Shown: positions 1-64,000 of the stretch, in pieces
Layout: every line of letters begins with the position of its first letter
Position numbering within the stretch: position 1 is the first letter of the stretch
DNA from: Mycolicibacterium goodii
GTDB taxonomy: Bacteria > Actinomycetota > Actinomycetes > Mycobacteriales > Mycobacteriaceae
Assembly (NCBI RefSeq): GCF_022370755.2
Contig: NZ_CP092364.2
Location: 1,364,001 to 1,428,000 of the forward strand
Length of the DNA: 64,000 bases
Direction: 5' to 3'
Program-made: the position numbers and the translations under genes
The notes under the pieces: generated by a model
Databases searched by the model: none
The model's input: only the letters and a program-made list of their open reading frames with translations
Told to the model about the DNA's origin: nothing

Positions 1-1
1 T

Positions 2-346
2 CAGCGGGTGCAGATCGCCCGCGCGCTCGCGCAGCAACCCACGGAACTGCTGCTCGACGAGCCGACGAACCACCTCGACATCGCCCACCAGCTGGAGATC
101 CTGGCGATGATCCGCGAGCTCGACATCACCGCCGTCGTCGCGCTCCACGACCTGAACCTCGCCGCGATGTTCTGCGACCACGTCGTGGTGCTGTCGGCGG
201 GCGCGGTCGTGGCGTCAGGCCCCCCGGCGGATGTGCTCACCGAGCAACTCGTCGCCGACGTCTACGGCGTGCGGTGTGAGATCACCCGCGACTCCGCCGG
301 GCCCTACGTGCGGTTCCGTCCAGGCGGCAGAACCGGCGGGCGCTAG
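2..346 (+). CDS. ABC transporter ATP-binding protein, iron-siderophore type (C-terminal part)
   Basis: The open frame runs in from the left edge, so only the last ~114 residues are visible. It begins inside the ABC signature region (QRVQIARALA), followed by Walker B with D-loop (LLLDEPTNHLD) and the switch histidine (VALHDLNLAA). This wording is typical of FepC/FhuC/BtuD ATPases that energise import of ferric siderophores, haem or cobalamin with FecCD permeases. The partners would lie left of the window. The stop is the TAG of a CTAG palindrome (343-346) that also supplies the stop of the convergent PemK-like gene, so the two genes overlap by 4 bp. The exact substrate cannot be told. Confidence 0.85.
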   Translation, partial: QRVQIARALAQQPTELLLDEPTNHLDIAHQLEILAMIRELDITAVVALHDLNLAAMFCDHVVVLSAGAVVASGPPADVLTEQLVADVYGVRCEITRDSAGPYVRFRPGGRTGGR

Positions 347-978
347 CTCCAGGAGTACTCGGCGCGCAGCCGCTGGGCGACCACCTCGAACCGGACGCGG
401 TCCAGGATCGCGCCCTCGCGGCGGATACCTTCCTCGGGCACGTCGAGCACGCGGTCGAGGCGCACCCAGCTGGGCCTGCCGTCGTAGTCCCAGGTTCCGG
501 TGCCGATGCCGACCCAGTCGGGATCGTCGCTGTGATGCTCCTGGCTGGAGAGCATGAGGCCCAGCAGCGTGGAGTGGTCGCGTCCCACCACGAGCACCGG
601 ACGATCCTTGCCCTTGGTGGGGTCGTCCTCGTAGACCACCCACGTCCACACGATCTCTCCGGGATCGGCGCGGCCGTCCAGGTCGGGGGAGTACACGACC
701 TTCCGTGCCCGGTGCGCGGTCGGGACGCTGTGCTGGGAGACCGGCCGCCCAGCAGTGATGGCTGGCGCACTGTTCGCCGATGCGCCCGCGAGGCCACTGG
801 CCAGCACGTCCATTCCGAGCCGAATGCCCTGTTGAATGCCCTGCTGGATGCCCTGTTGCACGGTCCTGGGCACGTTGTCCGACTTCTGTAACTGGCGCAC
901 GAACTTCGACGCCTCGTTGAAGACGAGGTTCTCGGTGCCCTTCAGAACTCGCTGGAACGTCTTCCACTGCGACACCAT
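343..978 (-). CDS. PemK/MazF-fold family protein
   Basis: A 211-residue protein. Residues ~95-211 look like a PemK/MazF (CcdB/plasmid-maintenance) fold: [27 protein letters not shown], then a C-terminal strand-rich part. The N-terminal ~90 residues are unlike short MazF toxins and contain a tandem GIQQ repeat ([12 protein letters not shown]). It lies divergent from lepA, as does Rv2405 in M. tuberculosis. No antitoxin gene is adjacent, so a housekeeping or orphan role is as likely as toxicity. The ATG shares the NcoI-like CCATGG at 975-980 with a possible but less likely upstream lepA start. Confidence 0.7.
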
Positions 979-1057
979 GGATCGAGCATATGTCAGCGGG
1001 AGACCCGGCGATTGTGTCGCGGCGGGCGGCGCTCGATACCCTAGAAGCGCACAACAC

Positions 1058-2932
1058 GTGCGCTTGACCCACGCTCACCAGGAGATTCCCATCAGCAGCT
1101 TCGCCGACAAGACGTTCACTGCGCCGGCGCAGATTCGGAACTTCTGCATCATCGCTCACATCGACCATGGCAAGTCGACGCTGGCCGACCGGATGCTGCA
1201 GCTCACCGGCGTCGTCGACGAGCGGTCGATGCGTGCCCAGTACCTCGATCGCATGGACATCGAGCGTGAGCGCGGGATCACGATCAAGGCGCAGAACGTT
1301 CGGCTGCCCTGGCGCGTCGACGGGCAGGATCACGTCCTGCACCTGATCGATACCCCGGGCCACGTCGACTTCACCTACGAGGTGTCCCGTGCGCTCGAGG
1401 CCTGCGAGGGTGCGGTGCTGCTGGTCGACGCCGCACAGGGCATCGAGGCGCAGACGCTGGCCAACCTGTACCTGGCACTGGACCGCGACCTGGCGATCAT
1501 CCCGGTGCTCAACAAGATCGACCTGCCCGCCGCGGACCCGGACCGCTACGCCGGCGAGCTCGCCCACATCATCGGCTGTGAGCCTTCCGACGTGCTGCGC
1601 GTGTCCGGCAAGACCGGTGAGGGCGTGGCCGAACTGCTCGACGAGGTGGTGCGCCAGGTGCCGCCGCCGGTGGGTGATCCCGACGCGCCCACGCGCGCGA
1701 TGATCTTCGACTCGGTGTACGACATCTACCGCGGCGTGGTGACCTACGTCCGCGTGGTCGACGGCAAGATCGTGCCGCGTGAGCGGATCGCGATGATGTC
1801 CACCGGCGCCACGCACGAACTGCTCGAGGTCGGCATCGTCTCACCCGAACCGAAGGCCAGCGAAGGCCTCGGCGTCGGGGAGGTCGGCTATCTCATCACG
1901 GGAGTGAAGGACGTCCGCCAGTCCAAGGTCGGCGACACCGTGACCACGGCCCGCAAGGGTGCCACCGAGGCGCTGACCGGCTACCGCGAGCCCAAGCCGA
2001 TGGTGTACTCGGGCCTGTATCCCGTCGACGGTTCTGACTACCCGGATCTGCGCGACGCGCTGGACAAGCTGCAACTCAACGACGCCGCGCTGACCTACGA
2101 ACCGGAGACCTCGGTGGCTCTGGGCTTCGGGTTCCGCTGCGGGTTCCTCGGGTTGCTCCACATGGAGATCACCCGCGAACGCCTGGAGCGCGAGTTCGGC
2201 CTGGACCTGATCTCCACCTCGCCCAACGTGGTGTACCGCGTCGTGCAGGACGACGGAACCGAGAAGGTCGTGACGAATCCGTCGGACTGGCCGGAAGGCA
2301 AGATCCGCACGGTGTTCGAGCCCGTCGTGAAGACGACGATCATCGCCCCGAGCGAGTTCATCGGCACGATCATGGAACTGTGCCAGTCGCGGCGCGGTGA
2401 CCTGCAGGGCATGGACTACCTGTCGCCGGAGCGCGTGGAACTGCGCTACATCATGCCGCTCGGCGAGATCATCTTCGACTTCTTCGATTCGCTGAAGTCC
2501 CGCACCCGCGGCTATGCGAGCCTCGACTACGAGGAGGCAGGCGAGCAGGAGGCGGCGCTGGTCAAGGTCGATATCCTGCTGCAGGGCGAAGCTGTCGACG
2601 CGTTCTCGGCCATCGTCCACAAGGACGGGGCGTCGGCCTACGGCAACAAGATGACCTCCAAGCTCAAGGAACTGATCCCGCGCCAGCAGTTCGAGGTGCC
2701 GGTCCAGGCCGCGATCGGTTCGAGAATCATTGCGCGCGAGAATATCCGGGCCATTCGCAAGGACGTGCTCTCGAAGTGCTACGGCGGCGACATCACCCGT
2801 AAGCGCAAGCTGCTCGAGAAGCAGAAAGAGGGCAAGAAGCGGATGAAGACCATCGGTCGGGTCGACGTCCCGCAGGAGGCGTTCGTCGCGGCACTGTCCA
2901 CTGACGCGGCGGGCGACAAACCCAAGAAATAG
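1058..2932 (+). CDS. lepA: elongation factor 4 (back-translocating GTPase LepA)
   Basis: A 624-residue translational GTPase acting on the ribosome, where EF4 moves tRNAs backwards. Visible motifs are the G1 P-loop ([10 protein letters not shown]), switch residues with RGITI, G3 (DTPGH), G4 (NKIDLP), the EF-G-like domains, and the LepA-specific C-terminal domain with [20 protein letters not shown]. The frame is open upstream. I place the start at GTG 1058 because [22 protein letters not shown] is where homologues become conserved, and a TACCCT -10 lies at 1037-1042. ATG 977 (651 aa, nearer the M. tuberculosis length) is the alternative. No Shine-Dalgarno sequence is visible before 1058. Confidence 0.93.
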
Positions 2933-3004
2933 CGCGAGACACAGCTCGGCGGACAGCACGGCCCGCCCACCCATTTGGTGCGTTTGCTGGTGAATGGCAC
3001 GTAG

Positions 3005-3010
3005 TAGGGT
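3005..3010 (+). promoter_or_regulatory. candidate -10 element of lppR-like gene
   Basis: TAGGGT fits the mycobacterial SigA/SigB -10 pattern TANNNT. Transcription would start near 3017, giving a short leader that contains the GGGGGTGG ribosome-binding site (about 3032-3039) before ATG 3046. Confidence 0.4.
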
Positions 3011-3045
3011 CATCGATACGGTGTGCACTGTGGGGGTGGTTGCTG

Positions 3046-3819
3046 ATGAACACGGTCGGCAAGGTGTCGGTACTGGCTGCGTCGCTGGTGCTGCTGGTGG
3101 GTTGTACGCGGATCGTCGACGGCTCGGTGGAACCCGCCGCTGATCTGGCGCCCCGACCGCTCGGCGCGGCGGACATCGCAAAAGTGCTGCCCGCCATCGA
3201 CGAACTCTCCGACATCCTGGATCAGCGGATGATCGAGGACACCAACGGGCGGCGCGCACTGGCGGGCGGCGTCGAGGACATGGCCGACGGGCTGGCGACG
3301 GAAAGCGATGCCTCGCCGCATGATTGCGTGGGCGCCGCGGCCCCCATGCAGCGCAGCGTCTACGAGTCGGCCGAGGTCACCGAGGTGGTCAGCGAGGGTT
3401 TCGAGGGTGACGAGGATGGCGGTGCCGTTCTCGCCGCAGGTGTCGGCGTGGTGGCCCTCGACAGCGTCGCCGCTGCCAACAAGCTGTTCGACACGTTCGC
3501 CGAGCAGTGGCAGGACTGCGACGGCACGACCGTCACGATCGTCAAGGAAGCGGTGCGCGGCGGGTTCTTCACGGACCGGGTCACCGATGTGCGGGTCGAG
3601 GATTCCGTCGTCGCCGCCACCGTCGAGTTCGGCCATACCCTCGACCGCACAACCACTCCGGTGGCACGCGCGCTGGGAGTGCGCGCCAACTGCCTCGTCG
3701 AGGTGGATGTCGCGTACTACAGCGACCCAGACAGCCGCCCGAAGGGCAACACCGATGTGGATTCGGTCGCGATCGACATCGCGCACGTGATGATGGATCA
3801 GATCAGCGATCTGAGCTGA
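3046..3819 (+). CDS. lppR: lipoprotein with PknH-sensor-like domain (LppR-like)
   Basis: A 257-residue exported lipoprotein. It has a short hydrophobic signal ending in a lipobox (VLLVGC, Cys near residue 20), so it should be acylated and anchored outside the membrane. The rest resembles the extracellular sensor domain found in PknH and many mycobacterial lipoproteins, with paired cysteines (HDC, QDC, ANC) suited to disulphides. Its place beside lepA matches lppR (Rv2403c). ATG 3046 is preferred over TTG 3040 because a GGGGGTGG stretch precedes it at good spacing. The ligand is unknown. A homologous lipoprotein follows immediately. Confidence 0.75.
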   Translation: MNTVGKVSVLAASLVLLVGCTRIVDGSVEPAADLAPRPLGAADIAKVLPAIDELSDILDQRMIEDTNGRRALAGGVEDMADGLATESDASPHDCVGAAAPMQRSVYESAEVTEVVSEGFEGDEDGGAVLAAGVGVVALDSVAAANKLFDTFAEQWQDCDGTTVTIVKEAVRGGFFTDRVTDVRVEDSVVAATVEFGHTLDRTTTPVARALGVRANCLVEVDVAYYSDPDSRPKGNTDVDSVAIDIAHVMMDQISDLS

Positions 3820-3886
3820 CCGATCCGGCTCGAACGATCCCTGGACGATCACCGGCGAAAAGCCCCGCGGAGAGCGACAATGAGTC

Positions 3887-4591
3887 ATGACGTCCGGGCG
3901 GCGATGGACCCGGCTGTGCACCGCGGGTGCCGCAGTGGCTGCCGTCGGTCTGCTCTCGGGGTGTGTGCACGCCGTCGGCGGTACGCCGACGCGGGATCCC
4001 GCCGCACGGCCGCTGGGGGCCACGGTGTCCGAGGCTGATCTGGACACCCTGCTGCTGCCGGTCACCGAACTGGGTGACATCGTCGGATCCTCCGACCTGA
4101 CGGTGACGGTCGAACTCGACGAGTTCAACGACAGCTCCGCGGCGATGGACGATCCCGACTGCCTCGCAGCGGCATTCGGCGCCCAGGAGCGGGTGTATGC
4201 CGGCACCGGATGGACCGCGGTGCGCGACCAGATCGTGCGTGAGCCCGGCGCGCTCAACCCGCACTGGATCGAGCAGGTCGTCGTGCTGTTCCGGTCCGAT
4301 CTCCACGCCCGCGACTTCTTCGACGAATCGCACAAGACCTGGGACCGTTGCGTGGGGTCGCTGACCACCTACGACACGGCTCAGTTGCCGGTGCAGTGGT
4401 CGGTCAGCGAGGTCACCGCGGGAGAATCCACGATCAGCCAGATGTCGGTGCCCGAGAACGCGGTGCGGGGCGGTTGCCATCACGCGCTGTCGGTGGCGGC
4501 CAACGTCGTCGTCGAGGCGTGGGCCTGCGGCGAGGACATCGACAGTCAGGCCAGCGCGATCGTCGACCGGATCGTGTCGAACATCGAATAG
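3887..4591 (+). CDS. lipoprotein with PknH-sensor-like domain
   Basis: A 234-residue lipoprotein with a twin-Arg-poor signal sequence and lipobox LLSGC. The body is of the same sensor-domain type as the gene before it (ARPLGA near the N-terminus, a conserved DC pair, WDRCVG, GGCHHALS). The two are likely an old tandem duplication, now strongly diverged. The 67-bp gap between them and the same orientation suggest co-transcription. Function is unknown. Such domains are thought to bind ligands at the cell surface. Confidence 0.7.
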   Translation: MTSGRRWTRLCTAGAAVAAVGLLSGCVHAVGGTPTRDPAARPLGATVSEADLDTLLLPVTELGDIVGSSDLTVTVELDEFNDSSAAMDDPDCLAAAFGAQERVYAGTGWTAVRDQIVREPGALNPHWIEQVVVLFRSDLHARDFFDESHKTWDRCVGSLTTYDTAQLPVQWSVSEVTAGESTISQMSVPENAVRGGCHHALSVAANVVVEAWACGEDIDSQASAIVDRIVSNIE

Positions 4592-4644
4592 ACCGAGATT
4601 GCCTCGCCCTGAGCGCAAACCTGGGCCGAGTCGGCGGCAGACCG

Positions 4645-4650
4645 TAACTT
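4645..4650 (+). promoter_or_regulatory. -10 element of a leaderless promoter for the organosulfur operon
   Basis: TAACTT matches TANNNT and ends exactly 7 nt before GTG 4658, the standard geometry for transcripts whose first nucleotide is the start codon in mycobacteria. No SD sequence is present, in agreement. Confidence 0.6.
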
Positions 4651-4657
4651 CGCCGAG

Positions 4658-5962
4658 GTGACAAGGGAGCTTCATCTGTTGGCCTTCGGCAACACCCGGT
4701 CAGCCGGTCCGTGGCGCCATCCCGCTGCCGACAACACGCCTGCCGGGGTGCGGCGACGGCTGATCGCGTATGCCAAGACCGCCGAGGCCGGAACCTTCGA
4801 CGCCCTGTTCTTTGCCGACGGCCTGAACTACGGCCCACCGGCAACCTGGGCGTACAAGATCACCGAGGACTTCGAGCCGCTCACCGCCACCGCGGCGTTG
4901 TCGTCGGTGACCGAGCGGATCGGCCTCGTCGTGACGGGATCGGCGACGCTGGCGCACCCGTATCACCTGGCGCGGCAGCTTCTCTCGCTCGACCACCTCA
5001 GCGGTGGCCGGGCCGGCTGGAACCTGGTGACCAGCTTCGCGCGCGCCGCGGCGGACAACTTCAGCGCGCGCGGTGTCGTCGCCCACGACGAGCGCTACGC
5101 CATCGCCGGGGAAGCGCTCGAGGTGGTCCGCAAGCTGTGGGACGAATGGGGTGAGGACACCATCGTCGAAGACCGCGCCACCGGGGTCTTCAACGACGTC
5201 GGCCGGATCCGGCCGGCCAACCACCACGGCCACTACTTCGACGTCGCAGGCCCGATCGGCGCGGCGCGTTCGGTGCAGGGACAGCCGGTGCTCTTCCAGG
5301 CCGGATCGTCCGAGACCGGAAGGACTTTCGCCGCCCAACATGCCGAGGTGATCTTCACCAGCCACGGCAACCGCGAGCGCGCGCAGACGTTCTACCGCCA
5401 GATCCACACGCAGGCACGGCAGCTGGGCCGCGCCACGCCGCCGCTGATCACACCGTCCCTGCGCTACCTCGTCGGCTCGACCGACGAGGAAGCCCGCCGC
5501 GCCGAACGCGAGGAGTACGAGTATTTCAGCCCCGAGTACCAGGCCGGTTGGCTGTTGGAGGTCGACGTCGACGTCACCGGCGCCGAGCTGGACGGTCCGG
5601 TTCCGGAGTCGGCATTCCCGGAGCACACCGAGACCCACCAGACCGCACTCGCGGGCTACCGGCATCTGGCGAGTGAGGGCAACCCGACGGTGCGGGAGTT
5701 CCTGTACCGCACCGTGAACGGATGGGGTGCCGCGGTGGTGGGGACGCCCGAGCGCATCGCCGACGTCATCGAGGAGTGGTTCACCACAGGGGCCGCCGAC
5801 GGATTCGTCCTGCGGGATTCCGGTTTACCCGGCCAGCACGAGCTTTTCGTCGAGCAGGTGGTGCCGGTGCTGCGCAAGCGGGGCCTGTTCCGCCACGAGT
5901 ACACCGGCACAACACTGCGCGCGCACCTGGGACTGGACGCCCCGCAGAGGTCGGTGTCGTGA
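4658..5962 (+). CDS. LLM-class flavin-dependent monooxygenase, NtaA/SnaA/DszA type
   Basis: A 434-residue luciferase-like TIM-barrel enzyme. It would use FMNH2 from a separate reductase and O2 to oxidise a C-S or C-N substrate. Family signatures include the N-terminal strand with WRHP, FFADGL, AHPYHLARQLLSLDHLSGGRAGWNLVTS and the HDERY segment, all typical of the NtaA/SnaA/SoxA/DszA subfamily. It is the first gene of an operon and overlaps the next monooxygenase by 4 bp (GTGA). The start is GTG 4658, probably leaderless. Pairing with a second LLM enzyme, a GNAT protein and an amino-acid-type permease suggests breakdown of S-alkyl amino acids or another organosulfur compound. The substrate is not determined by the sequence. 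Confidence 0.85.
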   Translation: MTRELHLLAFGNTRSAGPWRHPAADNTPAGVRRRLIAYAKTAEAGTFDALFFADGLNYGPPATWAYKITEDFEPLTATAALSSVTERIGLVVTGSATLAHPYHLARQLLSLDHLSGGRAGWNLVTSFARAAADNFSARGVVAHDERYAIAGEALEVVRKLWDEWGEDTIVEDRATGVFNDVGRIRPANHHGHYFDVAGPIGAARSVQGQPVLFQAGSSETGRTFAAQHAEVIFTSHGNRERAQTFYRQIHTQARQLGRATPPLITPSLRYLVGSTDEEARRAEREEYEYFSPEYQAGWLLEVDVDVTGAELDGPVPESAFPEHTETHQTALAGYRHLASEGNPTVREFLYRTVNGWGAAVVGTPERIADVIEEWFTTGAADGFVLRDSGLPGQHELFVEQVVPVLRKRGLFRHEYTGTTLRAHLGLDAPQRSVS

Positions 5963-7341
5963 CCGAACCCTATGTGCTGGCGGCTTTCACGATGTCGACG
6001 GTGTCGCACGGCAACTTCGGCATGTGGCGCCACCCGCAGGACCGGACCTCCGAATACACCGACATCGGATACTGGGTGGACCTCGCTCGTCTGCTCGATG
6101 ACGGCGGCTTCGACCTGCTGTTCATCGCCGACGCGGTGGGCCAGCTCGACGTGTTCGGGGGCGACGCCGGTGCGGCACTGGCCCGGGCGGTGCAGACACC
6201 GGTCACCGATCCGCTGCTGGCGGTGTCGGCGATGGCCGCGGCCACGCAGCGGCTCGGGTTCGGCGTCACGGTCTCGACCACCTACGAGAGTCCCTACCTG
6301 CTGGCCCGCAAGTTCAGCACGCTCGACCACCTCACGCGCGGCCGGATCGGGTGGAACATCGTCACGTCTCTGCTCGACAGCGCGGCGCGCAACATCATCG
6401 GCCGCGACCGTCAGATCCCTCATGACGAGCGGTACGCGATGGCACAGGAGTTCGTCGAGGTCACCTACAAGCTCTGGGAGGGCTCCTGGGAACCGGGCGC
6501 CGTGCTGCGGGACCGCGAACTCGGGGTGTTCACCGATCCGGCGAAGGTGCACGACATCGCCCACGACGACCGGTACTTCAGCGTCCCCGGTGCACACCTC
6601 GTCGAACCGTCACCCCAGCGCACACCGGTGCTGTTCCAGGCTGGCACCTCACCCGCCGGACGCGAGTTCGCCTCCCGCAACGCCGAATTGGTGTTCGTAT
6701 CCGATCCGCACCCGGAGGTGTTGCGGGCCAACATCGACGACGTCCGACGGCGAGCGGCCGGACACGGCCGCGATCCGGAGTCGTTGAAGTTCATCACCTC
6801 GGTCGAGATCGTCACCGACAACACCGATTCGGCCGCGCGGGCCAAGGCCGACGAGTTGGCCCGGTTCCACGACCCGGAGGGCGCGCTGGTCTTGTTGTCG
6901 GCGCTCAGCGGAGTCGACTGGTCCACATACGGCGTCGACCGCCCGATCGAACAGTTCGACACCGACGCGAGCCGGTCGATACTCGCCGCGGTCACCGATT
7001 CCGGTACGCGCCAGCGTGTCACGCTGCGTGACTACGTCGGTGGCCTAGGCGGATTCGGCGGGAGACTGTTCGTCGGGTCCGGTCCGACGGTGGCCGACGA
7101 ACTGGAGGCCTACGCGGACAAAACCGGCGTCGACGGGTTCAACATCGCCTATCACATCACGCCAGGGAGTTTCGCCGACGTCGCCACCTACCTGATCCCG
7201 GAACTGCGCAGACGAGGCCGGGCGCGTGATGCAGGTGACCCCACGACGCTGCGGCAGCGCCTGTTCGGCGGTGACTCACCGCTGCTGGGTGAGCAGCACC
7301 CCGCTGCCGCGTTTCGTCGTAAACCTGTTCATTCTCAATAG
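5959..7341 (+). CDS. LLM-class flavin-dependent monooxygenase, NtaA/SnaA/DszA type
   Basis: A 460-residue paralogue of the preceding gene with the same landmarks (GMWRHPQD, LLFIADAVGQLDVFG, YESPYLLARKFSTLDHLTRGRIGWNIVTS, HDERYAMAQEF, PVLFQAGTSPAGREFA). The long upstream open frame overlaps the first gene. The start is GTG 5959, whose GTGA is shared with the upstream TGA and implies translational coupling. Two LLM monooxygenases side by side may act on successive intermediates or on different substrates of one transport system. A flavin reductase is not encoded nearby and must come from elsewhere. Confidence 0.85.
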   Translation: MTEPYVLAAFTMSTVSHGNFGMWRHPQDRTSEYTDIGYWVDLARLLDDGGFDLLFIADAVGQLDVFGGDAGAALARAVQTPVTDPLLAVSAMAAATQRLGFGVTVSTTYESPYLLARKFSTLDHLTRGRIGWNIVTSLLDSAARNIIGRDRQIPHDERYAMAQEFVEVTYKLWEGSWEPGAVLRDRELGVFTDPAKVHDIAHDDRYFSVPGAHLVEPSPQRTPVLFQAGTSPAGREFASRNAELVFVSDPHPEVLRANIDDVRRRAAGHGRDPESLKFITSVEIVTDNTDSAARAKADELARFHDPEGALVLLSALSGVDWSTYGVDRPIEQFDTDASRSILAAVTDSGTRQRVTLRDYVGGLGGFGGRLFVGSGPTVADELEAYADKTGVDGFNIAYHITPGSFADVATYLIPELRRRGRARDAGDPTTLRQRLFGGDSPLLGEQHPAAAFRRKPVHSQ

Positions 7342-7344
7342 AAT
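7339..7344 (+). promoter_or_regulatory. possible internal promoter (-10) before the permease gene
   Basis: TAGAAT overlaps the TAG stop of the second monooxygenase and is a good -10. Downstream, 7370-7387 is an imperfect 18-bp palindrome centred on CACGTG that could be an operator. Both are pattern-based only. They would let the permease-GNAT-flavoprotein part be expressed separately from the monooxygenases. Confidence 0.3.
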
Positions 7345-7463
7345 CCCGCCGATTTCATCGGTTTCACACCAGCTGCACGTGCTGCAGCCTGACATCAGAT
7401 ATCAATCGATCGTCCGGGCTTCGTTTGTGCGCGGACCGTGTCGCGGTCAGAAAGGACACCACC

Positions 7464-8969
7464 GTGACCACCACAGATGATCCGATCGCGACGGTCGGGG
7501 GACGGGCCCTGACCGCCGCGGAATCCACCGGTCTCGAACGTGACGCTCTCGGCGCATGCGGGGTCTTCGCTCAGGGCCTCGCCGCCGCGGCCCCCAGCGT
7601 CGCGCTGGCCGTGGTCCCGTTCGCACTGTTCGTCGCGGCAGGGGCGGGTGCCGCGTGGGCCGCGGTCATCGGCCTGTTGATCGTCGTGCTCGTGGCGCTG
7701 ACGATCAGCTTCCAGGCCAGGCGCACGGTGTCGTCGGGCTCGCTGGGCACCTACACCGGCAATGGACTCGGGCCGGGTTTCGCCTTCGCCGCGGGTTTCA
7801 GTCTGCTGTTCGGTTACATCGGTTTCGCCACCACCGGAACGCTCGGCGGAGTGCTGTATCTGGACGCCTTCCTGGAATCGATCGGCCTCGGTTCCCAGGC
7901 CATCTGGTTCAAGCTGCTGTTGGTGGCCGTCGTGGTCGGGATCGCGGTCTACCTGCCGTACCGCGGTGTGTCGGTGGCCGCACGCTACGAGCTGGCATTC
8001 GAACTGCTGGCCATCGCCTCGATTCTGGTGATCATCGTCGCGTCCTACATCGGGTACGGGTTCCGGATCGACTGGGAGCAGTGGAAGCCTCAACATCTCG
8101 GGTCGAGCGCGACGTTCATCGCCGCGGTGACCGCGGTCGGGTCGTACGCGGGGTTCGAGAGCGTGGCATCACTGGGTGCCGAGGCCAAGAATGCCCACCG
8201 CAACATCGCGCGATCACTCCTGCGCGTGGTGATTCTGCTCGGCGTGCTCTACATTTTCGCCACCTACCCGCAGATCCTGCATTTCGACGAGATCGACGGC
8301 GACAAGGCGGTGCTGCCCCAACTTGCCGACTCGGTCGGCGTGGGATGGGTCAACCAGGTGGTCAGCGCCGCGGTGGCGATCGCCTTCATCGTGTTCGTCA
8401 CCGCGGTCACCACGGCCGCGGCGCGATCCCTGTTCACCTTCGCGCACGAAGGCGCGCTTCCGCGGGTGTTCACCACGGTGCACGAGAACTACAAGACGCC
8501 GTGGGCCGGCGTGGTCTTCGTCGGCATCGTCGCATTCGTGTTCTCGGTCGCCGCCACGTTCAGTTCGGCGGGCCGGCTGGTGTTCGACGTGTACGGCGGC
8601 TACGTGGCCAACTGGGGTTTCCTCACCAGCTATCTGCTCGTGGTGATCGCCACCCCGATCTGGCTGCGCAAGATCAACGCGCTGACACCGTGGCATCTCG
8701 TGGTGTCGGTCGCCGCGACCATCGGGCTCGGATACGTGATCGTCAGCAACTTCTACCCGGTGCCCGAGTTCCCGTTCAACATCCTGCCGTTCGTGTTCGG
8801 GGCGATCCTGCTGGCGGGGCTGGCCTGGTACTGGTACCTCAAGCGGACCAGGCCCGAGATCGCGCGGCGCATCGGGACCATCCAGACCCTCTCGGAGGAG
8901 GAACGGCAGCGGCTGGCCGACGAAGGCATCGCCGACGTCCTCAAGGGCGAACCGGGCGGGACACCATGA
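7464..8969 (+). CDS. APC-superfamily amino acid permease
   Basis: A 501-residue polytopic membrane protein with about 12 hydrophobic segments. It shows features of the amino acid-polyamine-organocation family: the first helix (GVFAQGLAAAAPSVALAVVPFALF), GSLGTYTGNGLGPGFAFAAGFSLLFGYIGFATTG, and the conserved SYAGFESVASLGAEAKNAHRNIARSLLR loop. It probably imports an amino acid or amine by cation symport. The start is GTG 7464 with AAAGGA 8-13 nt upstream, because the upstream part of the open frame is unlike the family. The stop overlaps the next ATG (ATGA). Operon context suggests it takes up the sulfur-containing substrate of the flanking oxygenases. Confidence 0.85.
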   Translation: MTTTDDPIATVGGRALTAAESTGLERDALGACGVFAQGLAAAAPSVALAVVPFALFVAAGAGAAWAAVIGLLIVVLVALTISFQARRTVSSGSLGTYTGNGLGPGFAFAAGFSLLFGYIGFATTGTLGGVLYLDAFLESIGLGSQAIWFKLLLVAVVVGIAVYLPYRGVSVAARYELAFELLAIASILVIIVASYIGYGFRIDWEQWKPQHLGSSATFIAAVTAVGSYAGFESVASLGAEAKNAHRNIARSLLRVVILLGVLYIFATYPQILHFDEIDGDKAVLPQLADSVGVGWVNQVVSAAVAIAFIVFVTAVTTAAARSLFTFAHEGALPRVFTTVHENYKTPWAGVVFVGIVAFVFSVAATFSSAGRLVFDVYGGYVANWGFLTSYLLVVIATPIWLRKINALTPWHLVVSVAATIGLGYVIVSNFYPVPEFPFNILPFVFGAILLAGLAWYWYLKRTRPEIARRIGTIQTLSEEERQRLADEGIADVLKGEPGGTP

Positions 8970-9955
8970 CCGTCACCCAGAACACGTTCGCCGGCACGTG
9001 GACCGTCCGGCAGGCCACCGCCCACGACCATCCCCACATCGCCGATTTCCACGCCACCACAAAGGGTCTGGGCGGCCGGAAGTTCGCAGCGGACTCCCGC
9101 GACATCGCCGAACAACTCGACGGGGCGTTGCCCGGCTCGGCCGTCGTCCTGCGCGGTGAGTCCGGCGGCGTGCTCGGATATGCCGCGCTGCACGGCCCCG
9201 ACACCGCAGAACCGGAACTGCTGGGCACCTTCGTGTTCGCCGCCTCGGCACCTGTGGAGGCGGTCCGGGAGATCGTCGGTGACATCGTCGACGATTTCCA
9301 CCGCGCCGCGACACCGGGTTCATATCTGCGGGTGTACATCGGCGCCGACCAGGCCACGGCGATCGCGGCGCTGGTGGACCGAGGCGCTCGCCAGGAGCGG
9401 CGGTTCATCGGCACCCGCAAGTCCCTGCTCGATGAGGACCCCGAACAACTCGCCGCCGCACACGTCGACGGACTCACGATCCTGGCGTGGCCGCAGGTGA
9501 TCTCGGCCGGCCTCAGCGAAGACGTTCGCCGGTTGCAGTTCGACACGTTCAGCGAGCACTTCGGCAACATGTCGAAGACGCCGCAACGCTGGGAACATCA
9601 TCTGCACAGCCGGGCCTTCACCCCGGATTTCAGTCTTGCCGCGGTCGATCGGGACGGTGTGGTGGTCGGATACGTCCTCGGCTCCACCTACACCGTTCGC
9701 ACCGACCGGGGCGAGGAGCGCAGCGCACACACCGACTACATCGGTGTGCGCCGCGACCGTAGGGAGCGGGGCACCGGAGAGCTGCTGCTCAAGAAGATCT
9801 GGCTGGCGGCGCTGCGCCGCGGCTTCACGGCCGCGTCGTTGGGCACCGACATCAACAACGCCAGCAACGCGCACGTGCTGTACCGCCGACTGGGATACGT
9901 GGCGGTTCGCGACGAATACGCGTATCGAATCGATGCCGACGGGAGTACGAAATGA
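8966..9955 (+). CDS. GNAT-family N-acetyltransferase, probable tandem GNAT fold
   Basis: A 329-residue protein, about twice the length of a single GNAT domain. The C-terminal half is a clear GNAT: HTDYIGVRRDRRERGTGELLLKK carries the acetyl-CoA pyrophosphate loop (RRERGTG), and NASNAHVLYRRLGYVAV is the usual motif B end. The N-terminal half (TVRQATAHDHPHIADFHATT onward) resembles a degenerate GNAT, as in MshD-like proteins. It starts at ATG 8966 and overlaps the permease stop. In Bacillus S-alkylcysteine salvage operons an N-acetyltransferase protects the amino group before a flavin monooxygenase splits the C-S bond. A similar role is inferred here. Confidence 0.75.
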   Translation: MTVTQNTFAGTWTVRQATAHDHPHIADFHATTKGLGGRKFAADSRDIAEQLDGALPGSAVVLRGESGGVLGYAALHGPDTAEPELLGTFVFAASAPVEAVREIVGDIVDDFHRAATPGSYLRVYIGADQATAIAALVDRGARQERRFIGTRKSLLDEDPEQLAAAHVDGLTILAWPQVISAGLSEDVRRLQFDTFSEHFGNMSKTPQRWEHHLHSRAFTPDFSLAAVDRDGVVVGYVLGSTYTVRTDRGEERSAHTDYIGVRRDRRERGTGELLLKKIWLAALRRGFTAASLGTDINNASNAHVLYRRLGYVAVRDEYAYRIDADGSTK

Positions 9956-11187
9956 GCAGCGACAGCTTCTATCTGAAGCGACCGACGGGATACGACGCCG
10001 AACTCCGATCGGTGTTCCGGCCCGTCTTCGCGCGTATCGCCGAGGGCAATGTGGGACGTGAACGCAATCGAGTTCTCCCGCATGAGCAGGTGCGTTGGCT
10101 CAACGAGGCCGGTTTCGGAACCCTGCGGATTCCCGCCGAGCAGGGCGGTTTCGGTGCGTCCCTGGAACAGACATTCCAGCTGCTGGCCGAGTTGGGGCAG
10201 GCCGATCCCAACGTCGCGCACATCTGGCGCAACCACCTGGCGTTCGTGGAGGACCGGCTCAACGCGCCCGTCACCGAGGAGAACAACACCTGGATCAAGC
10301 GGTTCCTGGCCGGTGAGTTCGTCGGCGGCGGCTGGACCGAGGCCAACAACGGCACGCTCGCCGACATCGCCACCACCATCACCGCCGAGGACGACCACTG
10401 GCGCGTTTCTGGCGCGAAATACTATGCGACGGGCAGTCTTTACGCCGACTGGCTCGATGTGATCGGGCGCGGTGACGACGGCGAACTGTGGACCGCGCTG
10501 GTGCGGGCCGACGATCCGGGTGTGCGGCTCGTCGACGACTGGCGTGGTTTCGGGCAGCGCACCACCGCAAGTGGTTCTGCGCACTACGACAACGCGAGGG
10601 CCGAGCGCGGCAATGTGTTCCCCGCGGTCGAGCGGTTCTCCTATCAGCCGCACTTCTACCAGATCGCGATGCTTGCCGTGCTCACGGGCATCACGAAGGC
10701 CGTACAGCGAGACGGTTCGACCGCGCTGAGACAGCGCAAACGCAACTATCCACAGGGGCTTTCGGAGGTGCCCTCCGACGACGCGCAGCTCCTCCAGGTG
10801 GTCGGCGAGGTCTCGGCGGAGGCGTTCGGCGCGGAGGCCGCATTGGCGCTGAGCGCACGGACCCTCGACCGCGTGGTGGCCGGCCGGCTCGCCGGGAGCG
10901 AGGACCGTGCCCGTCAACTGCTGATCGATGCCGAGGTCGCGGTCACCCAGGCGCAGCTGGTGATCATCGGCGCCGCACTGCGGTCCACCACGAAGGTGTT
11001 CGACGCGCTCGGCGCCTCAGGCGTGTCCGAAGAACTCGGCCTGGACCGGCATTGGCGCAATGCCCGCACTCTCGCATCGCACAATCCCGTGGTCTACAAG
11101 GCGCGGATCCTCGGCGACTGGTTCATCAACGGCAAGGATCCGGTGCCGGACCTGGCGTCGCGAGGGCGCGGAGGCCAGGGCAACTGA
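9952..11187 (+). CDS. acyl-CoA dehydrogenase-fold flavoprotein, SfnB/DszC-like
   Basis: A 411-residue protein of the acyl-CoA dehydrogenase fold. It has N-terminal helices, a beta domain (GGWTEANNG, WRVSGAKYYATGSLYADW) and a C-terminal helical bundle (DAEVAVTQAQLVIIGAALRSTTKVFDALGASGVSEELGLDRHWRNARTLASHNP). The catalytic glutamate typical of true acyl-CoA dehydrogenases is not obvious. HWRNART.ASHNP is typical of the SfnB/DszC/XiaF monooxygenase-like branch linked to sulfur acquisition. It overlaps the GNAT gene by ATGA and is the last gene of the operon, 8 bp from the convergent MDR gene. The substrate is inferred only from context. Confidence 0.75.
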   Translation: MSSDSFYLKRPTGYDAELRSVFRPVFARIAEGNVGRERNRVLPHEQVRWLNEAGFGTLRIPAEQGGFGASLEQTFQLLAELGQADPNVAHIWRNHLAFVEDRLNAPVTEENNTWIKRFLAGEFVGGGWTEANNGTLADIATTITAEDDHWRVSGAKYYATGSLYADWLDVIGRGDDGELWTALVRADDPGVRLVDDWRGFGQRTTASGSAHYDNARAERGNVFPAVERFSYQPHFYQIAMLAVLTGITKAVQRDGSTALRQRKRNYPQGLSEVPSDDAQLLQVVGEVSAEAFGAEAALALSARTLDRVVAGRLAGSEDRARQLLIDAEVAVTQAQLVIIGAALRSTTKVFDALGASGVSEELGLDRHWRNARTLASHNPVVYKARILGDWFINGKDPVPDLASRGRGGQGN

Positions 11188-11195
11188 GGCGCTGA

Positions 11196-12110
11196 TCAGC
11201 CGACGCGCAGTACGGCCTTACCGGCAACGGTGCGGCCCAGCAGCGCCGACGCGGCCGTGGAGATGTTCTCCCAGGAATCCCGCAGCCCGATCTGCGGGTC
11301 GAGTTCCCCGTCGGCCAGCAAGGTCAGCAGATAACTCAGATCCTGACCGATCGGTGCGCCGATCACGAACGGCTCCAGCCGTTTCCGGTTGCCGGTCCGG
11401 CGCTCCTCCTCGAAGTTGATGGTGGTGGGCTGGTTGGAGGCCATCCCGATGGACTGCACCGACCCACCATCGGATACGAGCCGGAAAGCCTGCGCCAACA
11501 GGGGACCGCCGACATTGTCGAGCACCCCGAACACCGGCTCGTCGATCCCGTCGAGCCCCACCGTCACCTCGGCCGCCCCGAGTTCTTCGAGTCCCGCGCC
11601 GCGCGCCGGGCTGCCGACCGCGGCGATCACGTGGGCGCCCGCCCGGGCCGCGAGTTGTACGGCGAAACGGCCGACGCCACCGGAGGCGCCGGTGATCAGC
11701 ACGCGTCGCCCGACGACCGGCCCGAGTGCACGCAACGCCTGCAATGCCGTCACGCCGGCCACCGGGAGCGCCGCGGCCTCGTCGAACTCGACGAACTCGG
11801 GCAACACGGCCAGGTTCTCGGTGGCGATGGCGCGTCGTTGTGCCCAGCCACCCCCGAAGTTCAGCCCCACCACGCGGGTTCCGACCGGTGGGCCGGACCC
11901 GTCGGCCGCGGCCTGCGCGACGATTCCCGCGGTGTCCCAGCCGGGTACCTCACCGGGTTTGCGTGCGTGGTCGATGAAATGCAGTTCGCCGAAGTTCAGC
12001 GCGATCGCCCGCACGTCGATCAACGCCTCTGATGCGCCGACAACGGGTTCGGCGACCTCGTCGAATCGAAGGTTTGCAGGGGCCAGCGGGTCGTACACAA
12101 TGGCTCGCAT
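11196..12110 (-). CDS. MDR-superfamily zinc-independent alcohol dehydrogenase/quinone oxidoreductase-like protein
   Basis: A 304-residue medium-chain reductase. It has the GroES-like N-terminal part (AIALNFGELHFID, PGWDTAGIV) and a Rossmann nucleotide-binding segment ([30 protein letters not shown]) for NAD(P)H. The catalytic zinc cysteines of alcohol dehydrogenases are absent, as in quinone or enone reductases. The start is ATG at 12110, because the upstream part of the frame is not conserved-looking. It is convergent with the SfnB-like gene and divergent from the methyltransferase. A role in the sulfur pathway cannot be argued. Confidence 0.8.
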   Translation of the reverse strand: MRAIVYDPLAPANLRFDEVAEPVVGASEALIDVRAIALNFGELHFIDHARKPGEVPGWDTAGIVAQAAADGSGPPVGTRVVGLNFGGGWAQRRAIATENLAVLPEFVEFDEAAALPVAGVTALQALRALGPVVGRRVLITGASGGVGRFAVQLAARAGAHVIAAVGSPARGAGLEELGAAEVTVGLDGIDEPVFGVLDNVGGPLLAQAFRLVSDGGSVQSIGMASNQPTTINFEEERRTGNRKRLEPFVIGAPIGQDLSYLLTLLADGELDPQIGLRDSWENISTAASALLGRTVAGKAVLRVG

Positions 12111-12152
12111 GTTGGGGCCAACCTCGCGGGGCCCGCGGCTATTCCCCTCCCA

Positions 12153-12158
12153 TAGGGT
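12153..12158 (+). promoter_or_regulatory. -10 element of a leaderless promoter for the methyltransferase
   Basis: TAGGGT, then 6 nt, then GTG 12165. This geometry predicts a leaderless mRNA starting at the GTG. No SD is present. Confidence 0.55.
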
Positions 12159-12164
12159 GAACGC

Positions 12165-12713
12165 GTGAGCGAACACGATCGCACACGCTGGGACGCGGCA
12201 TACACTGACCGGCCGGTGCCCGGCGCCGTGCCGGGACCGCCGCGGTCCTTCGCCGGTCATGTCGACGAATTCCCCACGGCCGGAAGCGCACTCGACGTCG
12301 CGTGCGGCAGCGGCGAGAACTCGGTGTGGTTGGCGCAGCGGGGCTTACACGTGTGGGCCTTCGACGTGTCGCCTGTGGCGATCGCGCGGGCTGAGCAGTT
12401 GGCGGTGCGGCATGGCGTGGCGCAGCGGTGCCGGTTCGACGTGGCCGACCTCGACGACGGGCTGCCCGACGGCGCGCCGGTCGACGTCGTGCTGTGCCAC
12501 CGGTTCCGTGACCCACGGCTGTACCGGTCACTGCGTGCCCGGCTGGCGCCCGGCGGGCTGCTGGCGATCTGCGTGCTGAGCAGGGTTGGCGCCGCGCCCG
12601 GGCCGTTCCGGGCGTCTGCCGGCGAACTGCGTGCGCACTTCGGCGATCTGCGGGTGATCGCCGAGCACGAAGGCGACGGCGAGGCCTGGCTCCTCGCCCG
12701 TGTGCCGGATTGA
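12165..12713 (+). CDS. class I SAM-dependent methyltransferase
   Basis: A 182-residue protein of minimal Rossmann-type methyltransferase size. Motif I is ALDVACGSGENSVWLAQRG, the acidic end of strand 2 is FDVSP, and motif IV is PVDVVLCHRF. It resembles the TehB/UbiE-like small methyltransferases, and the acceptor cannot be told. The probable leaderless start GTG 12165 fits the preceding -10. Its 3' end faces the ABC importer operon across a strong bidirectional terminator. Confidence 0.8.
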   Translation: MSEHDRTRWDAAYTDRPVPGAVPGPPRSFAGHVDEFPTAGSALDVACGSGENSVWLAQRGLHVWAFDVSPVAIARAEQLAVRHGVAQRCRFDVADLDDGLPDGAPVDVVLCHRFRDPRLYRSLRARLAPGGLLAICVLSRVGAAPGPFRASAGELRAHFGDLRVIAEHEGDGEAWLLARVPD

Positions 12714-12722
12714 TTCTCTTGC

Positions 12723-12780
12723 CGAGCAGACATAAAACTGCCCAATTTCGTGGGAAAAAGGGCAGTTTTGTGTCTGCTCG
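12723..12780. terminator. bidirectional intrinsic terminator
   Basis: A 21-bp inverted repeat with a single T-G mismatch. The left arm is 12723-12743 and the right arm is 12760-12780, around a 16-nt loop. The inner part of the stem is AAAACTGCCC/GGGCAGTTTT, so either strand reads a GC-rich stem next to A/T runs. It sits between the convergent methyltransferase (ends 12713) and ABC solute-binding gene (ends 12791), as expected for a shared terminator. Confidence 0.85.
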
Positions 12781-12790
12781 CGAGAAGAAA

Positions 12791-14560
12791 TCAGCCGTTG
12801 ACCGAGATGTTGGTGATGTCGGCGTTGTTGCCGAGCGACTGCCAGGTCCAGTTGGTCACGCGATCCGAGGTGGGAATGGTCTTCACGCGCTCGATCAGGG
12901 GGAACCATGCCAGATCCACACTGGCGATCTTGTTGGCCTCTTTCCAGTCCGCGGTGGGATCCTGCGCGGCGAAGGCCCGCGCGGCCGCGGCGTTGAGTTG
13001 CGGGTTGTGGTAGGTGACGCCATTCCAGGTGCCACCGGGCGCGAAATCGGAGTTCAGCCAGCCGCCCAGCGTCATCCGTGCGCTGTTGCCCTGCCAGTCC
13101 GGTGTCCACGTCGTGATCGCGAGATCCCACTGGTCGAGGTTCGACGTGTCGGCCAGATAGGCCCGGAACGCGCCCCAGCTGTCGCCCGCGACCGGGACGA
13201 GGCGCACGGCGATGCCCGAGCGGGCCAGCGCATTCTGCACCGAGGTGCCGATCTTCTCGAACTCCGGGGTGTTACGGTACGCGACGCTGAGCGTCAGATC
13301 CTTATGCCCGGCCTCGGCGAGCAGAGCCTTGGACTTCTCGGGGTCGCCCTTGTCCTCGGGTGTGGGGTAAGGGTTCTCGTCGTTGAATCCGACCGTCGTC
13401 GACGTGAGGATCTCGTTGCTCGGGATCGCCGAGTCCGGACCGCCCAGGCCGCGCACCACATCGGCCCGGTTGAGCGAATAGTTCACGGCTTGACGGACTT
13501 TGAGGTCCTTCAGTGCGGCCTGGGCCGGTGTCGCCGGCTCGGCCGGATTGTTCCAGCTGATGAACACCGCCGAACCGCTCGCCGACGAATGCAGATGCTG
13601 CGGGTTCGTCCGCTTGTACTGCGCGATGACGTTGGCCGGGAACGACCGCACGTACAGCGCGATATCCGCGGTGCCGGTCTGCAACTGCTGCGACGCGGCG
13701 TCGGCCGAGGCCACGGTTGTGTCGAACACGATCTTGTCGGCGTAGGCCTTCCGCGGATCGCCTTCGGAGTTGTACTCGGGCACCTTCGCCAGCGTCAGCT
13801 GCTTGCCCTGATCGTAGGATTCGATGTGGTACGGCCCGCTCGACACGTAGTTCTTCCGGAACTCCAGGCTGTCGGCGAAGTACTTCGATGTCACCTCCTC
13901 GGGCAACGGCGTGACGAAGTTGAGGGTCAGGATGTCCAGGATGTCGCTGGCCGGTTCGGTGAGCGTCAGTTGCAGCGTCTTGTCATCGAGGGCCTTGAGA
14001 CCCCGGATCTCGTGGGTGTCGATGAACTGCTTGACGGCCGCGAGGTCCCCGGTCGGCACCTTCGCGAATTCGGCGGCGTACTCCTCGAATCCGTCGAAGG
14101 TGGCGTTGAAGTACGTGATCGCGCTGACCTGCGCGTTGGGGTCGGGGAACCGCTTGACGGCGTAGACGAAGTCGTGGGCGGTGATCTCGCGGCTGCTCGC
14201 ACCGGAGAACGTGATGTTGTCCCGCAGGTGGAACGTGTACGTCTTGCGGTCGGGGCTGATGTCCCAGCTCTCGGCCAAATCGGGCACCACGGTGGTGTCC
14301 TCGCCGATGCCTTCGGGGCTACCCGGGTACGTGACGAGTTGGCGGGTGGTCGCGCGGATCACCTGCCACGACTCGGCCGAGTAGGCGATCAGCGGATCGA
14401 GTGCGTCGATGTCCTCGACCGACGCGATGCGCAGCGTGCCGCCGTAGAGGCTGTCGGGGCGGGTCGACGACGCCGACTCGCCGCCGTCGGTTCCGCAGGA
14501 CGCGAGAACGAGCGCCGTGGTGGCGATCAGCGCGCCGAGAACTCTCCGTGTGGATTTCAT
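12791..14560 (-). CDS. ABC transporter substrate-binding lipoprotein, family 5 (peptide/nickel type)
   Basis: A 589-residue exported lipoprotein. The signal sequence ends in a LASC lipobox (Cys near residue 22) and is followed by a family-5 solute-binding fold (GGTLRIASVEDIDALDPLIAYSAESWQV, VVPDLAESWDISPDRKTYTFHLRDN, SSGPYHIESY, VRQAVNYSLNRADV). The family binds oligopeptides, nickel chelates, opines or glutathione. The ATG at 14560 has GAGGAG at good spacing. It is the last gene of a four-gene operon with two permeases and a fused ATPase. The substrate is unknown. Sulfur-rich neighbours make a thiol peptide possible but unproven. Confidence 0.88.
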   Translation of the reverse strand: MKSTRRVLGALIATTALVLASCGTDGGESASSTRPDSLYGGTLRIASVEDIDALDPLIAYSAESWQVIRATTRQLVTYPGSPEGIGEDTTVVPDLAESWDISPDRKTYTFHLRDNITFSGASSREITAHDFVYAVKRFPDPNAQVSAITYFNATFDGFEEYAAEFAKVPTGDLAAVKQFIDTHEIRGLKALDDKTLQLTLTEPASDILDILTLNFVTPLPEEVTSKYFADSLEFRKNYVSSGPYHIESYDQGKQLTLAKVPEYNSEGDPRKAYADKIVFDTTVASADAASQQLQTGTADIALYVRSFPANVIAQYKRTNPQHLHSSASGSAVFISWNNPAEPATPAQAALKDLKVRQAVNYSLNRADVVRGLGGPDSAIPSNEILTSTTVGFNDENPYPTPEDKGDPEKSKALLAEAGHKDLTLSVAYRNTPEFEKIGTSVQNALARSGIAVRLVPVAGDSWGAFRAYLADTSNLDQWDLAITTWTPDWQGNSARMTLGGWLNSDFAPGGTWNGVTYHNPQLNAAAARAFAAQDPTADWKEANKIASVDLAWFPLIERVKTIPTSDRVTNWTWQSLGNNADITNISVNG

Positions 14561-14589
14561 GGTGCTCCTCAGTCGTGTTGTGAGAATGC

Positions 14590-15582
14590 TCATTTGCCGC
14601 TGCGGGCGTGGGTGATGACGTCGATGACGAACGTCGAGACGACGAAGATGACGGCGCCGAGCAGGGTGCAGCCGATCACCACGGGTGCGTCACCGTCGTT
14701 GGCGGCGCTGACGGCCAGGCGACCGACACCGTCGAGTCCGAAGATCTGCTCGGTGATGATCGCGCCGCCGAGGATCGCGGCGAACTCGATGGCGCCCAAC
14801 GTCAGGATCGGGTTGAGCGCGGCCGACAACGCGTGGTTGAAGTACACGCCGCGGGGGCCGAGGCCTTTCGCACGCGCCGTCCGGATGTAGTCCCTGTCGG
14901 CGACCTCCAGGACCGATGCGCGGACGACCCGCTGGAACAGTCCGACCTCGACCAGCAGCAGAGTTGTCCAGGGCAGCAACAGATGCCGCGCCCACTCGGC
15001 GGGCGATTCGGTGAACGCCACGTAGCCCCCGCTGGGGAAGAACTTCACCCCGGCCAGGGACAGCTGGTAGTACAGCACGAACAGCAGGACCACGCCCGTG
15101 ACGAATGTCGGCACGGACAGAAGGACATACGACACGCCCGAGGTCACATGGTCGAACACGCTGCCGGGCCTGCGGGCCGCGTACACCCCGAGGACGATCG
15201 AGATCGTGACCCACAGCAGGAGCGCGCCTGTGGCGAGGCTGAACGTCACGGGGATCTTCTCGAGGATCAGCTCGGTGACCGGACGTTGCTGCCGGTAGGA
15301 GTAGCCGAGGCTGGGCGGCCAGTTGAACAGACCGGTCGGCGTCCCCTTGATCTCGGGTCCGCGCACGATGTAGTACCACAGCTGCAGATACCAGGGGTCG
15401 TTGAGCCGCAAGCTGTTCGCGATCGCCGCGATGGTCTCTTCCGAGGCGTTCTCGGGGGCGAGCATGCGGGCCGGATTGCGGTACGCGATGCGTGTGAGGC
15501 CGAACGTGATCAGCACGACCGCGAGAACCGTCAGCGCCATGCGCGAAGCGCGGGCCAGGAGGAAACGGGTCATCGGGTTCAC
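14590..15582 (-). CDS. ABC transporter permease, DppB type
   Basis: A 330-residue inner-membrane subunit. It has an N-terminal membrane segment (ALTVLAVVLITFGLTRI), a large periplasmic loop, and the EAA loop (RASVLEVADRDYIRTARAKGLGPRGVYFNHAL) that docks on the ATPase. It is homologous to the DppB/OppB permeases. GTG 15582 overlaps the upstream permease stop (GTGA), and ATG at 15573 is an alternative start 3 codons in. It forms the channel with the next permease. Confidence 0.88.
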   Translation of the reverse strand: MNPMTRFLLARASRMALTVLAVVLITFGLTRIAYRNPARMLAPENASEETIAAIANSLRLNDPWYLQLWYYIVRGPEIKGTPTGLFNWPPSLGYSYRQQRPVTELILEKIPVTFSLATGALLLWVTISIVLGVYAARRPGSVFDHVTSGVSYVLLSVPTFVTGVVLLFVLYYQLSLAGVKFFPSGGYVAFTESPAEWARHLLLPWTTLLLVEVGLFQRVVRASVLEVADRDYIRTARAKGLGPRGVYFNHALSAALNPILTLGAIEFAAILGGAIITEQIFGLDGVGRLAVSAANDGDAPVVIGCTLLGAVIFVVSTFVIDVITHARSGK

Positions 15583-16514
15583 CGCGCCGACAGGGGATCG
15601 AACCGGCTGCGGAGCCGGGTGCTGAGGATGTTGAACCCGAGCACCGTCACGAACAGCGCGCCCGCGGGCGCGATGAGCATCAGCGGCTGGACCTGGTACA
15701 GCGCGGAATCCTGGGCGTTGGCGATCATCGTGCCCCAGCTCGGTGTCGGAGGCCGGATGCCCACGCCGAGGTAGGACAGCGACGCCTCGGCGACGATGTT
15801 GGTGGGCAACTGCACGGCCCAGTAGATGATCACCGTGGGTGCGATGTTGGGCAGGATCTCCCGTACCAGCACCCGGGTGTGCGAGCTTCCGCAGCCGACG
15901 GCGGCCAGCACGAAAGGCCTGGCCTTCAGCTCGGTCACCGAATTACGGACCAGGCGTGCGAAATACGTCCACGAGAACAACGCGATGATGCCGATCACCA
16001 CGAAGACCGGGTCGACCAGCGTGGTACCCGCGGTGCCCCGGTTGAGCGTCACCACGCTGAGCGCCGTCACAAGAAACGGGAAGGCCAGTGCGACGTTGGT
16101 GAACTCCGACAGCACGGCGTCGACACGGCCGCCGAAATACCCGCCGATCAGACCCACGACGACACCGACCGCCATTGCGATCGTGGTGGCCGGGACACCG
16201 ATGGCCAGTGAGATCCGCGCGCCGTACAGCGTGCGGATGAACACGTCGCGGCCCGACCCGTCGGCGCCCAACAGGAACCCGTTACCGCCGGTGATGGGCA
16301 GACCGCTGTCGTCGAGTGTGTCGTCGGGGAACTGGTCGTTGGGGCCGTGCCCGACCACCGCGGCGATCAGCGGCGCCGAAACCGCCGCCAGCACAACCAG
16401 TCCGACGAGCAGCGACCCGAACAGCAGACCCGGGTTGGCCAGAAACGAGCGCCAGCCGCGCCTGCGTGCCGATAGCTCGACGGCGACGGGGGAGCGCAGC
16501 GCGAGAGAAGTCAT
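15579..16514 (-). CDS. ABC transporter permease, DppC type
   Basis: A 311-residue membrane subunit with the DppC/OppC N-terminal segment, the LLGADGSGRDVFIRTLYGARISLAIG motif that opens the permease domain, and an EAA-like loop (RPFVLAAVGCGSSHTRVLVREILPN). The last third contains the conserved AEASLSYLGVGIRPPTPSWGTMI. Its ATG overlaps the stop of the ATPase gene (ATGA), and its own stop overlaps the start of the DppB-like gene. Confidence 0.88.
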   Translation of the reverse strand: MTSLALRSPVAVELSARRRGWRSFLANPGLLFGSLLVGLVVLAAVSAPLIAAVVGHGPNDQFPDDTLDDSGLPITGGNGFLLGADGSGRDVFIRTLYGARISLAIGVPATTIAMAVGVVVGLIGGYFGGRVDAVLSEFTNVALAFPFLVTALSVVTLNRGTAGTTLVDPVFVVIGIIALFSWTYFARLVRNSVTELKARPFVLAAVGCGSSHTRVLVREILPNIAPTVIIYWAVQLPTNIVAEASLSYLGVGIRPPTPSWGTMIANAQDSALYQVQPLMLIAPAGALFVTVLGFNILSTRLRSRFDPLSAR

Positions 16515-18130
16515 GACACAGCCGCTTCGAGTCGGGGCACCGCGTCGAGCAGACGACGCGTATAGGCCGACTGCGGTGCGGCGAACACCTCTGCGGTACG
16601 GCCGATCTCGGCGACGCCGTCGGGTGCGAGCACGATGACGCGGTGCGCGACCGAGGACACCACGCCCAGGTCGTGCGTGATGAACAGGAACGCCGTGTCC
16701 CGTTCGCGCGCAAGTTGTTCGATCAGGTGGATGATCTCGGCCTGCGTGGTCACATCCAGCGCCGACAGCGCCTCGTCGGCGACGATGAGCGCGGGGTCGA
16801 GCACCAGCGCCCGCGCGATCGCCACCCGTTGGCGCTGTCCGCCGGACAACGCGGCGGGAGGCCGCTGCAGCAGATCCGTCGACAGCCTCGCCTGGGTGGC
16901 GGCCTTCCGCACGCGTGCGGTGACCTCGGCGTTCGGTACCCGTTGTGCGCGCAGGGGTTCGGCGATCGAATCGCCTGCGGTGCGGCGGGGGTTGAGGCTG
17001 GAGTACGGGTCCTGGAACACCATCTGCACGATGCGGCGGGTACGCGGTGCCAGCCGCGGCACACCGTCGTCGACGGCGGTGGGCAGTTGATACCCGTCCA
17101 GCACGATCGTGCCGGCGTCGGCGTACTGCAGCCCTGCGACGATGCGCCCGACGGTCGACTTACCTGAGCCGGATTCGCCTACCACGCCCACGATCTCGCC
17201 GCGGTCGACGGTGAAACTCAGGTCCTCGATCACCGTCTTGCGGTCGCGCCGGCCCCGGCTGCGGTAGCTCTTGCGCAGGTTGTCGACGACCAGCAGCGGT
17301 TCGGTGCCGCGTTCGCCGGCACCGCGTCCGCCGAGCGTGTGCAGTGCGGACGCGGCCAGCAGATCCCGGGTGTACTGCTCACGCGGCGCGCGGTAGATCT
17401 GCTCGCGGGGACCGGATTCCACCACGCGCCCGTCCTTGACGACGGTCACCGTATCGGCGATCTCGTGCACCACGCCAAGATCGTGGCTGACGAACAGGAT
17501 CGCGGTGCCGTGCTCGTCCTGCAACCGCTTGAGCAGCCTCAGTATGTCGGCCTGCACGCTGACGTCGAGTGCGGTGGTCGGCTCATCGGCGATGATGAGT
17601 GCCGGGTTGAGTGCGATGGCCATCGCGATCATGACGCGTTGCCGCATCCCGCCGGAGAACTCGGCCGGATAGTGACCGCGGGCCCGTGAGGCGTCGGCGA
17701 TGCCGACCTCCTCGAGCAGCTCCTCGACCCGGGTACGGCGTGCCGTACGGTTGTGGCGCGTGTGGATTCGCAGGACTTCGTCGATCTGATTCCCGACGGT
17801 CTTGAACGGGTGCAGATTGCTCTGTGGATCCTGGAAGACGAAACCGATGTGCTTGCCCAGGACTCCGCGCAGCTCGCGGTCGGAAAGTGTCAGCAGGTCG
17901 CGTCCGTCGAAGCGCACAGAACCGCTCACCTGGGCGCGGGTACCGAGCAACCGGGTGGCAGCCAGCAGCGAAACACTCTTGCCGGAACCGGATTCGCCGA
18001 CCATCGCCGCGGTCTCGCCGGCCTGCACCGAGAACGAGAAGGATTCGACCGCTCGCACCGCTCGCCGTCCGCTCGCGCGGTTCCCGGTGTGGATCGTGAC
18101 GGCGAGGTCGGCGACGTCAAAGAGCGCCAT
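16511..18130 (-). CDS. ABC transporter ATP-binding protein, DppD-DppF fusion
   Basis: A 539-residue protein made of two complete ABC domains, which are separate proteins (DppD, DppF) in many bacteria. Domain 1 has Walker A GESGSGKS, signature FSGGMRQRV and Walker B LIIADEPTTALD. Domain 2 has [18 protein letters not shown] and LIVADEALSALD. It drives import by the two permeases encoded downstream. The start is ATG 18130, since the frame extends upstream without family similarity. A 6-bp hairpin (CGCCCG CA CGGGCG, 18141-18154) and a small overlapping ORF lie just upstream. Confidence 0.88.
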   Translation of the reverse strand: MALFDVADLAVTIHTGNRASGRRAVRAVESFSFSVQAGETAAMVGESGSGKSVSLLAATRLLGTRAQVSGSVRFDGRDLLTLSDRELRGVLGKHIGFVFQDPQSNLHPFKTVGNQIDEVLRIHTRHNRTARRTRVEELLEEVGIADASRARGHYPAEFSGGMRQRVMIAMAIALNPALIIADEPTTALDVSVQADILRLLKRLQDEHGTAILFVSHDLGVVHEIADTVTVVKDGRVVESGPREQIYRAPREQYTRDLLAASALHTLGGRGAGERGTEPLLVVDNLRKSYRSRGRRDRKTVIEDLSFTVDRGEIVGVVGESGSGKSTVGRIVAGLQYADAGTIVLDGYQLPTAVDDGVPRLAPRTRRIVQMVFQDPYSSLNPRRTAGDSIAEPLRAQRVPNAEVTARVRKAATQARLSTDLLQRPPAALSGGQRQRVAIARALVLDPALIVADEALSALDVTTQAEIIHLIEQLARERDTAFLFITHDLGVVSSVAHRVIVLAPDGVAEIGRTAEVFAAPQSAYTRRLLDAVPRLEAAVS

Positions 18131-18224
18131 TGTGAATTCGCGCCCGCACGGGCGACGTCGCCGCAATCATGCGACCACTATCTGTCCCCGCGACGCCACC
18201 GGCACCGGTTTCGATCAGCGGGAA

Positions 18225-18230
18225 ATTATC
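18225..18230 (-). promoter_or_regulatory. candidate -10 element of the peptide-type ABC importer operon
   Basis: On the minus strand this reads GATAAT, one base from TATAAT. It lies just after the stop of the Eis-like gene, predicting a start near 18218 and an ~88-nt leader before ATG 18130. Confidence 0.4.
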
Positions 18231-18235
18231 CTCTC

Positions 18236-19456
18236 TCAGAACACGATTCCGGCATACGGCGCCTCCGGCACCGCGAACAACCGGTCGGCGGCGTCCACCG
18301 CACCGGTGTTGTCCGCCCGCACGGATCCGGCCAACACGAGGCTGCGCCACGATGATCCGCCCAGCAGCACGGCCCCGAGCGCCTCGACGCCGGCCACGAG
18401 TTGTGCGGGCCGGTCGGTGGCCGTCGCCCCGTCGGGCGCGATCCGGAACGTGCGGGAGTTCTCGGGCAGCAGCGTGTCCTCGATCCGCAGCGTCACCTCG
18501 TCGTCACCGGTGTATGTGCGGGCGACCAGCGCCGCCGCGACATCGACGATGCGCAACCAGGTCTCGTCGCGCACACCGGTGATCCGCGCGGTGCGACGGT
18601 CCGTGAGCAACATCGGCATCGGATCGTCGACGGGCAGCGCCGGAAAGACCACGCGATCGATCAGGTCGAGCTCGAGCAGGTACCGCACCAGGGCCAGGTA
18701 CGCCTCGGAGGTGGGTGCGAACAGGTCGTCGACGACGACGGTGCGCTGGTTGCTGACGAACCAGCCGTCGGTGTCGGCGGCGTGGTAACGGACGAACCCG
18801 GTTTCCGAACCTGGGTCACCTTGCACGGCAACGTAGTTCGGCGCGGACGTGGCCTGCGCCTTGAGTCGCCGGGTATGCCACCACACCGCGGGACGGTCGA
18901 TGGATCCGGGACGCGTGGGCCGGTTGGCGGTGTAGATCTGCGGCAGCAGCTCCCACGACGTGTCGACGTCGACCAGGCGCACCGGGCCACCTCGTGCGAC
19001 ACCGGACCTCAGCGTGGCGCGGCGGACGTCGACCTCGATCGTCGCCGTCGAACTGGCGACGCCGTAGCCGAACCGTTCGTAGATCGTGGCCTCCGATGCG
19101 CGCAGCGTCGCAACGGCCTCGCCGCCATCACGGATCTGCTGCAGTTGCGCGCGCATCAGATCGGTCGCGATCCCGCGGCGTGTGAACGTCGGCAGCACCC
19201 CGACGTGGGTGACCGCGGCATGTGCGAGTTGTTTGCCGCCGGGCAGTGTGAGCGTGCTGGTCTGGGCATCGGTGGTGCCCACGAGTTGGCCGTCGACGAA
19301 GGCGCCGATCGTGCGGCCCGGCTCCATGAGGGTGTGGATCTGGCCCGGCTGCAGATCGGTCAGCTGCGGGAATCCGACCATGGCCGTGCGGAACACGTTG
19401 ATGGCGGTGATCAGCTCGGCCTCGGTGTCGATCACCCGGATCTCGTGCGCGCTCAC
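18236..19456 (-). CDS. Eis-family GNAT N-acetyltransferase
   Basis: A 406-residue protein matching the three-part Eis architecture. The N-terminal GNAT has LAHAAVTHVGVLPTFTRRGIATDLM (acetyl-CoA loop RRGIAT), followed by a degenerate second GNAT and a C-terminal SCP2-like domain. The chain ends in a Phe carboxylate (YAGIVF), which in Eis proteins supplies the catalytic C-terminal base. Eis enzymes are hexamers that acetylate amino groups of aminoglycosides and lysines. It starts at GTG 19456, because the upstream residues are not conserved. Whether this is the eis orthologue or a second family member cannot be decided here. Confidence 0.82.
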   Translation of the reverse strand: MSAHEIRVIDTEAELITAINVFRTAMVGFPQLTDLQPGQIHTLMEPGRTIGAFVDGQLVGTTDAQTSTLTLPGGKQLAHAAVTHVGVLPTFTRRGIATDLMRAQLQQIRDGGEAVATLRASEATIYERFGYGVASSTATIEVDVRRATLRSGVARGGPVRLVDVDTSWELLPQIYTANRPTRPGSIDRPAVWWHTRRLKAQATSAPNYVAVQGDPGSETGFVRYHAADTDGWFVSNQRTVVVDDLFAPTSEAYLALVRYLLELDLIDRVVFPALPVDDPMPMLLTDRRTARITGVRDETWLRIVDVAAALVARTYTGDDEVTLRIEDTLLPENSRTFRIAPDGATATDRPAQLVAGVEALGAVLLGGSSWRSLVLAGSVRADNTGAVDAADRLFAVPEAPYAGIVF

Positions 19457-19644
19457 GGCAGTCCCCGCTCCTGCTCGGCCGGATAGCCACCGGTGACGAT
19501 CTTCGGCAGCAGGCATCCACTCCAGTGATTACTCATCAGCCACGCAACGCTGCCAGCACCGCGCGCCCCCGGCAAGCGATATATCCCGGCTGAGTTTTTC
19601 GGCCGCTGCTCGGCAGAGGGTTCTGCTCGCGGGCCGGAGGCCGC

Positions 19645-21651
19645 CTACATCGGGGCGTTCGCGGGGACGAACACCCCGGAGCTGTCGGCTTCCTCCTCGG
19701 CCCGGATGACGTGCACCACCGCGTTGATCAACGCCAGGTGGGTGAACGCCTGCGGGAAGTTGCCCAGATGCCTGCCGGTCCTCGGCTCGATCTCCTCGGC
19801 GTACAGGTGCAGTGGGCTCGCGAACGACAGCAGGCGTTCACACAGGTGCTTGGCACGGCTGACCTCACCGATCTCCACGAGCGCCGACACGAGCCAGAAC
19901 GAACAGATCGTGAACGTGCCCTCTTCGCCCGACAGGCCGTCGTCGGTCTCTTCCACGCGGTACCGCAGCACGAGCCCTTCCTCGGTGAGCTCGTCGGCGA
20001 TCGCCAGCACGGTCGCGCGCACGCGCGGATCGTCGGCGGGGAGGAACCGGGTCAGCACCGCCAGCAGCAGTGAGGCGTCGAGTGCGTCGTCGCCGTAGCG
20101 CTGCGTCAGCACGCCGCGCTTGTCGACGCCCTTGGCCAGCACGTCGGCCTTGATCTCCTCGGCGATCGCGCGCCACTGCTGCGCGTAGCTCTTCTCGCCC
20201 TGCAATTCCGCGAGCTTGGAGCCGCGGTCCAGCGCAACCCAGCACATGATCTTGCTTGAGGTGAAGTGCTGCGGTTCGCCGCGCACCTCCCAGATACCGC
20301 GATCGGGTTCCTTCCAGTGCTTGATGGCTTCCTCAACCTGGTTCTTGAGCACCGGCCACAGCGCGTCGGGAATCTGCTCGCGCGACTTGGCGTGCAGGTA
20401 CACCGAGTCCAGCATCGTGCCCCAGATGTCGTGCTGGCGTTGGTTGTACGCACCGTTGCCGATGCGCACGGGCCGCGAGTTGTCGTAACCCGACAAGTGG
20501 TGCAGCTCTTCCTCGACCAGGCTGCGTTCACCGCCGACGGCGTACATCACCTGCAGCGGATGGCGTTCGCCGTTGTTGGCGCCCGACACGTCGGCGATGA
20601 ACGAGAAGAAGTCGTCGGCCTCGCGGTCGAGACCCAGGGTGTACAGGCCCCACAATGCGAACGTCGAGTCGCGGATCCAGGAGTACCGGTAGTCCCAGTT
20701 GCGTTCGCCCTGAGGTGTCTCCGGCAGGGACGTGGTCGGTGCGGCGAGCAGCGCCCCGGTCGGGGAGTAGGTCAGGCCCTTGAGCGTCAGCGCGCTGCGC
20801 TGCAGGTACGACCGCCACGGATGGTCGGGGAAGTCTCCGACGTTGATCCACTGGCGCCACGCCTCGCTGGTCTTCCACATCTTGTCGGCGGCCTCATCGT
20901 AGGTCTGTGGCGCCGGATGCTTGGACCAACTCAGGGCCACGAACACATTGTCGCCCTCGGTGAGCCGGGTACGGGCCCTCGCCTCGCGGCCCTCGATGCC
21001 GATGCGCAGGTTCGTGGTGAGACGCAGGGTCGGGTGGGAATCTGGGTTGCGGCTCGCACGGGCGATCGCCTCGCCGTACGCCGGGCCCGAGTACTCCCAC
21101 GCCGCGCTGGCCCGGTGGTAGTCGAACGCCGGTTCGCAGCTCATGACGAGCTCGACGGTCCCGCTCACGCACCGCACGGTGCGCAGCAGGATGTGCTCGG
21201 CGTCCCAGTCCATCGGGGTGCGGCGATGGGTCCGCGACCGCGTCTCGATGTCATGCCACGGCCCCATGACCAGCGCGTCGCGCACGATCAGCCAACCCGT
21301 GTGTGTCTGCCACGTGGTCTCCAGGATGAGGCTGCCGGGGAGATAACGCCGGGCCGCGGGGACGCTCACGCCGTAAGGACCGAGGCGGAAATGGCCGGCG
21401 CCGCGGTCCAGGATGGCGCCGAAGACGCTGGGGGAGTCCGGCCGGGGAACACACAGCCATTCGACCGATCCGGCCGAGCTGATCAGGCAGGTGTTCTCGC
21501 AGTCGGAGAGAAAGCCGTAGTCGGCGATCGGCGGAAACGGATTCCGCAGCGTCGGGCCCGCGGAGTAAGGCACCGGAGCAGTGACAGTCAGCGGGCCGTC
21601 GGCCGTCTTCCTGTCCGCACCATCGGTGGGCTCGGTCTGTTGCAGAACCAT
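19645..21651 (-). CDS. glycoside hydrolase family 15 protein, probable trehalase
   Basis: A 668-residue cytoplasmic enzyme. The N-terminal beta-sandwich begins with [20 protein letters not shown] and is followed by an (alpha/alpha)6 barrel. The barrel carries [22 protein letters not shown] and the distal acidic motif [26 protein letters not shown], the two catalytic Glu regions of GH15. Mycobacterial members at this locus (M. smegmatis and Rv2402) hydrolyse alpha,alpha-trehalose to glucose rather than starch. Three in-frame ATGs (21651, 21660, 21663) are possible, and I chose the most downstream. The promoter is probably TAACTT on the minus strand at 21708-21713. It is divergent from a small membrane-protein operon. 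Confidence 0.87.
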
Positions 21652-21744
21652 GCAGCACATCATCGACTGCGGAGATGCGCCGCGTCTACCCGGAACGGAC
21701 GTGTCGAAAGTTACTGGCGGGACGGGACGAGTTTTGCCATCGCC

Positions 21745-21750
21745 TACGCT
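21745..21750 (+). promoter_or_regulatory. -10 element of a leaderless promoter for the small membrane-protein genes
   Basis: TACGCT, a 6-nt spacer, then ATG 21757. No SD is present. Same hexamer and spacing as the 62466 promoter in this window. Confidence 0.6.
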
Positions 21751-21756
21751 TGCCTC

Positions 21757-21957
21757 ATGGGCGCGATCCTGAATTGGTGGGACGGCGTTGAGCTGTGGCT
21801 GACGGGGCTGCCCTTCGTGGCGCAGACCGCGGTCGTGATGCCGGTGGTGCTGGCGTTGGCGTACGGCATCGCGCTCGTGCTCGACGGTGCGCTCGCCCAG
21901 GGTGTGCAGGGGCTTCGGCGGTTGCGGCGCGATTCGACGGACGCGGGATCGAAATGA
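21757..21957 (+). CDS. small single-pass membrane protein (Rv2401A-like position)
   Basis: 66 residues: a short amphipathic start (MGAILNWWDGVELWLTGLPF), one strongly hydrophobic helix (about residues 22-43), then a basic tail (RRLRRD). The predicted leaderless start and ATGA overlap with a second tiny membrane ORF support expression. M. tuberculosis also has a small membrane protein between trehalase and subI. Function unknown. Confidence 0.6.
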   Translation: MGAILNWWDGVELWLTGLPFVAQTAVVMPVVLALAYGIALVLDGALAQGVQGLRRLRRDSTDAGSK

Positions 21958-22040
21958 CCGGGATGCCGCGGTCACGGGTGACGTTGGTGCTGGTCATCCT
22001 CGTGCTGCTCGTCATCGTCATGTGGTTTCTCACCCGCTGA
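21954..22040 (+). CDS. 28-residue hydrophobic membrane peptide
   Basis: It starts with ATGA overlapping the stop of the 66-residue membrane protein. The sequence is a basic N-terminus (MTGMPRSR) and a single helix of V/L/I residues ending in WFLTR, an ideal one-pass insertion. Overlap and position imply translational coupling, so the two peptides may work together. Too short for homology-based assignment. Confidence 0.45.
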   Translation: MTGMPRSRVTLVLVILVLLVIVMWFLTR

Positions 22041-22077
22041 GGTCCCCTCTCGGCGCGGCGAGCGCTCTCATCTCTGT

Positions 22078-22083
22078 TATTCT
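22078..22083 (+). promoter_or_regulatory. -10 element driving the cysteine leader ORF and sulfate transport operon
   Basis: TATTCT (TANNNT) ends 7 nt before ATG 22091. The mRNA should start at this ATG and carry the leader ORF plus subI-cysT-cysW-cysA. Confidence 0.65.
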
Positions 22084-22090
22084 TCGCGCC

Positions 22091-22183
22091 ATGCACGCGG
22101 CCGCCAGCGCTACGGGAAGCCACATCGTGGTGCTTCCTGCTGCCGGTTTCCGCGTTGTCGCCGATGCTCACTGTTGTCGCTGA
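22091..22183 (+). CDS. leaderless cysteine-sensing leader ORF upstream of subI
   Basis: A 30-codon ORF whose product ends in HCCR, with tandem TGT TGT codons at 22172-22177. A -10 sits at leaderless distance. The stop codon (22181-22183) lies in the left arm of a 12-bp hairpin, and the subI ribosome-binding site is further downstream in a second predicted structure. In M. smegmatis, leaderless polycysteine short ORFs before sulfur operons are known to act as attenuators. When charged Cys-tRNA is scarce the ribosome stalls and frees the downstream RBS. The peptide itself probably has no function. Confidence 0.7.
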   Translation: MHAAASATGSHIVVLPAAGFRVVADAHCCR

Positions 22184-22211
22184 CCCCAACCCGTCCGCGG
22201 TTCGGGGTCAG
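22180..22211 (+). promoter_or_regulatory. hairpin overlapping the leader-ORF stop codon
   Basis: CTGACCCC (22180-22187) pairs with GGGGTCAG (22204-22211). Inside it AACC (22188-22191) pairs with GGTT (22199-22202), leaving one bulged C and a 7-nt loop. A ribosome paused on the Cys codons would cover the left arm and stop it forming. There is no U-tract, so it is more likely part of translational control than an intrinsic terminator. Confidence 0.6.
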
Positions 22212-22236
22212 TCGTGGCTGATCGTTTGCCAAGAGA

Positions 22237-22306
22237 ACTGATCCATCTGCCCTTCCGCTGTGACGGTTCACCCCTGTCCCCAGCCCCAGAAGGAAGGTCG
22301 ATCAGT
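22237..22306 (+). promoter_or_regulatory. predicted RBS- and start-codon-hiding structure of subI
   Basis: Two nested complementary pairs are seen. ACTGATC (22237-22243) pairs with GATCAGT (22300-22306), which includes the first two bases of the subI GTG. CCTTCC (22251-22256) pairs with GGAAGG (22292-22297), the SD sequence. Together they would block initiation unless upstream structure or a stalled ribosome rearranges the leader. A second CTGATC copy at 22218-22223 offers an alternative partner. Confidence 0.5.
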
Positions 22307-23357
22307 GCCCACCGACAAGTCCACATCCAGGTTCTGGCCAGTTCTCTCCAAAGCCGTCGTGCTCGCCGCCGTCGGCGTCCTTGCCGTTGGCTGCGGCGGC
22401 GGCGCGAGTGACGTCGCGGGCGGCGACGGCGGTGACGACGCGGCAGCCGACACGACGCTGACACTGGTCGCCTACGCGGTGCCCGAACCGGGCTGGAGCA
22501 AGATCATCCCGGCGTTCACCGCCACCGAGGAAGGCAAGGGCGTCGCCGTGCGCACGTCCTACGGCGCCTCTGGCGACCAGTCGCGCGCCGTCGTCGACGG
22601 CAAGCCGGCCGACATCGTGAACTTCTCGGTCGAGCCCGACATCACGCGGCTGGTCAAGGCGGGCAAGGTCGCCGAGGACTGGAACGCCGGCGTCACCAAG
22701 GGCACGCCGTTCGGCTCGGTGGTTTCGCTGGTGGTACGCCAGGGCAACCCGAAGGGCATCAAGGACTGGGACGACTTGCTGCAGCCTGGACTCGAGGTGG
22801 TCACCCCGAGCCCGCTGAGTTCGGGTTCGGCCAAGTGGAACCTCTTGGCGCCGTACGCCGCGAAGAGCAACGGCGGCCAGAATCCCGATGCGGGCATCGA
22901 CTTCGTCAACAAGCTGGTCACCGAGCACGTCAAGACCCGTCCGGGATCGGGCCGTGAGGCCACCGACGTGTTCCTGCAGGGCACCGGCGACGTACTGATC
23001 AGCTACGAGAACGAGGCGATCTACGTCGAGCGCCAGGGTAAGCCCGTCGAGCACGTCAACCCGCCGCAGACCTTCAAGATCGAGAACCCCGTCGCGGTCG
23101 TCAACACCACGGCGCACGCGGAGGCGGCCAACGCGCTGAAGAACTTCCTGTTCACCCCGGAGGGCCAGAAGATCTGGGCCGAGGCAGGCTTCCGACCCGT
23201 CGACCCGGCCGTCGCCGAGGAGTTCACCGCGGACTTCCCGACGCCCGAGAAGCTGTGGACGATCGACGACCTCGGCGGCTGGGACGCGGTCGATCCGGCG
23301 CTGTTCGACAAGGACAACGGCACCATCACGAAGATCTACAAGCAGGCGACTGGATGA
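22305..23357 (+). CDS. subI: sulfate ABC transporter substrate-binding lipoprotein
   Basis: A 350-residue lipoprotein (lipobox LAVGC) of the sulfate/thiosulfate-binding family. Landmarks are LTLVAYAVPEPGWSKIIPAF, YGASGDQSRAVVDGKPADIVNFS, LSSGSAKWNLLAPYAA and GDVLISYENEAIYVERQG. It captures sulfate outside the membrane for CysTW. The start is GTG 22305 preceded by AAGGAAGG at ideal spacing. The first gene after the cysteine leader ORF, it overlaps cysT by ATGA. Expression should rise when cysteine is low. Confidence 0.93.
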   Translation: MPTDKSTSRFWPVLSKAVVLAAVGVLAVGCGGGASDVAGGDGGDDAAADTTLTLVAYAVPEPGWSKIIPAFTATEEGKGVAVRTSYGASGDQSRAVVDGKPADIVNFSVEPDITRLVKAGKVAEDWNAGVTKGTPFGSVVSLVVRQGNPKGIKDWDDLLQPGLEVVTPSPLSSGSAKWNLLAPYAAKSNGGQNPDAGIDFVNKLVTEHVKTRPGSGREATDVFLQGTGDVLISYENEAIYVERQGKPVEHVNPPQTFKIENPVAVVNTTAHAEAANALKNFLFTPEGQKIWAEAGFRPVDPAVAEEFTADFPTPEKLWTIDDLGGWDAVDPALFDKDNGTITKIYKQATG

Positions 23358-24211
23358 CCGCACCCGCGGAGGCGTCGACGACTGCGCCGGGGGTTTCCGC
23401 TCCCGGCGCGCGTCGTGGGCGCTACGGCAGTACCTCGCTGCGCGTCGGGGCGGCGTCGATCTGGCTGAGCGTCATCGTGCTCCTGCCGCTGGCGGCGATC
23501 CTGTGGCAGGCCGCGGGCGGCGGCTGGGACGCCTTCTGGCGGGCGGTCACCTCCAACGCGGCGGTGGACAGCTTCCAGGTGACCCTGACGATCTCGGCCG
23601 GCGTCACGCTCGTGAACACGGTGTTCGGCCTGCTGGTCGCGTGGGTGCTGACCCGCGACGAGTTCGCGGGCAAGCGCATCGTCGACTCGGTCATCGATCT
23701 GCCGTTCGCACTGCCGACGATCGTGGCCAGCCTGGTGATGCTGGCCCTGTACGGCCCTGCCAGCCCGGTCGACCTGCATCTGCAGCACACCAAGTGGGGT
23801 GTCGGCATCGCACTGCTGTTCGTGACGCTGCCGTTCGTGGTGCGCTCGGTTCAGCCCGTGCTGCTCGAACTCGACCGTGAGGTCGAGGAGGCCGCGGCGT
23901 CCCTTGGCGCCAACAACCGCACCATCTTCCTGCGGGTGATCCTGCCCGCTCTGCTGCCCGCCCTGTTGTCGGGGGCCGGCCTCGCATTCTCCCGTGCGAT
24001 CGGTGAATTCGGATCCGTGGTGCTGATCGGCGGCGCGGTGCCCGGCAGGACCGAGGTGTCGTCGCAGTGGATCCGCACCCTCATCGAGAACGACGACCGC
24101 ACCGGTGCCGCGGCGATCTCGATTGTGCTGCTGGTCATCTCGTTCGCGGTGTTGTTCGTGCTGCGGGCCGTGGGCTCGCGCGCCGCCAAACGTGAGGAGC
24201 TCCAGGGATGA
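23354..24211 (+). CDS. cysT: sulfate ABC transporter permease CysT (CysU)
   Basis: A 285-residue membrane protein with about six helices. It has the CysT signature loops (VSLAVLWQ-like region [50 protein letters not shown]) and the EAA loop ([46 protein letters not shown]). The start is ATG 23354 overlapping the subI stop. It forms the sulfate channel with CysW. Confidence 0.93.
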   Translation: [285 protein letters not shown]

Positions 24212-25032
24212 CACTCTCACCGGTGATGCGCAACCTGCTGCGTTACGTGGCGTTGGCCTACATCCTGGTGCTCGTCATCGTGCCGGTGGGGCTGATCCTG
24301 TGGCGCACGTTCTCCCCGGGCATCGGCACCTTCTTGACGTCGGTGTCCACGCCCGCGGCGATCTCGGCGCTGAACCTGTCGCTGCTCGTGGTCGCGATCG
24401 TGGTGCCGCTGAACGTGTTGTTCGGCGTCCCCACCGCCCTGGTGTTGGCCCGCAACAAGTTCCGCGGCAAGAGCGCGTTGCAGGCCGTCATCGACCTGCC
24501 GTTCGCGGTGTCGCCCGTGGTGGTCGGCGTCGCGCTGATCCTGCTGTGGGGTTCGGCCGGCTTGTTCGGCTTCGTCGAGAACAATCTGGGGTTGAAGATC
24601 ATCTTCGGGTTGCCCGGCATCGTGCTCGCGAGCATCTTCGTGACGGTGCCGTTCGTCATCCGCGAGGTGGAACCGGTGCTCCACGAGATCGGCACGGATC
24701 AGGAGGAAGCCGCGGCCACTCTGGGATCCACGTGGTGGCAGACCTTCTGGCGCATCACCTTGCCGTCGATCCGCTGGGGTCTGACCTACGGTGTCGTGCT
24801 GACGATCGCGCGTACGCTCGGCGAGTTCGGCGCCGTGATCATGGTGTCGTCCAATCTGCCAGGCACCTCGCAGACGCTGACGCTGCTGGTGGCCGATCGG
24901 TACAACCGCGGCACCGCCGAATCCGTGTACGGCGCATACGCCATATCGACGTTGCTCATGGCGGTCGCGGTCGTGGTCCTGGTGGCCCAGGTGCTTCTTG
25001 ACAAGCGCCGCGCCAAGGCCGAACAGTCTTAG
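24208..25032 (+). CDS. cysW: sulfate ABC transporter permease CysW
   Basis: A 274-residue permease paralogous to CysT, with [36 protein letters not shown] and the EAA loop ([29 protein letters not shown]...[19 protein letters not shown]). It overlaps cysT by ATGA. The order subI-cysT-cysW-cysA is that of M. tuberculosis Rv2400c-Rv2397c. Confidence 0.93.
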
Positions 25033-25046
25033 AAGGGGTGAGGGCC

Positions 25047-26120
25047 ATGACTGAATCCGACAAGAGCGCGATCGTGGTGCGCGGTGCCAACAAGCACTAC
25101 GGCGATTTCGCGGCGCTCGACAACATCGACTTCGAGGTGCCCGCCGGCTCGCTGACCGCACTGCTCGGCCCGAGCGGCTCGGGTAAGTCGACGCTGCTGC
25201 GGGCGATCGCGGGACTGGACCAGCCCGATTCGGGCACCATCACCATCAACGGGCGCGACGTGACCGGCGTGCCGCCGCAGCAACGCGGCATCGGGTTCGT
25301 GTTCCAGCATTACGCGGCGTTCAAGCATCTCTCGGTGCGCGACAACGTGGCGTTCGGCCTCAAGATCCGCAAGCGTCCCAAGGCCGAGATCACCGAACGC
25401 GTCGACAACCTTCTGGAAGTGGTGGGGTTGAGTGGTTTCCAGAACCGCTACCCCAATCAGCTCTCGGGTGGTCAGCGTCAGCGCATGGCGCTCGCGCGCG
25501 CACTCGCGGTCGACCCGCAGGTGCTGCTGCTCGACGAACCGTTCGGCGCGCTGGACGCCAAGGTTCGTGACGACCTGCGGACGTGGCTGCGTCGCCTGCA
25601 CGACGAGGTACACGTCACCACGGTGCTGGTGACGCACGATCAGTCCGAGGCGCTCGACGTCGCCGACCGCATCGCGGTGCTCAACAAGGGGAGGATCGAG
25701 CAGGTTGGAACCCCGACCGAGGTGTACGACCAACCGGCCAACGCGTTCGTGATGTCGTTCCTCGGGGCGGTTTCGGAGATCAACGGAATCCTGGTGCGCC
25801 CGCACGACATCCGCGTGGGCCGCAGCCCGGAGATGTCGATCGCCGCAGACGACGGCACCGCCGAGGTCACCGGTGTGCTGCGCGCGACGATCGACCGCAT
25901 CGTGATGCTGGGTTTCGAGGTTCGCGTCGAGCTCACCAGCGCCGCATCCCACATCCCGTTCACCGCGCAGATCACACGAGGCGACGCCGAGGCACTCGGA
26001 TTGAAAGAGGGCGACACCGTGTACGTGCGCGCGACGCGTGTGCCGCACATCGCCGGCGAGGTCCAGGTGGCGCGCACCCTCGACAACGCGAACGCCGACG
26101 CCGCCCTGACGTCCAGCTGA
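25047..26120 (+). CDS. cysA: sulfate ABC transporter ATP-binding protein CysA
   Basis: A 357-residue ATPase with Walker A (GPSGSGKST), Q-loop, signature ([16 protein letters not shown]), Walker B ([15 protein letters not shown]) and switch His ([13 protein letters not shown]). The C-terminal TOBE-like regulatory domain follows (about residues 240-345). ATG 25047 is chosen because AAGGGGTGA precedes it by ~6 nt; GTG 25038 is the alternative. It is the last gene of the sulfate import operon and converges on che1, with only 24 bp between stops. Confidence 0.92.
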
Positions 26121-26144
26121 TCTCGGCGAAAGCGGCGGGGAGAT

Positions 26145-26858
26145 CTAGGCGGCGAAACCGGCGGTGCGGGCCGCGAGTGCTTCCTCGTAACGGTCGAGCA
26201 CCGTGGCCGCGACCAGCCGGTGCGGCCCGAGCGGCTCGGCCATCGGAATACCTTCGCGGCGTGCGTATTCGGCGACACGGTCGGTGATGCAGCCATGCGC
26301 CAGGAACCACGGGGCGATCACCAGGCGTGTCGCGCCCCTGGCCCGCAACTGCTCGACGGCCTCGTCGACCGACGGGGTCTGCCCCGTCGCGAACGCGACA
26401 TGCGTGCCGACCCAGCGCGTGCCCTCGGCGAGGTCGGCCGCCAACGCCGCGGTACGTGCATTGGCCTCGGCATGGGAGGACCCGACGCCGGTGAGCACCA
26501 CCCCGAGGCTCGAATCGAAGCGCGAAACCCCAAGGGCGGTGAGGCGTTCCCGCATCACCTGCAGCAGACGCGGATCGTTGCCGAGCACGTCGGCACGCAC
26601 CACGTCGGCACCGGTCTGCGCGATCAATGCCGGGATGTCGACGCGCGCGTGATAGGCGTTGGCCAGCAGCAGTGGCACCACCACCGAGCCCGATTCGACC
26701 GTCGTGAGCACGTCGGCCAGATTCGGATCGTTCTGTTCACAGAAAGCGACCCGCACGTCGGTGTCGGGGAGCAGGCGTCGCACATGCCCGGCGATCGCCC
26801 GGGCATTGGCCGACGAACGCGGATCCGCGCTGCCGTGTGCGGTGAGGACGAGCGTCAC
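26145..26858 (-). CDS. che1: sirohydrochlorin ferrochelatase-like protein (CbiX/SirB family)
   Basis: A 237-residue protein with two CbiX-like halves. It opens with LTAHGSADPRSS, the metal-binding His motif of sirohydrochlorin chelatases. A second motif is seen at TGVGSSHAEAN, and HVAFATGQTPSVDEAVEQLRARGA follows. It would insert Fe2+ into sirohydrochlorin to make sirohaem for the sulfite reductase two genes upstream, matching che1 (Rv2393). GTG 26858 overlaps the cysH stop (GTGA). ATG 26876 is a possible longer start. Confidence 0.85.
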   Translation of the reverse strand: MTLVLTAHGSADPRSSANARAIAGHVRRLLPDTDVRVAFCEQNDPNLADVLTTVESGSVVVPLLLANAYHARVDIPALIAQTGADVVRADVLGNDPRLLQVMRERLTALGVSRFDSSLGVVLTGVGSSHAEANARTAALAADLAEGTRWVGTHVAFATGQTPSVDEAVEQLRARGATRLVIAPWFLAHGCITDRVAEYARREGIPMAEPLGPHRLVAATVLDRYEEALAARTAGFAA

Positions 26859-27568
26859 GAGACGTGCAACCCGCATTCGGTCTTGGACTGGCCCGCCCAG
26901 CGGCCGCTGCGCGGATCGGCCCCAGGAATCGGCTTGCTCGTGCACGGCGCGCACCCGATCGACGGATAGCCTTCGTAGACAAGAGGATTGACGAGGATGC
27001 CGTTGGCATCGATGTAGTTCTGCATGTCCTCGTCGGTCCACGCCGCGATCGGGTTGATCTTCACCAGTCCGAACGCGCTGTCCCAGCTGATCAGCGGGGC
27101 GTTGGCGCGCGTGGGAGCCTCGACCCGGCGGATGCCGGTGACCCATGCCGAGTAGTTCTTGAGCGCCTTGCTCAGCGGCTGGACCTTGCGCAGCCGGCAG
27201 CACTCACCGGCATCGCGGGCGAACAGGTCCTTCCCGAGCAGCTCGTCCTGCTCGGCGACGGTGTGCTCGGGGGTCACGTTGACCACGTGCACGTCGTAGA
27301 CCGCCTCGACGGCGTCCCGCGTGCCGATGGTCTCGGCGAAGTGGTAGCCGGTGTCGAGGAACAGCACATCCACGCCGGGACGCACCTTCGCGGCCATCTC
27401 GACCAGCACCGCGTCCTGCATGTTCGACGCCACCACGTAGTTGCCGCCGAAGTGCTCGTCGGTCCAGCGCAGCAGCTCCTCGGCGGACGCGCCGGCAAGT
27501 TCTGCCGCGCCGCGCTCGGCGAGCTCGCGCAGCTCGTCGTCGGTCTTCGTCGTCGTCAAGTCGGTCAC
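26855..27568 (-). CDS. cysH: adenylyl-sulfate (APS) reductase, [4Fe-4S] type
   Basis: A 237-residue enzyme that reduces APS to sulfite with thioredoxin. The four cluster cysteines are CC at residues 123-124 and C206/C209 (IGCAPC). This marks the Fe-S APS reductase branch rather than PAPS reductases. The catalytic cysteine is in the C-terminal ECGLH (C232). The P-loop-like SNMQDAVL and DTGYHF are also present. GTG 27568 lies 5 nt after the sirA stop, with GAGG upstream. Encoded between sirA and che1, so the three steps APS-sulfite-sulfide and sirohaem supply are co-expressed. Confidence 0.93.
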   Translation of the reverse strand: MTDLTTTKTDDELRELAERGAAELAGASAEELLRWTDEHFGGNYVVASNMQDAVLVEMAAKVRPGVDVLFLDTGYHFAETIGTRDAVEAVYDVHVVNVTPEHTVAEQDELLGKDLFARDAGECCRLRKVQPLSKALKNYSAWVTGIRRVEAPTRANAPLISWDSAFGLVKINPIAAWTDEDMQNYIDANGILVNPLVYEGYPSIGCAPCTSKPIPGADPRSGRWAGQSKTECGLHVS

Positions 27569-27573
27569 GTTGG

Positions 27574-29262
27574 CTACCTCAAATCCGCTTCGTCGGCCCG
27601 CACGGCCCACTGGGCGAAACGCTCGCCGTCCTCGCGTTGTTTCACGAAATTGCGCACGACGCGCTCGATGTAGTCACCGAGCTCGGTCGACAGCACCTTG
27701 TGCTGGCGCAGCTTGCGGCCGAACCCGCTGTCGAGGCCGAGGCTGCCACCCAGATGCACCTGGAAGCCCTCCTCGGGACCGTTGCCATCGTCGACCATCT
27801 GACCCTTGAAGCCGATGTCGGCGACCTGGATACGTGCGCACGAGTTGGGGCAGCCGTTGATGTTCACGGTCACCGGTACATCAAGATCCTGCGTGAGGTC
27901 TGCCAATCGCGCCTCGAGCTCGGGCACCAGCACCTGGGCGCGGCCGCGGGTGTCGGCGAAGCTCAGCTTGCAGTACTCGATGCCGGTGCAGGCCATCAGG
28001 TTCCGCCGCCAGTGCGACGGCGTCGACTGCAGGCCCAGCGCCTCCAGTCCCGCGCGCAGCGCGTCGATCTTGTCATCGGCGACATCGAGGATGATCAGCT
28101 TCTGGTACGCGGTGAAGCGGGCACGGTCCGCGCCCGCGGCCTCCATCAGATCGGCCACCTTGGTGAGGATGGTTCCCGAGACGCGGCCCGCGATCGGCGA
28201 GACACCCACCGCATTGAGACCGTTCTTGAGCTTCTGCACGCCCACGTGGTCGACGGTGTGCGGCACCTTCTCGGGAGCCGGGCCGTCGATCAGCGGGCGC
28301 TTGAGGTACTCCTGTTCGAGAACTTCCCGGAACTTTTCCACGCCCCAGTCCTTGACCAGGAACTTCAGCCGGGCCTTCGACCGCAGCCGCCGGTAGCCGT
28401 AGTCGCGGAAGATCGAGGTGATGCCCTCCCACACGTCGGCCACCTCGTCGAGCGGCACCCACACGCCCAGACGCTGGGCCAGCATCGGGTTGGTCGACAA
28501 TCCACCACCGACCCACACGTCCAGACCGGGCCCGTGTTCGGGGTGGTTGACGCCGATGAACGACACGTCGTTGATCTCGTGGGCCACGTCCTGCAGACCC
28601 GAGATCGCGGTCTTGAACTTGCGCGGCAGGTTGGAGAACTCCGGGTTGCCGATGTAGCGGCGCTCGATCTCGCGCAGCGCAGGCGTGGCGTCGAGCACCT
28701 CGGTGAGGGAGTCGCCGGCCAGCGGGGAGCCCAGCATGCCGCGTGGGCAGTCGCCGCAGGCCTCCATGGTCTGCAGCCCGACCTCGTCGAGCCGGCGCCA
28801 GACCTCAGGCACATCCTCGATCCGCAGCCAGTGGTACTGCAGATTCTCCCGATCGGTGATGTCTGCGCTGTCCCGCGCGAAGTCGACCGAGATCTGACCG
28901 AGGGTGCGGATCGCCTGGGCCGACATGGCCTTGCCATCGGTGCGCACCCGCATCATGAAGAACTTGGCTTCCAGCAGATCGGCGTTGTCGTCGCCGGTCC
29001 AGGTGCCGTCGTAGCCCTCGGTGCGCTGGGTGTACAGACCCATCCAGCGGAACCGGCCACGCAGGTCGTCCTTGGTGATGGAGTCGAAACCCTGTTTCGA
29101 GTAGACGTCGATGATGCGGTCGCGCACGTTGAGTGCGTCGTCCTCCTGCTTGAACTGCTCGTTGTGGTTGAGCGGATCGCGGCTGCCCAGCGCCCACTGG
29201 CCTTCATCGCGGGGACGCTTGGCGGGCCGGTCGGCCTTGGTGGGGGCCTCGGGAGATGTCAC
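27574..29262 (-). CDS. sirA: ferredoxin-dependent sulfite reductase (SirA/NirA)
   Basis: A 562-residue sirohaem [4Fe-4S] enzyme making sulfide from sulfite with six electrons from ferredoxin. It has two ferredoxin-like half domains and the cluster/sirohaem cysteine motifs CTGIEYC (around residue 420) and CPNSC (around 470). Active-site Arg/Lys stretches such as GDCPRG are also present. The start GTG 29262 has AAGGAG 8-13 nt upstream, but that SD is the 3' arm of a perfect 7-bp hairpin. A leaderless ORF ending in VCSCCCLP precedes it, so translation should depend on cysteine supply. Confidence 0.93.
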   Translation of the reverse strand: MTSPEAPTKADRPAKRPRDEGQWALGSRDPLNHNEQFKQEDDALNVRDRIIDVYSKQGFDSITKDDLRGRFRWMGLYTQRTEGYDGTWTGDDNADLLEAKFFMMRVRTDGKAMSAQAIRTLGQISVDFARDSADITDRENLQYHWLRIEDVPEVWRRLDEVGLQTMEACGDCPRGMLGSPLAGDSLTEVLDATPALREIERRYIGNPEFSNLPRKFKTAISGLQDVAHEINDVSFIGVNHPEHGPGLDVWVGGGLSTNPMLAQRLGVWVPLDEVADVWEGITSIFRDYGYRRLRSKARLKFLVKDWGVEKFREVLEQEYLKRPLIDGPAPEKVPHTVDHVGVQKLKNGLNAVGVSPIAGRVSGTILTKVADLMEAAGADRARFTAYQKLIILDVADDKIDALRAGLEALGLQSTPSHWRRNLMACTGIEYCKLSFADTRGRAQVLVPELEARLADLTQDLDVPVTVNINGCPNSCARIQVADIGFKGQMVDDGNGPEEGFQVHLGGSLGLDSGFGRKLRQHKVLSTELGDYIERVVRNFVKQREDGERFAQWAVRADEADLR

Positions 29263-29268
29263 TGAAAT

Positions 29269-29286
29269 GCTCCTTCGTCAAGGAGC
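29269..29286 (-). promoter_or_regulatory. SD-sequestering hairpin before sirA
   Basis: On the minus strand GCTCCTT (29286-29280), loop GACG, and AAGGAGC (29275-29269) form a perfect 7-bp stem. The 3' arm contains the entire SD of sirA. A second long-range pair links the polycysteine codons (GCTGTC, 29399-29394) to GACAGC (29321-29316). A ribosome stalled on the Cys codons would therefore alter folding of this leader. Confidence 0.6.
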
Positions 29287-29385
29287 CGGCGTACGGATCG
29301 CGCTGATCACCGGTGGCTGTCCGGCGGCGCAGATCCGGGCCAGCTGAAAATTCTGGGTGGGCTAGGTTCCGAAATCAACGCAGGA

Positions 29386-29481
29386 TCAGGGCAGACAGCA
29401 ACAGCTACAGACGCGCTTGAAATCGACATGCCGCCGAGCCACCAGCGAGACGCCGGTGATGCTGTTGCGGGCGGAAGTCAC
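29386..29481 (-). CDS. leaderless polycysteine leader ORF upstream of sirA
   Basis: A 31-codon ORF starting at GTG 29481 whose product ends in VCSCCCLP: four Cys codons within five positions. On the minus strand CAGAAT (29493-29488) ends 6 nt before the GTG, the leaderless arrangement (A at position 2 and T at position 6 conserved). There is no SD. It lies ~123 bp before sirA and is followed by an RBS-hiding hairpin. This is the second cysteine-responsive attenuator in the window and should act independently of the subI one while sensing the same signal. Confidence 0.75.
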   Translation of the reverse strand: MTSARNSITGVSLVARRHVDFKRVCSCCCLP

Positions 29482-29487
29482 GCGGCC

Positions 29488-29493
29488 ATTCTG
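29488..29493 (-). promoter_or_regulatory. -10 element of the sirA leader transcript
   Basis: CAGAAT on the minus strand, 6 nt before GTG 29481. It departs from TANNNT only at the first base. Confidence 0.5.
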
Positions 29494-29582
29494 CCACGTA
29501 TGCCGCCACCGGCCCTAACCGGGCCATATTTGCGTTCAGGGTGAGCAAAAGTCCTCGCTGGACAGTCTGGGAAAATCGAGTG

Positions 29583-30755
29583 ATGACCACCAGGACCGCG
29601 CCGCTGGGCCAGCCCGATCTGGCCGCAACGCCGGGCCGGCCTTTCGGCATCTACATCCATGTGCCGTTCTGCGCGACACGCTGCGGATACTGCGACTTCA
29701 ACACCTACACGCCCGCCGAACTCGGCGGCGCGAACCCCGAGGGCTGGCTGGCGGCGCTGCGCACCGAACTGCGCCTGGCCGCCGAACACGTGGGTGCGCC
29801 TCTGGTGCGGACCGTATTCGTCGGGGGCGGTACCCCGTCGCTGCTCGGTGGTGCCGGCCTGAGCGCGGTGCTCGAAGCGGTGCGCGACAACTTCGAGCTG
29901 GACGCCGATGCCGAGGTGACGACGGAGGCCAATCCCGAGTCCACGTCGCCCGAGCTGTTCGCGACGCTGCGCGACGCTGGTTACACCCGAATCTCGCTCG
30001 GCATGCAGTCGCTGGCGCCGCACGTGCTCGCGGTGCTCAACCGCACGCATTCTCCTGGGCGGGCGCCTGCCGCGGCGGCCGAGGCGAGGGCCGCGGGCTT
30101 CGAACACGTCAACCTCGACCTCATCTACGGCACGCCGGGGGAGTCCGACGACGATCTGCGCCGCTCGGTCGAGGCGGCCGTGAACGCCGGCGTCGACCAC
30201 GTGTCGGGCTACGCGCTGATCGTCGAGGACGGAACGGCGCTGGCGCGGCGAGTTCGCCGCGGTGAGGTCGCCGCCCCCGACGACGATGTGCTCGCACACC
30301 GCTACGAGCTGCTGGACGGCCAGCTGACGGCCGCGGGTTTCGCCTGGTACGAGGTCTCGAACTGGAGCGCGCCCGGCGGTGAGTGCCGACACAACCTCGG
30401 TTACTGGGACGGCGGGGAATGGTGGGGCGCGGGTCCGGGAGCCCACGGGTTCCTCGACGCGACGCGGTGGTGGAACATCAAGCACCCCAACAACTATGCG
30501 CAGGCCCTCGCCGGCGACGAGTTGCCGATCGCCGATTTCGAGGTGCTCGGCGCTCAGGATCGGCACACCGAGGACGTGATGCTGCGACTGCGGCTGCGGC
30601 GCGGATTGGCGATGGACGACCTCGCGGCCGACGAGCGCGCGCGGGTACCCGGACTCGTCGCGGAGGGACTGCTCGACATCGCGGGCGAGCGCATGGTGCT
30701 CACCGACCGCGGTCGGTTGCTGGCCGACGGCGTGGTGTGCGCGCTGCTGGCCTGA
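29583..30755 (+). CDS. hemW: radical SAM haem chaperone HemW (HemN-like)
   Basis: A 390-residue radical SAM protein. The Fe-S motif is CATRCGYCDF (CxxxCxxC) preceded by YIHVPFC. Typical HemW landmarks follow: VFVGGGTPSLL, TTEANPES, RISLGMQSL, NLDLIYGTPGES, YEVSNWS and GAHGFL. HemW proteins traffic haem and lack the residues needed for coproporphyrinogen oxidation by true HemN. Annotation as coproporphyrinogen III oxidase is common but less likely. ATG 29583 is chosen; GTG 29580 is adjacent and equally placed. Confidence 0.88.
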   Translation: MTTRTAPLGQPDLAATPGRPFGIYIHVPFCATRCGYCDFNTYTPAELGGANPEGWLAALRTELRLAAEHVGAPLVRTVFVGGGTPSLLGGAGLSAVLEAVRDNFELDADAEVTTEANPESTSPELFATLRDAGYTRISLGMQSLAPHVLAVLNRTHSPGRAPAAAAEARAAGFEHVNLDLIYGTPGESDDDLRRSVEAAVNAGVDHVSGYALIVEDGTALARRVRRGEVAAPDDDVLAHRYELLDGQLTAAGFAWYEVSNWSAPGGECRHNLGYWDGGEWWGAGPGAHGFLDATRWWNIKHPNNYAQALAGDELPIADFEVLGAQDRHTEDVMLRLRLRRGLAMDDLAADERARVPGLVAEGLLDIAGERMVLTDRGRLLADGVVCALLA

Positions 30756-30894
30756 AAGCGGGGCTGCGCCGGGCGGGACGGTCCGGTCCGGGGCGACGCC
30801 GGTGACCTTGCTCACGTTGGCCGAACCGGACGCGGACGGACGCGCCACCCGGTTCTGTGCTTGTGCGAGCATATTGCGCATGCTTCCCGGTGAC

Positions 30895-30913
30895 TTAGGC
30901 AAGGCTATCCACG
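30895..30913 (+). promoter_or_regulatory. IdeR-type iron box upstream of the polyketide synthase
   Basis: TTAGGCAAGGCTATCCACG agrees with the IdeR consensus TTAGGTTAGGCTAACCTAA at 13 of 19 positions, including TTAGG and AGGCTA. It lies 34-52 bp before the PKS start, as expected for iron-repressed siderophore genes. Confidence 0.6.
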
Positions 30914-30947
30914 GTTGGCCCGTCGATCACGCCGAAGACGGAGACCG

Positions 30948-33900
30948 GTGACGGTGAGCACCGAGAACGCGGCGCAACCGGGTCCAGAACCCATCGCAGT
31001 GATCGGCATCGGCTGCCGCGTGGCGGGTGACGTCGGTACGCCATGGGACTTCTGGTCCTACCTGCTCGAGGGACGCAGCGATGTGCGCGAGGTGCCGCAG
31101 GAGCGTTGGGAACCGTATCTGCGCCGCGATCCGCGCAATGCCGCCGTGCTGCGGGAGACGACCCGCTGGGGCACGTTCCTCGATGACCTCGCGGGTTTCG
31201 ACGCCGAGTTCTTCGGCGTGTCGCCCCGCGAAGCGGAGCTGATGGACCCACAACAACGCCTCGCACTCGAGGTGAGCTGGGAGGCGTTGGAGCACGCCGG
31301 AATCGTCCCGAGGGCCCTGGCCGGCAGCGACACCGCGGTGCTGATGGGTGTCAACAGCGACGACTACGGCAAGTTGATCATGGAGGACCTGCCCGGCATC
31401 GAAGCGTGGACCGGGATCGGCACGTCCCTGTGCGGCATCGCCAACCGGGTGTCGCACCTGCTGGACCTACGCGGGCCGAGCGTCGCGCTCGACGCCGCCT
31501 GTGCGGCATCGCTGGTCGCCGTGCATCAGGCGTGCCAGATGCTGCGTGCGGGGGAGACGTCGCTGGCGCTGGCCGGCGGTGTCAGCGCGCTCATCGGACC
31601 GGGCCTGGTGCGGGTGCTCGACGAAGCCGGGGCGACCGCCCCCGACGGCAGGTGCAAGACGTTCGACGAGGACGCCGACGGCTACGGGCGCGGTGAGGGC
31701 GCGGGAGTCGTCGTGCTCAAGCGGCTCGCCGACGCCGAGCGCGACGGGGACCGGGTCCTGGCGGTGGTGCTCGGCGGTGCCGTCGCCCAGGACGGCCGGA
31801 CGGTCGGCATCATGTCGCCCAACGGGGCCGCGCAGGCCGACATGTTCCGGCGAGCCTGCCGGGCCTCTGGGATCGCGCCGGCCAGCGTCGGCTACATCGA
31901 GGCACACGGAACCGGCACCCCGACGGGCGACCCCACCGAGGTAGCGGCGCTGGCCGAGGTGTACGGCGCGGGCCGCACCGGCGACGAGCGATGCCGCATC
32001 GGGTCGGTGAAACCCAACATCGGCCACCTTGAGGGTGGCGCCGGCGTGATGGGACTCATCAAGGCCGTGCTGGCACTGCACCACGAGGTGATCCCGCCGA
32101 CCGCGGGGCTGCGCCGGCTGACCTCCGCGGTCGACTGGGATCGCAGTGGGTTGCGGGTTCCCACCGAGGTCGAACCGTGGGCCCGCACCGACACCCCGCG
32201 ACGCGCGGCGGTGTGCAGCTACGGCTACGGCGGAACCATCGCTCACGTTCTGCTGCAGGAGGCGCCGGACGCCGAGCGCCGGCCACCGCAACTGCCGTCC
32301 GGACCGCTCGTCGTACCGCTGTCGGCCCGTTCGCCGGTGCGGTTGGCCGCCCAGGCCGAGGCGTTGGCCGACCACCTCCGCACCACCGACCAGCCGCTGG
32401 CTCCTCTCGCGGCCACGCTGTGGGGCCGTCGCGACCACGAAAACGTCCGCGCCGCAGTGGTTGCCGAGCACCCACACGAACTGGTCGCCGGCCTCGACGC
32501 GGTGGTGCGCGGGGAATCCGGCGCCACCGTCGTGACCGGGACCGTGCTGCCGACCGCACACCCGGCTGCCGACGGGGTGTGGGTGTTCTCCGGGCACGGT
32601 TCGCATTGGGCGGGAATGGGGCGCGAACTGCTCACGGCCGAACCGACATTCGCCGCGGTCATCGACGAGGTCGACGACGTCTTCGGTCCCGAGCTCGGAT
32701 TCTCCGCCCGTGCCGCGTTGAGTGCGGGCGAACTCGGCGGCACCGACCGCGTGCAGGCGTTGACGTTCGCGATGCAGGTCGGGCTGGCCGCGCTGCTGCG
32801 GGAGCGGGGTGTGCGGCCCGCAGCGGTGATCGGGCATTCGGTCGGTGAGGTCGCGGCGTGTGTGGTCTCTGGGGTGTTCGATCTGCGCCATGGCGCGGCG
32901 GTCGCGTGCCACCGTGCCCGCGGCTTCCGCGGCGTGATGGGGGCCGGTGCCATGGCGCTGGTGCGCCTGCCCTTCGCCGAGGCCGAGCAGCGGCTGTCCG
33001 GCCGCACCGACGTCGTGGCCGCCATCAGTGCATCGCCGGAGTCGGCGGTCATCTCGGGTGTCACCGATGCCGTCGAACAGGTGTGCCGGTCCTTCTCCGA
33101 GCAGGGCATCTCGGTGCGCCGGGTCAACACCGACGTCGCCTTCCACAGTCCGGCGATGGACGCCCTGACAGGTGAGCTCGCCCGTGCGGTCGCAACCCTG
33201 CCGCCGCCCGGTGACGCCCAGATCCCGCTGTACACAACGGCATTGGCGGACCCGCGGTCCACCATGCCGCGCGGGCCGCAATACTGGGCGACCAACCTGC
33301 GCGGTCAGGTGCGTTTCGCCGAGGCCGTGGCTGCCGCGGCACACGACGGTCATCGGCTGTTCCTCGAGGTATCGGCGCACCCGGTGGTGGCCCATTCGAT
33401 CGTCGAGACACTGCTGCACCTCGGTGTCGAGGAACATGCCGTCCTCCCGGTGCTGCGTCGCGAGTGCGCCGAAACCCGCGCGGTGAGTACCGCGGTCGCG
33501 GGACTGTACTGCCACGGCGCCACGGTCGAGCACGGCGTCGGCGCCGGTGACGAGTGGGCGGCCGATGTGCCGGTGACCCAGTGGCGGCACCGCACATTCT
33601 GGCGTGTGCCCACGCCGCCCCCCGGCGGTCGGGCCGTGCACGACACCGACAGCCACACGCTGCTGGGCGGACCGATCGACGTGGCCGGGACGGTGTCCAC
33701 GCGGATGTGGCAGACCAGGCTGGACCTCGACTCGCGGCCCTACCCCGGCGACCATCCGGTCAAGGGCACCGAGATCGTCCCCGCCGCAGTGCTTCTCAAC
33801 ACCTTCCTGACCGCAGCTGGCGGCAGCCGGTCCGCCGGGGAGTGCACCGGCGCCGGGCTTGCCGACGTCCGCTTGCGGACCCCGGTGGCCCCAGGCCGTG

Positions 33901-36170
33901 CGCGGGATCTCCAGGTGGTGCTGCAGGACCGGCAGCTGACCCTGGCCTCCCGTCTGGTGGCCGGGGGCGACGACCGGGACGGCGGCTGGCTGACCCACAG
34001 CAGCGCCGTCGTGGCGAAGCCCGACATCGCCGACGATCTCGACGAACTGAGCGGTCAGGGACTGGACCTCGTGGCGGCCCGAGACCGGTGCACCGAGGTA
34101 CTGCCGCCGTCCCACGTCATCGACACCTTGGCGACGCTGGGGGTCGCCGCCATGGGATTCGATTGGGACATCAAGGATCTGCGTCGTGGTGACGACGAGC
34201 TGTTCGCGGTGGTCGCGGCGGCCGCCGACGGATCGACCCCGACGTCGTGGGCGGCGCTGATGGATGCGGCGACGTCGGCGGCCTCGACGATCTTCGGCGC
34301 GCCGGCACGGCTCCGGATGCCGTCGCGCATCGAACGGGTGCGGGTGCACGGCGCGCCGCCTGCCGTCGCGATGTTGTCGGTTCGCCGCCGCCCCGCGACC
34401 ACGACCACAGATGTGGTGATCGCCGACGGGGCGGGGTCGGTCCTGGTCTCGATCAAGGGCATGACGTTCGAGGAGCTGGAGAATTCCGGCCGCGACTGGC
34501 TGCCCGCCGACGCGCGCCGCATCGTGCACCAGATCGCCTGGAAGCCGGTTCATCCGCGCGGCGAAGCCCGCCCGACCGGTGTTGTCCTGGTCGGCGGCGA
34601 CGTCGACGGACTCAACCGCACGGTCGGCGAATTGGCTGCGGCGAACGTGCCGTACGTCGCCGTCGAGGATCCGGCCGAGCTGCCTGCCGTGACCGGTTCG
34701 CTGCGGGCCGATCTCGGCGATCGCGTCGCGATCCTGGTCCTTCCGCGCGGCGACGATTCCCCGGAAGCCGCTGTCGACCTGGTGATGCGGACGCTGACCT
34801 GGCAGCACGAGGCAGACCCGGGCGGACGACTGTGGGTGCTCACCGTCGGTGTGCACGAGGGCGACAATCTGAACCATGCGCCGCTGTGGGGGCTGTCGCG
34901 GGTTGCGGCCGCCGAGCATCCCCAGTTGTGGGGCGGCGTCGTCGACGTCGTCGACGGACGGCTGCCGCTGGACGTGCTCGGCTCGCTGCACGGTCACGGC
35001 GTGGTCGTGGTCCGTGACGGTGCGGCCCTCGTGGCACGCCTGGCCAGAGCCGGAGCCGCGGAAGCAGCGGAGCCGCAGGCGCTCGAATGTTCGCCCGCCG
35101 GTACGTATCTGATCACCGGGGGCACGGGTGTGCTGGGTCTGTTGATGGCTCGGCGCCTGGCCGATCTCGGTGCCCGCCGCCTGGTGTTGTTGTCGCGGTC
35201 GGGACTGCCGGACCGGTCCTCGTGGGACGACTCGGCCGCCGCACCGGCGGTGCGTGCGGTGGCGGCGCTCGAGGAGCGGGGCGTTTCGGTCACCGTCGCG
35301 GCCGTCGATCTCGGGGCACCCGGTTCGGCCGACGCCCTGCGCGCGGTCCTCAGCGACCTACCCCCGGTGCGTGGCGTGATCCATGCGGCGGGTGTGGAAG
35401 CCGGTGCGCTGCTGATGAACACGACGGCCGAGGAATTCGCGACGGCGATGCACCCGAAGGTCGCGGGCACGCTGGTCCTGCACGAGGTCTTTGGGCCCGA
35501 GCAGTTGGACTGGATGGTGTTGTTCTCCTCCTGCGGCTACCTCGCCGGTTTCCCGGGCCAGGGTGCGTACGCCTGTGCCAACTCGTTCCTCGACGTGCTG
35601 GCCCGGCACCGGCGTGCGCTCGGCGACCGCACCACCGCGGTTGCCTGGACGGCTTGGCGGGGTCTTGGCATGGGATCGGCGTCGGAGTTCGTCGCGGCGC
35701 AACTGGATGCGCTGGGCATGGGCACCGTCGGGGCCGATGACGCGATGCGCGCACTCGATTTCGCGATGCGCACCGATGACGCCAATCTCGTTGTGCTGCC
35801 GGTACTCCCGGCGGCTGCCTCGGTGCCGATCCTGAGCGACATCGCGCCAGAGTGGGGACCCGACGGTGACGACCAGGACGCGGCGGCGTCGCTGTCGGCC
35901 GGTGAGCTCGACGCCGGGAGCGTCGAGGATCAGGTGATCGCCGCGGTCGCACAGCAGCTGGGGTTGCCGCCCGGCGACGTGGACGCGAGTCTGCCGCTGG
36001 TGGAGCTCGGGGTCGACTCGATCATGACGGTCCGGCTGCGCAGGCAATTGGAGAAGCAGACCGGCTTGTCGTTGCCCCCCACCCTGTTGTGGGAACACCC
36101 GACCGCCGCTGCGGTCGCGGCCAAGATCGTCGAGATGCTGTCGGTGCCGGTGGAGGCGGAGGTTTCCTGA
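30948..36170 (+). CDS. iterative type I polyketide synthase, probable 6-methylsalicylic acid synthase
   Basis: A 1740-residue single-module PKS. KS covers ~12-430, with active Cys185 in DAACAAS, HGTGTPTGDP and NIGHLEG. AT covers ~545-870, with GHSVG at Ser~631 and VAFHSP indicating malonyl-CoA. The DH/thioester-hydrolase-like domain follows from ~905, with HPVKGTEIVP at His936. KR has GGTGVLG near 1388 and Tyr~1541 in QGAYACANS. The ACP has Ser1691 in GVDSIMTV. There is no TE or ER. Domain order, length, the GTEIVPAA motif and the DSIMTVRLRRQLE...LPPTLLWEHPT ACP resemble 6-MSA synthases (ChlB1, fungal MSAS). The iron box and mbtA neighbour suggest it makes the aryl starter of mycobactin. GTG 30954 is an alternative start. 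Confidence 0.8.
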   Translation: MTVSTENAAQPGPEPIAVIGIGCRVAGDVGTPWDFWSYLLEGRSDVREVPQERWEPYLRRDPRNAAVLRETTRWGTFLDDLAGFDAEFFGVSPREAELMDPQQRLALEVSWEALEHAGIVPRALAGSDTAVLMGVNSDDYGKLIMEDLPGIEAWTGIGTSLCGIANRVSHLLDLRGPSVALDAACAASLVAVHQACQMLRAGETSLALAGGVSALIGPGLVRVLDEAGATAPDGRCKTFDEDADGYGRGEGAGVVVLKRLADAERDGDRVLAVVLGGAVAQDGRTVGIMSPNGAAQADMFRRACRASGIAPASVGYIEAHGTGTPTGDPTEVAALAEVYGAGRTGDERCRIGSVKPNIGHLEGGAGVMGLIKAVLALHHEVIPPTAGLRRLTSAVDWDRSGLRVPTEVEPWARTDTPRRAAVCSYGYGGTIAHVLLQEAPDAERRPPQLPSGPLVVPLSARSPVRLAAQAEALADHLRTTDQPLAPLAATLWGRRDHENVRAAVVAEHPHELVAGLDAVVRGESGATVVTGTVLPTAHPAADGVWVFSGHGSHWAGMGRELLTAEPTFAAVIDEVDDVFGPELGFSARAALSAGELGGTDRVQALTFAMQVGLAALLRERGVRPAAVIGHSVGEVAACVVSGVFDLRHGAAVACHRARGFRGVMGAGAMALVRLPFAEAEQRLSGRTDVVAAISASPESAVISGVTDAVEQVCRSFSEQGISVRRVNTDVAFHSPAMDALTGELARAVATLPPPGDAQIPLYTTALADPRSTMPRGPQYWATNLRGQVRFAEAVAAAAHDGHRLFLEVSAHPVVAHSIVETLLHLGVEEHAVLPVLRRECAETRAVSTAVAGLYCHGATVEHGVGAGDEWAADVPVTQWRHRTFWRVPTPPPGGRAVHDTDSHTLLGGPIDVAGTVSTRMWQTRLDLDSRPYPGDHPVKGTEIVPAAVLLNTFLTAAGGSRSAGECTGAGLADVRLRTPVAPGRARDLQVVLQDRQLTLASRLVAGGDDRDGGWLTHSSAVVAKPDIADDLDELSGQGLDLVAARDRCTEVLPPSHVIDTLATLGVAAMGFDWDIKDLRRGDDELFAVVAAAADGSTPTSWAALMDAATSAASTIFGAPARLRMPSRIERVRVHGAPPAVAMLSVRRRPATTTTDVVIADGAGSVLVSIKGMTFEELENSGRDWLPADARRIVHQIAWKPVHPRGEARPTGVVLVGGDVDGLNRTVGELAAANVPYVAVEDPAELPAVTGSLRADLGDRVAILVLPRGDDSPEAAVDLVMRTLTWQHEADPGGRLWVLTVGVHEGDNLNHAPLWGLSRVAAAEHPQLWGGVVDVVDGRLPLDVLGSLHGHGVVVVRDGAALVARLARAGAAEAAEPQALECSPAGTYLITGGTGVLGLLMARRLADLGARRLVLLSRSGLPDRSSWDDSAAAPAVRAVAALEERGVSVTVAAVDLGAPGSADALRAVLSDLPPVRGVIHAAGVEAGALLMNTTAEEFATAMHPKVAGTLVLHEVFGPEQLDWMVLFSSCGYLAGFPGQGAYACANSFLDVLARHRRALGDRTTAVAWTAWRGLGMGSASEFVAAQLDALGMGTVGADDAMRALDFAMRTDDANLVVLPVLPAAASVPILSDIAPEWGPDGDDQDAAASLSAGELDAGSVEDQVIAAVAQQLGLPPGDVDASLPLVELGVDSIMTVRLRRQLEKQTGLSLPPTLLWEHPTAAAVAAKIVEMLSVPVEAEVS

Positions 36171-36179
36171 CGGGACCTC

Positions 36180-36196
36180 CGCCGCCGCGGGCGGCG
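36180..36196. terminator. possible bidirectional terminator hairpin
   Basis: CGCCGCC, loop GCG, GGCGGCG: a perfect 7-bp GC stem in the 28-bp gap between the convergent PKS and mbtA stops. No U-tract is present. Such hairpins are often proposed as mycobacterial terminators. Confidence 0.4.
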
Positions 36197-36198
36197 TC

Positions 36199-37848
36199 TC
36201 AGCCGGTGATGGCGGCGACGAGCTTCTTCTTGTCGACCTTGCCCACCGCGGTCAGCGGCAGCGACGGTAACGGCACCAGCACATCCGGTCTGGCGTGGGC
36301 GGAGGCGCCGCGCTCGTCGAGGAATTCGTTGAGTTCCGCCAGGTCGATCGGTGCTCCCCGGAAAACAACTGCGGCGCAGATCTTTTCACCCAGGTACTCG
36401 TCGGGCAGGGCGACCGCGGCGGCAGCGTAGATGCCGGGATGGGTCAGCAGATGGTCTTCGAGGTCGGTGGCCGAGACGGTCTCGCCACCGCGGTGGATGA
36501 CGTCTTTGATCCGCCCCGTCACCTCGACGTACCCCGCCCGTTCGCCGTCGGGAAAAATCCGCACGCAGTCCCCGGTCCGGTAGAAGCCGTCCGGGCTGAA
36601 CGACCGTGCGTTGGCTTCCTCGGCGCGGTAGTAGCCGTTGAGCGTGTAGGGTCCGCGGACCAGCAGCTCGCCTTCCTCACCAGGGGGCACGTCGTTGCCG
36701 TCCGCGTCGACCACGCGCATCTCGTCGTGCGGGGACATCGGCCGTCCCTGGGTGTTGAGCACCACGTCCACCGGATCGCCCGGACGGGTGAAGTTCAGCA
36801 TGCCCTCGGCCATCCCGAAGATCTGCTGCAGCCCGTGTGTCAGGCCGTCGTAGATGAACCGCGCCTCCTCGGGGGACATCCGCGAACCCCCGACCTGGAC
36901 GAGCCGCAACGTGGTCGGCAACACCGGTTCCCATTCGCAGGCCTGGGTCCACAGCTTGGCCAGCGCGTTGACCAGGCCCGTCACCGTGACGCGGTGGGTG
37001 TTGATCAGCGGGAACACCGCTTCGGGGCTGGGATTGTCGGTGTAGACCGTCGTCGCGCCCACCGTCATCGATCCCAGCAGCCCCGGGCAGGCCAGGGGAA
37101 AGTTGTGGCCGGCCGGGAGAACCGCCAGATACACGTCGTCGTGCACGAGTTCGCAGGCCTGAGCGCACGCGACGGCGTTGTAGACGTAGTCGTCGTGGGT
37201 CCGCGGGATGAGCTTGGGCAGTCCGGTCGTGCCGCCGGACACCAGCAGTACCGCGGGCAGGCGCGTGTCGACGGTGACATCGGGAGGTCCGGGCCGATCG
37301 AAGTCGTGCAGTGCGGACCAGGAATCGAAGTCGCCGGGTTCGCCGGCCACCAGGATGTGGCGGAGGGCGGGATGGGTGTCGACGAGTTGGCCGGCCAACT
37401 CGCGGTAATCGAAGCCCGCGGCGATGTCGGGTATCACCATCCCGACCGCGCCGCTGACCTCGGCGAAGTGTCCCAGTTCGGCTGACCGGTGGCCCGGCAG
37501 ACACAACACCGGCACCACACCGGCACGCAGCAGCCCGAAGACCGCTACGGCGAACTCGCGTGAGTTCGGCAACTGCAGCAGCATCCGGTCGCCGGGCTCG
37601 ATGCCTCGGGCGGCCAGCGCCGCGCCGATCCGGTCGGCAAGCGCGTCGAGTTCGCTGAAGGTATGGCTGCCGGTGGCGTCGACCACAGCAGGCTTGTCGG
37701 GCCATTTCGCGGCAGCATCACGCAGGATGGTGTCCAGTGTCCGGCCCCGCCAGTATCCGGCGTTCTCGTACACCTTGGCGCGATCCTGCGGGAATGGCAC
37801 GAATCCTTGTGCGAGATCGTGCAGTTCGCGCTGTGTGCCGGTGGTCAC
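36199..37848 (-). CDS. mbtA: aryl acid-AMP ligase MbtA (salicylate/methylsalicylate activating)
   Basis: A 549-residue stand-alone adenylation enzyme. It has A3 motif LVSGGTTGLPKLIPRTH, aryl-binding segment AGHNFPLACPG, A5 FGMAEGMLN, A7 YRTGD, A8 GRIKDVIHRGGETVSATDLE, and A10 with the catalytic lysine near the end (AVGKVDKKK). It forms the aryl-adenylate and loads the ArCP at the start of MbtB. The start is GTG 37848; upstream codons carry no similarity, and AGAGGGG lies ~12 nt before it. Divergent from mbtB across two iron boxes. With the 6-MSA synthase beside it and no mbtI here, its substrate may be 6-methylsalicylate, which the sequence alone cannot confirm. Confidence 0.92.
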   Translation of the reverse strand: MTTGTQRELHDLAQGFVPFPQDRAKVYENAGYWRGRTLDTILRDAAAKWPDKPAVVDATGSHTFSELDALADRIGAALAARGIEPGDRMLLQLPNSREFAVAVFGLLRAGVVPVLCLPGHRSAELGHFAEVSGAVGMVIPDIAAGFDYRELAGQLVDTHPALRHILVAGEPGDFDSWSALHDFDRPGPPDVTVDTRLPAVLLVSGGTTGLPKLIPRTHDDYVYNAVACAQACELVHDDVYLAVLPAGHNFPLACPGLLGSMTVGATTVYTDNPSPEAVFPLINTHRVTVTGLVNALAKLWTQACEWEPVLPTTLRLVQVGGSRMSPEEARFIYDGLTHGLQQIFGMAEGMLNFTRPGDPVDVVLNTQGRPMSPHDEMRVVDADGNDVPPGEEGELLVRGPYTLNGYYRAEEANARSFSPDGFYRTGDCVRIFPDGERAGYVEVTGRIKDVIHRGGETVSATDLEDHLLTHPGIYAAAAVALPDEYLGEKICAAVVFRGAPIDLAELNEFLDERGASAHARPDVLVPLPSLPLTAVGKVDKKKLVAAITG

Positions 37849-37887
37849 GGTGATCGGGATCCCCTCTGGGTGCGTGTGTGGGCGAAT

Positions 37888-37906
37888 CGAATATAGGCTA
37901 ACCTCC
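37888..37906 (-). promoter_or_regulatory. IdeR-type iron box, mbtA side
   Basis: The core TAGGCTAACCT on the plus strand (AGGTTAGCCTA on the minus) matches the centre of the IdeR consensus; 12 of 19 positions agree. It lies 40-58 bp before the mbtA start. Confidence 0.55.
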
Positions 37907-37912
37907 TCGAAG

Positions 37913-37931
37913 TTAGGGCAGCCTGTACTAA
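37913..37931 (+). promoter_or_regulatory. IdeR-type iron box, mbtB side
   Basis: TTAGGGCAGCCTGTACTAA: 13 of 19 match with both outer half-sites (TTAGG, CTAA) intact. It is nearly identical to the box at 41534-41552, so the two mbt promoters share a duplicated operator. Confidence 0.65.
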
Positions 37932-37946
37932 TTATTTCGGGAGGGC

Positions 37947-40900
37947 ATGGTGAGTAGCGGGGCGACGAGTCCGAAGACCGTTCACGACGAGGTGGCCGCA
38001 CTCCTGGGACTGAGCCCCGATGCTCTGGATCCGGAAGCCGATCTGATCGCCTCCGGTCTCGACTCGATCCGGATGATGTCGCTGTCCGGCCGGTGGCGCA
38101 GGCAAGGTATCGACGTCGGGTTCGCCGAACTGGCGGCCGCTCCCACCGTGAATGCCTGGCGGCAACTGGTCGCCCAACGCGCCGCGCGTTCTGGAGGTGC
38201 CAAGGGTCCAGAGCCGCAGACCGCAGAGGGCGCCGACTCGTCAGAGGCCTTCCCGTTGGCCCCGATCCAGCATGCGATGTGGATCGGCCGCCAGAGTGAA
38301 CAGCAGCTCGGCGGTGTCGCGGCCCATCTGTACGTCGAATTCGACGGGGCCGGAGTCGATCCCGACCGGCTGAGGATCGCCGCCGACAAGCTCGCCGAGC
38401 GTCACCCCATGCTGCGGGTGGAGATCCTCGGTGACGGCACCCAGCGGATCGGCGACCGTCGGCTTCCGCTGCACATCTACGATCTGCGCGACCTGGAACC
38501 CGCCGCCGCCGAGGAGCGGCTCGAGGCGATCCGCGACGAGAAGTCCCATCAGCTCCTCGAAGTCGACATGCTGGAGCTGAGCCTGTCGCTCCTGCCGGAC
38601 GGCCGGACCCGGTTGCACGTCGACATGGACATGCAGGCTGCCGATGCGGTGAGCTACCGCAACTTCATGGCCGATCTCGCCGCGTTCTACCGGGGTGCGG
38701 AGTTGCCGCCGCTCGGTTACACCTACCGCGAGTACCGCGCCGCGCTCACCGCCTCCACGCCGCCACCGTCACCGGAAGACGTGCAGTGGTGGGCCGAGCG
38801 GATACCCGAGCTGCCTGATCCGCCCGCGCTGCCGCTCATCCCGCAATCCGAGCAGCGAAATCCGTTGCGCAGCATCAGGTTGTGGCACATCCTCGACGTT
38901 TCCACGCGCGATGCGCTGTTCGCGGCGGCGCACCGGCGTGGGATCACCCCCGCGATGGCAGTGGCTTCGACATACGCCAATGCGCTCGCCAAATGGTCGT
39001 CGAGTTCGAGGTTCCTGCTGAACCTGCCGATGTTCGGCCGTGAGCCGTTCCATCCCGACGTCGAGAAACTGGTCGGCGACTTCACCTCCTCGCTGCTGCT
39101 CGACATCGACCTGGCCGGCGCCGACACCCCGATCGCGCGGGCACGCGTGCTGCAGGAGACGCTGCACGCCACGGCCAGGCGCTCCGCGGTGTCGGGGCTC
39201 GACGTGCTGCGCGACATGAGCCGGCACCGCGGCGCGCAGATGCTGGCCACCATCGTCTACACCAGCGCGCTGGGTCTGGGCGACCTGTTCGCCGGCGACG
39301 TCACCGATCAGTTCGGCGAGCCGGTCTGGACCATCTCGCAGGGGCCGCAGGTGCTCATCGACGCTCAGGCCACGCCGCTGGCCAAGGGGTTGATGATCAA
39401 CTGGGACGTGCGTGTCGAGGCCTTCCCGGCCGGGCTTCCCGAGGCGATGTTCGACTACCAACTTGCCGAGTTGCGGCGTCTGGCCAGTGATGACAATGCC
39501 TGGGACGCGGTCGATCCGCCCGCCGTCTCGGCAGCGTCGCAGGCCGTGCGGGCGGCCGCCAACGCCACCGCCGCGGAGCCGAGCGGGGACAGCCTCGTCG
39601 ACGGCTTCTTCCGCAACGCCGAGCAGGCTCCTGATCGGGTCGCGGTCATCGGCTCCACGGGCGAACTCACCTATGGTGAGCTGAAAGACAAGGTCCTCGC
39701 GGTCGCGGCGGCACTGCAATCCCGCGGCGTACATCGCGGGGACGTCGTGGCGGTGATGGGACCCAAGAACCCCGAGCAGATCCCGGCACTGCTCGGCATT
39801 CTGACCGCCGGCGCGGCCTACCTGCCGATCGGTATCGACCAACCCGATGAGCGGGCCCGGCAGATTCTCGATACCGGTGGCGTCGAGTTCGCACTGGTGA
39901 CCGGCACCGAGCATCCCGCGATTCTCCAGGCGGTCGGGGTTCCTGCCCTCACCGTCGGCGAGGCCGAGATCGTCGGGGACCCGGCCGAATTCGAACCCCC
40001 GGGCTTCGATGTCGCCGATCTGGCTTATGTGCTGTTCACCTCGGGATCGACCGGTGAACCCAAGGGCGTGGAGCTCACCCACGACGCGGTGATGAACACC
40101 CTGGAGTTCCTGTACCGGCATTTCGGCATCGGTCCGGATGACCGGGCTCTGGCGTTGTCACATCTCGAATCCGACATGTCGGTTCCCGATGTGTTCGGCA
40201 CGTTGCGGGCAGGCGGCGCGATCGTGGTGGTCGACGAGGAGCACCGGCGCGACCCCGACACCTGGGCGCGGCTCATCGACGCGCACCGGGTCACGGTCGT
40301 GAACTTCCTGCCCGGTTGGCTGGAGATGTTGCGTGAGGTCGGCGGATCGCTGTCGTCGCTGCGCGTGGTGCTCGCCGGCGGCGACTGGGTCCGTCCCGAT
40401 CTGGTCCGTGCGCTGCGCAAGCGGGCACCGCACTGCCGGTTCGCCGGGCTGGGTGGAGCCACCGAGACCGCGATCCACGGCACGATCTACGAAGTCGGGG
40501 AGGACCTCGATGAGTCGTGTCCGCTCACGTGGCCTTCGGTGCCCTACGGTGTGCCGTTCCCCAACAACCTGTGCCGCGTGGTCAACGAGCGGGGCGAGGA
40601 CTGCCCCGACTGGGTCCCGGGCGAGCTGTGGTTCGCCGGCCGCGGCATCGCACGTGGCTACCGCGGCAGGAACGACCTGACGGCACAGAAATTCGTCGAA
40701 TACGACGGCCGGAGGTGGTACCGCTCCGGGGATCTCGCCAGGTACTGGCCCGACGGCACGTTGGAGTTCATCGGCCGCACCGACCACCGGGTGAAGCTCA
40801 GCGGCTACCGCATCGAGCTCGGCGAGGTCGAGGCCGCGCTGCGGCGCGTTCCCGGCGTCGAGGGCGCGGTGGCCGCCGTGGTCGCGGTCGAAGGCGGCCG

Positions 40901-41450
40901 TGACGTCCTCGGGGCCCTGATCCGCCTCGGCGATTCGGACCTCGACACCGAAACGGTCGCCGACCGCTTGCGCGCCCTGGTGCCCGCGCACATGGTCCCG
41001 CGGCTGCTGGTCACCACCGACCGGATTCCGTACACGCTCGGCAAGGTCGACCGTCGCGCGGTGGCGCGCCGGTTGAGCGAGGCCGGCCTGTCGGTGGACC
41101 GCGGTCATCGTGAGCCGTCGACCGCATTGGAAACCGCGCTCGTGCGGATCGTGGCCGAGGTCCTCGGCCGAAGCGACGTGGGAGTGGACGACGACTTCTT
41201 CTCCGTGGGTGGTGACTCGGTACTGGCCACGCAGGTCATCGCACGGGTGCGCGACTGGCTGGACACCCACACCGCCGCAGTCGCCGACATCTTCGCCACG
41301 CGGACGGTTGCGGGCCTGGCGGGCGTGCTGATGGGCCGCGAATCCGACGATTCCCGACTGGAGCAGGTGTGTGAGCTCTATCTGGAAGTTGCCGGAATGG
41401 ACAACGCCGAGATCGCCGCCGAACTCCAGCGCACGGCCTCGACCCCTTGA
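37947..41450 (+). CDS. mbtB: mycobactin NRPS MbtB: ArCP-Cy-A-PCP
   Basis: A 1167-residue synthetase. The aryl carrier domain is residues ~8-75, with GLDSI at Ser40. The heterocyclisation domain (~90-510) opens with FPLAPIQHAMWIGR, and the DxxxxD motif DMQAAD lies near 228 in place of HHxxxDG. The adenylation domain (~545-1010) has FTSGSTGEPKGVE, for Ser or Thr. The PCP has GGDSVLAT at Ser1091. It couples the aryl acid to Ser/Thr and closes the oxazoline. It ends ~75 residues after the PCP Ser with no thioesterase; M. tuberculosis MbtB is longer and carries one, whereas here mbtT is separate. ATG 37947 or GTG 37950 (better SD spacing). Confidence 0.93.
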   Translation: MVSSGATSPKTVHDEVAALLGLSPDALDPEADLIASGLDSIRMMSLSGRWRRQGIDVGFAELAAAPTVNAWRQLVAQRAARSGGAKGPEPQTAEGADSSEAFPLAPIQHAMWIGRQSEQQLGGVAAHLYVEFDGAGVDPDRLRIAADKLAERHPMLRVEILGDGTQRIGDRRLPLHIYDLRDLEPAAAEERLEAIRDEKSHQLLEVDMLELSLSLLPDGRTRLHVDMDMQAADAVSYRNFMADLAAFYRGAELPPLGYTYREYRAALTASTPPPSPEDVQWWAERIPELPDPPALPLIPQSEQRNPLRSIRLWHILDVSTRDALFAAAHRRGITPAMAVASTYANALAKWSSSSRFLLNLPMFGREPFHPDVEKLVGDFTSSLLLDIDLAGADTPIARARVLQETLHATARRSAVSGLDVLRDMSRHRGAQMLATIVYTSALGLGDLFAGDVTDQFGEPVWTISQGPQVLIDAQATPLAKGLMINWDVRVEAFPAGLPEAMFDYQLAELRRLASDDNAWDAVDPPAVSAASQAVRAAANATAAEPSGDSLVDGFFRNAEQAPDRVAVIGSTGELTYGELKDKVLAVAAALQSRGVHRGDVVAVMGPKNPEQIPALLGILTAGAAYLPIGIDQPDERARQILDTGGVEFALVTGTEHPAILQAVGVPALTVGEAEIVGDPAEFEPPGFDVADLAYVLFTSGSTGEPKGVELTHDAVMNTLEFLYRHFGIGPDDRALALSHLESDMSVPDVFGTLRAGGAIVVVDEEHRRDPDTWARLIDAHRVTVVNFLPGWLEMLREVGGSLSSLRVVLAGGDWVRPDLVRALRKRAPHCRFAGLGGATETAIHGTIYEVGEDLDESCPLTWPSVPYGVPFPNNLCRVVNERGEDCPDWVPGELWFAGRGIARGYRGRNDLTAQKFVEYDGRRWYRSGDLARYWPDGTLEFIGRTDHRVKLSGYRIELGEVEAALRRVPGVEGAVAAVVAVEGGRDVLGALIRLGDSDLDTETVADRLRALVPAHMVPRLLVTTDRIPYTLGKVDRRAVARRLSEAGLSVDRGHREPSTALETALVRIVAEVLGRSDVGVDDDFFSVGGDSVLATQVIARVRDWLDTHTAAVADIFATRTVAGLAGVLMGRESDDSRLEQVCELYLEVAGMDNAEIAAELQRTASTP

Positions 41451-41491
41451 TGTGGTGACGAACCATACAGGGGATGAGCGCCCGGGTGGGG

Positions 41492-41510
41492 GTAGGTAAG
41501 CCTCGCCAAA
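41492..41510 (+). promoter_or_regulatory. IdeR-type iron box, distal site of the mbtT-H operon
   Basis: GTAGGTAAGCCTCGCCAAA matches 13 of 19 consensus positions. It lies upstream of candidate -10 elements TACAGT (41516-41521) and TAACTT (41521-41526). Confidence 0.55.
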
Positions 41511-41533
41511 CGGGATACAGTAACTTCGCTAAC

Positions 41534-41552
41534 TTAGGGCAGCCTTTGCTAA
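41534..41552 (+). promoter_or_regulatory. IdeR-type iron box, proximal site of the mbtT-H operon
   Basis: TTAGGGCAGCCTTTGCTAA matches 13 of 19 and shares its first 12 bases with the mbtB box. It lies just before the SD GGAGG (41559-41563), where IdeR binding would block transcription. Confidence 0.65.
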
Positions 41553-41568
41553 TGGATCGGAGGTCGTG

Positions 41569-42369
41569 GTGAACGGCATCGCACGTACGACTACGCCGAA
41601 CGCTCAGGAGATGGTCGTCGAGCTCCCCGGCACGCCCGCGGATGCCGCGGCACCCGGCTGCGGGTTGCATGACGCGTTCTACGCGCGCGCCGCGGAGGAC
41701 CCACACCGTGCGGCGCTGACCTGGTCTACCGGTCAGGCGAGTTACCGGGAACTGCGGACGAACTCACTCGCCGTCGCGGGCGCGCTCGCCGTCGCGGGCG
41801 TGCGTCCAGGCGACGGTGTCGCTGTCGTCGGGCCCGCGGGGCCCGACACGGTCACGGCCTTCCTCGGCATCCTGTCCGCCGGTGCCGTGTATGTCCCGGT
41901 TGTCGCCGAGTCGGCCGAAGACATCGAACGGCTCCTGCAGCGGGCCGGTGCGCGGATGGCGCTGTTCGCATCCGGCGCGCAGCCGAGTTGGCTGCCGTCC
42001 CTCACGGTGGCAGAGGCGCTGGGGATCGGCGCCCGCTCGCGTGTCACCGAACCCGTTCCGTGCGATCCGGGTGCACCGGCCTATCGCGTCGTCGGGTCTG
42101 GCGGCCGGCACACCGAGGTGTCCCATGCCCGCGCGACCCAGGCGGTCGACGAGCTCATCCGGAGTCTCGGCGCCCGGGCCGGAGGTGCCGTCCACATCGG
42201 GGAGGCCACAGAACCCGGCCGATCGGTGCTCGCCATGGCCGCGGCGCTGACCGTGGGCGCCGCGATCGTCAGCGCCGAGGTCCCTCCGTACCGGGATCGC
42301 TGCGTGGTGAGGAGCTTTCCGTACGCCATCCCGGTGACGTCCGCCTTCGACGCCGCGACCGCATCGTGA
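41569..42369 (+). CDS. degenerate, truncated adenylation-domain-like protein
   Basis: 266 residues resembling only the N-terminal part of an AMP-forming adenylation domain: HDAFYARAAEDPHRAALTWSTGQASYRELR, GVRPGDGVAVVGPAGPDTVTAFLGILSAGAVYVPV. The phosphate-binding A3 loop expected around residue 165 is reduced to VVGSGGRHTEVSHA, without the Thr/Ser-Gly-Lys residues. The acceptor half (A5-A10) is missing, so it cannot adenylate. The frame is intact over 800 bp, is the first gene of an iron-regulated operon, and overlaps mbtT (GTGA). It may therefore be kept as a structural or scaffold protein, or be a recent relic. Start GTG 41569 has GGAGG 5 nt upstream. Confidence 0.7.
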   Translation: MNGIARTTTPNAQEMVVELPGTPADAAAPGCGLHDAFYARAAEDPHRAALTWSTGQASYRELRTNSLAVAGALAVAGVRPGDGVAVVGPAGPDTVTAFLGILSAGAVYVPVVAESAEDIERLLQRAGARMALFASGAQPSWLPSLTVAEALGIGARSRVTEPVPCDPGAPAYRVVGSGGRHTEVSHARATQAVDELIRSLGARAGGAVHIGEATEPGRSVLAMAAALTVGAAIVSAEVPPYRDRCVVRSFPYAIPVTSAFDAATAS

Positions 42370-43109
42370 CCGATACCGACGTCGCGTTGGAATCCTGGAT
42401 CAAGCGCCACCCGGCACCAGCCGGTTCCGGCAAGCCGACGCTGCTCTTCCCGCACGCCGGCGGCGCGGCGCTGGCCTACCGGTCGTTGGGCCTCGCGCTG
42501 GCCGAGTCCGGCTCCGACGCCTACGTGATGCAGTACCCGCGCCGTGGGGACCGGCTCTCGCACCCCGCACCGGCCACGGTCGGCGACCTCGCCCGTGACC
42601 TCTTCGAGGCCGGGGACTGGTCGCGGCTGGGACCGCTGCGCCTGTTCGGCCACTGCATGGGTGCCGTCGTGGCGTTCGAGTTCGCCCGCACCGCCGAGCG
42701 CAACGGCGTCGAGGTGGAGGCACTGTGGGTGTCGGCGAGTGAGGCGCCGTCCGCGGTCGCCGCGTCTCCTGCGCTGCCGATGGGCTCCTCCGAGATCATC
42801 GCCGAGATGGTCGACCTCGGCGGCACCGACCCACAGCTGCTCGACGACGACGACTTCGTCGAGCTGCTGCTCACGGCGGTGCGCGCCGACTACGAGGCAT
42901 TCAACCGCTACACGTGTGACACCGCCGTGACGATCGCGGCCGACATCTACGCGCTCGGCGGCGAACAGGACCACCGCATCAGCGAGGACATGCTGCGCGG
43001 CTGGGAGATCCACACCGACGGGGCGTTCACCCTCTCGATGTTCGACGGCGGGCATTTCTACATCAACGACTACACCGAGGATGTCGCGGAGCTGGTCAAT
43101 GACCTCTAG
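42366..43109 (+). CDS. mbtT: thioesterase MbtT, type II TE fold with Cys nucleophile
   Basis: A 247-residue alpha/beta-hydrolase of the NRPS type II thioesterase kind (LLFPHAGGAALAYRSL, YPRRGDRL, DGGHFYI). The nucleophile elbow reads GHCMG, so residue 97 is Cys (TGC at 42654-42656) instead of the usual Ser. Asp202 and His230 complete the triad. It probably releases stalled or wrong acyl groups from the Mbt carrier domains, or serves in trans as the TE that M. tuberculosis has fused in MbtB. It overlaps mbtC by 11 bp. Confidence 0.85.
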   Translation: MTDTDVALESWIKRHPAPAGSGKPTLLFPHAGGAALAYRSLGLALAESGSDAYVMQYPRRGDRLSHPAPATVGDLARDLFEAGDWSRLGPLRLFGHCMGAVVAFEFARTAERNGVEVEALWVSASEAPSAVAASPALPMGSSEIIAEMVDLGGTDPQLLDDDDFVELLLTAVRADYEAFNRYTCDTAVTIAADIYALGGEQDHRISEDMLRGWEIHTDGAFTLSMFDGGHFYINDYTEDVAELVNDL

Positions 43110-44424
43110 CGGGGACACGCCGGCGGCAGCCGACCCGGTCGTCATCGTCGGGATGGCGTTGGAGGCCCCTGGCGGGGTCGCCGGTGCCGACGACTACTGG
43201 GCCCTGCTCACCGAGGAACGCGAGGCGCTCGGCCGATTCCCGCGTGACCGCGGGTGGGACGTCGGCGCCCTGCTCGACGGGTCCCGGCGCGACGGCTTCA
43301 AACCCATCCACGATATCGGTGGGTTCCTCACCGGCGCAGGGCAATTCGATCCGGCGTTCTTCGGCATATCGCCGCGCGAGGCCGTCGCGATGGATCCCCA
43401 GCAGCGCGTCGCGCTGCGCGTGGCGTGGCGTGCGCTGGAGAACAGCGGTATCAATCCCGACGAGCTCGCCGGGCACGACGCCGGCTGCTACATCGGTGCC
43501 TCGGGCCTGGAGTACGGGCCCGCACTGTCCGAGTTCTCCCACCACAGCGGCCATCTCATCACCGGAACCTCGCTCGGTGTGATCTCGGGCCGCATCGCCT
43601 ACACGCTCGATCTGGCCGGGCCCGCGCTCACCATCGACACGTCCTGCTCGTCGGCGCTCACCGCACTGCACACCGCGGTCGGCGCGGTGCGTGCCGGGGA
43701 CTGCGACCTGGCGTTGACCGGCGCGGTGTGCGTGATGGGCACGCCGGGTTACTTCGTCGAGTTCTCCAAACAGCACGCGCTGTCCGACGACGGCCACTGC
43801 CGCCCCTACAGCGCGCACGCGAGCGGCACCGTATGGGCCGAGGGTGCGGCGATGTTCGTCCTGCAACGGAAGTCGGCCGCGCTGCGAGACGGCCGCCGCA
43901 TCCTGGCCGAGGTCCGGGCGACCGCGCTGAACCAGGACGGCCGAACCACCGGACTGACCGCGCCGAGCGGCACGGCGCAGCAACGCCTGTTCCACAAGGC
44001 CATCGACCAGGCCGGCGTGCGCCCCGAGGACGTCGGGATGATCGAGGGCCACGGCACCGGCACCCGACTCGGTGACCGCACCGAACTGCGCTCGCTGGCC
44101 CAGACGTACGGTGCCACCGCGTCCGGTGCCGGCGCTCTCCTCGGTTCGGTGAAATCCAACGTGGGCCACGCGCAGGCCGCCGCGGGCGGGCTGGGGCTGG
44201 CCAAAGTGCTGCTCGCCGGGCAACACGCCGCGATCCCGGCCACGCTGCACATCGACCAGCCGAGCCACGAGATCGACTGGGAAGCACAAGGATTGCGTCT
44301 GGCCACGAAGCTCACGCCGTGGCCTGCGGTCAACGGCGAGCGCATCGCTGCGGTGTCGGCATTCGGTATGAGCGGCACCAACGCCCACGCGATCGTCGCT
44401 ATCCCGGACCGGGAGGCGGCGTGA
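43099..44424 (+). CDS. mbtC: beta-ketoacyl synthase MbtC
   Basis: A 441-residue stand-alone type I PKS ketosynthase with Cys183 in DTSCSSAL, HGTGTRLGD and NVGHAQAAAG. It lacks the AT, KR and ACP, which are supplied by MbtD next door. Together they are thought to form the beta-hydroxybutyrate unit between the two lysines of mycobactin. The ATG lies inside the mbtT coding end, and the stop overlaps mbtD (GTGA). Confidence 0.92.
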   Translation: MTSSGDTPAAADPVVIVGMALEAPGGVAGADDYWALLTEEREALGRFPRDRGWDVGALLDGSRRDGFKPIHDIGGFLTGAGQFDPAFFGISPREAVAMDPQQRVALRVAWRALENSGINPDELAGHDAGCYIGASGLEYGPALSEFSHHSGHLITGTSLGVISGRIAYTLDLAGPALTIDTSCSSALTALHTAVGAVRAGDCDLALTGAVCVMGTPGYFVEFSKQHALSDDGHCRPYSAHASGTVWAEGAAMFVLQRKSAALRDGRRILAEVRATALNQDGRTTGLTAPSGTAQQRLFHKAIDQAGVRPEDVGMIEGHGTGTRLGDRTELRSLAQTYGATASGAGALLGSVKSNVGHAQAAAGGLGLAKVLLAGQHAAIPATLHIDQPSHEIDWEAQGLRLATKLTPWPAVNGERIAAVSAFGMSGTNAHAIVAIPDREAA

Positions 44425-47415
44425 ACGGACACGCAGCACTGTCGGATGGGCGCGTGCCCGTCGTGCTCAGCGCGCACGCCGAGGATCTGGTCGGCACCGA
44501 CGCCGCGGCGATCCTGCGGTACCTGGACGGCAGGAACGACACCGCACCGTCGGATGTGGCGTACACGCTGCTGCGTACCCGTCGCCTGCGCCGCCACCGC
44601 GCGGTCATCAGGGCCGCGGGCATCGACGAACTCACCGCAGGCCTGCGTGCGCTCGCCGACGGCGAGGACCATCCACTCGTCACGAGAGCCGCGGCACCAC
44701 AACCGGGTTCGCGGCGGCGCATCGCCTTCGTGTTCCCGGGGCAGGGCAGCCAGTGGCCGTCGATGGGCGTCGAGTCCTACCGGCTGCTCGACGAGTACCG
44801 CGCCGAGGTCGACCGCTGCGCCGCCGAGTTCGGCAACGCCGGCGTGGCGTCACCGCTCGACTACCTGCTGGCCGATCCGTCCTCCGGCGCCACCACCAAC
44901 GAGTTCTCCCAGGTGCAGATCCAGGGTGCGCAGTTCGCGCACAGCGTCGCGCTGGCGCGGGTCTGGCGGTCCTACGGCGTGGTGCCCGACATCACGGTGG
45001 GGCACAGCCTCGGTGAGATAGGTGCGGCGTACGTCGCGGACGCCATCACCCTGCCCGAGGCGGTCGGGATCGTGATCGCCCGCGCCACCGTGCTGGACCG
45101 GCTCACCGGCCCGTACCGGGTCGCGGTTCTCGGCATCACGCCCGAGGAAGCCACCGACGTGATCTCCGAAACCCCCGGCTGGCTCGAACTGTCGGTGGTG
45201 AACTCGCCGTCGTCGGTCGCGGTGTCGGGGGAGACAGAAGCCGTCGCCGCCGCCGTGCGGGCGGTGGCCGCGCGAGGTGCGTTCGCCAAGGAGATCGAGA
45301 TGTGGTTCCCGGCGCACACCACCGCGCTCGACGGTGTGCGTGACCAACTCGACGCGCTGCTGCCCGATGGCCGGTTCGCCGAGGCGCCCGTGCAGTTCAT
45401 CGGATCGGCCACCGCCGATGTGGTCGAGGCCGGAACAGATTTCGCCGAATACTGGTACATGAACCTGCGCACCACGGTGCGCTTCGACCGTGCGATCGCC
45501 CGTGCCGCGCGGCGCGGGGCCCGCGTCTTCGTCGAACTCTCCGCACATCCGGCCCTGCTGTTCAACATGGCTGAACTGCTCGATGATTCGCGGGGCGTGG
45601 TGGTGGTCGGCTCCGGACGGCGTGACGAACAGCTGCCCGAGCGCCTCGCGGCCAACGTCACCACCGTGGCGCTCGCGGATCCGGGATACCGGTGGGCCGA
45701 TCGGATCGGCGAGCACCGTGCGGTGCTGCCCGACTTCCCGTTCGCGCCCATGCGTGCCGAACACCTCTGGGCGCAACCGGATCCGCTTCCCCCGGTCGCG
45801 GGACTGAAGGTGGCCGAGGAGCAGTGGCACCCGGTGGCGACGCCCGGAGTGCGCGGTGGCCGACGCATCGCGGTGGTCGAACTCGATGCGGAGTGCTCGG
45901 TTGCCGACACTCTTCGTGCGGCAGCCGAACGCATCGAGAGCGTCGAGGTGGTCACGCCCGCCGAGGCCGAGGTTCTCGTCGTGATCGCACCGATGCTCAG
46001 CGAGGACGATCCGGTGGTCGCCGCAGAGGAGCTCGGCAGGCGGATCGACAGCGGTCTGCTGCGGTATCCCGGCATGATCACCGAGACCACGCGTGACGTC
46101 TGGCTGGTGACCGGCCGCGGTGAGCGTGTCCCGGTCGACCGGGCCGCGGCGTTGCCGGTGGGCGCCGCGATGGCCGCGATGCATCGCAGCATCGCCTTCG
46201 AGCACCCCGACCAGAACTTCCGGCAGCTCGATGTCCCGCTGGACCTGAACGCCGATGGCGGGGCCGCCGCGATCGGCGCGGTGTCGGGTTCGATCCCGGG
46301 TACCGCAGACATCGCGCTGCGCACCGACGGTTCCGCGGTGGCACTCTGGCGTCGCGGTATGCGCGACGGGGCGCCCACATCGCCGCCGTGGCCCGCCGAC
46401 GTCCTCGAAGACGTCGTCATCACCGGCGGCACCGGCGCGGTGGGACTGCAGTTCGCCCGGCGCCTGGCGGCACTGGGTGCGCGACGCATCGTGCTGTTGA
46501 GCCGCACCGGGCTCGATGACAACCAGGCCGGTGAGCTGCCCGGCGGGATCGAGATCGTCGCGCCGCGTTGTGATCTCACCGACGCCGCACAACTGCGTAA
46601 CGTCGCCGCCGAGTTCGGCGGCCGCGGTGCGTCGCTGGTGGTGCACGCCGCCGCGGCGGCGGCCATCGGCATCGGTGACGAACTCACCGGCGCGGACGCA
46701 CAGGTCACGTTCGCCGCGAAGCTGACCGGCGCCGCCAACCTGCTCGCGGCCTGGCCGATGCGCCCGGAGGCACGAATCCTGCTGTGCTCCTCGGTGTCCG
46801 GGCTGTGGGGTGGCCTCGGGCATGCCGCCTACGCGGCCGCGAACCGGCTGCTCGACGTCATGGCGGACCGGCTCCGCTCGCAGGGGCTGCGGTGCACCTC
46901 GGTGCGGTGGGGTCTGTGGCCAGGGGCGGGAGTCATCGACGCCCACGAGATCGCCCGGGTCGAACGAGCGGGTTTGCGTGCCATGGCGCCCGACCGTGCG
47001 GTCGACACCGGGTTGCACGACTTCGCGGGTGATCCGTTGGTGTTCAGCGCCGACGCGCAGCGCCTCGCGCTGTTCCTCGACCTCGGCACCGACACCGACA
47101 CCGGGGAGGCCGCACCGGTGCCACGGCAACCCGGTGACACCGACGAGGATCCACCGGTCGACGCCGTGGGTGTCGATGCGCGTGATGCCGTACGCACCGC
47201 GCTGGGCGACGTGCTCAAGCTGAGCGGCACCACAGGCCTTGACCTCGATGCATCGCTACTGGACCTCGGTGTCGACTCACTGCTGGCAGTCGACCTGCGT
47301 AAGAAGCTCAAGAAAGCCACCGGGCGCTCCGTGCCGCTGGCCACCCTGCTCGGCGGTGTGACCGCCACCGAGCTCATCGAGCACCTCGAAAGACCCGAAA
47401 AGGAAACGTTCTCGC

Positions 47416-47423
<8 letters not shown>
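44421..47423 (+). CDS. mbtD: polyketide synthase MbtD: AT-KR-ACP
   Basis: A 1000-residue partial PKS module. The acyltransferase (~95-400) has FPGQGSQWPSMG and GHSLGE (Ser195). A long linker follows. The ketoreductase (~660-860) has ITGGTGAVGLQFARRL, SSVSGLWGGLGHAAYAAAN. The ACP has GVDSLLAV at Ser953. The usual AT specificity stretch (HAFH/YASH) reads PAHTT, so extender choice cannot be predicted. There is no KS, as MbtC provides it. GTG 44421 with GGGAGG upstream overlaps the mbtC stop. mbtE starts within its last codons. Confidence 0.92.
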
Positions 47424-52889
<5,466 letters not shown>

Positions 52890-52893
<4 letters not shown>

Positions 52894-55800
52894 CCGCCAC
52901 CGGAACAGCGCCCCGCATCGAGGACGTCCTCGCCCTCAGCCCGTTGCAGCAGGGGCTGTACTCGCTGGCCGGACTGACCGAGGACGACACCGGCGCCGAT
53001 CCGTATGTCATCGCGATGGCCGCCGACATCGATGGCGCGGTCGATCCGGCGCTGCTGCGGTCGTGTGCCGAGGCGATGCTGGTGCGGCACCCCAACCTGC
53101 GCGCCAGCTTCTTCCAAGGCAACCTGACGCGCCCGGTCGCGGTGGTGCCGTCGGCCGTCGACCTGCCGTGGCGCCACGTCACCGTGCCGACCGCCGAGGC
53201 GGCCGCCGCGATCGAGACCGAGGAACGCACGCGCCGTTTCGATCTCGGACGCGGACCGCTCATCCGGTTCCTGCTCATCGAAATGCCCGCGCAGCGTTGG
53301 CGTCTGGTGGTCACGGCACACCACATCGCGATCGACGGCTGGTCGTTGCCGGTGTTCGTCGGCGAGTTCATCACGCTGTATGCGGCCAAGGGTGACGCAG
53401 CGGTGTTCCCCGCGGCGCCGCGCCCGTACCGCGACTACATCGGTTGGCTCGCGGGCCGCGATCAGGACGCCGGCCGCGCGCGGTGGCGCGTTCACCTGGA
53501 CGGATTGGACGGGCCGACGCTGCTGTCACCGGCGCTGTCCGGTCGTGAGGCCGAACCGGGTCTGCCCACGCGCACCGAGGTCACGCTCGGCGAGGGTGAG
53601 TCCGCCGAGATCCTCGACGGTGCGCGGGCCAGGGGCGTCACCGTCAACACGCTGTTCCAGATGGCGTGGGCGGCGATCCTGTCGGCGTTCACCGACCGCA
53701 CCGACGTGGTGTACGGGGTGACCGTGTCGGGTCGCCCCGACGAACTGTCCGGCGTCGAATCGATGGTCGGACTGTTCATCAACACCGTGCCGCTGCGGAT
53801 CCGGCTGGATCCGGCGCGGCCCGTGGGGCAGCAGTGTCTCGCGGTCCAGCGCGAGGCCGCCGAACTGCGCGAGCACAGTTACCTCAGCCACACCGAGATC
53901 CGCGCGCTGGGCGGGATCGGCGAGTTGTTCGACACGCTGCTGGTGTACGAGAACTTCCCGCCCGGCGGGCTGGTGGGAACCGACGAGTTCCCCCTCGACG
54001 GTGCGGTGCTGCGCCCGTCGGCGCTGGAGAGCCTCTCGCATTTCCCGATCACCATCGCCGCGCACCCCACGCACGGCAGGCTCACGGTGCTCGTCGAAAC
54101 CCTCGACGGCGCCTTGGGCATGCTCGACCCGTACGCACTGGGCCGTCGTGTGCTCACCGTCGTGCAGCGTCTGCTGCAATCGTGGGAGCGGCCGCTGCGC
54201 GAGGTCGCGGTCACCCTCGACGACGAACGCGCGGTCGCGGTTCCTGCCGATACCACCGCGCGCACCGGGGGTTTGCACACCGCCTTTCACGACGCGGCGG
54301 CACAACGCCTGGGCTCGATCGCGCTGAGCTGGGACGGTGGTCAACTCACCTACCGCAGGCTCGACGAGGAGGCCGACCGCGTCGCGGCCGAACTGCTTCG
54401 TCGCGGTGTCGCCACCGAAACCCCGGTGCTGATCCGCCTGCCGCGCGGACCCGAGTACGTGGTCGCGATGCTCGGGGTGCTCAAGGCCGGTGGTCTGATC
54501 GTGCCGCTGGACCCCGCGATGCCCGACGAGCGGGTCGGCGAGATCGTCCGCCAGACCCACCCGGACGGGCGCGAACCGATCGTAGTCGACGAGGCGTTCG
54601 TGACCGCCGTGCGCGCGGCCGATGCCGAACTGCCCGCCGACTACCGGCCCGCCCACGTGCATCCCGGACAGGGCGCCTACATCATCTTCACGTCGGGTAC
54701 GACCGGAAAACCCAAGGGTGTCATCGGAACTCACCAGGCGATGCTGGCCTATGCGGCTGACCACATCCGGAATGTGCTGCGCCCCGCCGCGCAACGCCTC
54801 GGCCGGCCGCTGCGGGTCGCGCACGCGTGGTCGTTCACGTTCGATGCGGCCTGGCAGCCGCTCGTGGCGCTGCTCGACGGGCACAGCAACCACATCGTCG
54901 GTGACGACGTGCAGCGTGACGCCGAGGCGCTGGTGGAGACCATCGGTCGCTTCGCGATCGACATGATCGACACGACACCGTCGATGTTCACACAGTTGCG
55001 GGCGGCCGGCCTCCTCACGACGGTGCCGCTGGCGGTCCTGGCGCTTGGCGGCGAGGCGATCGACACCGCGCTGTGGCAGGCGATCCAGGCCGAGTGCGAA
55101 CGCACCTGGATGTCGGCGCACAACTGCTACGGACCCACCGAAACCACCGTGGAGGCCGTGGTCGCGGCGATCGCAGAGCACCGCGACCCGTGCATCGGCA
55201 GGCCCACCGACCCGTCCGCCGCCTACGTGCTCGACAGTTGGCTGCGCCCGGTGCCCGACGGCGTCGCAGGCGAGTTGTACCTCGCCGGTGGGCAACTCAC
55301 GCGCGGTTACGTGGGCAGGCCGGGGGAGACCGCGGCCCGGTTCGTGGCCGACCCGTTCACGCCGGGTGCCCGCATGTACCGGACCGGCGACGTGGTGCGC
55401 CGGACACCCGACGGGGCGCTGCAGTTCCTGGGCCGCAGCGACGATCAGGTGAAGATCAGGGGTTTCCGCGTGGAACCCGGCGAGGTCGCCGCGGCGCTGC
55501 ACCGGCACCCGCAGGTGCGCCACGCGCACGTCGCGGTGCGCCGCCACCGCAGCGGCCCACGCCTGACCGCGTACGTCGCCACCGACACCACGGTGGGTGA
55601 GCTGCGCCGCATGCTCACCGCGACGCTGCCGAGGTACCTGGTGCCGCACCACATCCTGCTCGTCGATGAGATCCCGCTGACCATCAACGGCAAGGTCGAC
55701 GACGCGAGGCTGGCCACCCTCGATCCCGGGCGGCAGTCCGACGGTTTCGTGGGTCCGGTCACCGACACCGAGAGGGTTGTCGCCGAGGTGCTGGCCGAGG

Positions 55801-57305
55801 TGCTCGACACCCGTGACGTGGGCGTCACCACCGACTTCCTCGATCTGGGTCTGGACAGCATCGTCGCGCTGTCGGTGGTGCAGGCCGTGCGCAGGCGTGG
55901 CCTGGTGGTGCGGGCACGCCTGATGCTGGAGTGCTCGAACGTGCGGGAACTCGCCGCGGCGATCGACAGCGACGCCCACCACGCCGCCGTCGACGACACG
56001 CGCGAGGAGTCCGGTCCGATCCCCTTGCTGCCCAACGGATGCTGGCTCTACCAGTACGGCGATCCGCGCCGCCTGGCGCAAACCGAGGCGTTCCGGCTGC
56101 CCGAGGGCATCACCGCCGAACAGCTGCGGAGCCTGCTGCGCACGGTCGTCGACGGCCATGAGGTGCTGCGCACTCGGCTGGACCGGGTGACCCGTACCCT
56201 GGTGCCGCACGAGCCGCGGGATGTGTTCACCGAGGCGACCGGGTCGGGCGACCTGGTCGACGCCGTCGCCCGACAGGCCGCACTGTCGGTGGACCGCATC
56301 GACCCCCAGCAGGGCTCGTTGCTCGACGCGGTGTGGTTGCACCACCCCGACGCCCCCGGCGGCGTGCTGATCCTGACCGCGCACGTGCTCGCACTCGACC
56401 CGGCGTCATGGCGAATCATGGTCGGGGAACTGGAAACCGCCTGGCATGCAGTGGCTTCCGGTCGGCAACCCACGCCGGTGCGCGAACACACCTCGCTGCG
56501 GCGATGGTCACGCATGCTCTGCGAACGTGCGCTCAAGCTGGACACCGCCGATTTCTGGCACCGCCAGTTCGACGGTGCGGATCCCGACATCGGAGCCAGG
56601 CGCGTCGATCCGGCGACCGACCGGATGCGCGACATCGCCATCGAGATGACGTTCGCCGACCCGGAGCTCACGACCCGGCTGCTCACCGGAGGAGTTCCGG
56701 TGACCGAGGTGCTCGCCGCGGCGACGGCGCGTGCCATCACCGCGTGGCGACTCCACCGCGGGCAACCGGCCCCGGCGCCCCTGCTGGCGCTCGAAACCTA
56801 CGGCCGCGCCGACACCGTCGTATCGGCCGATCTGGGGGAGGACACCCATCGGGTGGACACCGGCGACACCGCGGGACTGCTCAGCATGATCTACCCGTTG
56901 CGGGTGACCGCCGCCGACGCTCGTGGGGTCGCCGAGCAGGTCGCGGCGATACCCGGCGACCCGATCGACTACGGGCTGCTGCGCCACCTGCGCGAGGACA
57001 CCGCGGAAAGCCTTGGTGTGCACCGGGATCCGCAGGTCCTGCTCAACTACCTGGGCCGTATCGAACTGGATTCGGCCGATCACGCCCTGCTGCAGGACCG
57101 GTCACTGCTGACCGGGGTCACGCCGATACCCGAGCCGAATGCCGCAGTGCGCCATGAACTGACGATCATGGCCGCGGTGATCGACAGGGAGGGGTCGGCG
57201 GTGCTGGGCGCGCAGTGGCGGACCCTGCCGGACATCCTGTCGGCCGCCGATGTGGCCGCCCTGCAGACCATGTGGCTGGACGCGTTGCGAGAGGTGATCG
57301 AGTGA
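52890..57305 (+). CDS. mbtF: mycobactin NRPS MbtF: C-A-PCP-E-like terminal domain
   Basis: 1471 residues. C (~10-440) has HHIAIDGWS. The A domain (~465-930) has [16 protein letters not shown] and is expected to activate the terminal lysine. The PCP has LGLDSIVA at Ser990. The last ~430 residues are a condensation-superfamily domain of epimerisation type: the first His is lost ([13 protein letters not shown]), and [10 protein letters not shown] and LLNYLGR, usual in E domains, are present. As the final module it should release the product as the cyclised lysine caprolactam, probably by this terminal domain. ATG overlaps the mbtE stop (ATGA). Confidence 0.92.
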
Positions 57306-58633
57306 GTGACAGCAGACCGCGGCTCGCGGTCATCGGTGCGGGCCCCAAGGCCATCGCGGTGGCGGCCAAGGCCGCAGAACTGCGGGCGATGGGGATCGAC
57401 GCACCCGAGATCGTCGTCGTCGACCGCGCCGGTGTGGCCGCCAACTGGCAGGCGGTCGGCGGATGGACCGACGGGCAACACCGTCTCGGCACGAGCCCGG
57501 AGAAGGACGTCGGTTTCCCGTACCGCTCGTCGCTGGTGCCGCGCCGCAACGCCGAACTCGACGAGCGGATGATGCGGCACAGCTGGCAGTCCTACCTCGT
57601 CGACATCGGGCACTTCGCCGAGTGGATCGACCGCGGCAGACCGGCACCGACCCACCGGCGGTGGAGCCAGTACCTGAACTGGGTGGCCGACAACATCGGC
57701 ATGTCGCTGATCACCGGCGAGGTGACCCGGATCGGGCTCGGTGAGGATCAGAAGTCGTGGACCCTGCACACCCACGAGGACACGGTGCACGCCGACGCCG
57801 TGATGATCACCGGCCCGGGACAGGCCGAGAAGTCGATCCTGCCCGGCAACCCGCGCGTGCTGTCCATCGCGCAGTTCTGGCACCGCGCGGCGGCCAGCGA
57901 ACTGATCTCCGCCGAGCGCGTCGCGGTGATCGGCGGCGGTGAGACCGCCGCGACGATGCTCAACGAGCTGTTCCGCCACCGGGTGTCGACGATCACGGTG
58001 ATCTCACCGCAGGTCACGTTGTTCACGCGCGGCGAGGGCTTCTTCGAGAACACGCTGTACTCGGACCCCACGCACTGGGCCGGCCTCACGCTCGACGAGC
58101 GACGCGACGCCATGAACCGCACCGACCGCGGGGTGTTCTCGGCGCGCGTGCAGGAGGCGCTGCTGGCCGACGACCGGATCCGTCACCTGCGCGGCCGGGT
58201 CGCCCACGCGGTCGCCCGAGACGACCGGATCCGGCTGACCCTGCAGACCGCCCCCGCTTTTCGAGCGGCAACCGGGTCAAGCGGTGAACGACTGGAGACC
58301 GTGCACGGCTTCGATCTGGTGATCGACGGCTCCGGCGCCGACGCGCTGTGGTTCGTGCCGCTGCTGGCGCAGGACGCGCTCGACATGCTCGAACTGGGTC
58401 TGGGTCGCCCGCTGACCGGCGATGCCCTGCAGGAATCCATCGGCTACGACCTCGCCCTCACCGGCGTGACACCCAAGTTGTTCCTGCCCGGCCTCGCCGG
58501 GCTGAACCAGGGCCCCGGGTTCCCCAACCTGAGTTGCCTCGGGTTGCTGTCCGACCGCGTCCTCGGGGCCGAACTGCCCGCGTCCACCGACCGACCCATC
58601 AGGAGAATCGATGAGCACCAATCCGTTCGATGA
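57302..58633 (+). CDS. mbtG: L-lysine N6-monooxygenase MbtG
   Basis: A 443-residue flavoprotein N-hydroxylating monooxygenase. It has the FAD-binding [18 protein letters not shown], a central NADPH fold ([20 protein letters not shown]) and a C-terminal segment ([30 protein letters not shown]) typical of lysine/ornithine hydroxylases. It makes the hydroxamate iron ligands on the two lysines. GTG 57302 overlaps the mbtF stop, and its last 23 bp contain the mbtH start. Confidence 0.92.
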
Positions 58634-58823
58634 CGAGAACGGGACGTTCTACGTGCTGGTGAACGACGAGGACCAGCACAGCCTGTGGCCCGCGTTCGCC
58701 GACGTGCCCACCGGATGGCGCGTGGTGTTCGGCGCGAGCAGCCGCGCCGAGTGCCTCGACTACGTCGAGCAGAACTGGACCGATCTGCGGCCGAGAACGC
58801 TGCGCGAGGCCATGGCGCAGTAG
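58611..58823 (+). CDS. mbtH: MbtH-like protein (NRPS adenylation partner)
   Basis: A 70-residue founding-family protein carrying the signature [11 protein letters not shown] (NxExQxSxWP) and [10 protein letters not shown]...[14 protein letters not shown]. It binds adenylation domains of the NRPSs and raises their activity or solubility. ATG 58611 has AGGAG 5 nt upstream and overlaps mbtG by 23 bp. It is the last gene of the operon. Its stop abuts the convergent stop at 58824 with no gap. Confidence 0.95.
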
Positions 58824-59138
58824 TCAGGCCTCCTGCGGCTCCAGCGCGTCCATGTCGAACAACCGCGCGTGCAGGATCGTGCGGTTGCGCAGCGCGGCAC
58901 GCACCGCGCGGTGCAGCCCGTCCTCCAGGTAGATGTCGCCACGCCAGCGCACCGCGTGGGGGAACAGGTCGCCGTAGAACGTGGAGTCCTCCGACAGCAG
59001 GCGGTCCAACGCGAGCACGGTCGTGGTGGTCACCAGCTCGTCGAGGCGCAGCTGGCGCGGCGGGATCCGAGACCAGTCCCGATAGGTCAGGCCGTGCTCC
59101 GGATAGGGTTTACCCTCAAGGACGCCTTTGAAGATCAT
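58824..59138 (-). CDS. conserved small protein with ParB-like motif (Rv2375-like)
   Basis: A 104-residue cytoplasmic protein. The visible motif DIYLEDGLHRAVRAALR resembles the D-G-x-H-R-x-x-A-A motif of ParB/Srx-fold proteins, but no DNA-binding part follows, so function is unknown. The position between mbtH and hrcA matches Rv2375, and the chosen start (ATG 59138) gives about the same length. The open frame extends to 59234. A leaderless 16-codon ORF overlaps this ATG (ATGA). Confidence 0.65.
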   Translation of the reverse strand: MIFKGVLEGKPYPEHGLTYRDWSRIPPRQLRLDELVTTTTVLALDRLLSEDSTFYGDLFPHAVRWRGDIYLEDGLHRAVRAALRNRTILHARLFDMDALEPQEA

Positions 59139-59185
59139 GGTTGGCGCACCCGCGAGACACCCGTGCACGGTTTCGGCATCGGCAT
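59135..59185 (-). CDS. possible leaderless leader peptide, 16 residues
   Basis: ATG 59185 encodes MPMPKPCTGVSRVRQP, and its TGA overlaps the ATG of the next gene. TAGCCT (59199-59194 on the minus strand) lies 8 nt upstream, a little longer than typical leaderless spacing. It may serve to deliver ribosomes to a gene that lacks an SD. Short, so chance is possible. Confidence 0.35.
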   Translation of the reverse strand: MPMPKPCTGVSRVRQP

Positions 59186-59294
59186 GGGTGTAAAGGCTAA
59201 TACCGATCGGCGAATTTTCCACTGGTTGCTTCACCTGCTCAGGGTCGGCCGTGGCGATGGCGACTCGGTCGGCAAAGGACCTGCTCTCGACCCG

Positions 59295-59300
59295 TAAAAT
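59295..59300 (+). promoter_or_regulatory. candidate -10 element of hrcA-dnaJ2 operon
   Basis: TAAAAT fits TANNNT strongly and predicts a start near 59307, with GAAGGGCAGG before GTG 59333. I found no CIRCE inverted repeat here. Confidence 0.5.
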
Positions 59301-59332
59301 GGGGGAATCGCATACGAAGGGCAGGTGAGGGC

Positions 59333-60364
59333 GTGGGTAGTGCCGACGATCGTCGTTTCGAGGTGCTGCGTGCCATCGTCGCCGACTTTGTCGCGACCAA
59401 GGAGCCCATCGGGTCGAAGACCCTCGTCGAGCGGCACAATCTCGGCGTTTCGAGCGCCACCGTGCGTAACGACATGGCGGTTCTCGAGGCCGAGGGGTAC
59501 ATCACGCAACCACACACCAGTTCCGGGCGGATCCCCACCGAGAAGGGCTACCGCGAGTTCGTCGACCGCATCGACAACGTCAAACCGTTGTCGACGTCGG
59601 AGCGTCGCGCGATCCTCAACTTCCTCGAATCGGGCGTCGACCTCGACGACGTCCTGCGTCGCGCGGTGCGGCTGCTCGCGCAGCTGACGCGTCAGGTCGC
59701 GATCGTGCAGTATCCGACGTTGACGACGTCGTCGGTGCGCCATCTCGAGGTGGTGCCGTTGACGCCGGCGCGGCTGCTGCTGGTGGTGATCACCGACACC
59801 GGGCGCGTGGATCAACGGATCGTCGAACTCGGCGACGCGATCGATGAGCACGAACTGTCCACGCTGCGTGACATGCTCGGCCAGGCCATGGAGGGCAAGC
59901 CGCTCTCACAAGCCTCGGTCGCGGTGTCGGACCTGGCCAGCCACCTCAACGGCAGTGACCGGCTGGCAGACGCCGTCGGACGCGCCGCGACGGTGCTCGT
60001 CGAGACCCTCGTCGAGCACACCGAGGAACGGTTGCTGCTCGGCGGCACCGCCAACCTGACCCGCAACACCGCCGACTTCGGCGGATCGCTGCGGTCGGTG
60101 CTGGAGGCGCTTGAGGAGCAGGTGGTGGTGCTGCGCCTGTTGGCCGCCCAACAGGAGGCAGGCAAGGTGACCGTACGTATCGGTCACGAGACCGAGGCAG
60201 AGCAGATGGCCGGTGCGTCGGTGGTGAGCACCGCGTACGGCAGCTCGGGCAAGGTCTACGGCGGCATGGGTGTGGTCGGTCCCACCCGTATGGACTATCC
60301 GGGAACGATCGCCAACGTCGCGGCGGTCGCCCTCTACATCGGCGAAGTACTCGGCAGTCGTTAA
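59333..60364 (+). CDS. hrcA: heat-inducible transcription repressor HrcA
   Basis: A 343-residue repressor of chaperone genes that binds CIRCE operators. The N-terminal winged helix (residues ~5-80) has [35 protein letters not shown] and [18 protein letters not shown]. The C-terminal GAF-like domain ends in [23 protein letters not shown] 59333 is the start. dnaJ2 follows 54 bp later, the usual actinobacterial pairing (Rv2374c-Rv2373c). Confidence 0.95.
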
Positions 60365-60418
60365 GGCAGTCTTTGACGCAGCCGGTGACACCGGCACAGA
60401 AAGGTCAGGCAAGTCAGC

Positions 60419-61564
60419 GTGGCACGTGATTACTACGGTCTGCTCGGAGTGAGCAAGGGCGCGAGCGATTCGGAGATCAAACGCGCCTACCGGCGTTTGG
60501 CACGTGAGCTGCACCCGGACGTCAACCCCGACGAGGAGGCCCAGCAGAGGTTCACCGAGATCCAGCAGGCCTACGAGGTGCTGTCGGATCCGGAGAAGCG
60601 CCGGATCGTCGACATGGGCGGCGATCCGATGGAGTCCGTCGGCGGTGCGCCCAACGGCTTCGGCGGCTTCGGCGGGCTCGGTGACGTCTTCGAGGCGTTC
60701 TTCGGGGGCGGCACGACGTCGCGCGGGCCGATCGGGCGGGTCCGGCCCGGCTCCGATTCGCTGCTGCGGATGCGGCTCGACCTCGAAGAGTGCGCCACCG
60801 GCGTGACCAAGCAGGTCACCGTCGACACGGCCGTGCTGTGCGATCTGTGCCACGGCAAGGGCACCAACGGCAACTCCTCGCCCGCCACGTGCGACACCTG
60901 TGGCGGCCGGGGTGAGATCCAGACCGTGCAGCGGTCCCTGCTCGGCCAGGTGATGACGTCACGTCCGTGCCCGGTCTGCGGCGGTGTCGGCGAGGTGATC
61001 CCGGATCCCTGCAACCGGTGCGGTGGCGACGGCCGCGTACGGGCCCGTCGCGACATCAGCGTCAAGATCCCGGCAGGCGTCGGCGACGGTATGCGGGTGC
61101 GGCTCGCGGCTCAGGGCGAGGTCGGGCCCGGCGGCGGACCCGCTGGTGATCTGTACGTCGAGGTCCACGAGAAACCGCACGAGGTGTTCGTGCGCGACGG
61201 CGACGACCTTCACTGCACGATCTCGGTGCCCATGGTCGACGCCGCGCTCGGCACCACCGTGACCGTCGACGCGATCCTCGACGGTCCCACCGAGCTGACC
61301 ATCGCGCCCGGCACCCAGCCCGGGTCGGTGACCACGTTGCGTGGGCACGGCATGCCGCATCTGCGTTCGGGCGTGCGCGGCGATCTGCACGCCCACATCG
61401 ACGTCGTGGTGCCGACGCGCCTGGAGAGCTCCGACATCGAGCTGCTGCGCAAGTTCAAGGAGAACCGCACGCGCGACACCGCCTCGGTGCGCACGGCGCA
61501 GGGCACCGCGAGCTCCGGTGGCGGCCTGTTCAGCCGGCTGCGCGAGACGTTCTCCGGTCGCTGA
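60419..61564 (+). CDS. dnaJ2: chaperone protein DnaJ2
   Basis: A 381-residue type I DnaJ that stimulates DnaK. The J domain (residues 1-70) has HPDVNPD. A Gly/Phe-rich linker ([11 protein letters not shown]) follows. The zinc domain has four repeats: [24 protein letters not shown] and CNRCGGDG. The C-terminal substrate domains and a dimerisation tail complete it. GTG 60419 gives the canonical [11 protein letters not shown] start. It lies 16 bp upstream of rsmE. Confidence 0.95.
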
Positions 61565-61580
61565 CCGCCGTGGCCAGACC

Positions 61581-62330
61581 ATGAGCGCGGCGCTGTTCTA
61601 CGTCGATGCGCTGCCCGGTGCGGGGGAGTCGGCCGTCGTCGACGGCGACGAGGGCCATCACGCCGCCAACGTGCGGCGCATCCGCGTGGGCGAGCACGTA
61701 GACCTCAGCGACGGCGCGGGCGGCCTCGCGCACTGCGTCGTCGAGGACACCGCGAAAGGCAGCGTCACGGCGCGCGTCACACAACGGTTGACGCTGCCGC
61801 CGGCACGCCCCGCCGTCACGGTCGTGCAGGCGCTGCCCAAATCCGATCGGTCGGAACTGGCCGTCGAGCTGGCCACCGAGGCCGGTGCCGACGCGTTCGT
61901 CGCGTGGCAGTCCGCGCGGTGTGTGGCCCGCTGGGACGGACCCAAGGCCGACAAGGGGCTGCGGCGCTGGAGCGCGGTGGCGCGCTCGGCCGCACGCCAG
62001 TCCAGGCGGGCGTACATCCCGGCCGTCGCGGGCGTCGAGTCGACGAAGGACCTGGTGCGCCGCATCGCCGCGTCCGACGCCGTGGTGCTCGCGTTGCATG
62101 AATCAGCGACCGAACCGTTCGCGAAAATGCCACTCGCCCAAGCTGATTCGGTGATCCTGATCGTGGGCCCGGAAGGCGGCATCGCCGACGACGAGATCGC
62201 CGCGCTGACCGATGCGGGCGCGCGTGCCGTGCGGCTGGGTCCGACGGTGCTGCGCACCTCGACGGCCGCGGCCGTCGCGTTGGGCGCGATCGGAGCGTTG
62301 ACGCAGCGCTGGGAGATCCAGCGCTGCTGA
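61581..62330 (+). CDS. rsmE: 16S rRNA (uracil-1498-N3)-methyltransferase RsmE
   Basis: A 249-residue SPOUT-class methyltransferase for U1498 of 16S rRNA. The N-terminal PUA-like part has [20 protein letters not shown]. The knotted C-terminal domain has [39 protein letters not shown] and [21 protein letters not shown], the SAM-binding knot. ATG 61581. The position after dnaJ2 matches Rv2372c. Confidence 0.93.
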
Positions 62331-62465
62331 CAGGCTGGGCCCGGCACCGCTGCATGCGGTGGGCACCATGTCGGCGATCGGGTTTCCCGGGGTAGGTAGA
62401 ACGTCGCTCGGGGAGTTCACTGAGTGCTGGGAAATTTGGTGCTCAAGGCACGTGCTGGGACCACT

Positions 62466-62471
62466 TACGCT
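62466..62471 (+). promoter_or_regulatory. -10 element of a leaderless promoter
   Basis: TACGCT, 6-nt spacer, GTG 62478. Same hexamer and spacing as at 21745. No SD is present. Confidence 0.55.
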
Positions 62472-62477
62472 TCTGAT

Positions 62478-63176
62478 GTGAGTCTGCCGCCACCAAATCC
62501 GCCACCGCAGGGGCCCCAGTACTGGCAACAGCCTCCACACTGGCAGCAGTGGCCGTCGCCGCAGTGGCCACCGGGCGGCTTTCCGCCGCCGAAGAAATCG
62601 CGCACCCCGAAACTCGCAATCGGAATCCTTGCCGCCGTCGGAATGCTGTTCGTCACCGCGGTGGGGTTCGTCTTCTATGCGGCGACGACGAACGGACCCG
62701 TCACCGCCACCAGTTACGTGAGCTTCCGCCATGTCTGCGAGGGCGACTGGGTGAAGAACGCTGCCGACTACGGCGAGCCGTACCAGGTCGTCGCCTTCTA
62801 CTACGGACTCGGTTACAACGGAGATGAATGGATGTCAGTGGGATCCGGCAAGTGGACCGGCGCGGATCCCACCCAGGGTTTCACGCAGATCAACGCCGTG
62901 GCGTGTCTGACCCGCAAGGAGGGCACGGCCATCAAGACCGCGACCTGTGAAGACGAGGATGCCGGTGCTCGCATCGAGATCGACTACCTGTCAGTCGACT
63001 ACGACAGCGAACTACGTGAGGCCAAGACCGGCAAGGTGGTCCGGAATCTGGGAGTCGTGAAGGGCATCGCGGACCGGTGTCCCGGCTTCGGCTACTACAA
63101 ACGCGGATCCAAGAAGATCTACGCCCGCCCCGACGAGAAGGCGGTGACCAGGATGCTGGAGAAGTTCGCGGGCTGA
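62478..63176 (+). CDS. single-pass membrane protein with proline/tryptophan-rich N-terminus
   Basis: 232 residues. The cytoplasmic N-terminus (about 1-32) is rich in Pro, Gln and Trp (PPPNPPPQGPQYWQQPPHWQQW). One hydrophobic helix follows (LAIGILAAVGMLFVTAVGFVFYAA), then a ~170-residue outer domain with four cysteines (HVC, VAC, ATC, DRC), likely two disulphides. Proline-rich tails of this kind are common in mycobacterial envelope proteins. No family is recognised. The start GTG 62478 is set by the leaderless promoter. Confidence 0.65.
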   Translation: MSLPPPNPPPQGPQYWQQPPHWQQWPSPQWPPGGFPPPKKSRTPKLAIGILAAVGMLFVTAVGFVFYAATTNGPVTATSYVSFRHVCEGDWVKNAADYGEPYQVVAFYYGLGYNGDEWMSVGSGKWTGADPTQGFTQINAVACLTRKEGTAIKTATCEDEDAGARIEIDYLSVDYDSELREAKTGKVVRNLGVVKGIADRCPGFGYYKRGSKKIYARPDEKAVTRMLEKFAG

Positions 63177-63187
63177 CGGGCCGGGGA

Positions 63188-63193
63188 TATATT
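63188..63193 (+). promoter_or_regulatory. candidate -10 element of dctA
   Basis: TATATT matches TANNNT and predicts a start near 63200, 40-60 nt before the two possible start codons (63243, 63261). Confidence 0.4.
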
Positions 63194-63260
63194 TCGCGCG
63201 TTTCGCCGCGGAAACATCGCGCACACGTCGCGGTGACCCGCCATGGATACGGTGCCGCGA

Positions 63261-64000
<740 letters not shown>

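What the first reader, a model, noticed from the sequence alone, without database searches (positions are those of the whole stretch)
30895..36170. A 6-methylsalicylic acid synthase-like PKS in the mycobactin locus, where mbtI would be expected
The ~1740-aa KS-AT-DH-KR-ACP protein has the size, domain order, malonyl-type AT (VAFHSP), GTEIVPAA motif in the DH/thioester-hydrolase domain, lack of TE, and ACP wording of 6-MSA synthases. It is next to mbtA and behind an IdeR-like iron box, and no mbtI is in the window. Old chemical work reports 6-methylsalicylate in some rapid growers and 6-methylsalicyl caps in certain mycobactins (for example mycobactin P). This locus could be the genetic basis: a PKS route to the aryl cap instead of a chorismate route.
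Basis: partly seen in the sequence, partly recalled or inferred. Interest (0 to 1): 0.93.

Follow-up and report, generated by a model that had tools for sequence, protein, structure and literature searches.

The report
Polyketide-made cap for mycobacterial siderophore
Many mycobacteria appear to make the aromatic cap of their iron-scavenging molecule with a polyketide synthase (probably as 6-methylsalicylate) instead of the textbook salicylate enzyme, which would give a gene to chemistry reported decades ago.

Summary
Observation confirmed; interpretation strongly supported by comparative genomics; product unproven. Window 30915/30948-36170 encodes an intact KS-AT-DH-KR-ACP synthase in the mycobactin locus, behind an IdeR-like box and convergent with mbtA. 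No salicylate synthase passes the cut-off in the genome. The KS groups with bacterial iterative aromatic PKSs; the DH's best solved match is the AviM cyclase domain.

Of 297 genomes of the genus, 98 carry this PKS: 84 lack mbtI, 14 have both; 144 have mbtI only; 55 have neither, and none of those 55 has a mycobactin-type MbtA. All 98 have MbtA; 92 of the 93 with both on one contig have them within 10 kb. As a separate unit the PKS has its own box (49 of 51), after mbtA none (0 of 14). MbtA position 303 is Pro in 46 of 46 mbtI-only and Asn in 61 of 61 PKS-linked rows.

Best reading: a 6-methylsalicylate synthase supplies the mycobactin cap, a new variant of a known pathway; cahuitamycin C is the nearest precedent. 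Nine searches of an open-access library showed no paper making the link. The product and MbtA's preference await biochemistry.

The parts
30895..30913 (+). IdeR-like iron box upstream of the PKS (TTAGGCAAGGCTATCCACG)
   Evidence: 13 of 19 to the recalled consensus; a site of 13 or more upstream in 49 of 51 loci with the PKS as a separate unit, 0 of 14 where the PKS follows mbtA, shuffles 1.6%
30948..36170 (+). Iterative type I PKS, KS-AT-DH-KR-ACP, predicted 6-methylsalicylate synthase (ORF opens at TTG 30915; GTG 30948 is the likelier start)
   Evidence: Pfam domains; catalytic residues kept in 64 of 64 mycobacterial rows; KS tree; DH matches 7vwk, the AviM PT domain
36199..38001 (-). mbtA, aryl-acid AMP ligase of the PKS-linked type (N303, I352, M359 and G300 in 5KEI numbering)
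   Evidence: phmmer to 5kei, E 7.8e-240 (that 5kei is M. smegmatis MbtA is recalled); NCBIfam DHB_AMP_lig 550 bits, under its cut-off of 724; type by alignment
37913..37931 (+). IdeR-like iron box in the mbtA/mbtB divergent junction (TTAGGGCAGCCTGTACTAA)
   Evidence: 14 of 19; a site of 13 or more at this junction in 61 of 61 loci, shuffles 2%
37947..41450 (+). mbtB, NRPS with condensation, adenylation and two carrier-domain stretches
   Evidence: Pfam: Condensation, AMP-binding, 2 PP-binding stretches
41988..43109 (+). ORF with a thioesterase domain (mbtT-like); domain at residues 152-372, so the real start is probably near 42367
   Evidence: Pfam PF00975, E 9.7e-46
43081..44424 (+). mbtC, stand-alone ketosynthase
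   Evidence: Pfam
44319..47423 (+). mbtD
   Evidence: NF037940 PKS_MbtD 1383 bits over cut-off 1150
47416..57305 (+). mbtE and mbtF NRPS genes (47416-52893 and 52890-57305)
   Evidence: Pfam condensation, AMP-binding and carrier domains; names by place and domains only
57215..58633 (+). mbtG-like lysine N-hydroxylase
   Evidence: Pfam PF13434, E 7.2e-12
29541..30755 (+). hemN-related gene (HemW), the left flank; in the mbtI-bearing loci where it was found, mbtI lies beyond it
   Evidence: TIGR00539 264 bits over cut-off 205; gene order in related loci

Best explanation
The gene encodes an iterative type I 6-methylsalicylic acid synthase dedicated to mycobactin. Under iron limitation IdeR releases the box at 30895; the synthase condenses one acetyl and three malonyl units, reduces one keto group (KR), and dehydrates and cyclises the chain in the DH/product-template-like domain. 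The aromatic acid leaves the ACP without a thioesterase domain. MbtA adenylates it and loads it on MbtB, giving a 6-methylsalicyl-capped mycobactin in place of the salicyl cap made by MbtI. Shown here by sequence: domain set, catalytic residues, KS affiliation, absence of mbtI, linkage, iron-box sites, genus-wide complementarity with mbtI, and a matching MbtA type. Inferred: IdeR control, the exact product, its release as free acid, MbtA's preference, and the methyl group on the siderophore.
For: Domain order and no TE. 64 of 64 rows (two genomes occur twice) keep KS C/H/H, AT S and H, DH H and D, KR S/Y/N and ACP S. PKS dN/dS is 0.11-0.20 in 10 close pairs (mbtA 0.07-0.21). KS groups with iterative aromatic PKSs, 99/94; 4 of 4 relatives tested (L036, L038, L041, L050) have a KASIII-like gene beside them, and L038 and L041 halogenases. 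DH best PDB match is 7vwk, 138 bits against 24 for the next; 7vwk is the AviM PT domain, and its catalytic H949 and D1104 align with H936 and D1106. KR present, unlike the relatives L041 and L050, where Pfam shows none. Own genome: no mbtI over cut-off. 297 genomes: both 14, mbtI only 144, PKS only 84, neither 55. In the 55, the best MbtA-like hit is E 1.1e-93 at 38% and every other genome's best is 7.8e-60 or weaker, against E 1e-154 or better in 98 of 98 PKS carriers and 2.2e-202 or better in 30 of 30 mbtI-only genomes tested. PKS and mbtA lie on one contig in 93 of 98, within 10 kb in 92; in 24 the PKS is downstream of mbtA on the same strand, -30 to 175 bp apart in the 14 fetched. Iron-box sites: 49 of 51, 0 of 14, 61 of 61. 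MbtA residues 303, 352 and 359 sort by cap source. Precedents: a 6-MSAS proposed to feed CahJ for cahuitamycin C (PMC4757757 passages); ChlB1 as a fusion in C. glutamicum gives 6MSA in culture (PMC12125101 passages).
Against: No product was measured. 5wm2 (recalled to be CahJ), proposed to take 6-MSA, has the salicylate-type residues A, P, V, L, so the MbtA changes are not required for 6-MSA. V352I makes the side chain larger, not smaller, and 9 of 61 PKS-linked MbtAs keep A300. The MbtA changes separate two clades, so they may be hitchhiking. 14 genomes have both routes; three (G031, G109, G163) keep an mbtI with an iron-box site away from the mbt locus, so salicylate may still be used there. 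PMC9573744 says ChlB1 does not release 6MSA itself, at odds with PMC12125101.
Confidence: 0.87

Rival explanations
1. The PKS is a cap synthase, but the product is another aryl acid, such as orsellinate, a methylated naphthoate or a further modified salicylate.
For: Bacterial orsellinate and naphthoate synthases belong to the same iterative family (naphthoate recalled; AviM orsellinate in PMC9135731). The nearest KS relative in the tree, L049, is of unknown product.
Against: The KR residues are intact in 64 of 64 rows, which argues against orsellinate. MbtA stays close to salicylate ligases: Cys263 in 107 of 107 rows, Phe259 in 106, Leu360 in 104, which argues against a bulky bicyclic acid. 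6-methylsalicyl mycobactins were reported chemically (recalled, papers not held).
Confidence: 0.08
2. The PKS passes the aryl group directly from its ACP to the MbtB carrier domain, and MbtA only salvages free salicylate or 6-MSA.
For: No TE domain; in chlorothricin biosynthesis 6MSA stays ACP-bound and is moved by the KASIII-like ChlB3 (PMC9573744 passages).
Against: In the window the PKS fills the interval between hemN and mbtA, so no KASIII-like gene is next to it, unlike 4 of 4 tested relatives; other mycobacterial loci were not searched for one. MbtA is found in 98 of 98 PKS carriers and in 24 the PKS lies downstream of mbtA on the same strand. CahJ adenylation is the proposed precedent.
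Confidence: 0.08
3. The PKS makes an unrelated iron-regulated polyketide and only happens to sit in the mbt locus.
For: Mycobacteria have many type I PKSs: 272 of 297 genomes have some match to the DH-linker region.
Against: Complementarity with mbtI, absence of MbtA where neither is present, linkage in 92 of 93, two gene arrangements that both keep an iron-box site, KS affiliation.
Confidence: 0.03
4. Salicylate is made by some unrecognised enzyme and the PKS is dispensable.
For: An isochorismate synthase is encoded.
Against: No isochorismate pyruvate lyase match in the own genome (a weak search); the 84 PKS-only genomes would all need such an enzyme.
Confidence: 0.02

Closest known systems
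Mycobactin pathway of M. tuberculosis and M. smegmatis (MbtI-MbtA-MbtB..., recalled)
   Same: mbtA/mbtB divergent pair, mbtC to mbtG, iron-box sites, hemN and nirA flank
   Different: No MbtI; a 1740-aa PKS stands in or near its place; MbtA of a distinct clade; a thioesterase is a separate gene
Bacterial 6-methylsalicylate synthases such as ChlB1 (chlorothricin)
   Same: KS-AT-DH-KR-ACP, about 5.3 kb, no TE, iterative aromatic clade (relatives L036, L038)
   Different: In the window no KASIII-like gene beside it; the neighbour is an aryl-AMP ligase and the locus is a siderophore locus. Direct sequence comparison with ChlB1 was not possible
Cahuitamycin C route of Streptomyces gandocaensis (PMC4757757, passages)
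   Same: A 6-MSAS is proposed to supply an aryl cap to a salicylate-AMP ligase (CahJ) and an oxazoline-forming NRPS
   Different: There the 6-MSAS is unlinked and works beside a salicylate synthase; here it is in the locus, with an iron-box site, and mbtI is missing in 84 of 98 PKS genomes
AviM orsellinate synthase (avilamycin), PT domain 7vwk
   Same: Closest solved domain to the DH; His-Asp dyad aligned
   Different: AviM is KS-AT-PT-ACP without KR and makes orsellinate (PMC9135731, passages)

Membership tests
Bacterial iterative type I 6-MSA synthase | KS-AT-DH-KR-ACP in one protein, no TE | tested here: met
Bacterial iterative type I 6-MSA synthase | Catalytic residues of all five domains intact | tested here: met
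   64 of 64 rows
Bacterial iterative type I 6-MSA synthase | KS in the iterative aromatic clade | tested here: met
   10 mycobacterial KSs with six relatives against 11 others, 99/94; no characterised 6-MSAS was in the set
Bacterial iterative type I 6-MSA synthase | Direct phylogeny against ChlB1, PokM1, NcsB and fungal 6-MSAS | not tested
Bacterial iterative type I 6-MSA synthase | Makes 6-methylsalicylic acid | not testable with these tools
   needs enzyme assay
Orsellinate synthase (AviM type) | KS-AT-PT-ACP without KR | tested here: not met
   KR with S/Y/N and nucleotide motif present
Mycobactin biosynthetic locus | mbtA, mbtB, mbtC, mbtD, mbtE, mbtF, mbtG together | tested here: met
   MbtD over its curated cut-off, the others by domains and similarity
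Mycobactin biosynthetic locus | Salicylate synthase mbtI | tested here: not met
   none over cut-off in the whole genome
Mycobactin biosynthetic locus | IdeR iron boxes | tested here: met
   sites at 30895, 37913, 41492 and 41534 by recalled consensus; conserved upstream of PKS and mbtB in relatives; IdeR binding not tested

The most novel reading that the evidence does not exclude
The cap source and its matching MbtA behave as an exchangeable cassette: mycobacteria have repeatedly swapped between a salicylate type (mbtI with MbtA-P303) and a 6-methylsalicylate type (PKS with MbtA-N303) by horizontal replacement of the mycobactin locus, perhaps to change which siderophore they can make or keep private. 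Evidence: one clean split in the MbtA tree but interspersed labels in the tree of the flanking nirA (8 changes; PKS carriers as one clade rejected by the AU test; 8 of 8 independent pairs agree), and three genomes with an mbtI and a strong iron-box site at the nirA-hemN place while PKS, mbtA and mbtB lie elsewhere.
Probability: 0.45. Interest if true: 0.85.

Novelty: new variant of a known kind. Interest (0 to 1): 0.82.

Why it matters
6-methylsalicylate and methylsalicyl-capped mycobactins were described chemically around 1970 (recalled; those papers are not in the held library), and the literature I could search gave no gene for them. This locus gives a candidate gene and a rule that predicts from the genome which mycobacteria cap with salicylate, with 6-methylsalicylate or with both. 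It also shows that MbtI, usually treated as the first step of the pathway and as a drug target (recalled), is missing from 139 of 297 genomes of the genus by the count, 84 of which carry the PKS. The two natural MbtA types offer material for studying aryl-acid recognition.

Tried and rejected
Rejected readings. (1) Orsellinate synthase: KR residues intact in 64 of 64 rows. (2) MbtI hidden elsewhere: the three weak hits are TrpE, PabB and isochorismate synthase; no pyruvate lyase match (weak, since that family was over its cut-off in 0 of 14 control genomes). (3) 'The PKS simply replaces mbtI': too simple, 14 genomes have both. (4) A frameshift in the gene after mbtB: I first suspected one because two frames overlap at 41566-43109; L004 has the same two-gene layout, so I dropped it; the notes still carry the old idea. 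(5) mbtA-upstream box counts (27 of 47 and 6 of 14) are unreliable because ORF starts were over-extended; one search scanned the mbtB side instead and found 61 of 61. (6) The AU test set 4 PKS rows on the wrong side (53 against 19); one search repeats it correctly (57 against 15, log-likelihood 593 lower, p-AU 6e-145, two trees, quick method); the nirA tree has no bootstrap.

Led nowhere: search for the full iron-box consensus with up to 3 mismatches (0 hits); the plasmid search gave no synthase of known product in the rows listed; no structure prediction was obtained. Nine paper searches on this question showed no title or opened passage joining a PKS or 6-MSA to mycobactin genes; I did not open most listed papers (e.g. 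15), one search listed 20 of 154, and only open-access papers are held.

Caveats on counts. mbtI presence used best E under 1e-100 (158 genomes); the tool's tally over the curated cut-off is 159, so one genome is classed differently, possibly G180. Fisher p 3.5e-22 counts genomes, not independent events. Two genomes occur twice among the fetched PKS loci, also in the MbtA rows. The 46 mbtI-only MbtAs are 16 from fetched regions plus 30 genomes I picked out of the 144. Searches used the loci fetched, not all 98 PKS genomes. One search left out PKS stretches of 1550 aa or less; one search dropped 4 of 72 rows without MbtA.
Full report
What is there. The ORF at 30915-36170 (+) encodes KS, AT, DH, KR and ACP domains and no thioesterase. 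It follows a hemN-related gene (HemW family) and converges on mbtA (36199-38001, -); mbtA diverges from mbtB (37947-41450, +); mbtC, mbtD (1383 bits against a cut-off of 1150), mbtE, mbtF and an mbtG-like gene follow. The window lies in a 6.74-Mb single-contig genome, 99.99% complete.

No salicylate synthase. The best match to that family in the whole genome scores 179 bits, under the cut-off of 325. The three weak hits are TrpE, PabB and an isochorismate synthase. No isochorismate pyruvate lyase match was found, but that family was over its cut-off in 0 of 14 control genomes, so this is weak evidence.

What kind of PKS. The KS falls with six PKSs of other actinomycetes (99/94) and apart from MbtC, MAS, Pks13, CurL and modular KSs (Pks13, MAS and others have long branches). 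Four of the six (L036 Actinomadura, L038 Streptomyces, L041 Verrucosispora, L050 Nonomuraea) were tested by Pfam and each has a KASIII-like gene next to the PKS; L038 and L041 have halogenases, a layout like that described for chlorothricin (passages of PMC9573744). L041 and L050 show no KR. L042 was not tested. L049 (Pseudonocardia plasmid) has no annotated KASIII but an adenylate-forming enzyme and an acyl-CoA reductase, so my label for it is a misnomer. The DH matches 7vwk at 138 bits, the next structure at 24. 7vwk is the AviM product-template domain; its catalytic H949 and D1104 (passages of PMC9135731) fall on H936 and D1106 by my reading of the printed alignment. In 64 of 64 mycobacterial rows every catalytic residue checked is kept, and dN/dS in ten close pairs is 0.11-0.20. 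With one KR and a DH, 6-methylsalicylate is the expected product by established knowledge of this family; this is inference.

Genus-wide test. In 297 genomes of the genus the PKS DH-linker region gives 98 orthologues (52% identity or more for the best stretch; the next listed hits are at most 38%). Cross-tabulated with mbtI: both 14, mbtI only 144, PKS only 84, neither 55; among 275 genomes of good quality 14, 141, 82, 38. In the 55 'neither' genomes the best MbtA-like hit is E 1.1e-93 at 38% (G143), and every other genome's best is 7.8e-60 or weaker. All 98 PKS genomes have MbtA at 67% identity or more, one (G076) truncated and with its PKS hit split over two frames. All 30 mbtI-only genomes that I tested, of 144, have MbtA at 58-65%. 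So no genome of the sample has a mycobactin-type MbtA without one of the two cap sources.

Linkage and regulation. In 93 of 98 genomes PKS and mbtA are on one contig, 92 of these within 10 kb, the last at 14 kb; 69 have the window's convergent layout and 24 have the PKS downstream of mbtA on the same strand, -30 to 175 bp from it in the 14 fetched. A site of 13 or more of 19 to the recalled IdeR consensus stands upstream of the PKS in 49 of 51 loci of the first layout (4 of the 51 have mbtA off the stretch) and in 0 of 14 of the second, while the mbtA/mbtB junction has one in 61 of 61 (shuffles 1.6-2%). mbtI has one in 29 of 35 (no shuffle control). Iron control thus seems kept in either arrangement; protein binding is not shown.

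MbtA types. MbtA splits into an mbtI-only clade (16 rows, 100/100) and the 61 PKS-linked rows. In 5KEI numbering position 303 is P in 46 of 46 against N in 61 of 61; 352 is V in 46 of 46 against I in 60 of 61; 359 is L in 46 of 46 against M in 60 of 61; 300 is A in 46 of 46 against G in 52 of 61. By the printed alignment 352 corresponds to DhbE V329 and 300 to DhbE A277; that these are specificity-code positions is recalled. Against a simple reading: 5wm2 (recalled to be CahJ) has the salicylate-type letters though CahJ is proposed to use 6-MSA (PMC4757757, passages), and the change separates two clades, which allows a single event.

History. In the tree of the flanking gene nirA, PKS and mbtI genomes are interspersed: 8 changes among 72 rows, and holding the 57 PKS rows as one clade is rejected (log-likelihood 593 lower). 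In 8 of 8 independent pairs the MbtA type goes with the cap source, sign p 0.0078. Because PKS and mbtA are physically linked these are transfers or losses of a unit, not eight independent mutations, and nirA is a single neighbouring gene in a quick tree, not a species tree. Three genomes (G031, G109, G163) keep an mbtI with a strong iron-box site (16 of 19) at the nirA-hemN place while PKS, mbtA and mbtB lie elsewhere. Nine of the 37 mycobacterial loci carry mbtI and the PKS together; they include M. septicum, M. peregrinum, M. porcinum, M. senegalense and M. houstonense, which I recall as members of the M. fortuitum complex. I also recall that mycobactin F of M. fortuitum was reported as a mixture of unmethylated and methylated caps, which would fit; no paper was seen for it.

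Outside the genus. In 298 genomes of the order, 24 have a match at E 1e-55 or better: 18 in the genus, and 6 outside it at 37-45% identity. In 394 of the class, 15 at 1e-50: 13 in the genus and 2 outside, at 44-45%. I did not read the neighbourhoods of these eight, so whether any is siderophore-linked is open.

Known or new. 6-MSA synthases and mycobactins are both known; a 6-MSAS feeding an MbtA-like ligase is proposed for cahuitamycin C from an unlinked gene. Nine full-text searches of the held library showed no paper tying a PKS to the mycobactin cap in the titles and abstracts listed and the passages opened. The 1970-era chemistry is recalled; one look-up of a DOI from that time failed. 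Release remains open: PMC12125101 reports 6MSA accumulation from a ChlB1 fusion in C. glutamicum (passages), PMC9573744 says ChlB1 does not release it.

Verdict. It is a new variant of the mycobactin pathway, ordinary in its parts, new in their combination as far as these searches show, and widespread: 98 of 297 genomes of the genus.

Noticed in passing
window 41566-42369 and 41988-43109: Between mbtB and mbtC lies an ORF with only the first part of an AMP-binding domain, followed by a thioesterase ORF overlapping it in another frame, behind two IdeR-like sites (41492, 41534). L004 has the same layout; the use of the truncated adenylation-like protein is unknown.
   Followed up: partly
L143, L144, L145 (genomes G031, G109, G163): mbtI with a strong iron-box site (16 of 19) stands at the nirA-hemN place while the PKS, mbtA and mbtB lie elsewhere in the genome.
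   Followed up: partly
L146 (genome G076): PKS hit split over two frames and MbtA reduced to about 296 matched residues, in a genome that has mbtI: a PKS-type locus that looks broken.
   Followed up: no
55 genomes of the genus (list): Neither mbtI, PKS nor a mycobactin-type MbtA: 38 of 275 good-quality genomes in this sample seem to lack the mycobactin start genes.
   Followed up: partly
L049, 9735-20164: Pseudonocardia plasmid pLS2-1 carries the nearest KS relative in the tree, with an adenylate-forming enzyme, a cupin protein and an acyl-CoA reductase: perhaps a pathway through a free aryl acid.
   Followed up: no
L038, 8555-18442: Streptomyces caeruleatus has a KASIII-like gene, a KS-AT-DH-KR-ACP PKS and a halogenase with flavin reductase, a layout like that of a chlorinated 6-methylsalicyl antibiotic.
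   Followed up: no
L147, G143:C29:48169-49782: A 38% MbtA relative in a genome without mbtI or the PKS; possibly an aryl-AMP ligase of another siderophore.
   Followed up: no
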